DNA of 64,000 nt from Apostichopus japonicus (taxonomy: Eukaryota > Echinodermata > Holothuroidea > Aspidochirotida > Stichopodidae). Both the position numbers and the translations under genes were made by a program. The stretch is taken from contig NC_092564.1 in NCBI RefSeq assembly GCF_037975245.1, forward strand, positions 12,238,484 to 12,302,483, in the 5' to 3' direction. Below, in pieces: positions 1-64,000 of the stretch. The notes under the pieces are model-generated. The model was not told the origin of the DNA. It did no database searches and worked only from the letters and a program-made list of their open reading frames with translations. How positions within the stretch are numbered: position 1 is the first letter of the stretch; each line of letters begins with the position of its first letter.

Positions 1-133
1 AACATTCCTAAGACATCAGGTGACCATGTGACGTCAACGTTTGTATACCTCACTCACAACTATACTTTTAGTGTGTAAAGTCGTATACTTGAGCTGCCAA
101 AAACATCAACGATATTACTCCTTTTTCCTCAAA

Positions 134-289
134 ATGTCACAATTCTGTGTTGTTGGAGGTTGCAGTTATACCTCATCCAACAAAGGCATCAGCTTTTTTA
201 GATTTCCGAGTAAAAGAACCGACGTAAAACGCCGCAGACTTTGGATCAATTTTTTGAGATCCACGCGGAAAGATTTTTCAGCACCCGGA
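134..289 (+). CDS. THAP-type zinc-finger exon, incomplete
   Basis: Begins at the ATG at 134 and encodes a THAP-like N-terminus: paired cysteines four residues apart (C5 and C10, MSQFCVVGGC), the FFRFP core, then an LWINF tryptophan segment. THAP domains are DNA-binding C2CH zinc modules found in transcription factors and in P-element-type transposases. The second half of the zinc site (usually Cys-x2-His after the Trp segment, followed by a C-terminal AVPTIF-like box) is absent in this frame. The open frame continues to 379 but reads like intron. A GT at 290-291 right after APG could be the donor, making the exon end in phase 0. Alternatively it is a decayed transposase exon. No partner exon was found downstream. 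Confidence 0.6.
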
Positions 290-2460
290 GTATCTCATGC
301 CCATGAGTCCACATGCATGACCCTGCTTCTGTGTATGCTGCAAATGTCTCATTCTGTGAAAATTATATACTGTCGATAGCTGTGTCGGACCATGGTCGGA
401 CATAGCTAATGTGAAATTGACCGTAAACACGCCCTGGACGTCCTTACATGTAACATTATATCACGCAATTGACAGTAATATATTTACTGTAAGAGATGAC
501 CGTATATATATACCGTGCCAAGGGTATAGCATTGTTAGTACATGTACGGTAGTTAGTTACAACTCTCGCCGTCGTTGGCTCACAGCATTTGTAAATAGCC
601 ATGTTAGGATTTATCTATTTCATTTGTTGTATTCCAGTATCGTGAGTTCGTGATACATGTGTAATATTGTCCGTTCTGTTTATTCCGACATCTGCATGGT
701 CCAAGGAGTTGAATGAAAACGGTAGTATGTAGCGATCGGACGTTTTATTTCGTTAGTGACTGTCTTGTGATTGTGGGATGTTAGTACTGGTCAAGGCCTG
801 TTTCAACTAGACCTAACTCTATGGAATTACACAGACTCACGGTAGTTTTTCGCCCAGATTTGAACAAGAAACGTGGATTAAGATATTCACTGCTAAATTT
901 GTTTATTGACAGGATACTTTTTCTGTGTTTGTATACTTTTGGATATTAAAACGAGTAAGTACTATGTAAGTATATTGTACCGTACAGACCTATTGACGCT
1001 ACGCTATGTAAAAGATGCCTCCATTTGAGTGGAAATTTTGCTAATAAAATAAGCAATTTAACTAAAATTTCTGCTTATAATTGTCTTAAAACTTGTTGTT
1101 AACCTTCATGTGTTCTTGTTTTAAGCTAACAGCTTTTCAAACGCTCGAAATTGGAAGTCAAAAACAGTACAATTGTTCGCTATCTGTGTACAAACAGTGC
1201 CTATATCAGCGTTTGATTTTCGCGGTATACAAACTTTGACGTCACACGGTGACCAGAGGCTCCTTTGGGTCAATCTCTGTTTTCAGACATTCCAGAGGTT
1301 CATGTCACGTGACTACCCAAAATGTCCATTTTCGTGGTCGTTTTTGATGGGTTATAGTAGGATTTCGAAGATTATTTTTTACACATGTTGATTATGGGTA
1401 TGTAAACTCCTAAATTAATGGAATATCTCAAAAAAAAAATTGCCTCCATATTTGGTCTTTAATGAGATAAAGAAGGACCCGAAGACGCATGTTTTATAAG
1501 TAAAGATAAATGTCCATTACGTAAGGAAGTTTGTCAATCGGGAAACAAATCACATCTCAAGAATCTTTGAGAAACAGAAGTGAACGGGGGGGGGGGGGTG
1601 GGGAGAGAAGGGTTTGACGAGTTGAACGGAGGGACGAATGGAGAGAGTTGGTGGTTACTACACTTAGGCACATTTCAGACTTAAGCATTGTACCAAGCTT
1701 AAGACGGTTTTAAACAACGTTAAACAGATAGGAGATTGTCTTGGGATCGGAGACAAGAATATCGTTATGCAGAATATCCCGAGGGAGTTAGGGGGAGGGG
1801 GCGGGGATTGCTAACAATTGTAATGCCATTGACAAACTTATATGGTGTTCCTTTGTGACGTCACTGCTGATATTATACACATGAAGATAAGACCTGACAC
1901 TGTTATATTGTATCTGCATCCATTACTTTTATTTCAAATACAATCTCATTATTTACAGTTATCATTCTGCTTACGGATGAACACACAACATTCAACATTT
2001 TGAATCCTATCGTTAAAATGAAAACAAAGAAAATATGACTTAATTAGAAAGTAACTTATTAACATATATTTGAAGAATCGCTCTTTGCAGAGTTTTTCTC
2101 TTCTTTACTTAATCACCAATTCTGAATAAGAAATGATCACCACCCACCTTACTTCTAAACAATAAGGAGAAGCACTGAGGTGCCATTTGAGGAACCTGTG
2201 CTAAGTACTATTACTAAGTGAAGATACCAGTTCCACAATAGCTTATTTAGCGTAAGGAATCTGTGGTACTGGTGAACATTAGGATGTATCATGCTTCGCA
2301 TTGTGCCCATTTTACAGTTTACGCAAGTCATAGAAATAATAACCGTCGGACACATACTTTTTTACTTTTAACCATTTACCTTTCAAATGTCAAACAAGTA
2401 AATGTGGGATAACAGTTCTCAATATTAAATTCCTGCTGGTATAAAATCTGCCTTTATTAG

Positions 2461-2700
2461 TCCCAGATAACATGTGTAAAAGTAAGTTGGCCTGATGTTT
2501 CGATCCTAGCAGGATCTTCTTCAGATGCTAAATGACAAGTAACAGTAACAGAAGGGACAAAAACATGCACAGAATACAGACAGGTTAATGAGCACAGTGA
2601 ACACAATGAGATACATGTAAGGGGATTAGTAGACAAGGGATGGAGAGAAGAAAACAACAGGGGAAGAGGAGAAGTAGGAGATAAACAGTGGAGGGACAAA
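2461..2700 (-). mobile_element. Retroelement 3' end, copy A, with hammerhead-like fold
   Basis: On the minus strand this shares about 90 bp with 57575-57670 (+), including the GATCCTGCTAGGATC stem-loop followed by GAAAC. The same core recurs at 44586-44628. The minus strand is open from 2699 to 2457 and ends with the EEDPARIETSG peptide that also occurs in copy C, but the translation may have no meaning. I infer it is the terminal part of a Penelope-like or related retroelement, because one copy sits between target-site duplications and all share the hammerhead-like structure. Confidence 0.6.
2490..2528 (-). ncRNA. Hammerhead-ribozyme-like fold, copy A
   Basis: Read on the minus strand: stem I GCAT, intact core CTGAAGA plus one extra A, stem II GATCC / GGATC around loop TGCTA, then GAAA, CA, TC, and stem I partner AGGC. 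It departs from a full hammerhead by an A-G mismatch in stem I, a two-base stem III (CA) that is no longer self-complementary, and an AUC cleavage triplet. Probably inactive now, but the architecture is clear. Confidence 0.45.
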
Positions 2701-4715
2701 GAGAGGATTAAAGGAACAGGGTAGATAACATAACGTTAGAAAATGTAATCAGTAATGTTTCGCTGAAGCCGATTAGTTTGAGGCTGACAGTGAGAGTTGT
2801 AAAAACCTTTAGCCAAACTTGACTACTTTCTTGTGTTTGTGGAGGCAATACTGCAACTATTCATAATAATTTGTAACCATGATCTAAACATCCTACACTA
2901 TGTAGTGGAGTTACCTCAACCACTTCTCCTTAAAAAAAAAAAAAAAAAATTAATGTCTGCCTGCTTCCCTTGAATGGTGGAAACCAATGATGAATGTTAC
3001 ACAAACTGTGAACTCTGTACAGAGGACCATTATAAACCGAATAGCTCAACAGAAGGAAGAAACATCACAAAAACACAACATCTATGAAATACCCTGTAAG
3101 GAATGGATTCCAATTTGAGCCATGTCACCTTGCCTCCTCCTACACCCCACTTTACCCACTCAAACATTACTATTAAGTAACCAATCAATTCTTCTTACTA
3201 TTTATCTATTAAACCAACATTTACCCCCCAATAGCAATCAATCAAGAAGTGTTTCCCCTGGCAACAGAGGCATAGCAGATGAATATATCATCTCCACAGC
3301 GAAAAAATATGCAAAAGCGATGACAATTCCTGAAATAATTTGTGCCAATCTGACGATAATTCAGTTCTACTATGTTTACTTTTTAGTAGCTATCCTCATG
3401 TTCCACTAACCCTCATCTCTTGAGAACCCTGTCATGTGACCAAACCATTTAAAACATTGCAATGTGCAGGCTATGCTGTAATTGAGATTGTAAGGTTTGA
3501 AGTTTCTTATGCTTCAGGCATCCTTGAATAATAATTAAAATGACATCATTTTTCTTTGTGTAAGGAAACTGCTAAGTAACAAGTCTCTTGTAGAGTGATC
3601 TTCCAACTAATTCATTCCAAGTATTAAACAACCTGAGATATGAATGAGCCAATGTTATAAACTCAAGCTTATTCGTGTTCTGGACAGTTTCAACAGAGGC
3701 TCTTTGTGTGATCCTGAGCTACTTCAAACAGGCCCACAGTAACACCACTTTAAAGATTTGTAAACTTGTTTCTGTAGTAAATGGGTAGGTCAAGTAGTCT
3801 GGAGACAAACCTCTTCAAGTTATGAATGTTATGCAATGGCTAGCGAACTCAAGGTCTGTAGGTCAGAAACTAAATTAAACAATTTACTTTAACAAAGTAA
3901 CATACTTGCAGTTGCTGCAAAAAAAAACAGAATCACATTTTATGGAAAATAATAGCTTTCAAAAGAATAAATGATATAAGGCAAGTGTAATTAATAATGT
4001 AAGTAAAACATGTTTCTTTAAGTTTTGGCTGTTAAGCTACCGAGCAGTCAAAGCCTAGATATGTTCATAATCACTTAACATATTCATAATTATTATTCCA
4101 CTTGGTTGACAAGTGGAAAGCGCTTAAAACGTCATCTGTATTGCCCTCCAAATTTTAATCTGCTTAAGCAGAGATTGTGATCAAAGATTTATAAAGGAGG
4201 GGTGTGGCCTTCAATTGTTGAATCTGGCTCCATACACAGGATCTAAGTGCACTCTCCCCCCCTTCCCTCCAACAAAATTAAAAATGCGTTAAAACTAGGT
4301 TTATAATGTGCTTTATAATTAGGTTTATAATTAGGACTACATGCAAGGTTGAACCAATAACTACTTTAATGTAGAGTGATATTGAAAAGGGAATCTGTGC
4401 CTGTTTAAGTCCCTGAAAGTTTCCACATAACTGCTGGTACTAATTATATCGACTCATTAAGGAGGGTGGGAACAGACAGTTTAATATATCAAGTGGAAAA
4501 ACTATGTGGAAGTGGCAAGGGGAGGGGAAGGGAAGGAGGAAGAAGAAGTTGGTTGGAAATGAAAAAACAAATTCAAGATTTTGTGATCACATTTTGGTTT
4601 TTCTAATATAATTGGAAGGCCCATACTCATTCACTTGAACTCAGGTTGGTAATTCACTTCTTTAGATAGTTTTCACGGCGGCAATGATTTCACTTGTGGA
4701 AGAATGAACTTTGAC

Positions 4716-4862
4716 CTACAATTCAGAGTACAGTCCAGATGTCGGTGCCAGAGTCTTGACCAATGCCTGAACTTCCTTAAACTTTGGGTTCTCCTTGTCA
4801 CCTAGTAGCTGAAAGATGACGGCTTCGCTAGTCGTTACCATGACACCAGACTGTCGGAGATG
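4716..4862 (-). CDS. ISOC2: ISOC2 exon 5 (last)
   Basis: Residues 153-200 plus the TAG stop at 4718-4716. Runs from [15 protein letters not shown] to the C-terminus LYSEL. Acceptor CAG at 4865-4863. Confidence 0.93.
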   Translation of the reverse strand, partial: HLRQSGVMVTTSEAVIFQLLGDKENPKFKEVQALVKTLAPTSGLYSEL

Positions 4863-7800
4863 CTGAGGAAACGGTTAAGCAAAAAATAAATAAATAAATA
4901 AATTTAAAAAAAGGAGGCATACTGTATGTTCAACAGAACAATGACAGTGATTTTCAATTTTGGATATATAGCAAAGACTACTAATTGGCTATAAATTAAC
5001 TAATTATCTTTCCATCATTATCATCTGCAATCCTAGAACAGTTCTTAGAACTCATACAGCATCAGAGACAATCAAATCAATCTTACATGATGCTACTTGT
5101 TTCTAAAACAAGTAGCAAGACATTTTCCAACACACTCTCAGAAGTAACACAGTGCGATATATAAACTGGTATGACACGTTGTGTCATTCTTCTCAAAAGG
5201 CAAAAATAATCCCTTTCCATTTTGATAGGTACACTGCATTCACATTATTATGATGCAAAGTATGAGCAAATTTAAACTTTAAACTAACAACACCTCTTGT
5301 GCTGATGGCTATTCGCATGACTCATCAGATTTAAGGAATCAACTTCAATCAATCCTGATAAGCAGTCAGAAAATGATGGGCTGGAATAACTTATTTATAG
5401 CACAAGTAGTTTATCATAACCTTAGGTATGTACCGTGGCTTGGTTGTGTCGGAATACAAACATTGTAACTCCTTTTTCAATTGCAGCCAACCCCTTCAAC
5501 CATCATACAGCCTCAACTTCCAAATTCTAATATCAATGTTACAATCCATTGATCCAACCAGGAGCCAGCAAAATCCCATTACTTTCTTCATCACCCCTGC
5601 CCTCCTTATAAAATTAGGTTACATTCAATCAACCATATCTCTAGTTAGGGAGAAGATATTGAGAAGGGGTGTTCAACTAGCAAAGCAGAACATTTTTCTT
5701 TTTACTATAAGTTTCAGATTGCTTGTCACCAGAAAATCTCAAGTTCATTTACTGTAAGTCTCAATCAAAAAGAAAATTCCTTAGTAGTACTACTATATCA
5801 AAGCATGTGTTTGCATTATCATTTGCAAATATGGAATGCCAAAAGGCTCAGCTACAATAATGACTTCAAAAGATATGTCCATAATGTTTGCTGATATGAA
5901 GAAAGAAGTGAACATTTTATTGCTGTTGTAACAGATATGTACATGATTTTCGATACACAGTATTAAATTTTGTAGTAGATCTATAAATTTCAGAATATCA
6001 TCAAAATTTGGTGACATTTTGACATACATACAGAATGCATGATATGTGATCAAGTTTCAAAGGATAATTACACGCTGTTCGGTGCATTTACTGATATGCA
6101 TAATGTTCGTTGTGTCATTGTGTACATTTTAAGTCTACAACATTATCATGTACTTTTACATGATCTGAATATCAGTTAAATGTTACATCATGGACATTCA
6201 TCTTTCAGATTATCATCATATAATGGTAAGCCATATTCAGAGTATTATGGTATACCATCACACATACCTCAAAGGCAATCATTCTGTCCATCATGCTACG
6301 AGATGATGTGGCATCAGCTACCACGTGTACGTCCAGACCTCTCTTGACCAGGTCGATGGCGGTCTGCTCCACACAGACGTGGGTCTGAAAACCGACCAAA
6401 AAACATGGATACGATTTGTGAAAAAGTATAGTAGCAAAGAAATTAAGACGTGTGACCCTGCATATAAATGACGGGAGAGTTGATACGTTTCTCCGATTTA
6501 TATTAAAATAGCTGGATTAATCTTGATGAGTAGCTTGATTTTATGGAAAGCACAAAGTAATGACACAAAGGGTCTTTTCACTTTAATTTATTTTCATGTT
6601 TTCTCTTACTGGGTTTGCAAAACCTTGTAAAACACCCAAACCAGGATACTGGCAGGCGATTCAAGGTTGTTGCCAGAAATCAACGTGCAAAAGGTGAAAA
6701 TTACATAAAAACAAATAATAACATTGATAAATGAAAATAAACAAAATAAACAAAAAATATAGGAACTCTGAGTGGTATTGCATGAAGATGGAAATGATAC
6801 AAAATCACTAGATTGTTTAACTTTTGTTCTCATGGAAAAGTAGGATATTACATTCCAAATTAATAAGTTCTTCACTTCCCAAACAATAGCGGGAAATCTG
6901 ATGAAATAGCAAACGTTATGTACAGGAAATGCAGCAAGTTTATTCCAAAAAAAAAATTCAGAACTGATATTTGTGATAAATGAATGCTAACTGGCTTGAT
7001 GGCATCTGGACCAGCTGGTATCAATTGTGGTATAAATACAAATAATGCTCATCATCCGATAATACCCTTGAACAGAAGGTACTCTGTCCATTTGTTGTTA
7101 CCAAAACAAATTCAAAAGCCTTTACAAAATCTGTTGCTTTTTGAAATAAAGCATCGGTTACTGGCCTGGACTCAGTATTTCCCAGCAGACTTACTGTATT
7201 AAGCCTTGCCTACTTTTCCAGATACGAATTAGGGCTGACGAGCCTGACGTCGTTGTCATTTTGGACAGGTTTCCCTACAATCGCATTCTTATGAGGCATT
7301 ACTTCTTTTCCTCAGGAATTAGCTCTTTGGCCAGAATGGGCCTTTTGAGCTTTTGGGTTACGGATTGTCGTGTTTCACTATTGTACATACAGTCCTAGAG
7401 GTTTCTCAGTAGGCATTACATCTACATATATAGTTCTTACAGTACAGTACCTCTACTCCAAACAGGACAACCGTTGTTAGAGTTGGTAGTTTGCTTAGCT
7501 GTTCTTCTACTGCTGGTATCACCATGGAAAACTTTGTCTTGTCAAAGACTCCTTTAGCATGGTCTATATCCAGTTCCTCCACTGTCTTTCCGAGTCCCTT
7601 TGGATACTGAAAAGAATGAATATTAAATAGACTTGAGGGTTTGCAAGTCTGCAGTCTTAAAACTTAGTACAGGTGGTAGGTGGGGGGAGGGGGGGAGAGA
7701 CTATAGTGATTACGTTTTCCCTAGAAATTTTTGTCACATGAGTATCATTTACCATGAAACTATGAAAACCATAATGTGCTGTGTCCACAAATCTGATACA

Positions 7801-10405
7801 GTTTTACAGTTGTTTTAGTAGATTGGCCAGTTATGTAATTGGGAGAGTGGGAGATTTAAGATAATTAAGTATTCCCGGTTGTGCCACTTCACAATCAGAA
7901 AAATTTCATTCCAATGATTGTGTGGTGCCTAGAATGGGTGCCCTGGAGGAGTGGATAAAGGCGGTGGCATTTGAAGCAATGAGGCTTAGCAATCGGGAGG
8001 TTCCGGGTTGGATACCTGGTCAGGAGGTGGATTTTTCATCCAAGGGTAATCTACGGTTTTCCCATCTGAAATGACTTTATAAATCGAACAAGATTCCAAG
8101 TTTGTGTTAAAATATTGAATTGGAAGCCACCTGACATGTAAGTTGTAATCCATACTGTACACAAGCCCCTGCAGGTTTCTCCCACATTTGTGGTCACTGA
8201 AGGAAAATAATACTGCTGATTAAATTATTATTATATTAGAATCCATTCTTGGTAGAGTCTACATGAGAAAATATCAATTTTACAAATTTTTGTGCAATTT
8301 TTATTCTTCTGTATGATGGAGTATGTTGCAGGATTTTATTGAAATGTAATGCCAAGGAACTCAAAGGGTGCCTTGGGACCCCTAGGGTACCAAGCAAAGG
8401 TTCTGTACTGCAGGCATCACATAATGTTCTGCAGCCTGTAGACTGTATTTCTTGCAAAATTTAGTGATATCATCACTGAGGTACAGTATGGACAGTTACT
8501 ACTTACTGTCAACTTATAATTACTGATTGAAAATCTTTTGTGCTTTAATTAAATGCATTTATCAAACAGAATATATGCTATTGTTCCCTGATTTTGAAAT
8601 GAGGCACTGTACAAAGCAGAGACAAGAGAAGAATTATATTGCAGATAACCAAGGAACCCTCAATAAGTAAAATTTAAAGAAAATAAAGTACAGTACGCCA
8701 AACCTTTCACATTATTTTGAGGGGGTAAGGGGGGGGGGTGAGAGAAAAACACTATACTGTACCTGTTCAGTAGCTATGAGTGGAATGTCCAATATTTTTG
8801 ATGTCTTCACCTGTAATCAGAGATGGAATGAAAAACAGAACTACATTATTGTGCCATATGATACAAAATTTACAAACACATACTCTGATGTGGAATAACA
8901 TCTTTCTGCTCTAGTTGAATTTGGGTTCCAAATCACAATAATAACATTTTTTATAGAGGTAATTTTTTCTTTGTGGTGCATGATGTTGGGTGGGTGGGTG
9001 GGCGGGTCTTTGTTCCTGGTGAACTTAGATCTATAGTTCTGAACTTTCTAAATGAAACAGAATGTGGTTATTACATGTCAACACAAAACTGAGGTATTGA
9101 AACAACAAGTACAGTGAAGTAGTATTGGGTTTTTTCTAGTTGATAGATGACTAGCAGATGATTCCTGCAATATTGCTTTCCATAACATCATATGAGTTTA
9201 CACCATCAAACTTTTAACAACCTTGCAGTTCTTTCTAATTTAAATAATTTTTTTGTTTAAGTTATTTATATACTGTACATATCCTGACATTTGAACGATG
9301 AAATAATACATACATGAAACCTTGCTATCTTCTTGTATGTATGTAAGCTCAATATGAAGGTAGGCAACTTAACTATTACAAACGGTCTATACACTGGGAA
9401 ACTTGTTATGAATTCCGTTATTTTATTTTTTCTTCATAAAATTTGCAACACACATAACTTAAAGCTTTTATCGATGCACATCTGCTAAAAGATGAAAGAA
9501 TACTATGTGCTGCTATCCACAAGATGTGTTGCATAGATAACACAGGTTCAAAGAAATATTCTTACAAACCCTTCGCACATTTGTTTCTGCATTATTTCAA
9601 TTTTCTCTATAGAAGGAGCTTAAATAGATTGAAATTAGTAAGTTATAGGACACAATTGCTTCGCTGAAGTAACTGTATTATTTAACAAAGTGGCTATTCT
9701 TACGACTAGTTGTAAGAATAATTTATAAATACGCATGCGCAGTTGCTTTAACCTGGCTATTTTACGACTAGGTGTACTATTTTTACGACTAGGAGTAACA
9801 ATAATTTCCGGTTAGGGTTAAGGTTAGGTTAGTGTTTAGGGTTAGGGTTACCCCTACTACATGCGCAGTTGCTTTATTTACTTTACTGCACTTGAATTCG
9901 CCGATGTCGTAAGAATAGTTTATTAATGATTGTTAGGACTAGTCGTAAGAATAGCCACAGCCATTATTTAATCTAATTTAACTGAGCATTGTTATGTATG
10001 TTTTATATCTTTCTTTTTATGATAACAAAAATTATATTTGTCAAGTAGGCCTAATCTTAAAATCCAATGAAAACCTGTTGGGTAGCCTACAGTTTTTCAA
10101 ATTGCACAGTTTTTATTTATTAAAGAATAAAGAGTCATGTAAATCTGACAGGAAATTGAATGAGCAGAAGAATGAAATCATTTGTTGGGCAGGAAGCATA
10201 TTCCTACGCCAGAGTATAGCCTGGTAGACGGCCTAGGCTACTGTACATATATTCTGGTTCATATACTTACAAGTCGATTCGCCACCTCCAAAATTTCGTC
10301 AAAATGCTTAATTGCTGGTCGAAACTTTTCCTGCATGTCACACAAAAGGAATGCAGTACAGGTGACCGACAGGGTCCCAGGGGTAACATGAAGACGCCCA
10401 GACAT
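4716..10405 (-). CDS. ISOC2: Isochorismatase domain-containing protein 2-like, five exons
   Basis: Cysteine-hydrolase (isochorismatase) family protein of 200 aa; human ISOC2 is about 205 aa. Coding exons on the minus strand are 10405-10271, 8810-8763, 7606-7451, 6384-6268 and 4862-4716. All splice sites are GT-AG, all introns are phase 0, and they join into one frame. The isochorismatase catalytic triad is visible: Asp23 in [10 protein letters not shown], Lys84 in FDKTKFSM and the nucleophile Cys117 in [11 protein letters not shown]. Further family signatures are IATEQYPKGLG (58-67), [13 protein letters not shown] and FEHLRQSGV. The C-terminus ([15 protein letters not shown]) also matches ISOC2. 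Animal ISOC proteins have no firmly established substrate, so the biochemical role is open. The start at 10405 is the only in-frame ATG ahead of the domain. No C-terminal peroxisomal SKL-type signal is present (ends LYSEL). The first exon faces PEX11G head-to-head about 2.9 kb away. Confidence 0.95.
4863..6267. other. ISOC2 intron 4
   Basis: Intron sequence. The only notable content is a short TAAATAAA repeat near 4885 and a 21-bp stretch at 5618-5638 that recurs exactly at 29313-29333. Open frames at 5428-5757 and 5793-6053 show no family motif. Confidence 0.7.
6268..6384 (-). CDS. ISOC2: ISOC2 exon 4
   Basis: Residues 114-152, THVCVEQTA through MMDRMIAFE, with catalytic Cys117 and the [13 protein letters not shown] signature. 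Acceptor CAG at 6387-6385, donor GTATGT from 6267. Confidence 0.95.
6385..7450. other. ISOC2 intron 3
   Basis: AT-rich intron with no recognised exon or element. Open frames at 6606-6875 and 6984-7202 show no family motif. Confidence 0.7.
7451..7606 (-). CDS. ISOC2: ISOC2 exon 3
   Basis: Residues 62-113, from [12 protein letters not shown] to VVLFGVE, including Lys84 of the catalytic triad. Acceptor CAG at 7609-7607, donor GTACTG from 7450. Confidence 0.94.
7935..8235 (+). mobile_element. tRNA-derived SINE-like sequence in ISOC2 intron 2
   Basis: The head resembles a tRNA gene: an A-box-like GTGGATAAAGGCGGTGG near 7951 and a B-box-like GGTTCCGGGTTGGATACC near 7999, spaced about as in a class II (Ser/Leu) tRNA with a variable arm. 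An unrelated AT-rich body and an ATTATTATT tail follow. It does not fold as an intact tRNA, so I call it a SINE relic. Confidence 0.45.
8763..8810 (-). CDS. ISOC2: ISOC2 exon 2
   Basis: A 48-bp micro-exon, residues 46-61 ([16 protein letters not shown]), too short to stand out as an open frame. Acceptor CAG at 8813-8811, donor GT at 8762-8761. Confidence 0.93.
9686..9963. mobile_element. MITE with perfect 21-bp terminal inverted repeats
   Basis: Positions 9690-9710 and 9938-9958 are exact reverse complements over 21 bp (starting GTGGCTATTCTTACG). Identical ATTATTTAA motifs lie at 9677-9685 and 9963-9971, each four bases outside the inverted repeats. They fit an 8-9 bp target-site duplication of hAT type. 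The interior has no coding capacity and holds a TTAGGG-like stretch (about 9815-9850). Lies in ISOC2 intron 1. Confidence 0.7.
10271..10405 (-). CDS. ISOC2: ISOC2 exon 1
   Basis: Residues 1-45, from ATG (10405) to VANRL. Contains [10 protein letters not shown] with catalytic Asp23. Donor is GTAAGT at 10270-10265. Confidence 0.93.
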
Positions 10406-13321
10406 TACTTCAGAAACGTTGTGCTGCGTTATTTATTGTAATTAACTCCAGGTTGCTAGGTATACAATACACAACTGTAAAATAGACCTAACCTATTTGA
10501 AAAGATTGTCCAAATGTAAGGTGCAAAATGTCTTGCTTTGCTTGTTATGATCGCTGAACTCCTACAGTATATGCTACAACTGTACGCCGGTAAGTTTATC
10601 CTTAGCCTTTGAAGCTTACTGTATGAACACAATCGCTAAGTTGGGTCAACTAAGTGCAGTTGATTTTGAAGATGGCTTGTTAGAATCAGCTAAGCGATAC
10701 GCAAGTGGTGAAATCTGTTGCGATGACTAAAACAAACCCTGTTCACTTTGAAATATGTTTTTTATTTCAAACAATGGCGGAGACAACAAAACGTTTCTGC
10801 CTTTGTTTCGCAGTGATCTTTGACTTGAGGGGAGCCACATGCGTTTGTTACAGTACCTGCACTCAGCGCAGTATATAGTATACACTCTAACTCGGGCCTC
10901 ATAGAGTTACTGAAAATGAAACCTTCTAGGACGAGTGTAGCCATTTTATTTTATTTGTATTGGATCCCACTCCAAAAAAGAACACCTAAAATTGCAAACC
11001 AAGGTTAAAAATACATTCTTTTATATCATACTAGCTAGTTTGACCAAATTTTATACCATTAAATGTTATCATAAACCATTTTATCCACTATCCTGATCAT
11101 ATACAAAACAAAAGTTTGACCAAAATGTCTCATATTTGTCAGGCATGATCGTCACTTCAACACAACAATAATAGTTACAGTATTATATATATCGATGGTG
11201 CCTTTGAATCAGCTGATTAGTTTTTGCCTGTCTGTGACCATGTTAGCATATTTTAGGCTAGGCCATAAGTTTGTTTGCAACATCTTACAGAAATGTGATC
11301 TATATACCACTATCCATGTAAATAAATGTGGCTTTCTAAATCGCGAATAAAGCTGCCTGTTAACGTCTTAACTGTAACTTGTCAACCTGCTTTCCAAAAA
11401 TTCTGAAGTTGGTTGAACATGGAACGCTGAGGTGATTAAACCACCCAAAGTTGCTGTTATGAATATGATGGACTAGCATAAAATAGGCTAGGCCCTACCT
11501 TAGGCCTCCTTGAGTCCTACTTTAACATGCAGCAGTACTATAGGCTATAGCCTTACTTTGGGTCACTCTATCTAGCCTAGCTGCAAAGTCTATTGTAATA
11601 GTATCATATTCTTCAGATGGAAAGGTTCCATCCAATATATCTGCTATGTTTCGATCATGAAGAAAAATAAGATGGTATGATAGCCCAATGTTTATTGACT
11701 AAGTTTGTGATGCTTGTGAAAGTGAGTCTGGGCAAGTGCTGTAGTACAGCGAGGCCGACCTCAAAGTCAAAGCTAGGCATTTGTGATTTGATTTTATAAG
11801 ATAATGATATAATATGGGAGGGACTTATTCACCTGAATATTGTTGGTTCAATAAGGATGGGAACCTTGCTTATATACCTGACCAGCAGTTCAAAAAGTTT
11901 TGCTCTGGTGCCTACAGTATAGGCTACTTACCCAATTGTCAGTTCAATATTGATCATGACTTACTTAACGGATGACCAGTTGAATAAGTCGGTTACATTA
12001 CTAAATACTGGTGCTTATTTACCCCAAAATCCATTAAATAAGGGTTGCTTAACTATCAAATCAAAAGGGCTCTTTCCTTTGTCTTAGTATATACTTATTT
12101 ACCCAATCATTGATTTTAAATAAGTGTTGCATTAACTTGCTGCTTAATAACCAGATTATCGATTCAATAATTGGTGCTTATTTGCCAGATGGTAGGTTAA
12201 GTGTGCATGTTTTAGTGCATTATAACTGACCATCAGGAGATAATGAACACCAGAGTTGGGACCTGGTCATACCCACTCCAAGTGGTACAAGTGTATTTGA
12301 CAAAACATTTAATTTACTTTATATATAATACACTTCACTAAGACTTTATAATGCATCTGAACACTTAGCAAGATGTGGCTATTTTGATAGGATGCATAGA
12401 CACAATTTGTTCCTCAATTGCTTGATGAGTCTTTCAGCTCATAGGCTATGATCGAGTGAATAATCGAGCGCCCCATGCTTATTCACTGGAAGATCATGTA
12501 GATAGCCACTACAATGATTTAATGATGCTCCCCCTGAATATTTGCCCTGTGGTTTATTTTTATCATTTCATTGCATGATTTCATTGATGGCTTCATCAGA
12601 TTCAGATTTATAGAACTGTTTTGTTTTATCTTAGTCAAAACTCTCATCAAAGTTGTCAAAAATGTCACCAGTTACATCATGTATGCACTAAAGTTTACTG
12701 AGTTTATTGAGGTAATAGGTGAAATAATTCATGAAAGTGCTTCAGAAATACAACAATGTTCTTTTCTTTCATTGTGCAAATTTGTGTCTTTCTTGTTGAT
12801 GCTGTGCAGATTTAAAAAAAAGAAAAAAGAGCTATTGCAAAAGCTGTGTCTACATTTCACTCTGTATTTTATTGTTGTGTGATGCTGTGGGTGTCCTCTT
12901 GCACATTGGAAAAGTAATTGATTGAACAAAAATCAAGGGCCTGGCAAAGCTATAGTTTTAATAATTTCTGAACTGGTTATCTACATTTTTCAATGTTTGT
13001 GACCGTTTGTTTCTCTTATATTTTACAGATCCACCAGCTGGGTGAATATTTTGCATAGCAGGAATGTGCTGCCATCCAGCAAAAGGTCTTAACAGGGTAT
13101 CCTAAATATAATTAGTTGGTTGCAGAGCACTGCCTGAAATAACTACTGTATACAATAATGAGATCAATATAGAAATATAGTCAAGTACTGCCAAAAAACA
13201 AAACCTGTGAAAATTTGAAGCAGTGAAGCCGAATGAACACAGTGCAGTTGTTTTGGCATCTCGTGGCATTACCCCAGGCTGAATATTTGCATGGAATATT
13301 TATTTTCATGTGTTAGTAAAG
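10406..13321. other. Shared 5' region between ISOC2 and PEX11G
   Basis: No coding exon seen. It should contain both promoters and the 5' UTRs of the two divergent genes, but I found no TATA box or CpG-rich core I would defend. A decayed tandem repeat occupies about 11840-12200. Confidence 0.5.
11840..12200 (+). repeat. Decayed ~82-bp tandem repeat
   Basis: A CTTATTTACCC-like motif with a following TTCAATAA-type segment recurs at about 11927, 12011, 12091 and 12174, that is every 80-84 bp, with many substitutions. Old satellite-like array between the divergent genes. Confidence 0.45.
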
Positions 13322-13549
13322 ATGAATTCTACTCTTAAGTTACTGGAAAGTCACTCCGGGCGTGGACGCATCCTGCGCACCGTCCAGTATGGCTCGAAGA
13401 TGGTCGCAGGAACGACCTTTGTGAATGAACAAAGCAGAAACGGTCTGTTGGTTCTAAGCAGTCAGTTGGGTCTGTGTCGTACAATCCTTCGCCTCTTTGA
13501 CGATCTACCAATGTTGTCTTACACCATGAGCTATGGACTCGGGTCACAG
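13322..13549 (+). CDS. PEX11G: PEX11G exon 1
   Basis: Residues 1-76, ATG to YGLGSQ. Donor GTGTGT at 13550. Phase 0. Confidence 0.93.
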
Positions 13550-16500
13550 GTGTGTAGCACCCGCTTTGTGCTAGCTTATGTTATTACATAATAGTCTTGA
13601 CTGAATTGTTTTTGCAATTGTTATGTATTTAGTCGTGTATAAAATGGTCCAGTTTGTGCCCCCTCCCACACCCTTCATAATGCGAAAGTCTACAGTACGC
13701 TACTGTGCATTATCAGCATGTACCGCTCATGATCAATCTTGATAGCCATAGACACCCTTGACTGCAACTCTTAACTGTACACAATCAATGCTCCTTGTCA
13801 ATGTTTCATTATTATGTGCAGGGAGTATATACCTTTATGGACTACCACTAGGGGCTTTCATATTGCTATGCCAATTTAGTTCACAATTCCAAATTTGCAT
13901 GTACAAAATTAAATTTGTAAGATTGGCTTAATGTCTTTCTTAATTGAAAAAGTAATAAATCCAATAACTTTAAAGTAATTCATATGCAAATTTCAGCTAT
14001 GAAGAACAAATTTCCTTAAAATTTTTGCAGGATTTTGTTTCCTCAGTAGAAAGGGAATTAAAACTGGAAATTGTTAATCATATATATTTTTGTTGTTGTA
14101 TGTTTCCCATCTGCAGGAGAAGTCTGTATTTATTCGACTGATAACACTGGTACAGAACTTTACGGATCAACTTTTCTTTCCAATTGAGCATATAGCCTGG
14201 GCATCTGATGCTGGTATTTTGAAGATATCTTCAGCGAGGTGGAACAACTTGTGTGTTTATTGTTGGCTCATTTCTCTTTCTATTACTATAACCAGGTAAG
14301 TACTTCATAAAAGGAATGGAAAAACAGATCAAAGGGCGTATACTCGACGTACATTAATGATCATCTCACTAAACTACACGACTTATCAAATTTAAACATC
14401 CCTTAATTCCCAATAGATGTTTGCTAAGTTAAAAGAGAATTTGATGAACTAAAGACATGAGCAGTAGAAGGTTTCCCTCTTCTGCATGTGAAGGAATCTT
14501 GCACGAAGCATAATTTCCAATCCTAACACTTGGTACTTCCAAGGATGTTGCTACCAGTTCATTATGCTCTGTGTAAAATAAAGGAATGCAATTTCTCTAC
14601 CAAAAACTCCGAGGATACTTTGTCTTGGTTTCATTCTATGCTGAAAAACAAAAAAAGAAATTGATAATTCCAGGGACTAATTAAGTTTCCAAATTTTGCA
14701 TAGTAGTTTTGAAGTCTCTGAACTTCATCTCTTGTTAATTACTATGGTTTCTGTGTACAAGAACTGTTATAGACCTTTGTAAATGTATAGCAATCTGCCC
14801 ATTTTGCATAGCATTTTGCGATGCTATACCCAGGGATGTGCCCAGGATTTACTGAGTGCCGGATATACTGATTGCCGTCCTGGGAGAGGGGTCTAAGGGG
14901 CAGGGGGTGTCACCCTCCCCTTTGAGAAATTTTTCGATTTTGAAGGTGCTCAGATGCCAAATGCTGTCACTTGTGTAGCTTTTTAGGCACATACACAAGT
15001 ACTAGTTTTGCTAACAATTTACATTTTTGAATTTTTTTTTAGTGAAATATATTACGTAGCCTACCTGGTTAAAGTTATTAGTTTGTTTCAAAGAGATTTT
15101 ACAAGGGTCCGATTGAGAGCCGTAAGTAATGTTTCTCGCATGCGTAACTGATGCATTATTAGTCTGTATGATTTTGGCATAGGCTAGGCCCAATTTATGT
15201 TGAATATATTGTTAGGAATGTCGGGATATTAGATGAATATAGTACTGGGCGGGATTCACGATTTTTAAGACAGTGCTGGGCGGTAATTTTTAGTGCTGGG
15301 CGAGGCCGCCCAGCGTGGGCACATCCCTGTACAGTATACTGTATAGATTATTCCATGAATTCACATTCAAACATGTTTCAAATTCATATGGTGAAGATGA
15401 CTAGCCATAAAAGTCACACATCATGAAAGTAGTTTAAAAATCAGTTGTATGAATGTACCATAACTACAAATGGAGTCATCAATGTTATCTGTCAGGGACT
15501 TCATGTATCGGGAGCACTAGACAGAATTTCCACTAATGCCTTGCCACACATTGTTCCGTTATGATATGTTGTTGATGTCCCTTGATACTCTGTGCATTTG
15601 TTTTCACTTTCTCTTGTTTAAACTTAAAAAAAAAAAATTCTGGTAATACATGAGAGCACCCACTGCTCACAATGTTGACGATACTATGTGTCCAGTACTC
15701 TAGTTGTGGTGTATCTGACAATAGTTCCTGCACAGCCTGAGATGAATTCATCATCAATCCAGTAAGTTTGTGTTTAACTCTCATTTGTGTCTGTATTACA
15801 GGGCTTTGTTTCCTCCAAGTTCCAGCTTTCTGGTTGCTTTAAGAGAAAGTCGGAAATTACCAATGTTAAATGGTTGTCAGATTCTGTTTAGTCTCTCTTG
15901 TGACAACTTTCTTTCGAATTGATACTTTTCATTGCAGAAATTTGATTCAATTGACCAAATTGAGGCAAAGGGAAGCTAAGAAAAGGTCTACAGATGCATC
16001 TGGGTAAGTATAATCTACTCTTTGGGTATCTGAACTGTAAAGTAAATTGCAATGCAAAGTTACTCAATAGGATATTAAAGGAGACACAAACCCAATACAT
16101 AATTGTTGGTCCAGTGATAGAGATAACGGTGATTGAACAAGTTCCTTGAAACAGCTGAGAAATACATTTAATTTGGAAAACATCACAGATGTTCTTAATG
16201 TTTTACTGAGTTTACACAGTCTACCCTAAACACAAGGTAGGAAAATGAACTACTGAAATTTTCAGACCTAGCATTTCACAATTTTGTCATGTTATGTAAT
16301 GGAGTACAACCCACTACCACTGAGGAAATTTAAAACAAGAGAAGTATTGTCAAGCAATGTTTACCGTAAACTTTATTCCTTTTTTTTAGATCCGTCTCGA
16401 GAAAATTGAGCCCAGAGGAACTCTGGACTTCTCTATCGATTGTTAGTGAGTTAGCTGACCTGGCTATCTGCATCCATTTTATGCCGTCTGGATTTCTGTG

Positions 16501-16591
16501 GTCAGGTAAACTCACAACATTCGTCGTGGGATTGCTAGGATTGATATCATCTCTCATTCCATTGTGGAGACTTGTTCAGTCACAGAGGTGA
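13322..16591 (+). CDS. PEX11G: Peroxisomal membrane protein 11 gamma-like, four exons
   Basis: PEX11 family protein of 224 aa; human PEX11G is about 241 aa. Exons are 13322-13549, 14117-14295, 15938-16003 and 16390-16591. GT-AG junctions join in one frame (675 nt including TGA). Matches to the PEX11C/G branch include ALES-like LLESHSGRGRILR at the start, CRTILRLFDDL (52-62), YGLGSQE across junction 1, DQLFFPIEHIAWASDA (93-108) and SELADLAICIHFMPSGFLWSG near the C-terminus, followed by a hydrophobic segment VVGLLGLISSLIPLW. PEX11 proteins are integral membrane proteins that remodel and proliferate peroxisomes. The first ATG is at 13322; the codon GTG at 13310 in the same frame is not a plausible start. 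No retained intron or frameshift is seen. Confidence 0.95.
14117..14295 (+). CDS. PEX11G: PEX11G exon 2
   Basis: Residues 77-135 plus two bases of Arg136. Carries the DQLFFPIEHIAWASDA signature and the first strongly hydrophobic stretch (VYCWLISLSITIT). Acceptor CTGCAG, donor GTAAGT. Confidence 0.94.
14831..15329. mobile_element. hAT-like MITE with perfect 14-bp TIR in PEX11G intron 2
   Basis: Begins CAGGGATGTGCCCA (14831-14844) and ends with its exact reverse complement (15316-15329). CAGGG...CCCTG ends are typical of hAT-type elements. The interior is non-coding, with three repeats of the motif AGTGCTGGGCG / AGTACTGGGCG near the right end. I could not find matching 8-bp flanking duplications. 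Confidence 0.65.
15938..16003 (+). CDS. PEX11G: PEX11G exon 3
   Basis: A 66-bp exon encoding the end of Arg136, then NLIQLTKLRQREAKKRSTDA: the charged cytosolic or matrix linker typical of the family. Acceptor TTGCAG, donor GTAAGT at 16004. Confidence 0.9.
16390..16591 (+). CDS. PEX11G: PEX11G exon 4 (last)
   Basis: Residues 158-224 and the TGA at 16589-16591. Contains LWTSLSIVSELADLA and the C-terminal membrane helix. Acceptor TTTTTTTAG. Confidence 0.94.
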
Positions 16592-16764
16592 AGCTCAAAT
16601 GATGGACATTTCCTTTTAGTAGCTGAAATTAACAGAATGAAATGGTTGCATGTAATATGCATGGTGTCATTATTGTAAGCTTGCCATTATTGCAACTTTT
16701 CTGATGTTTCTGAGGAAAATTGGAAATCTTAAAAAAGTGTATATGTGTGAAGAAATCTAAATTG

Positions 16765-16770
16765 AATAAA
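16765..16770 (+). terminator. Candidate poly(A) signal for PEX11G
   Basis: AATAAA, 174 nt after the PEX11G stop, the first such hexamer downstream. Position is plausible; use is not proven. Confidence 0.4.
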
Positions 16771-18634
16771 GAGAGGAAATGCATTTGAAGTGAGGCACTG
16801 CATTTACAAGCATTAGAATAACATTTTATGGTAAATTAGAGGGAAAAAAAGAGATAAGAACTTTGGCTTGATACACAGAACAGGTGATTTGTAGTTGAAG
16901 AAAAAATTGGACCATTGAGCAGTGTGTAATTTAGTGTAGCAAGCTTTCAATTTCCCCTTAAACAATGCAAATAGTCATGAATATTCAACAGAGAACTTGT
17001 ACAAGCCATTACTATATTTTTTTGTGCCTCAAGGTGAGGAAGTGACTCAAGGCACTTTAGTATTTCATTGCGGCAAAACGTCGTTTCACATTGAACAATG
17101 GTCCATTAATAATGTACTAAAGTAGTGCATAATTACACTGTTGAAAGCACAGTCAGAAGATAGTATAAATCTTAGTTAAGGTATTCCCAATGATGGCTAT
17201 ACTAATCTTAAATAAAGGTTGCAAATAAGGCTTGCCTTTTTTATGTATTTAACCATAATTATGTATTTGTAAATAGCGCCATCTAATAGGGAGGCTCTTT
17301 CCAGGCCATCTGTTTACCATGCTAATACCAGTCAACGAATCATTCATTTCCATCAATAATTTTTGTTGCGAATCTAAAGGCATCATTACTTTATGATCAA
17401 AGTGTTACAAAACAGATTATAAATTACAAACATTAATAAGCTTTTGGTGGTATTTAGTTGACAAGACTGTAGACAACAGCATCTCAAGAGTCGAAAAGGT
17501 TTAGACCATAACAAGCAACTTGGTAATTTGACCTTGATTATATTATCATAAACTGTAATATGTAATTTAATCAAACTAATGAGGGCTTACGTATCTCAGG
17601 TTTTCTAATCACTATCTGCCACAAACATAAAAAATAAAATAAAAAAATAAAATAAAAAAATAAAAAAAATCTGGATTTCTACAATATTTATTTTAGTTAA
17701 ATTTGATATTCCAGTCCAACAGTAATTAATATATTTGACAAACATCTTGTAAATTCTTATAAATATCTCCCAATCATTCATTCTGAAACTTGTATTGGGA
17801 GTTAAATTGCAAAGCATCTCAATTTAAATAGGATGTATATGCCTTTTTGTTAATATATATATATATATTGGTTGTACCATAAAGCAAATCAATGCATTGA
17901 TTGGTCTAGCTTGATACACAGCATTTTATGAATATTCATTTTGCAGTTTGAACTATTGATTCTGCTGCTACATTTGAGTGACTGTTACCTTAATTAAGTT
18001 TGATTTTGTTTTTACTGAATCCCCCAAAATTGTGCTCAAAGTTCAAAACAGTTTCCCTAACAACTAAAGTGGTCCTTTATTTATCACTGATTATGATATC
18101 TAGATATGAAAAATGATAAAGCTTCTTGTTTGTCATAATCTTTGTCAATGAAGAGTTGCACACGTCTCCATCTTTCAAGGAGCTGTCAAATTTCTGCAGA
18201 CTCCCCTGGCCAAAATGAAAATTTTCCAGAGCTTGCCTCAGGGTGAATCTTGATCTTGCCCTGATAAAAAGTCAAGCAAACAAGGATGGGGGGGGGGGGG
18301 TTGTAAGGGATATACAGCCTTGGGATGGATGGGGTCAATTAGGGGGATATGGGATAAAGAATAAACAATTAATGTACTCTATTTTTCAAAATATGCCAAA
18401 GGAAGAATAAAGACTTCCTTTGCACCTGTATCTACCATTTGGTAATCTTCTTGTTATTGATCTCATGCAGGTCTATATTATTAATGAGCTAATACAACCA
18501 AGAGTGTACACAGAAAGCAGGAGCAAGTCTTACATATTAAGTTATTTTGAAAAATTGCTTAATTTACTTTGGTCAGTTAACATCTTGTGGGTATTTATAT
18601 ATCTGACCACAAAGTTTGTGTATGTGTTCTATAT
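16771..18634. other. Intergenic DNA downstream of PEX11G
   Basis: AT-rich, with A-rich simple sequence near 17628-17669, a short AT repeat near 17858-17870 and a G tract near 18290. No exon recognised. The open frames at 17386-17574 and 17605-17817 look like chance, as does the 18420-18830 frame on the opposite strand of the piggyBac remnant. Confidence 0.55.
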
Positions 18635-19345
18635 TTATGTGTATGTGTTTGCACATGAATATGCAGGTGCTTCCTGGTTAACCTTTTTTGCCTGCAATCC
18701 ATCACTCTTACCATTATGCTCTGTTGTCCTGCCCTCAACAAATGTATATAATGCCAAATTATATGTGTTTAAACCATTACCTGCATCCGTCAATATATCC
18801 CCTTTCATGCCCCATTCATGTGACTTTTGAGGGTTATTTTCATTAAGCCAATAGTTCCCTTTGAAAGCGATAACCAACTCATCGACTGTTAATTTCCTCC
18901 CTGGATAAAATGTTTTTCTCTCTGGATAAAATGTATGGAGGGGGGAGGTTGTAGTGGGTGGCACGGTCTCCCCACCTGCATTAAGTCAGATGATTTTTCA
19001 CAAGTGTTTATTAGCCCAATCTTGCGTTTATGCCTGTTTATATATATATTACCGATTAGTTTCAAGTACACAGAATGTTTTCAGCATTTCATCAGTAAAA
19101 TAATTTGTGCAGAGTCACTGTCATGTTTGAGAGGCCTGCCTGAGATGCTTTGACCATGTTCAGTCACATGCAACATTTTCCCCAAATAGCTCCCCTAAAT
19201 TCTACCTCCACAATCCACATCGCCATGCAATCGAGCTAACTCATCATGCAGTTGTGCTAGCCAAACATTGTCGTTATCCGTTTTCTCATTTTCACTGTCC
19301 ATTTCATTAGAATAATCACTCAAGTTATCTTACGAAATGACTCGT
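18635..19345 (-). pseudogene. piggyBac transposase remnant
   Basis: The minus-strand frame from 18964 reads FYPGRKLTVDELVIAFKG, then QKSHEWGMKGDILTDAG and LALYTF. This matches the piggyBac/PGBD order: PG..L.VDE..I.FKG (first catalytic Asp), P.K.HKWG.K and the D..TGY..N...YTG block. Further upstream on the same strand are NYFTDEMLKTFCVLETNR (about 19045-19110) and an acidic segment with DYSNEMDSENEK (about 19290-19330), which fit the N-terminal part. These pieces are in different frames with intervening stops, so it is a decayed fragment. A small duplication (FYPERK/FYPGRK) lies at its centre. I saw no TTAA-bounded ends. Confidence 0.75.
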
Positions 19346-19682
19346 GAAAACCTCCCAACAAATTTGTGACATGTTTTTTTTTTATTAAAATCGGTGATTT
19401 TGTAATGTTGTAATTTAACTTTCAGTCCCAAGTTTCTGCTAAAATTTATGATGCAAACCCATGGTACAACCTCAGATGTGTTTGTTAAACACATGGCGAA
19501 CTGGATGTATTCACAAAGGCAATAAATGCTGGAATGATACTCATCATCTTTATTGCAAAATGTAATCTATTTACAAACAAAAAAAAGATAGTAACCTATC
19601 ACACCATAAATAGAAGCTAAAAGTGAATAATGTAAACCTTAAAAGTTAATAAGCACATTGTGAACGATATGTTAGATGTAAG

Positions 19683-20033
19683 CAGTGGCGTAGGAAGGTA
19701 CTTTTTGAGTGGGGGGCTGAAGACTGATGGCCGGCCTCCCCATTGGAAATTTTTTGCATTTCCAGGTTGCCTCAAAAATTTTTTGCAATTTGGTGCAATA
19801 TAGCACACTTCAACACCCACTCCATTTTGTAAATAATTTTGCATTTTCACCTGGCCTTAGATGCAATTTGGTGCTCCAAATGAGATTTTTTTCTCATTTG
19901 GAAATGAAAAAGGGGTTTTCTGACTTGCGAAAGCGGGGGGGGGGGGGCGGAATGATACTTCTGCCCCCCATATTTTTCACTGGGGGGCTGGCATCCCCCA
20001 GCCCCCCCCCCCCCCCCAGTTCCTACGCCCTTG
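19683..20033 (+). mobile_element. hAT-like MITE, copy 1
   Basis: A 351-bp element starting CAGTGGCGTAGGAA and ending TTCCTACGCCCTTG (12 of 14 TIR bases pair). It is flanked by GATGTAAG and GATGTTAG, an 8-bp target-site duplication with one change. The G/C runs and the CTCATTTGG palindromic section are shared, inverted, with 22780-23121. Overlapping open frames here are fortuitous. Confidence 0.75.
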
Positions 20034-21794
20034 GATGTTAGAGTTCGCATGTAGGTTTAATGAATGAGGAAGCCTAAGATGTTAAGTAACAGAGCTGGAT
20101 GCATTTGGTTGTGCAATGGTTTATCACTCTGATTAAATATTTTTATATCCTATGCTTGCTTTATTTGACTTAGTGGGAGAAGTGTGGTGTTTTTTACTTG
20201 TATAAATTTTTAATTTGAAAATTTACAACAAAATTTGTTGTCTGTATGAGTGAAGTGCAGACATTGATTCATCATATGTTATTTCACTGTGAAAATGAAG
20301 ATTATTGGATGGAAAAAACAGTAAACTTTTATCTTTTCTGATTTGTGATATTGTAAACAAATAATTACTGCTTTAAGTATTCACAATGTTTTACTTCACA
20401 TTTTCCCTTATGTTGACAATATGCAAATTTTCATCTTACCATGATGTGTGATCTTTCTTATTACAGCAAGTAAAACTGAAAGTGCCTTCAGAATATCCAT
20501 CTTGTGAAATCTTAGAAACCATTTGTTAATCACAATCATTTAGAATGACAGCCTGCAAAATACAGCATGACTCAGGCAAAAATGTAGGTGGCAAAAATGT
20601 TTCTGTGGGTCACAGAATTTTTCTAGAATTTATCTAGCTTTACAGCTTTCTGACATCCATATAATGTAGTCTAAACTAGCTTTTCATACATATTGAGCAT
20701 TTATTCTGAGGGGGGAGGGGATATGGGTCTGGTGGGGATGGGGGTCTGGTGGGTCGTGACTCAAAAGTTGCTGATCAAGTTGTTAGGCATGACTTTTGAT
20801 AAACATGCACTTTTTATATTTTGTTACCCTGTATAACAAGAGTTGTTCCACACATTTGGAGTAGTAGATACACCTGAATACATATTCTACTTTCATTCCA
20901 CTGCCAAATACTGCTGACGGAGGTTCCAGGGAACAGAAAATTCCAATTGAGTTTCTAAAACAGTACTCCTTATTTGTAAATTGTGAGTCATATATTGTTT
21001 TCTCTGCCTTTGTATAATATTAATAATAATAACAATAATATATATATAAATAAATATATATATATATAAATATATAGATATATAAAATGTACCAGCACAT
21101 AACAGTGATCATGCATGCCACTAGGTAGAGTCTGTTTTTCTACACATGTACTCACTTCATCCATAAAGTGGTGAACTTTGTCCTTTGGTTTTATGTTATA
21201 ATAAAAAATGTAATGTAATATTTAGAAGGTAACCCACCTGTAATGTAGTTTATAGTGATACTTTTGTGCAGAAAATGTACAGCAATGTTTTGAGATGTTA
21301 CAATCAGTGTCATGACTTGATACAATTAAATGCATAATTTGATAATGAGTCTTTGCATGGTTCATACACCAATGCATGCTTGATAAAGATGCATCCCAAG
21401 TGTACTACATGGGGTATGATTTTTTTCTCAACACTCTCTCTTTCAATTTCTGTAAAAATTTAAATATTGAAGTTAATGAGTACAGAGTGTTTGCAATATA
21501 AGCATAAATGAATAAAAGTGGAGTAGTTAATTTCTTTATTACCTGTTATTATTTGTTTAAACTGAGTGATTAGAATTGGTGCATAAATTCACAATCCTGT
21601 TCACTCTGTGTCCGAAGTAAAATTGATACGAATTCAGGTTTTTCCATGAAGACATTTTGGTATTAAACTTTCTGGATGCTATTGGATACTTCACGTTCTT
21701 TCAAATGTTTTCATTAAGGTGACTTTATCAAGCATCCCTTCAGTTAATGGAATAGACGTCACAAAAAATGAAGCTTTCAAAATTTTCATGTGGC
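20034..21794. other. Intergenic AT-rich DNA
   Basis: No exon recognised. Contains an A/T simple-sequence run (about 21021-21085) and a G-rich run near 20710-20752. Confidence 0.6.
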
Positions 21795-22284
21795 CATGGG
21801 CGTCGATCCGTAGTGGGGGGGATATGACCTTGTTGACTATCTAAGCATAGCGCCACCACAGGTTGGCGCGAAGCGTACAGAGAAAATTTTGGGATTTACA
21901 AACCCTCTAATGTCCGGAAACGGCACTTCCCGAGGTTCCCAAGCGGCATATACCCAACTTTAAAAAAGGGATATCATGTCCGAAATATCTCATAATTCAG
22001 GATCCAAAATACTTTTTTTTTTAATTTCGGGTGTTATTTTGGGAAAATTGCCCCTGTCAATCTTGTTTCAGGCGCTACGTTAGAATGTTCGAGAGCTCTT
22101 TATATTATTCGATGAAGAAAATAGCCTCATGCAGGCTATTATAGGCCTATACACATGCAATACACAATTACACATATTTACATTCCGTTTGCTTTTTAGC
22201 TAGGGAAAACCTGATGAGTTGAACCAAGGAGTTGTTATGGAAACTCCCTGGTTGAACTTAGGGAATAACGCGACGACCTAGCAA

Positions 22285-22575
22285 ATGTAGGCTAACTTGG
22301 CCGGGCAGTACGATGGTAGAGTGCTCGCCTGCGGTGACAATTGGAGGTCCAGCTGGTTCAAACTTCGGTATCAACATCTGATACCAAATCTTCCCTCAAC
22401 TCCTTTCTCTATGAAAACTAATAAATTAATATAGGAGAGGCTAAGTCTCCATCCCCGAGTTCCGTTGCCATTTGCCAGGAGACTGGAGAGGAAAGTGTTT
22501 GCAATATCTGCAAGTGGACAGCTGTAGCCTACTCACGTTGGTTGGATGGGGACATTAAATGACAGTCCTGGAAGT
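22285..22575 (+). mobile_element. tRNA-derived SINE
   Basis: The head reads GATGGTAGAGTGCTCGCCTG (A-box region of a tRNA) followed by GGAGGTCC and a B-box-like GCTGGTTCAAACTT, with tRNA-like spacing. A non-tRNA body follows, ending GACATTAAATGACAGTCCTGG. A real tRNA is excluded by the missing acceptor pairing and the degraded B box. Confidence 0.6.
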
Positions 22576-22779
22576 AGGATTTTGACCCGCCAATGAAGCC
22601 TACAGTCAACTATTCTTGCTTTATAAAGACGCTTTATTTGAAAAGAACGCACTGCATTTATGGTAGGCGAGAAATGAATCTAAAAAAGAGCCGTACATTC
22701 ACGATGATGCATAAATGTAGGCATGAAAATATTCTTATCCCTGGCATTTGGTGGATATGGTGTATTACATCCCCTCCAC

Positions 22780-23121
22780 CAAGGGCGGGGGTGGGGGGTG
22801 CCAGCCCCCAGTGAAAAATATGGGGGCGGAAGTATCATTCCGCCCCCCCGCTTCGCAAGTCAGAAAACCCCTTTTTTATTTCCAAATGAGAAAAAAATCT
22901 CATTTGGAGCACCAAATTGCAACTAGGCCAGGTGAAAATGCAAAATTATTTACAAAATGTAGTGGGTGTTGAAGTGTGCTATATTGCACCAAATTGCATC
23001 TGAGGCCACCTGGAAATGCAAAAAATTTCCAAAGGGGAGGGGTCCCCTCCCCTTGACCCCTCCCCCAGGCCGGCCATCAGTTTTCAGCCCCCCCAAAAAA
23101 AAGTACCTTCCTACGCCGCTG
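22780..23121 (-). mobile_element. hAT-like MITE, copy 2 (inverted relative to copy 1)
   Basis: Reverse complement of 19683-20033 along most of its length, with the same CTCATTTGG hairpin-like centre. It starts CAAGGGCG (degraded TIR) and ends TTCCTACGCCGCTG. It is flanked by CCCTCCAC and CCGTCCAC, again an 8-bp duplication with one mismatch. Confidence 0.75.
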
Positions 23122-23180
23122 CCGTCCACCCATTTTCAAGGGGGATATATCCCCCACCCCCCCCAGGATCGCCGCCCATG

Positions 23181-24759
23181 CATGTGGCATGTACTTAATG
23201 CTGATACAAAGATACTCCCTCGTTAACTTGTTGGAAACTTTTAGAAAAATATGCGCCCAAGATTCTGGAATGAAACACTCAACATTTAGACGTAATCACC
23301 TGATGCTTGCAAAGTAAACAAACTGAAGCGAACAAAGACTATTACAGGAGAAGAAAACACATTTACGAATTAGTGACACCGGAAGTTGATACTATGCAAT
23401 TAGCGACCTGATACATGGATAGTAACATGTTGGCAAGTACGTACACATTACGGCTTCCTTCTCCAAGAACCGGAAACGTGACGTCATACTTTGTCACAAG
23501 ATTCTGTACGAAATTGAGCAAGGGTCTCATCTTCCCCGAAATCTTCGGTATTTCGATCTAGGCCTTCTACAGGTACTTGGTATAATTAATAACAATACAT
23601 TTACAGCCGTGTAACAGAAATTCTGGTGGTTTGTATTTACTGAGTGCACCTTGACAGATGATATAAACCGATCGTTCAAGTGAATAGACTTTATTTTTCA
23701 ACAATCTCTTAACTGAAATAACACAAATGGTTATCTAAAGTTAAACCAAGATTTTAGGTTGGCCTTATTCCAAACTTTACGTTACCTAGGCTTTTGCACA
23801 CTCTAAGGCCTAAGTAATTATAGGCGTAGGCCTACTCTATGTTGTACAGTAGGACAAACGGACCAACTTTAGTTAGAACTTAGAAAACTTATTATACTTC
23901 GACCTATTATGAGGAGTAGCATGGTATGGTAATGTGGTTTAGGACTACATGAGAGTTTGAAATGACAAGACTTAGGCTACATGAACTTCTCAATTTAAAT
24001 TGGACCTGAGGTTATATGGGCCTAATCGAGAATGGTTTATGTATTTATAACTTTCCAAGTGAGCAACTTGTTGGGTCTAACGGAAAAGTAACATCCTGTA
24101 TACTCCTAGGACCTAATGCTAGGCCTAGCAGTGGACTGGTATGCACAATAGTTAGCTTGTATAGAACCAAGAAATTTGTTATCTTTCTTCAAGTTACTTT
24201 GGACATGAATATATGTTACTGTTGAACTAATACAAGTAACCAACGGTAGCCCCTAACACACAAACTTCATAATCTTTGTCATCACTTTTGTGACATATAT
24301 ATAGAAATGCATAAACTTCAAGTTGGTTTCACTTTGCATAATTGGTACGTGATGATATCATGTTTAAAGTTGCAAAGGACGACTGGGGCTAGTGGGCTGG
24401 GGCCCCACTTCCACTTTTTAGGAAGAAAGGCGCATATCAAATACCTGATAGTGATACCTCCTAAAATGAACTGAGATTTTCTGTCGCTATTTTGGGCAGT
24501 TTGCTCCTCACATTTATGATGTGCATGTCTATCCTTAATATTGATGGAACCTTGAGTTTTTTTCCTCAGGACTTTAACATGTTAATATGCACAAGTTTCT
24601 TAAACATGCAACTTTGTTTGTATCTCAACGCATGCATTTAAGACTTCATTACTAACATTGTTCGCATATTTATTGCAGTAAACTAAGTTTCCAATTCTTT
24701 CCAATTATTTTACTTTCCCAAGTTTAGATTTTTGTATTGAAACAATTCAAAATGAAAGA
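23181..24759. other. Upstream region of the 24760-34061 gene
   Basis: No exon recognised. Contains one TGACGTCA (23479-23486). The presumed promoter and 5' UTR of the downstream gene should lie here, but I see no defensible core promoter. Confidence 0.5.
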
Positions 24760-24787
24760 ATGGCCAACAACACAATGGAAGAACTAG
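24752..24787 (+). promoter_or_regulatory. Overlapping upstream ORF candidate
   Basis: An ATG at 24752, eight bases before the main start and out of frame with it, opens an 11-codon frame (MKEWPTTQWKN) ending at TAG 24785-24787, inside the main coding sequence. If the transcript includes it, it could dampen translation of the main frame. The main ATG has A at -3 and G at +4. Confidence 0.3.
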
Positions 24788-25055
24788 AGGAAAGTTTCTC
24801 AATCGATTCCATCTCTCGTGATTTGCATCAACCTTTGACTAACTCTGAAATTATGAATGAAGCAGAGGCAGTTCGCATTTGTCCTCTGTCAGAATTTGTC
24901 ACGAGTCTGCCAGATGCCTTCACATGTCAACTCCAACCCTCTGAGCCACGGCTGAGGGCCTCTATTTCTCCTGCCGAACCAGATGATATAATAGTATGCA
25001 TTGAAAGCAATATGCTACAAGCTCACAGATTGGTCTTTCCTGAAAATAGGGGAAG
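24760..25055 (+). CDS. Uncharacterised gene, exon 1
   Basis: Residues 1-98 plus two bases. Acidic start (MANNTMEELEESFSIDS), ending VFPENRG. Donor AG|GTAAGT. Confidence 0.8.
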
Positions 25056-28000
25056 GTAAGTCATGATTGGTTTTATCATCGTCTTTTAATCTCTGTTTTC
25101 CGTATGCTTCAAGTTTAAAAGGAAAAATGTTTCTAGTGCTAAAGAGAAAGCAGTTCACATTTCAGATGAGAGAGATGGTTAGGTTGTTCTGCCACTGTAT
25201 GCAAGAATGTCTGTTTTTATGTCCAAAAACTTAATAATTGAAGTTCTTTGAATGATCAGTGGTTTCCTCTGTTGTTGCTATTGCTTCAATAAATACGAAA
25301 GTTAACAGTCTTGATGATGAAATATTTCGTTATAATTTCCTCATAGATGTTAACTTCATATGTTAATGTGCTATAGCAACCATTAGTTATAACATATATG
25401 TTTGATGTAAAATTTTCTGCATCCAAAGTGGTGCTGTTAGCTGTGTGTAATCCTAACCAGTTTAAAGCCAAAATAAAATAAAACTGTTAGCAAACTGCTT
25501 ATCCACTAGAGAGCCTGTGTAGAGCCTGTGTAGGAGAATATATCAGTTTAAACCCAGTTATGCTATTCCTCTATATGAAAGTAGTTTATTGCACATCTAC
25601 AGTAGGCTAGTAAAACACTTGGTCTTGTCTTTTTTATTCGTAAAAGTTGCACATCAGATGATCATGGAAATTCTCTTTGTGTCAGCATAATATCAGTGAT
25701 GTTGATTTACCCGACAATCCTTGTTTACTTATTATTCTAATAAATTATAAATTAAATGCTTGGGTAGAACAACATGAGCAGAATACCAAATACATAATGA
25801 AGACTTCATATAATGGCATCACAAGCTTTTAAAATTTTTGTAACTTTCCTTAAATCAACTTTCTATATTTCCAACAGAATTTTGATGTCGAGAACAGTTA
25901 ATCAGATGAATGGTCTAGCATATCAGCTCATTTCAAGACCTTTGTTGATGGTTGTGAGAGTCATGTATCGTGCCCAAAGGAATTCCAAGTGGTATCTTCA
26001 AGTGGGTGAGTTTAGCACAATATTTACAGATGTTGACTTAGTGAATAGTCATGCTGTGAAACTTCGTCTAAAATCCAACCAACTACACCTAATCTGAACA
26101 GTTACACCCAAACAGAACAGTTACACCTCATCAGAACAGTTACACCCCTTCCTAACAGTTGCACCCCATAAGAACAGTGACACCCCTTCAGAAAAGTTAC
26201 ATCCCATCAGAACAGTTACGCCCCATCAGAATAGTTATACCCCATCAGAACAGTTACACCCCTTCAGAACAATTACACCCCATCAGAACAGTTACACCCC
26301 ATCAGAACAGTGACACCCCTTCAGAACAGTTACGCCCCATCAGAAAAGTTATACCCCATCAGAACAGTTACGCTCCATCAAAACAGTTACGCCCCATCAG
26401 AACAGTTACTCCCATTCAGAACAGTTACGCCCCATCAGAACAGTTACACCTCGTCGGAACAATTGCACCTGATCAGAATGATTACACCTCATCTGAACAA
26501 TTCACACCCCGTCAGCACAATTACAACCCATTACGTCAGTTACACCCCATCTGAGGAATGACATCCCTTCAGACCACCCAGTGAATAAGTTATCTGGTAT
26601 CACAATACAAACTACCATGCAAGTTGGGCAAATTCTTATACAAGTGCAAACATGTGTAACAGTTTTTGTACACAGGAGCCATAGTAGATCAATTTCCTAG
26701 CCTTTCAAAACTTCAGAATGCAAAACCTGAACACTAAATGATTCTCTGGAAGGAAATTACATTTCTTCAGGACAATTACACCCCATCTGAACAAATCAGT
26801 ACTCATCTGATCATGACAGTTTTTAATAGCAAAATAAGAAAGGTGCATCAAACCTTTTATAATTTGTGTTCTCAATTGGAGAATATTCTGCTACTTACAC
26901 ATTTGTTTTCATGTGAAATGTCTTGTCACGTAATTGAAGGAAATCTCTAGTGATTTTTTGTCTCTCTCTCTCTCTCATCAAGCTACATCCTGCTAGTATC
27001 CTTTTTTGCAAAGTCATCTATTTATCAAATCATTTTTGAAATATTGTGAATTCATCTGGCAAAAGTACAGAGAGGATCATGACACTTCTAAACTAGACCT
27101 GGAGATCCTGTATAAAGTGTACATGACGTCTGACAGGTTCCGGCTTGGCAAATGCTTTCCTTCCCTTCACGATTGTTGGAAACCGGCCTAAAATTTAACA
27201 ATTTTTAACCACTTGCTGAAAAATGCCGGTACATGAAAAAAAGCTTTTAGCTAAACTCAAATTCACACTCGCAGTTGAACATTAATTTGCACTGGCAGAA
27301 AAAAATGCCAATGCATTCTTTGACTACTGGCAAATGGTAAAAATCCACTGGCTTTTAAATAACGTGAATTTTGAGGCTGTGTATTTGTTTTTTGTTTTTT
27401 TTGTTCCCATGTGGTTTGAAAGGATGCATACACAATAAGAGTGTTCTTTACTTTTTGGCCTCCTTTTGACAGTAAACTACATTTAAAAGTGGTGAGAGTG
27501 TAACAGTGAATGTACTGTATGGATTGATGCAGGATTCATGCAGCAGGGATGTTAAGACTTTACCATATATACCTCCTGCATATAATATAGTCTTCATCAC
27601 CACCAGGTATTTATCAAACTGCAACACATTTGCCATCTTACATGCTCCCATTTCATTCCATTTTTCTAGGTCATGGATGCTTCTTGTCAGTGGTGCGATC
27701 TCTCACTAACATCCCCTACCATGAAAGTAATATCTCTTAAAACAAAGACGGTAAGCTTGATGATCAGTCTGCAGTTTCTCATTTATACCAGCATTGTTCA
27801 CCTCTTCATGTCATTAGTAAGGGGATGGTGATGCCAATCTTTCTTACAGAATTCAATGAGGGTTTACAAATTTGCATTTTTCTTTCCCTTTCATTTTTTT
27901 TTGCTTGTTTGTTGTTTTTCCATTTGCTTTTTGTGCTGTTCTCACACAAACACAAGACAGAGTACTACAAGCCTTTTATCTTGGACCATTCTAGACCTTC

Positions 28001-31000
28001 TAATTTTATCATTAATCATCATGTAAATGATTTCTACAATTTTTACTACCGAGGAAGTAATAAACGTTTTTTATTTCAACCTTTTTGTCTTGTTTTTGTT
28101 TTATGTTTCTTTAATTATCTTCTTTGTTTAGTATTTGCTTATACATGATTAAACATGTCATTAATATTTATTGTATACAGGAGCCAAACCAGAAAAGCTA
28201 TGTTTATTTTTGGTTCTCTCTACCATACAGATACTGTATTGCTTTATTTCAATTTCTTTATGATGTTACTTTCACACTATATGTTATTGTATTGTATGTA
28301 TATTGTGTTTTTGAATTGTTAGAAATAAATGAAATCAAATAATTACCCGTTTATCAAGAATCTTCATTAAGTGAACAATTTTCGAGTTCATAAGTGTTGA
28401 AGAATGAACGTATCAGTTTTATTGTCGCAATTTAATTGAAACGCCATTCTATTACTGGCCTTTTACCTCTGCAGCATATCTTACGGTTCTGATTAACACC
28501 AAACATCCATCCATTCAGTCACAGTTGGAGGATGGGCTAAAGAGAGGTTTGAGGTCCATCACTAATGGTAGACAGTTTGCTGTAGAGGTGAGAATATGGG
28601 CTGGCATATCATGCTTCAAAGCACTCATATTGACAGTATGAACAGTTCCTAACCTTTATATGATAGAAACATGATACTCATACTGTCACTATGAGTGCTT
28701 TTGCAGAGTTCCGAGAAAGATCGGTTTTTAAAACAGTGTCCCAACTTGGTGGTTTTACTTTGAAACAAATCACTATCTTTAACTTATTTTGGTGTTTTAT
28801 AAGACAATGTTGATAGAATGTCTTTTGCACGCATGTTGAGGAAAGCATAACAAAAGGCCTTAAATGGATTTTCTGGTGGATGAAGTTACTTGCTTTGCAA
28901 ACTAGCTAAAAGTTTCTTTGTATCTGTAGGTCAATAATCACACCCTCATAGTATTTTGCATAGCAAGAATATTTATTTTCTAATTTTGATGGTATTTCAT
29001 CATTGTATCTGGCAACAGCAGAATGAATGATGTCACCAGGGCATTTCAGCTGAAAATGTCTTTGTGTTTTTGTTATAATATTTCAGTCATTTATTCACAT
29101 AGGAAAATGAAACATTTTTTCCAAAAGTTGCATTTTGTCGAAATTCTCACATACAGAGAATGTTGAGAGAAAGTAATCATTCCAAATGGTATCAATTTTC
29201 AAAGATAAATCAACAAGAACATTATAAATCAACTAGAACATTATAACAGGTAAGTAAAGCTTTTGAAGAACAACTGCTGTGATGACGTCACAGGTTAAGC
29301 CAGTCAAAATACGTTACATTCAATCAACCATATTTTCATGTTGGGAACAAGATTTTGAGATGGGTAACTGTAGTCTGGGATATTTTGCTTTTCAATGCAT
29401 GCTTGACATTGACTGTCAATGGGAGATCCCTTTTGAATCCTTAAAACAAAGATGGTCTAACCTTTTGTTTTGTTTTTACTTGTATTCCTCTGTTTCCATA
29501 GTTGAACTTTAACGCCATGATTGCTTCTTGGTTGAAGACAGTCCTTTGCAGGGAGCATGTACTATGGACCACATCTCACAGTTGTGAGTTCTTCTTACGA
29601 TGTGAAGGAGCTAGTTTGGTCATCACAAACTGCAGCGAATACAACAGTTTGTTTGATGTCAGGGCACCCGACTGTTGCTGCATATGGATGTTTTGCCTGC
29701 CCTGCTGCTTGATAACGTGTCCAGCATATACTGTAAGTTCTATTCAAACTTCAGAATTCTTTTAAAGAATTCTGTTTTCAAAGAATTCATTTGGCATGTT
29801 GACGGGCCTGTAATTAAGAACTGTGGTCAGCCTGGGTTTACATTAAATGATACTTTTTGCATGTTGTTTTTTTTAACTTAGTTATTAATTTTTAGAGAGG
29901 AGGGGGGGGGGGAGGGGGAGTTAAGATGAAATTTCCAGTCAGATAATGATGTGTTTTGCTTCATTTTATTGTTTTGACGTCGCAGGTACCATTTGTGTTA
30001 ATAAAATAACAATGAATGACGTGTACTCACATGGATCCAAATTGTTGAAAAATCAAGTCTAGAGAAAGTTCATGCTGTGACATCACAAATTAACGTTTGG
30101 TGCAAAGCCTTGTTTACTTCCAAGAACGAAACAAGTAGTCTCAAAAGCGTCATATTGTACCACATGTAATGATTACACTGTGTTTTTGTGATAAGGTAAC
30201 TTTGGAGATAACTAGGAACTGGACCTTAATTATCATTAGCCAATCAGATCCCTTCTTGTTCATGGAGTAAATCAGTGAGTTATCATCTTGGGTTTGTCTC
30301 TCAGTATTGTGTGTTTGTTTGGAATAATTTGTATCTTGTACGTCACATCCAGTAACCCAATGAACAATTGTCATTTGGAATATGTAAGGTCAATTCAAAC
30401 GGTGAAAACTGAAAATTGCTTCCTGATGAATATAACATACAGTATTTCCACCATGCTCTGGTTGAACCCAGTGATTTCCAGTTATAGATGTTATTGCATT
30501 AAAATGTCACCAACGTGATTCTTTCAACCTTCATAACAACAAAATATGAGATTTTGCCAGGACTATATCACCGCCATCTTGGTTTATTAGTATATAGAGT
30601 TATCCTGCACGCCTATCAATGCCCTTAACAACAAAATAAAGACATTGCCAGGACTATATTACCGCCATCTTGGTTTATTAGTATATAGAGTTATCCTGCA
30701 CGCCTATCAATGCCCTTAATATTAAAATAAAGTCTTTGCCAGGACTATATCACCGCCATCTTGGTATATTAGTATATAGAGTTATTCTTCACGCCTATCA
30801 ATATCCTTAACAACAAAATAAAGACTTTGACAGGACTATAGCACCACCATCTTGGTTTATTAGTTTATAGAGTAATCCTTCACGCTTATCAATGCCTGTT
30901 TGTGATCTTCTCTATATTTTCATTTCCAGGTGACCAGACGGATCACAGTTGATGACCACACAGTCAATATCAAAGCCGAGTCGAGCTATTGGGATCTTCA

Positions 31001-34000
31001 GAACCATGAAACTGCAGAGGAGGCGGTGATTCATCTGAGAGAGATCTTGTGTGGAGAAAATGTGGACTGGAACCAGGTCTATGAAGTATTATGGAGAAGA
31101 TGTACTGAAGGTACGACAGAAATAAAACAACTGTCATCTCGATAGTTAAGTTAAGTTTAGCTTAGATTAGTTTAGCTTCGCTTAGCTTAGTTTAGTTTAG
31201 TTAGTTAAGCTAAGCCTAGCTTAACTTACAGTAGCTTTCTCAAATTCGGAGGGAGTAAAAAAAGTAACCCATTCATCATCACTACAGTGCAAGAAGTCAC
31301 TTTGAAAACTCCATTATCCAAGTTTTCAAACTGGAAATATCATATCCCCTACAAATACTCCATTCAAAAACTGCATAGCAACGATATTTGAATCAGTCAA
31401 GAGAATCTGATACTTGATGTGGTTTTAAACTGGGTGCATAGAGGTTGTGGGGCAGACATTCCTACCACGTTAACTTAATATTTAAAGAGAATGGCAGAGA
31501 ATGCTTCACAAACCTATCGTAAGGTGGATTACTTGGAGTGACTGACGCTGAAGTCCTTCGTTTTTTGTTAATTTCTATCTCAGGTGTCATGTGACTGCTT
31601 CAAAGACTATAAATCAAATTCAATGGTGTTCACAACAGTGGTCTATCCCAAAGTAATTTATAAAAAGTCAAGCAAGAAAAACAAAAGAAGTGTTCTTGGA
31701 TATTCATATTTTATTCAAATTTTATTAAGAAAAGTGAATTCTGTTGACATATTTATAGACACATCGACTTTCAATTTATGAATGACCAAAAGTTTTCATT
31801 GGTTGCTAGTTTGTAGTGATTTTTACCAAACGGTTTGTTCCAGAAAAAGATGTATAATTGGAGTTGAACAGTAGTCTTTGTAGCTTTTGCTACTAACGAG
31901 ACTGAGCTAATTAACTGGTACCGTTGGTCGATGGATTCTCTATTGTGTTTGCTGCACCTGTGTTTATCGCACATAAACCAAAACAGGATACGAAATACCT
32001 GTCCAAGAACTTATACAGTTAGTCCGTGGACCCTTTCAGATATTCTTGGCAAAGGGCCAATTATGATAATTATTAATCGCCTGCAGACCAAAATCTTGTA
32101 CAAGAGCACTACTAGAACTTAGTTGATTGGATCACATGAAGCTAAAAGTAGGTGCTTTGTGATAAGAGTATGGCAAGGTACACTTTGCATATGCAAGGTG
32201 CAGAAAGCATTTCAAGTCCAGCGATTATATCATGTAGGATTCACATCATGAAGCCGGCACTGCGTAGAATAACTTGCCAAAAATCCAGCATTTTGGTATA
32301 TGTATGAGACTCGCCAGGGTGGTGATTATTGTAGATTTTAATGGTATGCAGCTTTGTTGGGATTTCTGTTTATATCAATACCAAAAGTTGATTTGAATGT
32401 CATTATTTTCTCGCCTTCCCCTCCCTCCCCCCCCCCCCTCATGATACATGGAGACAACCTGAATATTATAGCTTTGCTGTGAACTGAATTAACTCCTTTA
32501 ATGTTGCTAAATTTGATATTACATTTTACAATACAAAACAAAGTAACTTCAGATCAACAACTGACATTTAAGTACCTTAACTTGGCCACCTGAGAATGTA
32601 TGCCATGTCAAAAAGGTAATGGGTTTCTGTTGAAGAAAATAATTCACTACAGGATGGAAGATTAGAGAAGGGAAAAATATGACTGTTATGTTTTTTATCT
32701 TGACCTAGGCCTGCAGGTACAAATAATGAAGCAAATGAGGGGGAGGGGGCTAAAATAGCTAGCAGGTAGCTACAAATTTGAGGTTCCTAGGGGGGAAAGT
32801 ATGTTATATATAAGTTAGAATAATTCTGATGAAAACAACCATAACATGTGGTAAATAAGAGAAGAGATTATTTCATTTAAATGGAATGAAAATAAGTCAT
32901 CTGCCTTTTCCTGTGGAGAGGACCCTTTGAAATGTTTTTGTTTTGAAATAATATGTAATATGCAAAGAGTTTGTTTCAAATATTGTTTCAATAGGTGATC
33001 CTTGTATAACAATTTGACATATAATGGCCCTGAGCTGTTAATGAAGAGACACATGGCCTCTGTGCTTTACCTATCCTAGGGTCCTGCACACTCTCACGAC
33101 CATAATGTCAACTTTTGTTTTGGTATCAAAAAATTCTCTGGAACAATAGAATCAGTGGATGTCCAAAAGGAAGAAAACAAAACTTTGAGGGGGGTGGGGT
33201 GGGGGTGGTGGCGGGGAGGGGAGGGGGATTTGAATAAAGAGACTACTTTCTACTAGGGCAGTTATTAGATCCCAACATAGCAAATGGACAATAGGCAGGA
33301 CAATATTTTCTGATCTATTAGTTCCTGTATAATTTAATATTTCCATTTTATTATGGGAAGTTTTAAGTGTAGCAGCCTCTGGATTGGATACAAAATTTCT
33401 CTGGATATTGCAATATCAATCCTGTGTCAATTTCTCCTGTAAGCTTCATACTGTACCACTCTATGACTGACAAACTGTTCACGTCACACTTGTTAAGATT
33501 TTCCCTTCAACATAACTATTAAAAATGTTTGTTGCTTCAATTTTCAAGAGTTGTGAGTTTTTCTCTGTTGTAAATTTCTCTTTCCTTTTGCCATTTAATG
33601 AATGAAGCCTAGTGTCTGTGATGTTTACACAAGCTATAGTTGGTCAGAGTACTGTCAGGCATTGTTAATTTTTGTAAAGGAAAGGGCAGTCCAAATGTTT
33701 ACAGTCAGAAAAGGATATTTCAAGTGGGTAAGACCGAAAGTGAGTCGACTATCTTTATTTGGTGTGATTCACCTCCCAGTGTTATGAGTTTCAATGTTGT
33801 ATGTTGCATTACTTACAATGCCACACACACTCACAAGTAATGTACATGTTTGCTCCTCATTTGAGATTTGGCTTGTCTTTTGCAGAGAGACTCCGAGCGA
33901 GAGGAGAGAGAAGAAGCAACGACTCACCGCATCATGGCGTAGTTTCATCTCAACCCCAAGGTAGTAGTAGTAGTAGTAGTGATGCTGACCTACCCTCTTA

Positions 34001-34061
34001 TGAAGAGGCAGTGCTTCTCTCTGGCAAGGTCAATGATGCCATGGTGCTAGAAGAAAGCTGA
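24760..34061 (+). CDS. Uncharacterised 374-aa protein, six exons
   Basis: I do not recognise this family. Exons 24760-25055, 25878-26005, 28475-28587, 29502-29732, 30930-31110 and 33886-34061 join into one open frame of 1125 nt; every junction is GT-AG and phases match (2, 1, 0, 0, 1). Visible parts: an acidic, polar N-terminus (1-75); a middle region rich in basic and aliphatic residues (RPLLMVVRVMYRAQR, 114-128); a hydrophobic, very cysteine-rich stretch CCCIWMFCLPCCLITCPAYT (237-256), with 7 Cys in 20, possibly a membrane or palmitoylated segment; a polar region WDLQNHETAEEAVIHLREIL; and a basic then Ser-rich tail with LPSYEEA (352-358). LPxY is a ligand type for WW domains of Nedd4-family ubiquitin ligases. 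Exon-wise coherence argues strongly that it is a real gene; the function is unknown. Confidence 0.85.
25878..26005 (+). CDS. Uncharacterised gene, exon 2
   Basis: Completes Arg99, then ILMSRTVNQMNG to NSKWYLQV and one base. Acceptor CCAACAG, donor G|GTGAGT. Chosen because its phases (in 2, out 1) bridge exons 1 and 3 exactly. Confidence 0.78.
26076..26575 (+). repeat. 19-bp minisatellite in intron 2 of the uncharacterised gene
   Basis: About 25 tandem copies of a 19-bp unit close to CAGTTACACCCCATCAGAA, with point variants. It begins about 70 bp after the exon 2 donor. Because 19 is not a multiple of 3, the two overlapping open frames here (26159-26554, 26310-26561) are shadows of the repeat. 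A stray unit lies near 26770-26795. Confidence 0.9.
26576..27824. other. Intron 2 of the uncharacterised gene, unique part
   Basis: No further exon recognised. A CT repeat lies near 26960-26976. Open frames at 26738-26950, 27006-27191, 27448-27651 and 27506-27709 show no family motif and are not needed for phase continuity. Confidence 0.55.
28124..28342 (+). mobile_element. LINE 3' end fragment, copy 1
   Basis: Shares layout with 43740-43925: a CCAGAAAAG...TTTTTGGTTCT hairpin-like motif, an AT-rich stretch, and a terminal AAATAAATGAAATCAAAT simple tail. Typical of CR1/L2-type LINE 3' untranslated ends. The body upstream (27825-28120) may belong to the same insertion, but I cannot show it. 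Confidence 0.55.
28475..28587 (+). CDS. Uncharacterised gene, exon 3
   Basis: Residues 142-179: AYLTVLINTKHPSI to NGRQFAVE. Acceptor CTCTGCAG, donor GTGAGA. It has no in-frame Met, so it is not obvious as an isolated open frame. Confidence 0.78.
29502..29732 (+). CDS. Uncharacterised gene, exon 4 (hydrophobic Cys-rich)
   Basis: Residues 180-256, LNFNAMIASWLKTVLC to the CCCIWMFCLPCC segment and CPAYT. Acceptor CCATAG, donor GTAAGT at 29733. Phase 0 on both sides, so it could be skipped without breaking the frame. Confidence 0.78.
30530..30900 (+). repeat. 91-bp minisatellite in intron 4 of the uncharacterised gene
   Basis: Four units of about 91 bp. The anchor CAGGACTATA recurs near 30559, 30650, 30741 and 30831, each followed by CACC(G/A)CCATCTTGG and TTATTAGT. 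The array ends about 30 bp before exon 5. Confidence 0.9.
30930..31110 (+). CDS. Uncharacterised gene, exon 5
   Basis: Residues 257-316: VTRRITVDDHTVNIKAESSY, then a helical-looking ETAEEAVIHLREIL and VLWRRCTE. Acceptor TTTCCAG, directly after the 91-bp minisatellite; donor GTACGA. Confidence 0.82.
31111..33885. other. Intron 5 of the uncharacterised gene
   Basis: Contains a low-complexity TTAGCTTAG/TTAAG run (31144-31230) and C- or G-rich tracts (32421-32440, 33187-33228). No exon recognised in the open frames at 31584-31781, 31771-31974, 31931-32122, 32815-33054 or 33602-33840. Confidence 0.55.
33886..34061 (+). CDS. Uncharacterised gene, exon 6 (last)
   Basis: Residues 317-374 and TGA (34059-34061). 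Basic ERLRARGERR, then a Ser run encoded by an AGT trinucleotide repeat (about 33964-33981), then LPSYEEAVLLSGK. Acceptor TTTTGCAG. Confidence 0.82.
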
Positions 34062-36480
34062 AAATGATAAATCTACCGATCACATGATGGCAAAGATAAC
34101 GAAGAACGGGAACATAACCCCTGTATTCTAAAGGTGGATGTAAAGGTGAGGTTACACAATGAATCATTGATCACAAACAAAGTGATTTGCCCCTTATAAT
34201 CCGTAGGGTCCTATTCCCGATTTCAACTCTTGTAGTCTAACCAAATCATAACCTGCCTTTATATCAACTTTAAAATGCCAAAGTATTACCAAGTTTTGGC
34301 AATTACTGAAGCATCGAAAATCTGTTGAATTTTAATTCTTCTTTATCCACAAGCAATTGTGCCTCAGCGGTTTGTTTTCTTTTGTTCTACTTAAGTTCAT
34401 ATTTGTAATGTCACTACTTCTTTTGTAAAATATTTTGGTATTTTCCTTTCTTTCTTATTAAACCTCTTTGAAGGTTGGCAAGTGAGGTGAATTGAAATTG
34501 GGTACATATATGCAAGGATAAAATTTACCCTCTGCAACCTTGGTGGCTCAATATATATTATATTTGTTCCCATGTGCCTCCCTCACCACCCCCCCCCCAC
34601 CCCCTTTTACCTCGATAACTTGTCCTAAATTCTAGACGAAATCTGTGTCTTTATAGTACATATATATTGAGTTGTATCCAGCATATATCCCTTCTTGAAT
34701 AAGGTTTATTTGATTGATAAGCAAGTATTGATATTACACCCATTGGGAACAACTTGAAGAAGAAGAATAACGAAAGAAAATACTAACTAAAAACCTATAC
34801 CTTGAGATATACAGGCATTATCAGTATGTTCTGCAGGTTTAAAATATCAATAGAATCTACTCATAATATTCCACATCATGTAAGGCTAGGCTGAGGATAT
34901 CAGAGAAGGTTGGAATCAAAAGAACCTGCTCATGCTTTTTGTTTTTTTCCAATTCTATATACAAAGAAGTCATTTTTTGATAGAGCAAAAGAACATTTTC
35001 ACTAAAATGAGACATTGCACCAGTGATGTCATTATTACTAGCGCTGTGCTAGCCAAAAAGCAGGGAATAGTTTCTGTGATAGTGAGCAAATTGCTATGTC
35101 CCCATAAGGCATAATTTTCTTACAGTTCTTGTATGTAATTGTTTATGGGACAATGTTGAGGGCCTTCAAAACTTCTATTGCAAAAACAAAACTGAAAACT
35201 GAGGTCTTTGCCCTTTCTGAATTCTGATTGTTACTTTTCAGTCAAGTATTTCATTTTGATTTAAAAAAATTGTTTTCTAAGGAATATTTTTGTATTTCAT
35301 AGGTTTGGCCTTCCGTTTTGGTTAGAGAAAAGTCATTTCTTGGTCTCCCCAAGTTGCCCCCAAAAAATGTGACTTATAATGTTTGCATCAAACATATTAT
35401 TTGTAGTTTCAATGGGCTAATTACCTAATAATACAAGGATCGTTTTTAAAACAGCTTCAATTATGGACTATTTAGTATTGAAATAAGAGTGAGGCTTTCA
35501 TTTTAATACATTTCTTAATTTTTTTATCATATTTTAAGTCATGGTTAAACATACTTGATTGGGTATCACAAGAACTACTTTATGAAAAAATCAGTTGAAT
35601 TGTTTATCATATGCAATAAGGGCAGACACAATGACACTCACTGTAGTACTGTAGTGTAATAGAGTTTGAACTGGGAAAGTATGTCATAGTTTTGAATTTC
35701 ACATATGCTATTTTTTTTTTACATAATTATCCCCTCCAGGAGCTTTTCCAGGATTTTAAGTTTTCATGTCAAGTTAAAGAGTTTATTAGCTAAAAGCTTC
35801 TCTAACAAGTAAAATCATATTCCTGTATTAAACTTGACTTGCTAGTTGTTTTTCTCTTTATTTTTATATTTATGATTTTTTTTATGCTTTGACTGTTTAA
35901 AAGAGACAAAAGTTGAATTTTATGAATTGATGTTTCGTATAATATTCAGTTTGGTGAATAATTCTTTGAGTAGAATCAGACTCAATTACTCCACTTTTTC
36001 ATTTTGTTTTTCAAGACGTTCACAGAAATAAACTTGACGTCTAAGATGATTCTTGCCATTAGCTTCAGGTATTCAAATCAAATTTACAACAGGAACCTTA
36101 TACAGTGGCCTTAAGATCATGACTTGTCCTACGTGGTCTTTTCATATGCTAAATAAAATTCCCAGAACTAACTGGCAAATAGTTTTTTTTTCCTTTTTTT
36201 TCAAGTTGCCATGAAAGGAAAGAATAAAGATAAACCATTTTGCAGGCTTCCTTCTTGTGATGTGAAGTCTTAAAATTTGCTTGAAACAATATATGGGTAT
36301 TAGTTGCATCACAAATAAAGGATTCAAACACAACGGTTCTGACAATCTGTGTTCTCTAAGGAGTCTAACAACTAGGTTAGGGTTATGGATACCATTTTTT
36401 GTTTTTTGAGTCCTTCCTTACCGAAGGAAGAAAAAAGAATATCCAATGGTGATGATGTGTGAGTGACATGTGTGTGTGTG
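34062..36480. other. 3' UTR and downstream DNA
   Basis: Begins with the 3' UTR of the uncharacterised gene. I cannot place the poly(A) site; AATAAA occurs only far downstream (near 36027). No coding feature recognised. Confidence 0.45.
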
Positions 36481-36559
36481 TGTATGGGACATCAGCTTGT
36501 AAACAAACATAACTTAATGGTTGAACAGCTGATTGGTTGTAGAACCTCATTGGTGAGTT

Positions 36560-37000
36560 TAAAGAATACTACAGAAACTGGTAGAGGTCAAAGGTCATGT
36601 GAGGTCATCATAGGTTAAAATCTTCCCAAGAAATTGAACACAATAGTAACTGTAAGCCAAGCTTAGATGGACTTAATAGTTGATATGTTAATCAAACTTA
36701 GTGCATACAAGTACTCTTTTGTTTTGTTTGAAGGGCAAAGGTCACATGAGGACCAACAACTGAAAACCTAAACATAATATAATTTCAAAAGCTCAGCGTC
36801 GTCTTTCAATTTTGTACATGGTTTGAAGATCCACTCGAGTGGGTTCAATAACCTTATTGGCTTTTGTGTAGGTCATAGGTCACTTCAGGTCAATTAGAGG
36901 CCATAATCACTAAAACACAAACTTAAAGCTAGGATCTGCATGCTTGATAACTAGTTGACATGAGTACAAATATCTTTCTGGTAATAATAATCAAACCTTG
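36560..37000 (+). repeat. ~140-bp decayed repeat carrying AGGTCA half-site arrays
   Basis: Three periodic blocks each contain three nuclear-receptor-type half-sites in the spacing DR1 then DR4. Block 1 is exact: AGGTCA at 36585, 36592 and 36602. Block 2 is degraded: 36732, 36739 and 36749. Block 3 is exact: 36870, 36877 and 36887. Unit spacing is 147 and 138 bp. The rest of the unit is more diverged. Confidence 0.6.
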
Positions 37001-39013
37001 AAACTCTTATGTGTAGTCTACTGAAAGTGTTCATATAGATTATGGGAAAGAAACACTAAGCCTATTTGATTTTTTTTTTTGGTTCTCATTTGTTATTATT
37101 CTATTGATTGTCACAAGCTGATACTGATAATACCAGTTGATTTGTCTAGGCTAGAGTGTTATTGTCATAGTAAAGCCAAAGGCAGCCAATAATGAGAGCT
37201 AATGATTTAAGTGTTTTAGTCTGGAGACGAGGCATGACTGCGAGTGATAAAGAGACTCTTAGGTGAAATGACAGGAATCGATTCAGATATCACTCAAAAG
37301 CTGCATATTATTGAAAAATGAAGGTGATCAGGATTAGGGGAACCATTTCTCCTAGGTGACAGTATTATGAATATCTAGTAAGAATTGAGTGTTACTTTTG
37401 AGTTAACAAAGGGTATTTCTACAGATTTAAGATCTACGGTCATTTATGAATTCGCCTGATGTTTTTAATGATTTTGAGGGTTAAAATGATATTCTGAATT
37501 CATTAAGAATGCTAATTAGCTAAATATTAGGTTTTAATGACTTTGTCATTACCAGACAAATGTGGAGAAGAAAGAGAGAGAGAGAAAAGGAATTAGCCAA
37601 ATTGATGTCGTAATGACATAGTCATCATAGACGTTTTCAGAAGATCACATCTTGTGAAGTATAATAATATTGGCATAAAGTATATTAGTACATTACATAA
37701 ACAATCAGTTTTTGGCGAATCATTTTCAGACTAGAGTTTTATATGCCTTGATTGCGGTAGTTTGCCCACCCCATGCGGCGGGAGATAATATTCTATGGAA
37801 CATTTTAATGACCATTTGCCTATCAGACTTTTGTCAGTTATTTCAAAGTCTGTTTCTCGTTTAGCGCGGGAGTCAAGTGCACTATTTGAACTTTCAAAGT
37901 GCACTAAAGAGACAAAGATACTGTATATGTAGACAATTATTGGAGTATCGAGCAAGTAGTTGAATTGTAACCACGATCTCATTTGTATTGTGAATATAAC
38001 TATCAGTGACATGCTCGGGATTTGAAAGATAGAGAGGGGAGGGGTGGGGGATTCTAGATTCTCTGAAAGACGTAGTAATGGAACAGGAATCTTTATGGAA
38101 GGGTCAGAGGCATTGAAGGGTTTATATAAGGAGAGGTTTGGGCCTGGGGCTGTTGAAGGTGACTCCCATGTAGGTTGATCTGGGGGTCCTCCCTCTGACA
38201 AAAAGAGTAAACAATAAATGGTACATTATGTGCCATATTTAAACTATACCTTAGCTCTATTATAATGTCTAAACGCTACGGTGTGCTGCTTAATAAAAAT
38301 TCAGTGCTCTGGAATATTTTTTGTTGGGATGAAAAGGGTGTGCAGACCCGTAGAAGTGTTATAATTAAAGTTTCCAAAAATCCCCCAACTGACAATGGAG
38401 GTAGGTAAGCAACCACCCCCCCCCCACCCCTGCCACCTTTCCCTTTAATCTCGCCACTATATACTTATTAGCCTAACGTAGTTAACGTATCTGACACTTT
38501 AAAAGTACGACTTTTCATATATTTTCGTTATCAGTCTCAGGTATTCTTATATAGTGTTGCAAAATTCTGAGATCATTTTACTTTTTTTTTTTCTTTTTTT
38601 TTTCAGTTTAAAGACTTGCTTGTCTGCATATGAGAAAAGTTAAATAACTGGTTTACAAAAACAAATAAGCGCGTTACAGTCAAGATGGAAGCTGTCAACA
38701 CTATTTTTAGGGGGCACACTTTTTTTTCCACTTTTCCCAACGGTTGATGGGGGATGGTTGGGGGGGGGGAGTAATTACCTAGATCAAGAGATGGGGTAAT
38801 TATTGCTTCTGTGAAGTGATTCTAATTGACTAACAGCTTTAGTGTGGCGACTATCTTGTATTTCATTAAGTTAATCGCTTCGTGTGTCTGTTTTATTTTA
38901 TATTATTATCCAAGGATTTTGCTATGTATAGTAATGATCTGAAATGCTCAAATATAAAAGTTACATCGTTCAAACAAATCAGTGTATTTTCTAAATTTCT
39001 TTTATGACGAGGT
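37000..39013. other. Intergenic DNA with one longer minus-strand ORF
   Basis: The frame 38201-37731 (-) is open for 156 codons (MSEGGPPDQPTWESP... start). I recognise no domain and no partner exon; the Pro-rich start may belong to an old repeat. Otherwise AT-rich, with poly-T (38581-38605) and G tracts (38760). Confidence 0.45.
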
Positions 39014-39287
39014 TTGAAAGACGTACTCGTCTTCGTTGTGCAGTGTCTCACGTTCTTAAAGAAAAAGAAGAGGGAGCCATTGACACCCACGGATAAGCAA
39101 ACCTTTTTGCATTTTAAAGTCGACCCTCGTCCACACCTCTCTACCTCCCCCACAAGGTATACACGACCCCCTCTGGCAAAGAAACGTGTAACAAATCTAA
39201 GTGTTTGGTCTGTAAGCATGTCATCCACCATTACCCACAATGCCACGGGCACGATTTTGAAACCAGGAAAGTTCAACTGCGATTCAT

Positions 39288-39452
39288 AACGTAGTTAATT
39301 TACTTTACTGCACCCTTTGTCCCCTTGCCACATATATTAGGGAAACCGGCACAAATTTCAGACTTCGATTTAACAACCACAAACACAGCATACGTAATAA
39401 CAGCCCCGGCAACCCCAAAGCTGGACACTTTAATCTACCGAGCCATGGTTAA
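39288..39452 (+). pseudogene. GIY-YIG endonuclease domain, broken
   Basis: The 54-codon stretch carries the GIY-YIG-like core of a Penelope retroelement, ending at TAA 39450-39452. It is out of frame with the preceding 39014-39289 frame. Gly-to-Arg in YIRET would remove a core residue. Confidence 0.75.
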
Positions 39453-40084
39453 GTCCATCTTAAATGCAGCATTTTATATGGTAACTTTTGAACATCGCTA
39501 AATAGAAACAACCATAAGCATAGGAGCCCAATTTGATTTGGGGTGCTGTAACGACTTTGCCGAAGAATATAACCAACATTTTTCGCGCGCTAAGCGCTCG
39601 TTCAACATGTTAATGTACATATCATATAGGCATGCATCGGTTATTACATCGCATTATCCGTGGGATGCTACTGTCAACACCGAACTATCTTATGTAGACG
39701 GAGAAAAAGCATGGAGGTCCAATTATGTCAAAACTCTCTTTTACATTAGTAATGGCGATTTAGTCGGACAAACTTAGAACTTTATTTTAATCACCAAGGA
39801 GATTTTTTTAAACTATTGATTTCCTTAAGCTACATCATTGCAATTTATTTTCTTTCAGTAGTTGCTCGAAAACCTCTCGGCATATTGCCCGAATTTTCAC
39901 AAAACTATTTGGTTGGGGGCGCAGAACCCCCCCCCCCCCCGGCCTCCTACGCCTGGAAACAACCAAGAAACGAGATCGATACTACAGCTTAGAGACTGGT
40001 CTAAACATGGACCTGTCTATTATGAGCACCCATGCGAGAATCCCAGCCGATTTATAGGGTCAAAGTTTTTCTTTCACTCCATTA

Positions 40085-40125
40085 ATACAACTGAACAAGG
40101 GCGGTTTGCCCGAAATATTTTGTAT
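40085..40125 (+). ncRNA. Hammerhead ribozyme-like structure
   Basis: Stem I ATACAA (40085-40090) pairs perfectly with TTGTAT (40120-40125). Core CTGAACAA (40091-40098) corresponds to CUGANGA with one change plus an extra A. Stem II GGGC (40099-40102) pairs with GCCC (40108-40111) around loop GGTTT. Then GAAA (40112-40115), palindromic TA, and TT, giving the NUH triplet AUU with cleavage predicted after 40119, exactly where stem I begins. Hammerheads with very short stem III are known from Penelope-like elements, and this one lies downstream of a Penelope GIY-YIG remnant on the same strand. Confidence 0.6.
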
Positions 40126-40140
40126 CTTTTACTGTAAACA

Positions 40141-42370
40141 TTACAGTTGGCATGAATTTATCCGAATTTATCCGTTTTGTCTATATTTTTCTGTTTACAG
40201 AGAAAGATAGAATCTCATATGCAAATTTGTATGTTATTGGAATTGTTGTACATCTGTCCAAGTATCGGCTTTGTAAAGACTTAAATGAAAATGGTGTGTT
40301 TTGAAATAGCAGCCCTACAAAAACATGCTAATTAGTAATGACATTGCATTATTCTGACGACTGTAGATGTCGCTTCAGATCCACCGTATATTTCTTTGGC
40401 GGGCCCCATTTGTTGCGCTTCCTACGTAAGAAATCAACAACCGTCGTATGATTTTTTTCTCCGCCAGGAAATGTCACTTAGGAACTCAGCAACCGTCACA
40501 AAAAGATGGCGTCTTACGTTGTTCAAAAATCAAATCAGAAACTAACAATTAACAACAATGAAAACAATTCTATTTCCTTTCTCAAAGTACGTCAAATGAA
40601 AGAGGAAGAAATAACGTAACACACTGAGTTTTAACTAATTCGTTTTATAGGAAGGAAAAACTCCATCATTTAGTTTATTTGGGTAGTAGGCGTACTTTGT
40701 ACCCAGGAGGTTAACTAAGAATAAATTTATCGAACCACTGCTTCCGGCTTGATTTGTTTGTCAAATCAGACAATTAAAAGCATACCAATTATAGTGTACT
40801 GTACTGAATTAAAATTGATTAACTTTCATAGATTCTGTTAATTAATGACGTATTAATTATATGCTATGACAAACATGATGTCATCCTAACTAGAAATGAA
40901 ACATTCTGCATCCCGTGTCATGGAACTTACGCTGAGAGAGGCGTGGTCGGTGAGTTTTACTATAGGTTTCAATGGTTGATCGTCAATAACAAGTTGGTCG
41001 TGTTGTTCGCACAATTATGCGAGGCTATACGTTATATTGTAGGAGTTTGGTAGGTCTATGAAGCTAGAGATAGAGAGAGAGGGCAAGGACACATGGTATG
41101 CTATGGTTTGTTATAAGACAAATACATCTTACTCAGATTTTAATCACGAAAAAATCATGAAAACGATGACACCCAGTTGTGACAACTTTGTTTATAAACT
41201 GTACACTTTCTTTTCATGCTTCGAAGCAGTTATAATGGCATGATATATAAATTATTTTCAACTATTTATCTGCTTACACCGTTAATAATTGGTCATATTC
41301 ATGCATGAATGAATTTGATTTTGTAAACACATTTGTCAACCGTTTCGATGGTAAGTTACGTCATATTTAAGTTACGTCATATTATATATATATAAGTGAC
41401 GTCATATTTATATATATCAGAGACGTCATATTTATTTGCAGACTGTTGGTTGATATCTTTTTTTAAATAAAATATAGTACATACTTTTAGTCGATAATAT
41501 AACACAAAACCTAAGGACGTATATACTTCATAATAACATGACAATATCGCTAGTGTTTTAGTGTCTGCACTAGTAAACATTATTACGTCATTAATACGTC
41601 AAAACAAATATAATTCGATCGCTAGATAAGTTTTCATCTGTCAAAAAAAACAAAAACGTAAAAACTTTACAGAAAATGATTTACAAGAATAAGATCGAGG
41701 AACCGTTCCTGTTTATATAATGAGTCCAGCTTTAAGCTGAAAATGTTTTCATACAGTCTGTTGTCCATAGTCTGTCCTCGTATTTATGTAAATTTACCGG
41801 AATTTATTCAAATTAAAACAATTGGAATTTTACAAGGTTTAGGAGAGCATGTTACTGTACGCAAGTAACCTCGGGAAAGTAATACGAAGAGAGAGGTCCT
41901 ATACTCCGTCTGTCGTATAGTCTTCAACAATAGTAGTCCAATTCGTATAAATATATATAGGCCTAACATAGATTTGTCCGCTATCTTCAATTCGTTTCAG
42001 TCTTTGTCAATGTCGTCTTCCAACATGGTGCAATTAAGTGTTAGAAAACAATGTCTCGTTATAAAACGTCCTTGTTACTTGTCTTAAATTAGTAACGATC
42101 AAGTCCTTTAGCGATCATCACGTCATTGTCAATGAGCTTACCATGGCATACTACGTGTGCAGTATATGCATATGAAGGGTCAGGGGTTAGGGGTTAACAT
42201 TACTCTTATAAAATAAAGAAGCTCTTCTGTTGTATCACTTGAAGTACATGTATGACTCGTTTGTGATAATATTCTGCTGTAACTTCGTACGTACATACTG
42301 AAAAGCTAGTTTGTAATTGTAGCTCAACAACAATGACGTGGCGACTACGGAAATGCCTTATGTATAAAAA
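40141..42370. other. Intergenic DNA
   Basis: No exon recognised. The only structure noted is four spaced ACGTCATATT copies (41358, 41374, 41399, 41423), one of them inside a TGACGTCA. Confidence 0.55.
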
Positions 42371-43394
42371 ATGTTAAAACCAATATAAGCATGTCCACAA
42401 TAAATATAAGCATGTCCAAATTCGTATAAACATGTCAAAATTAACATAGGTATATCCGAAAAATAATATGAGCATGTCCAAAATAATATAAGAGTGTCGA
42501 AAGATTATATGAGCGTGTCCAAAATATAAAAAAAGAGTGTCGAAATCTAATACAAGAGGGTCGAATGTAACTGCCTATTCTATTTTGTATAGTGAACATT
42601 TTGGCGTTTAAGTTACACTATATATTGCAAAATATCCAAATAATATAAGCATGTCCAAATTAACATGAGCATGTCCAAATTTTTATAAACATGTGAAGCT
42701 AATACGAACACGTCCAAACATATATAAGTATGTCCCAAAATAATACGAATATGTTCAAAATAATATAAGAGTGTCGAAAAATAATAGAAAAGTCTCGAGT
42801 GTAACTGCGCACTTCAACTTTGTGCAGTGAACATTGAGGTTTTTGAGGTCACGCTATGTGGTCCAAATATCGAACTTTTTATATTGGTATGTCGAAACAA
42901 ATTCAGCTTATCAATACCTTCTTTGGAGTTACTCTGTATCAACTGACACTATGGTTATCATTGTGACATTATAATATTGCACCATTATTCTGTTTTTGTG
43001 AAGCAAATAATTCAGAATATGTAAATACAATACCATCACCTAATATATTTATTTCTTACATCCGTTCTTAATGTGAGTGGTTTCGCTCTGCCTATATATT
43101 GATGCGTAGGCAAAGAAGTTTACGTACGAAAGTACAACATGCACATTCGCTAACAACTTTCTAACTAGTACATAGTTATCACACATGCGTACGCTGACAG
43201 TGAAAATCAACTACCATTTTTTTAACGGAGAATTGTGACACTTAATTACGGTTACCAGGCTTGTTAAAGTAACATATTAGCCTTCTAGTTTTGTCTTTAT
43301 AATTTATGTCCCTTAATATTCGAAGTATACTAAGGTAGATTAAATAATAAGATGGAGTATTTGGGGGAAATATTTGCCGCTCTACCCAATTTAG

Positions 43395-43930
43395 TTGACG
43401 AAGTTGAGAGGGTTATCCGAGATTGGAATGGGTCTGACGTGGTACTTTTACGGATTGAATATGCTACACCATCCTTACTCTAGAACTAGTCTTAACCATT
43501 CTCAAATTCGTAGCACAGGTGTACCCTTCTGGAATTCTCTTAATCATGTCATTAAAATTTCTCCAACACTCAATACTTTTAAGCAAAAACTAAAACAATA
43601 CCTACTGCATAGCAATCCATCTTAGTTGTACTTCCTGTTTTTTTCTCTTATGCTTCTTTCTTTCTCTTTTCATAAGATTTTGACTTTGTTGGTTTTTGGG
43701 GGGAGGGGGGGGTGGTGGGGTGGGTGATGTACTTTGCACTTTCTTTGTTACAAAGGGACCAGACCAGAAAAGTATCCACTTATTTCTGGTTCCTCTACTT
43801 CCATCTCACATATATATATTATTTCAATACTCTATATTTACTGTTTACTGTATTTGATACCATCTATATTTATTCTATACTGTTCAAAATGTAAAATAAT
43901 GGAATGTAGAAAATAAATTCAATTCAATTC
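43395..43930 (+). mobile_element. LINE 3' end fragment, copy 2
   Basis: The frame ending at 43625 reads RTSLNHSQIRSTGVPFWNSL, then ISPTLNTFKQKLKQYLL: the C-terminal tail common to non-LTR retrotransposon reverse transcriptases (G...WN.LP..I...S...FK..LK..L). The 3' UTR has a hairpin ACCAGAAA...TTTCTGGT (43763-43791) and ends in an ATTCAATTCAATTC simple tail (about 43916-43930), as expected of a CR1/L2-type insertion. The 5' part is missing. Confidence 0.75.
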
Positions 43931-44585
43931 GATTGCACCTTGGGGCCGGGCGACCACTCGCGCTACGAAACAACTCAACTAATATTACCTCGAAAATAAA
44001 ATCATTTCTCCACCAAAATATCATTAAAATATAAACACATACATTAAGACGGTAATGGATGAATTGTTCATCACCTTACGTTTTGCTTGATATGCTGAAT
44101 TTGTTTTCGGCACACCAAAATAAACTTTTGATATTTGGAACAAGGCGCGTAACTTTAAACGCCTTAATGTTCATTACAAAGTTGAAGTTAGCAGTTACGC
44201 TCGAGACTTTTGTATTAGTTTTCGACACTCTTATTATTTTGGACATTCTCGTATAATTTTTCGACACTATTATATTAATTTGACATGCTTAAACTATTTA
44301 TGGACATACTTATGTTAGTTTCGACATGTTTACAAAAATTGGACATGCTCCTTTTATTTTAAACATGCTTATATTATTTTGGACATTTGGCAACAAATGG
44401 CGTGAATTCAAACGCCAAACTGTTACTACAAACATGAAGTCAGCAGTTACATTCGACATGTTCATATAATTTTTCCATACTCTCATGATATTTTGGACAT
44501 GCTCATATCACTTTTGGACATTAGTTTCGACATGTTTATATAAATTTGGACCCACCTATATTAGTTTGGACATGATTATATTGTG

Positions 44586-44628
44586 TAAAAGTAAGTAGGC
44601 CTAACGTTTCGATCCTAGCAGGATCTTC
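44586..44628 (-). mobile_element. 43-bp micro-insertion of the hammerhead-bearing element, copy B
   Basis: On the minus strand it starts GAAGATCCTGCTAGGATC and ends CTTACTTTTA, matching copies A and C. The 11 bases on either side are identical: ATTATATTGTG at 44575-44585 and 44629-44639. It is therefore a severely 5'-truncated retroelement insertion with a target-site duplication, placed inside the right arm of the foldback. Confidence 0.8.
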
Positions 44629-44660
44629 ATTATATTGTGTTGGACTTTTTTGATATAGGC

Positions 44661-47224
44661 CTACTGTAATGACATTCCGTAGACGACCACTAAGGGACTT
44701 GATCCATTATTTAATCCAAGAGGTGAGTCTGAGAGGAAATAGCTTACCCCCCCCCCCCCAAATCTGGTAATGACTGTGTTTAGTTACTTCAAAATTTGTG
44801 TTTTCTGGCTCATATATAGGTTATTCATGATATAGATTGATTACCTTAAAATTGCCCACTGTGCATAGAAACATAGAAAACGAACATTTAAAATGGATTT
44901 AAAAGCAGTAGAAAAACATATTTTTATTCTATCAAATCAAATCAAATGTTGGCCATCGTTGGACTAGCCTCTTTCAATGAAATCTGCATATCCACTTACA
45001 CAAATACACACACACACACACACATACTGCAAGCGTATTATCAATACATGTAACGTTTAGCGAGTATCATGAGTTCGTAGGAAAGTTAACCAGGTTAAAG
45101 GTAGGCCTATATAGTATTGTTCGTTTAGACAAAATAAATCCCTTCATACCAATAATCAGTCACCTTTACAATTGTTAATTTTTTCGGGCTGAATAACTTT
45201 TCTTAAGTAATGAAAATACGCCTATGCACTATATATGAAGAATATTATATATGTGAGACAATGAAAAGAATGTTATATTTAGTATAATGATATATCTAAA
45301 CAAAGTGTATCTTATAGGTAATTGCTAATTGAGGTCATGTTCGCCGTTGTCTTCCAACATGTTATTTATGTTCCTTTTACCTTCCTGATTGGTTTAATTT
45401 ATGTTAATTAATGCGTTATGTAAACAAAATTTGTTAACACCCGAATCAGTTGCGTTACTGTTTAACACGTGATATTTGGTATTACGTGGTATTATATATA
45501 TGTTAAGCTAGCGACAACGAATAGTAACTTTTAACTTGAAGGCTGCCTCGTTAATGGAGCCTGGTGGTTTTGACAATAACACATATCTAGTATATTATAT
45601 TATATTATAACTTGTTAACTGTTTAGCCTGATGCCTGGTATTTCGTTATTACCAGGCCCCTTATCAAGCCTGGCTTATCTACTTATCCTGATCTTGAATC
45701 AGATTTTTCACTTGGTTTTGGTCGAAACGCCGAGCCTCCTAATTTATAATTTCCTGGCTGTAGGGTATTTTCGTATAGACACAAACTTGACAGCCTTTTC
45801 TTTCAATTATTTCAGAGCTGCACCATTTATGCAAAAGTTATTTGTGACACATGGTTGAAAAGATTGGCTAGAATTGATAGACGCTATATGTAAGCACTGA
45901 ACATTAAAAACGTTAAGTAAGTTACTAGGTCCCTGTTGAAATTGTGTCAAGAAATCAAATTAATTTATTTAATAAAAACAAGGTATTCATTAATATGGAG
46001 CTGCCTAAGTTTCTATAATACGAAACACGTATCCAAAGATCAATATCTCCCTGTCGAAGATCGAAATTTAAACTAAATAAATGTAACCACATTTTTACAT
46101 TGTCAATTTGTTTAATTTTTAAATTAAATTAGAAGCTGATCTAACATAACAAAAAAGTCTCTATTTATTTGTGTGATTCAAATCTATCTTTTTGCCGTCC
46201 TTTTTGTGCTTTTGGATGTTTACCGTTTTTCTACTGCATTATATGGTATATGTATTTTGTAATGATGGCTCCAATGGAAAGCAGTGCTTCTGCACTGAGC
46301 AGGACTACCCTCATTAAAGATGGCAATAATAAAAATAATAATAAAAAATGGTGTGCTCATTTTTATCATTAACACCATCATCATACTGTTTCTCACCTCA
46401 ATTAATCATACAAATCTTAAAGCTGAAAATGATTTTAGTTCTATAGATGAGCTTAGCCAAAGTTTAGCCAACGCCTTAACGCATTACGTCATTGTGAACT
46501 AACGACGTTCTGTACCGAAGTATATATATTACGTATGCACCCTTACGTATACGTGACAATAATGTTATGTACTGGAAATACTGCGTATATTTTAAATTGA
46601 ACAGGGAGTTCAGTTGATTTCTTTACGGTATTGACACCTCAGGGAAAGTAAATATTTGGTGGACCAAACTTGAGCGTTCACGTGACGTCATACGGATAAA
46701 CGTTGAAGAAGAAATCATTACTAACTTAACAAATATTTTCTTTATCGTCAGTTCGCTTTCAGTGGAAACAATCCACATGATATTTTTTTCTCTACGATGT
46801 TGTCAGCAGTTTCTTCAAGTAATGTCGTCAAGGATGGTAAATAGTTTGGTCACTATGGTAAATATTAAAGTAACCATACCATTACATCCTGAGGGTACAG
46901 ACTTCGTGGAAAATACATCCTTTACCCACGTGTCTCATGCAGGTCCAACTTTTAAAACTTTTAATTTGTTAGGTAAACATGAAATATTTTGTTGTCATCG
47001 GTGTCTTTGAAAATGGAAAAGAAAGATTTCTTGACGTCAAGAATTTTGATCCGATAAGGTCTGACGTCACAGCTGGCACCATAATAAGCACATTTCACCG
47101 GCTTTCGTCTTTTTTAGTTCAACCTTCTTCCATGCAGTAAGTAAAAACAAGTACATAAATGCATAGCAAGGACATTTGTAAATACGTTCATTACCTAATA
47201 CTTAAAAATTACTTAATAAAAATA
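44661..47224. other. Intergenic DNA
   Basis: No exon recognised. Contains a CA repeat (45006-45022) and, toward the right, three TGACGTCA octamers (46683, 47032, 47062). The open frames at 45631-45858, 46169-46372 and 46762-47010 have no motif. Confidence 0.5.
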
Positions 47225-47454
<230 letters not shown>

Positions 47455-49183
47455 CACATTTGTTACATTCCTTGTTTGACCCATTTTCATGCATTATCTT
47501 TCATCACCATGACGTCATTTGCAGAAAAAAACTGTCCGCAAATAATTAGGTAATGTCATTTAAAAGACCCTTATTCTGTATTATGTAAGAAGAATTGAAA
47601 ACAACAGAATTTTCGCGTCGATTGTACTTAGAAAAGTCAGTTTGAGGTTGACAAGAATATAATTCATGCTCCTAGGTATTTTAATTATTTTTATCATTCC
47701 AACTTTTTCGCCAAGATCAAAAAACATTAACGCGAAATATTTATTTGCACTTGAATTTTCTGTTGTTTTTTTTTTTTCTCTTAACTTGCCTCTAGATATT
47801 AAACTCAGATTTTAATACACTGAACATATGGAAGCCTGTAAGCGACATTGAGTGAGGGGGAAATATCAAATAACACCCAACGTTTTAAATGTGCTCGATT
47901 ACTTCTTTCACTTACAAAAACAATAATATTATCCGGAAATTTGGTTAATCCCTAGAGGATTCTTAAAACCTATTGGAATTATCCCAGTCCATTCAGTTTG
48001 ATTCTGCCCTGCCTACAAAACCTTAAAAAACCGGGCGAATTGGCACAAACTTTTTCCTCGTTTCTCGTCGATAATTGATCTTAAAAGCTTCGACGAATTT
48101 CGAGTGTTTTCGCCTACAGCGTTGCAACGAAACGGCATCGTAGAGAAAAGAGAAGAGCTATACAAAATGATCAGTGCGTGACTGAATGAAAGTTTCTTAC
48201 GTTTAACTTTTACGCATACTTCTTGTTTTTCTTCTTTTTGTCGCCAAATACTCAGTTCCTTCGCATAGCGACTAATTTAATCCCAAATGACTAGATATAT
48301 ATATTTTGTTACCTTGGTCTTGATTCCATGTAACCTATTTATAAAAACCGTGTTTCTAATTTGCACGCATTATCTTGCATCTGTAGATAACATTCGTCCT
48401 AGTTTTGTTTTTCAATTCAAAGATATACAAATGTATTTCGTTCGTTTTTTTTCATTGACATATGCAGCTTATTCATTAGCATAATATTTTTTTTCTCGCG
48501 AAATATAGGTTTCATTTGTTTGAAGCTAATTTGAATTCATTCTAGAATATTATATTAAATGTTTCATAAGCTCCACGAAAATATCCCAATTCATGAGGGA
48601 AAAAATGTTTTCCTCATGTTTTCTAAAAAACGATTCATATTTGACTTTCAAGTAATGTTCATTTTGGAAAAGTGTGGTTGCCTATTGCGGTAAAAGGTGA
48701 CTTTGGGCTGGAAGTTAGTCTTATATTGTTCAAGAGAAAGCACTAAATGAGTGCTGATAGTGCTTCTATATATACCTGTTCCGTTTTTTCTTCAAGATTT
48801 TCAGTTTCATAAATGTTGCCTAAACTCTAATATATATCAGGTCACTGACTCACTCGTCATTAAATGATAAAAAAAAGCCTTGAGTTGTGGTTTTATAGAA
48901 TGTATCGCGAATGTACTGCTAGCTCCAAATCAACAAAAGCATAGCATGCTCTTGTTTTAGCATTGAAAATTAATTTCACCAGCAGACTACATACGACATA
49001 TATGAAGAGCAGAGTTTTATGTCGAGAGAGTTTAATTAATGGAGTTTGTTTCAATATTCTTTTCAGCATTTAACGTTGCGTGTAATTCATACAACTAATA
49101 TCGTGTAGTCTTTTCATTGCTATACAATGGGATCATGACGTGTAATTTCCGTCTACTTGAGATGACTCATAGCAGCAACACTT
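47455..49183. other. Intergenic DNA
   Basis: No coding or structural feature recognised apart from a TGACGTCA at 47510. Confidence 0.5.
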
Positions 49184-49540
49184 CTTATAACATGATCAAA
49201 CATTCACATAACATGATCAAACATTCACATAACATGATCAAACATTCACATTACATGATCAAACATTCACATAACATGATTAAACATTCACATAACATGA
49301 TCAAACATTCACATTACATGATCAAACATTCACATAACATGATCAAACATTCACATAACATGATCAAACATTCACATAACATGATCAAACATTCACGTTA
49401 CATGATCAAACATTCACATAACATGATTAAACATTCACATAACATGATCAAACATTCACATTACATGATCAAACATTCACATAACATGATCAAACATTCA
49501 CATAACATGATCAAATATTCACATAACATGATCAAACAAG
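49184..49540 (+). repeat. 21-bp minisatellite with 147-bp higher-order period
   Basis: Seventeen units of AACATGATCAAACATTCAC plus AT (21 bp). An AACATG/TACATG variant follows the order NNNYNNY NNNYNNY NNN, and a GATT variant occurs in units 5 and 12, both giving a higher-order unit of seven (147 bp). The 156-codon open frame over it (49117-49587) translates to NMIKHSH repeats and is a consequence of the unit length. Confidence 0.95.
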
Positions 49541-55689
<6,149 letters not shown>

Positions 55690-57215
55690 CTTTCATTGTG
55701 TGTTTATCAAATTGCCTCTCGTTATTGTTTGTCACAGTGTCTCTCATTATTATTTGTCACATTGTCTCTCTCATTATTGATTGTCACATTGTCTCTCATT
55801 ATTGCTAGTCGCATTGTCTCTCACTATTGATTGTCACAGTGTCTCTCATTATTTGCGTGTCACGGTGTCTATCTCTCAATATTGATTGTCTTTCATTGCG
55901 TGCTTGTCACAGTGTCTCTCATTATTGCTTGTCACAGTGTCTCTCATTATTATTTGTCACACATGTCTCTCATTATTGCTTGTCACATTGTCTCTCATTG
56001 TGTGCTTGTCACATTGTCTCTCAGTATTGCTTGTCACATTGTCTCTCATTATTAGCTTGTCACATTGTCTCTCATTATTATTTGTCACAGTGTCTCTCAT
56101 TATTGATTGTCACATTGTCTTTCATTACTGCTTGTCGCATTGTCTCTCACTATTGATTGTCACAGTGTCTCTCAGTATTTGCGTGTCACGGTGTCTATCT
56201 CTCAATATTGATTGTCTTTCATTGCGTGCTTGTCACAGTGTCTCTCATTATTGCTTGTCACAGTGTCTCTCATTATTATTTGTCACACATGTCTCTCATT
56301 ATTGCTTGTCACATTGTCTCTCATTGTGTGCTTGTCACATTGTCTCTCAGTATTGCTTGTCACATTGTCTCTCATTATTAGCTTGTCACATTGTCTCTCA
56401 TTATTATTTGTCACAGTGTCTCTCGTTATTGATTGTCACATTGTCTTTCATTACTGCTTGTCGCATTGTCTCTCACTTTTGATTGTCACAGTGTCTCTCA
56501 GTATTTGCGTGTCACGGTGTCTATCTCTCATTATTGATTGTCTTTCATTGCGTGCTTGTCATATTGTCTCTCTGCAGTATTGATTGTCACATTGTCTCTT
56601 AATGTCGCTTGTCACAATGTCTCTCATTATTGCTTGTCACATTGTCTTTCATTGTGTGCTTGTCACAGTGTCTCTCATTATTGCTTGTCACAGTGTCTCT
56701 CATTATTATTTGTCACACATGTCTCTCATTATTAGCTTGTCACATTGTCTCTCATTATTATTTGTCACAGTGTCTCTCAGTATTGATTGTCACATTGTCT
56801 TTCATTACTGCTTGTCGCATTGTCTCTCACTATTGATTGTCACAGTGTCTCTCAGTATTTGCGTGTCACGGTGTCTATCTCTCATTATTAATTGTCTTTC
56901 ATTGCGTGCTTGTAACATTATCTCTCTGCAGTATTGATTTGTCACATTGTCTCTCAATGTCGCTTGTCACAGTGTCCATCAGTATTGCTTGTCACATTGC
57001 CTCTCATTATTGTTTGTCACAGTGTCTCTCATTATTGATTGTCGCATTGTCAGTATTGCTTGTCACATTGCCTCTCATTATTGCTTGTCACAGTGTCTCT
57101 CATTATTATTTGTCACACATGTCTCTCATTATTAGCTTGTCACATTGTCTCTCATTATTTGCTTGTCACATTGTCTCTAATTATTGCTTGTCACATTGTT
57201 TCTCATTGATATCTC
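55690..57215 (+). repeat. 25-bp minisatellite with 326-bp higher-order period
   Basis: About 60 units of TGTCACATTGTCTCTCATTATTGCT, with variants (CAGTG, TTGCGTG, ATTAGC). Blocks at 55831 and 56157, 326 bp apart, are nearly identical along their length, and a third, altered block starts near 56837. Many overlapping open frames (CLSL... peptides) are shadows of the array. Confidence 0.95.
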
Positions 57216-57569
57216 TAATTAATTGCTTGTTTATTCATGGTAATGCAATAATAATACCGTAGCTGATTAATGAGATATTTTGGTGACAGATAATGTGGCA
57301 CTTATATGGCAAAGAAAAATATTTCACCCTTTCAGTTTAAAACACCATCTCAACATCTTTTCTCTAACTCAAGATATGGTTGATTAAGTTCAAGTTACTT
57401 TAAAATGCTAAACCCTCGATTCTTTCCTGGAAGTGGATGACAGGTGATAATTTGATGCCACAAACGGCAAATATTCCTCAAAAGGTTCCCTCTACTATAT
57501 AGTATTCTTCTTGTTAATTTATATTCAAAACGGATACATTTGGAATGTTGCTTGACTGTCAAAAAAAAA

Positions 57570-57680
57570 AGGGTCATCTGTGCGTGTTTTTGTCCCTTCT
57601 GTTACTGTACTTGTCATTTAGCCTTTGAAGAAGATCCTGCTAGGATCGAAACGTCAGGCCCTCTTACTTTTACACACACA
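57570..57680 (+). mobile_element. Retroelement 3' end, copy C, with hammerhead-like fold
   Basis: Matches the minus strand of 2461-2570 over about 90 bp (TTTTTGTCCCTTCTGTTACTG onward) and ends CTTACTTTTACACAC. Inferred to be the terminal part of a Penelope-like or related retroelement. Confidence 0.6.
57621..57659 (+). ncRNA. Hammerhead-ribozyme-like fold, copy C
   Basis: Stem I GCCT (57621-57624) pairs with AGGC (57656-57659). Core TTGAAGAA (57625-57632; the first C of CUGANGA is U). Stem II GATCC (57633-57637) with GGATC (57643-57647). GAAA at 57648, palindromic CG, and TC (GUC triplet ending 57655). One core substitution suggests it is inactive. Confidence 0.5.
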
Positions 57681-59879
57681 AAAAATGCAACATTTGTTTT
57701 CCCAAATATGAGTTTCCTCACTGAATAGATGACTTAAATGTTATGAAGAAAAACAATGCTTTTCATCTGAATTTGCCGAGATGACTTCATTTTTACTCTG
57801 CTCTTGCCATTATGTACTAAACAAAATATAACAAAATTTGATAAATTAATATTTTCCCATACATAATGCTATGAGGATGAGGCTTTGGACATAAAACTGC
57901 AGACAATTTCCAGCATTATATTAAACAATTATCTTCAGCCGTCTGGTATTTCCCTTTCGATAGAAACTATATGAATATATAATACTATCATAATAATACC
58001 ATATATTCATGGTGTATGGGGGCGGCGTGGGAGTTCTACCAAATACCGACATGTCAAGTTTAGTTCAAATCTAATGTTTGAATATTTATGCAGTATATTT
58101 AACCAACTCATGAAGAATATCTAATTTTACAATGAAGACATTTATATATCAAACTCGCCGTATACCTATGCATTTGAAATACCTTTTCAAATATTGTTCA
58201 TAGCCACCCAACTAAACTGACTCATTAAGAAGGTATGATATAGCGGTCAAAAACCATCCTCTGAACACTTTGAAGGTCAAATATTTCTCGAGACCTTTAT
58301 TGCTGCTTTTCGATTGTCATATAGTGTCAAAACCTTTGCATATTTCCAACCCACCCTATATACCTTTATCCCATACCTTTAGAATTAATTACATAGTGAA
58401 TTGCATTTAACCCACTTCACCATATATGGTTACGTATTGCGCACATATCTACCTTCGGAAGTTCAGATATACTGGCAAGGTCTTTACATGCCTTGAACTT
58501 CGTCTATACATTAAGTATTGCTCAAGAGTTTTACATATCTATACCTTTGGAAGGTCATATATATTAGTAGGAAGGTCTTTACATATCTGCAATTTATCCT
58601 GTATATTTCGAAGATCCTGAATTGAAGGTTACATATTTTACCTATACCTATAATTAAGCTCTACATCAGACTGAACGGTTTCATTTGCCATGGAGATAAT
58701 ACTTCCATGCCCATAGAGGAGGAGGAGGAGGGTCAGATATTGTTCTAGTTTCCAAATTCAGGACGCTGACCTTTCGCTCAATCTTGATATTCCATGCAGT
58801 CAGTGACATCACTACCCTTTTGGTTTGGTTTTTCCCATATACATCTTCTCTCTCTCTCTTTTTTTCCTTTTCTGCCTTATCTAATTCAAGTAAAAACGAA
58901 TTAGGTTAATTTGTTAAACTTGTTAGAGGAGAGTCGAGAAGAACATCACGAGAGACAGGAGGAAGAAAATAAACCTAAACTCGTATGATCATAATATGAG
59001 CGGGGAAAAGGGGGATTCGTGTAGAAGAGTAAGCAAGCGAATTAAATTCTAACTTTTGCTCTCTATAACAAATAAAAACAGTTCTATTTGAAATTTAAAG
59101 TAAACGTGACTAGCGATATTAAACATTTATGATGAAATGTTGTTGTTTTTGCTGCCAGGATCTTAATACTGCTTACATTAATCTGAAAAGAACTGACCTC
59201 TTTGAAACATTGTTTTCTTTTAAAAGCAGCTTGTTGCCTCAATAACGACTTCCACCACTGAATTTCATGCAGGAACACGAAGAACACAATATATTTTGCC
59301 ATAACTTTGTACTTGTAAAATTGTCCAAAAAAAAATCGTTACCAAATATCGAAAATATAATATGTAACCTGTAAGACTTGCAGATGAGAAATACGAAGAC
59401 CCTGACCTCTATGTTTTAATGACATTGAGAAGTAGTTGTTATTTGTAATTTTGTGATCGGAGGAAGGGGATTCAGGGTGCACACCTCCCCCCCCCCACAC
59501 CAACCCCTCGTTTTTCAACCTCACACAAACAATTAAAGGTGGTTATTAAAACTAAATCTAGACCTAAGAAATAGCCTATGATGTCAGAGTGCGCAATTTC
59601 ACGTTTAAAATTTATCTTTTATTGGGGGGGGGGGGGGACGGGGCAGGAGGATGCCCACACCAAACCTAAATGGGGGTTTAGCTTCAACGTCCATAGGGCC
59701 ACATCCTCTACTTTCTAAGATCCTGCAACCAACCCCTGATGTGATTAAGCAATAATTCGTTACCAAGTGACTAAAACACATTTTGTGAGGGAGCAATACT
59801 TTATAAAGTTTGTGAGACACTTATAAAACTGTGACTTTAGTGAACATGGTGGCACGTGGATCATTCGTTTTATATCAGT
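57681..59879. other. Intergenic DNA
   Basis: No exon recognised. A loose recurrence of AAGGTC...ACATAT motifs (about 58200-58640) suggests an old decayed repeat. G and C tracts lie at 59488 and 59623. Confidence 0.45.
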
Positions 59880-60510
59880 TATGTCTGAAGCAAATCCAAG
59901 TACTTCACTGTAAATCATTTATAGTTGTGTGTTTGAAACAAAACCAAGTAAATTAAAGGAAATGATTTCTATAGATATATAATTCAGTCATATATGAAAT
60001 AAAACCATGTACTTGACAGAAATTGATTCTGTAGTTGTTTTGCAAATATGATTGAAACAAAACCAAGTAATAAAAGGAACTTATTTATTTATAATTACTT
60101 GAGTCATCTCAGAAACAAGATCACAGAGGTGACAGAAAAATTCCTCTTTAGATTTTTTGTTAATTATGTTTGAAACAAAGCCACGCTAATTAGAGGAAAT
60201 TATGGTTGTAGTTATACTTGTAGCGATGTCTGATACGAAACCATGTAGTTTCATAAACAGGACTTCTGTTTAGTTGTATTCAATATTGACTGGAACAAAA
60301 CCAAGTAGGCCTACTTAGAAAAGTAAAACGATTTTTTAGATGAGATTATAAAATTATGTTTGATTCAAGACATTGTCTTTATAGGAAATTATACATTTAG
60401 TTGTATTTCAGTTGTGTATGCTTTAAGCAAAACCATGTTCTTAAAATGAAATGATTTCTGCCTATTTGTTTTTCATTATATCATAAACAAATACAAGTAT
60501 TTTATAAATG
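59880..60510 (+). repeat. Decayed ~60-bp tandem repeat
   Basis: About 11 units anchored by GAAACAAAACCAAGTA-like motifs at about 59886, 59936, 59996, 60054, 60112, 60171, 60231, 60291, 60362, 60424 and 60483. The units also share GGAAATGATTTCT and TAGTTGTATTCAGT-like segments. Strongly diverged, so ancient. Confidence 0.7.
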
Positions 60511-63500
60511 AGAGGAAATGGAGAAATTTTAAATGATACCAATCTCATACTAATTACACAAGTCGACCACAACTTTGAACCTGTATGGTTCTGGACTTGA
60601 AAATGGTGTCGCATTGACATGAGCCGGTCAATTGATTTCTGTTTGAACTCAGTTAATATCTCTGTATAGAAAGAGAGTTTTTTTTTTGTTGTACCAAAAA
60701 CTTAACCTTTCATAAGATAAAATAACATTACTGTTACTCAATCTTTCAGAGAGGGATAATACATTTTACAAGTTCGGTAAAAAGAAAAGCAAAACAATTA
60801 GTTCGAAACGCTGCTAAGGATTATCCACATTATACAAGAAAACGTTTTTTTTTTTCGTTTTTTTTTTATTTCGATTTACCCGCAATCTGCTATAATTTAA
60901 CAGTAAGGAATGAAACGTACGAGTAACTTGTAATGTGATTGCTACCATAAGAAAAAAAACCTTCTTTTTCCGAATTAATAGAGCACACGCACTTTACCCA
61001 ATATCTTAATGTTGTTACTAGGTATACATAAAGATTAAATTCAGAGTTCCCATTAGCCCAATTTCGTTTGTCAGTAAGACACCCCGTAGGTACCATGACT
61101 TTCCGTTTGAAACGAGAATAAGAAAGAGACGAATTTAATAAGGTCTTAAAAATTAAATGTATTAAAGCGATTACCAATCAGCTATATATTCATTACGCTC
61201 TTTCTCTGTGATTCTTTAAAAAAGAAAAAAGATCCTTTTCAAGAAACAAAACAAAAAAACAAGAGAAAAACAAGAAGAATGATAATGCAATGAAACTTCA
61301 ATTTATGACAGATTTTGATGAAGAAATCAATCACAAAGATTTGTTGCGACATCTATTTCCATCGCCAAAAACAAAAAATGGGTTTTAGCTTAAAAGCTTT
61401 GTCAAAAGAAGAAATTTAGACTACCTGTTAGGCCGTGAATGGCTAGGGTCAGTGACCGAGTTTGGCCCTTAAAGCGTTTATCATGGAACAAGCTTTCAAC
61501 AAGGTGTATGTTTCAAAATTCGCTAACGATGATGCCAGAACTGTTATAAACTTTCACTTGTATTCTGTTCATCTTTATATATTACGTTTATTATGTCCCA
61601 TAATGTCCCTGACTTTGTTTTGTGTCAAATTATCTAGTATATAACCAAAAAAACTTCGTAAGACTTGAGTATATGCGTAATGTAACGTCACATCACGTCA
61701 CAATTAATTCAATAGGTTTGACACATTATACAGCCATATAGAAACCTTATAATATGTCTCCTTTCTTCTTCTTTTATTTAATGTGACGTCAGGAAATAAA
61801 CCTAAATCATTCCCTTTTGTGAGAAAAGTCATTACGAATCACGGGAGAAGCATGCAAAACTCACCCTGTTCTTAGATCCAAGCCTCTTGCGTCATAGCTC
61901 TAGATTTGTCATTAGAGATATGTAGGCTTAAAAGGGGGTGAAAAGTTTTTTACTTTTCGAAACAGATATTATTAATTTTCCAAAGACGTTTACATAAACA
62001 CCATATGTTACAAGGTTACAGCCTCGTGTAAGGAGACTGCAGGGCTTGAGATTGGATCAAATCATTTGTTTTTCGTATATAATGGCAAGTCTATTAGTGT
62101 GACTTCTTAAAAAAAGTTAAGGTACAAAAACTTTCACCTAAGATCCAATTACTATTATTTTTTTATATTATTTGCCTTTGCCGTTAATTAACATTATAAT
62201 TAGTGGGAAATGGCCTGCAATTCCTTTATAATAAAAAAATGTTCATTAAAGGCTCACTGATTAACGTTGAAGAGGAGCAAAACTAAAGAAGCTTGTCATA
62301 GGCCAAATTCAGACTTAGTATTTTTGAAATTATCATCAGTATGGAGTTTGTTAAAACTACCGGCAAATGACAACAACCAATATGCGGACGAAAAAAACAG
62401 TAATGTCTGCGCAATGGAATCCAGCTATTAGGATGTGTTGTTTACCTGGTGATGATGCATGGATGTTAAACACCACCAACTATATTACGACTAGAATATC
62501 CCTTTAAATGCTTCGTTTACAGGTGTTCATATTGTGAACTTTTCAACAGCAAAAAATAGACCACGTAGAATCCGAACAGAGTATATACGTACGTGCTCTT
62601 TCCCACTTTTTCCTATTTAACCCTAATCAAAACTACTTTAGTAACTGCGTAACATGATTGGCCGCAGACGACATGCTTATCAACTCATTGTTGTTCTTTA
62701 TTAAGGTAAATCATAAAATCATCTACAAGTTAACTCATTAGCCGATGACGTAGGATTAATCAAATTCGATGACAACACGTGCTAAGCGTGACTGGTCACA
62801 TCAGAAGTTCGTTTCTACAGAAGAGGATGTAATAAAACAGGTAACAATTATCTCACAGGTATTGTTTCAGGTCGTAAACTTATTTGATTGATTAACAGCT
62901 ACTTGTGTTTTTCTTAAATGTCAACCAGGTGTCCTTTAAAGGTCACATACATAGTTATATGGATTTGACTAAGCCAAACGACTTTATGGAACGTACAAAT
63001 CATCGGTGTGCGTATTTTATATTCATGTTAATCTCAATCTGGTAGTGTCCATTATACATTACAATCAAATTGCACCAAAATCGTTCTCGACTTTCGATTT
63101 ATAGTCAATAAATGCTACCCCTCCCCCTTCCCCGCCTTTCTTCTTCCACTCCTACGTTTGATTAGCGGCCGCACCCTTCACCCAATCTTTTCAACTTTGC
63201 AACATAAAGATGTTAACTCTTTCTGCTCGACACAAGTGATACCTCATTTCTCGTCCAATTGATACTGATGTTGCGTTTGCTTTGTAACGTTTGATAAATT
63301 GTCCACATTTTAAGACTTACAGCTGACTTTTTGTCCACATTTGAAGACTTACTGCTGACTTTTTGTTATATAAAAAGTGACATTCACGCTGAAATGTGTT
63401 GTTTTTTTCCCCCTCCTTCCTCCATAGTCCACTTGTCACACGTGTCATTTGCAACAAGCCATGATTATCTTTCAATTGTTTTATTGTTCATTTGTTGATC

Positions 63501-64000
63501 TTTATTTGGAATTTCCCCCAAAAAATCTACATGAAACATGCGGTTACCCGGATCAGAATTTTTTTCCTTCCAATTTATCAATAACAGTTAATAAAAGAGT
63601 AATACAAGAAAAAGCATATTATAATCCTTTCTTTCTTAAGATCAGAAATATCGGTTACCTTTCTACCTTCTCAGTCATCCTACGGTACATCCATAATACC
63701 TGAAATCTTACCACAATGGATCACCGTGTTGCGATATCGCTGTATTTACTTTCCCCGGTTGCACTGAGCGGTCACCAAGTGTATCCTCTATTTAAGAGGA
63801 CGTCATATTTATATGATGTCTGAACATCAATCTTGTTCCTTCGTAGATTTCATTTAATATAAGAATTGTCTGTCTATACAATATGCAAATAGATTTGTGT
63901 AAAAGTAGATATTTTGTAGTATGATTTTGTGCGTGACCAGAGTGATGAATTAGACACTTCTTAAATGTGTGTTTCTTTTCTTTTCTTCCCTCCCCTCCTC
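60511..64000. other. Intergenic DNA to window end
   Basis: No exon recognised. Contains a TGACGTCA (61794) and a 34-bp tandem duplication of a GTCCACATTT...GCTGACTTTTT unit (63300-63367). The open frames at 60890-61177, 61462-61644 and 63449-63703 have no motif. Confidence 0.5.

What the first reader, a model, noticed from the sequence alone, without database searches (positions are those of the whole stretch)
40085..40125. Hammerhead ribozyme-like fold downstream of a Penelope GIY-YIG remnant
Seen: a perfect 6-bp stem I, a CTGAACAA core, a 4-bp stem II, the invariant GAAA, then TA-TT, with the predicted cleavage point falling exactly at the start of stem I. Known: hammerheads with minimal stem III occur in Penelope-like retroelements. 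The two-base stem III position (TA) is self-complementary, so stem III could form between two molecules or two tandem copies. The one core departure (C for G at the fourth-last core position) and the extra A may make it weak or dead.
Basis: partly seen in the sequence, partly recalled or inferred. Interest (0 to 1): 0.8.

Follow-up and report, generated by a model that had tools for sequence, protein, structure and literature searches.

The report
Decayed Penelope-type hammerhead ribozyme copy
A short stretch of animal DNA is most likely a worn-out copy of the small self-cutting RNA carried by Penelope-like jumping elements, with one key catalytic letter changed so that it probably no longer cuts; three related copies sit in the same window.

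Summary
The fold is really there: 40085-40125 (+) has stem I ATACAA/TTGTAT, CTGAACAA, stem II GGGC/GCCC, GAAA, TA, TT. Loose hammerhead searches find such folds by chance, but an 8/8-junction grammar, written after both hits were known, gives two hits here, against 0 of 1000 simulated windows with two and one hit in 0.99 Mb of other DNA. The second hit (57621-57659) belongs to a dispersed repeat with three copies in the window that share a PLE-type minimal hammerhead, CTGAAGA-A, stem II, GAAA, CG, TC; two have insertion-like flanking repeats. The 'extra A' is therefore a family feature. The G-to-C change equals G8C, which abolished cleavage in a tested Penelope-like ribozyme (PMC11167929), so this copy is most likely dead. 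Rfam reports no hammerhead for the target, nor for a sibling with a canonical core, so its silence is uninformative. The upstream GIY-YIG label rests on recalled motifs; no profile confirmed it. The host genome could not be searched. Known kind; low-to-moderate interest.

The parts
40085..40125 (+). Hammerhead-like motif: stem I 40085-40090/40120-40125, core 40091-40098 (position 8 is C at 40096), stem II 40099-40102/40108-40111, GAAA 40112-40115, TA 40116-40117, TT 40118-40119, predicted cut 40119^40120
39184..39557 (+). Decayed coding remnant read as a Penelope-type GIY-YIG endonuclease (frameshift near 39288, four stops in the second piece); identity by recalled motifs only
   Evidence: no GIY-YIG match
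57577..57676 (+). Sibling repeat copy c57625; hammerhead-like motif at 57621-57659 (stem I GCCT/AGGC, core TTGAAGA-A, stem II GATCC/GGATC, GAAA, CG, TC); core position 3 is T
2474..2722 (-). Sibling copy c2500m, proposed insert of 249 nt (2473-2573 matches c57625); hammerhead-like motif at 2490-2528 with core CTGAAGA-A, one stem I mismatch and CA for CG in the stem-III stub
2465..2473 (-). 3' copy of a 9-bp direct repeat ATGTTATCT (target site duplication candidate)
2723..2731 (-). 5' copy of the same 9-bp direct repeat
44582..44628 (-). Sibling copy c44600m, 5'-truncated inside the hammerhead core; insert of 42-46 nt
44629..44640 (-). 5' copy of 12-bp direct repeat ACACAATATAAT abutting c44600m
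44575..44586 (-). 3' copy of the same 12-bp direct repeat (overlaps the element's terminal ACAC)

Best explanation
The motif is a decayed copy of the minimal type I hammerhead ribozyme that Penelope-like retroelements (PLEs) carry near their terminal repeats. In an intact element the RNA folds into stems I and II around the CUGA(N)GA/GAAA core; stem III is only a short self-complementary stub, thought to be completed between two copies, and the strand is cut just before the 3' half of stem I. In this copy the invariant G8 is C while C3 is still C, so it is most likely inactive. Shown: fold, geometry, sibling copies, insertion-like flanks of two siblings. Inferred: descent from a PLE, action in dimers, loss of activity here.
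For: Same 8-nt/8-nt junction fold as sibling 57621-57659. Of 4006 placements in the window with 10 or more of 16 sibling junction letters, only 40091 and 57625 have both stems of 4 or more Watson-Crick pairs. Three sibling copies in the window, one with canonical core; two with flanking direct repeats of 9 and 12 bp. A covariance model built from the siblings only gives the target 16.4 bits, E 0.017 over the window. Six pairs change on both sides, 1 of 500 shuffles reaches that. Literature (passages): minimal hammerheads lacking helix III are described for PLEs and as dispersed motifs in animal genomes (PMC7761336, PMC7229834, PMC6155905); G8C abolishes and C3G/G8C partly restores cleavage in a PLE hammerhead (PMC11167929).
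Against: No Rfam hammerhead match. With the sibling model a match at 29259 without GAAA or stem II scores slightly higher than the target (17.6 against 16.4 bits), and loci chosen for the core words alone reach 20 bits (50 of 132 loci), so that score is weak. Fold energies are only modestly better than shuffles (target 10 of 200 as good, sibling 57616-57664 24 of 200; sibling 2486-2532 14 of 200 and its lowest-energy fold does not keep stem I). Outside the motif the target shows no alignable similarity to c57625 (184 of 500 shuffles as good). No exact flanking repeat of 8 bp or more between 38700-39300 and 40118-40185. The PLE protein upstream was not confirmed by any profile. The 8/8 grammar was written after seeing the hits.
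Confidence: 0.72

Rival explanations
1. Chance fold: an AT-rich animal window happens to hold CTGA, a GC hairpin, GAAA and a 6-bp closing stem.
For: Very loose grammar gives 0.72 hits per simulated window; fold z only -1.99; G8 is not G; no flank homology to the sibling tested; the strict grammar was fitted after the fact.
Against: 0 of 300 simulations at core within 2 mismatches, 21 of 1000 with one hit by the 8/8 grammar, one hit in 990,684 bases of other DNA; 12 of 16 sibling junction letters together with both stems.
Confidence: 0.13
2. Hammerhead relic of a non-autonomous element (retrozyme-like or a short repeat moved by a PLE), not of the element whose coding remnant lies upstream; the neighbourhood is coincidental. 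This overlaps in part with the best explanation.
For: The three siblings are short (about 42-46, about 100 and 249 nt) and no coding part was recognised in them; about 530 bp of unassigned DNA lie between the coding remnant and the motif.
Against: The form almost without helix III is described for PLEs (PMC7761336, PMC7229834; passages), while most invertebrate retrozyme hammerheads form a stable helix III, though amphibian ones do not; same strand and plausible order (coding end, then hammerhead).
Confidence: 0.2
3. A working hammerhead variant that tolerates C at position 8, for example helped by protein as reported for the anole PLE.
For: Both stems and GAAA are intact, and an anole PLE hammerhead cleaved only when its protein was added (PMC11167929, passages).
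Against: In that same element G8C alone removed cleavage; here position 3 is C, so the rescuing pair is absent; the coding remnant upstream is broken.
Confidence: 0.03

Closest known systems
Minimal type I hammerhead ribozymes of Penelope-like elements (Cervera and De la Pena 2014; Lunse, Weinberg and Breaker 2017: both seen only as reference entries and through passages of reviews)
   Same: CUGA(N)GA/GAAA layout, stems I and II, self-complementary stem-III stub, dispersed in an animal genome, on the same strand as a PLE-like coding remnant
   Different: G8 is C; no tandem partner copy found in the window; host element decayed
Poseidon PLE hammerhead of Anolis carolinensis (PAc; PMC11167929, passages)
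   Same: stems I and II; order hammerhead, then start of reverse transcription
   Different: position 8 here carries the substitution shown there to be inactive; sibling copies end 16-20 nt past the predicted cut, whereas PAc starts reverse transcription 111-118 bp into the ORF with its cut 26 bp into the ORF
Retrozymes with type I hammerheads (PMC7229834, PMC7761336; passages)
   Same: type I permutation, short non-coding repeats
   Different: canonical retrozyme hammerheads have contacts between loops 1 and 2 and, in most invertebrates, a stable helix III (weak in amphibians); no 150-400 bp tandem array around these motifs was seen

Membership tests
Hammerhead ribozyme (catalytically competent) | CUGANGA core with G at position 8 | tested here: not met
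   C at 40096; the letters between CTGA and stem II are A, C, A, A, so no register gives G
Hammerhead ribozyme (catalytically competent) | GAAA, U16.1 and H17 before the cut | tested here: met
   GAAA 40112-40115, T 40118, T 40119
Hammerhead ribozyme (catalytically competent) | self-cleavage of the transcript | not testable with these tools
   needs an in vitro test
PLE-type minimal hammerhead (by descent) | stems I and II with stem III reduced to a self-complementary stub | tested here: met
   A-TA-T here; A-CG-T in two siblings, A-CA-T in the third
PLE-type minimal hammerhead (by descent) | copies elsewhere with compensatory stem changes | tested here: inconclusive
   6 pairs changed on both sides, 1 of 500 shuffles as high; further pair types 32 of 500; only four rows, all six changes from the target row, no flank homology
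PLE-type minimal hammerhead (by descent) | match to Rfam hammerhead models | tested here: not met
   no hit at the target or at the two siblings scanned locally, nor in whole-window scans; the canonical-core sibling also misses, so little power for stem-III-less forms
Penelope-like element | GIY-YIG endonuclease domain at the C end of the ORF | tested here: inconclusive
   39184-39557 reads like it by recall; Pfam, NCBIfam, PHROGs and PDB sequences gave no such match; single-sequence fold poor
Penelope-like element | reverse transcriptase domain | not tested
   the + strand upstream of 39118 was not scanned by profiles; the ORF listing of 36000-42000 showed nothing that I recognised
Penelope-like element | pseudo-LTR in tandem or inverted copies around the ORF | tested here: not met
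   no second copy of the stretch around the target in 38000-42000 or elsewhere in the window

The most novel reading that the evidence does not exclude
In this animal, the sibling elements were copied from RNA that had not been cut at the hammerhead: all three copies run across the predicted cleavage point and share the end TTTTACAC 16-20 nt beyond it, and none starts at the cut. Reverse transcription would then start next to the ribozyme on uncleaved RNA, and the ribozyme would serve another step. The dead target copy fits an element for which cleavage was not needed for insertion.
Probability: 0.35. Interest if true: 0.45.

Novelty: new member of a known kind. Interest (0 to 1): 0.27.

Why it matters
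[quoted passage not shown] The window offers several short copies with a shared 3' end that span the predicted cut, a natural record of which RNA was copied. It also shows that an Rfam search can miss a minimal hammerhead-like copy with a canonical core, so model searches alone may undercount this class.

Tried and rejected
Rfam at gathering and at E up to 10, whole window and locally: only unrelated sub-threshold matches. Matches at 19717 and 19724 from the loose grammars: GU-rich stems in G-rich DNA, dropped. Match at 29259 with the sibling model: no stem II in place and no GAAA, dropped as chance though it outscores the target. Other patterns gave 0. Relatives of the 63-aa coding piece: none in viral contigs or plasmids. 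Weak profile matches to unrelated families, all below their cut-offs, were set aside (among them a Tudor-like match, E 0.0003, 20.9 bits against a cut-off of 31.4, in another frame of the same DNA); PDB matches to a TNF receptor at E 0.11 or worse were set aside. AlphaFold of the 63-aa piece: one helix, mean pLDDT 68.9, pTM 0.39, not used. Target site duplication for the target: none found. The 2014 and 2017 papers on PLE hammerheads are not held. Chance level of flanking repeats is not negligible: a 9-mer recurs 30-350 nt upstream at 731 of 20000 random positions, a 12-mer 30-100 nt upstream at 290 of 20000; neither control asks for abutment at both ends. A taxonomy look-up was a guess at the host and led nowhere.

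Full report
What is there. The RNA fold is stem I (6 bp), an 8-nt strand CTGAACAA, stem II (4 bp, 5-nt loop), an 8-nt strand GAAATATT, and back into stem I; minimum-energy and centroid structures agree. In hammerhead numbering (recalled) the 5' strand is C3-U4-G5-A6-A7-C8-A9 plus one A, and the 3' strand G12-A13-A14-A15.1-U15.2 / A16.2-U16.1-U17. The cut would fall at 40119^40120.

Is it more than chance. The fold alone is not: with any core letters after CTGA and GU pairs allowed, 60 simulated windows average 0.72 hits, with 2 seen in the window. With Watson-Crick stems, GAAA, U-H and a core within two letters of CTGATGA there is one hit here and none in 300 order-3 Markov windows; with three mismatches 2 of 300 windows have a hit. 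A looser version of that scan gave four hits, two of them G-rich artefacts near 19720, the target, and 57625. I then wrote an 8/8-junction grammar with only .TGA and GAAA fixed: it has two hits, 40091 and 57625; of 1000 simulated windows 21 have one and none has two; the window read backwards has none. Because it was written after seeing both hits, these odds are optimistic. In 132 other loci, 990,684 bases, the same grammar has one hit.

The siblings. The second hit, 57621-57659 (+), reads GCCT TTGAAGAA GATCC TGCTA GGATC GAAACGTC AGGC and folds with the same 8/8 junctions, though 24 of 200 shuffles fold as well. A blastn of its surroundings against the window found two more copies on the minus strand: 2473-2573 (93% over 101 nt) and 44582-44628 (94% over 47 nt). 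Copy 2490-2528 has the canonical core CTGAAGA with the same extra A, but one mismatch in stem I and CA in place of CG in the stem-III stub; its own lowest-energy fold keeps stem II but not stem I as drawn. Copy 57621 has T for C3. Copy 44582-44628 begins inside the core. So none of the four motifs in the window is a perfect hammerhead, each for a different reason, and all three siblings have the extra A.

The siblings look like insertions. Copy c44600m lies between two copies of ACACAATATAAT that abut it; c2500m is flanked by ATGTTATCT at 2723-2731 and directly after its end at 2465-2473, giving a 249-nt insert. For c57625 no clear duplication was found (imperfect A-rich repeats only); its ends are those of the match to c2500m. 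Short direct repeats are not rare in this window (controls), so the 9-bp case alone is moderate evidence; the 12-bp case abuts both ends. A 9-bp duplication is on record for a rotifer Penelope (PMC3846280, passages). All three copies share the end CTTACTTTTACAC, by hand count 20 nt past the predicted cut (16 if the terminal ACAC of c44600m is counted to its flanking repeat).

Target and siblings compared. A covariance model of the three siblings, made without the target, finds the target at 16.4 bits, E 0.017 over the window, second among non-training matches after 29259, 17.6 bits, which has neither GAAA nor stem II in place. The model leans on sequence: loci chosen only for the core words reach 20 bits (50 of 132 loci). 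A test with less of that weakness: of 4006 placements with at least 10 of 16 sibling junction letters, only 57625 and 40091 have both stems of four or more pairs; counting each stem up to four, the next best reach six of eight. In the four-row alignment 94.9% of cells pair and six pairs change on both sides, all six through the target row; 1 of 500 shuffles does as well (further pair types: 32 of 500), slid controls have at most one. With four rows, and one row carrying all changes, this is support, not proof. The flanks of target and c57625 do not align, so the target would belong to another, older subfamily.

Activity. No reading puts a G at position 8. In the anole Poseidon element G8C or C3G alone removed cleavage and the double change partly restored it (PMC11167929, passages). 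Here C3 is unchanged. I expect no activity. The same paper found that ribozyme mutants did not affect insertion in vitro and took unprocessed RNA as the dominant substrate; the siblings, which cross the predicted cut, fit that, from three copies only.

Neighbourhood. 39184-39291 and 39288-39557 (+), in two frames with stops, read like the end of a Penelope-type endonuclease (Cys-rich part, YIRETG, RLRFNNH, HFNLP; recalled motifs). Pfam, NCBIfam, PHROGs and PDB sequence searches gave no GIY-YIG match, and a single-sequence fold was uninformative. I hold the label likely from recall, not shown. No second copy of the stretch around the target was found in the window, so no partner for a dimer in cis is seen here.

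Literature. Passages of reviews and papers say that PLEs carry minimal type I hammerheads lacking helix III, that such motifs are dispersed in animal genomes, may act as dimers, and have an unknown role (PMC7761336, PMC7229834, PMC6155905). The two primary papers are not held. The kind is therefore known; the target is best read as a decayed member by descent, and fails the test for a competent ribozyme. The own genome could not be searched (14 busy answers), so the decisive copy alignment is missing.

Noticed in passing
window 57577-57676 (+), 2473-2573 (-), 44582-44628 (-): Three copies of a dispersed repeat with a PLE-type hammerhead-like motif, common 3' end CTTACTTTTACAC and, for two, flanking direct repeats.
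   Followed up: yes
window 44300-44570 and 42380-42800: Degenerate units like aatataagcatgtccaaa recur (seen by eye); c44600m sits at the edge of one such stretch.
   Followed up: no
window 32-379 (+): ORF with a THAP domain (Pfam PF05485, E 1.3e-06, above its cut-off), which suggests animal DNA.
   Followed up: partly
window 18635-18985 (-): ORF with a sub-threshold match to a DDE transposase family (PF13843, E 0.0035, below its cut-off), possibly a transposon relic.
   Followed up: no
window 47225-47454; 49187-49538; 55688-57207; 26084-26551; 30534-30896: Tandem arrays: (ATG)n of about 77 units, 21-bp units, 25/51/326-bp overlapping periods, 19-bp and 91-bp units.
   Followed up: no
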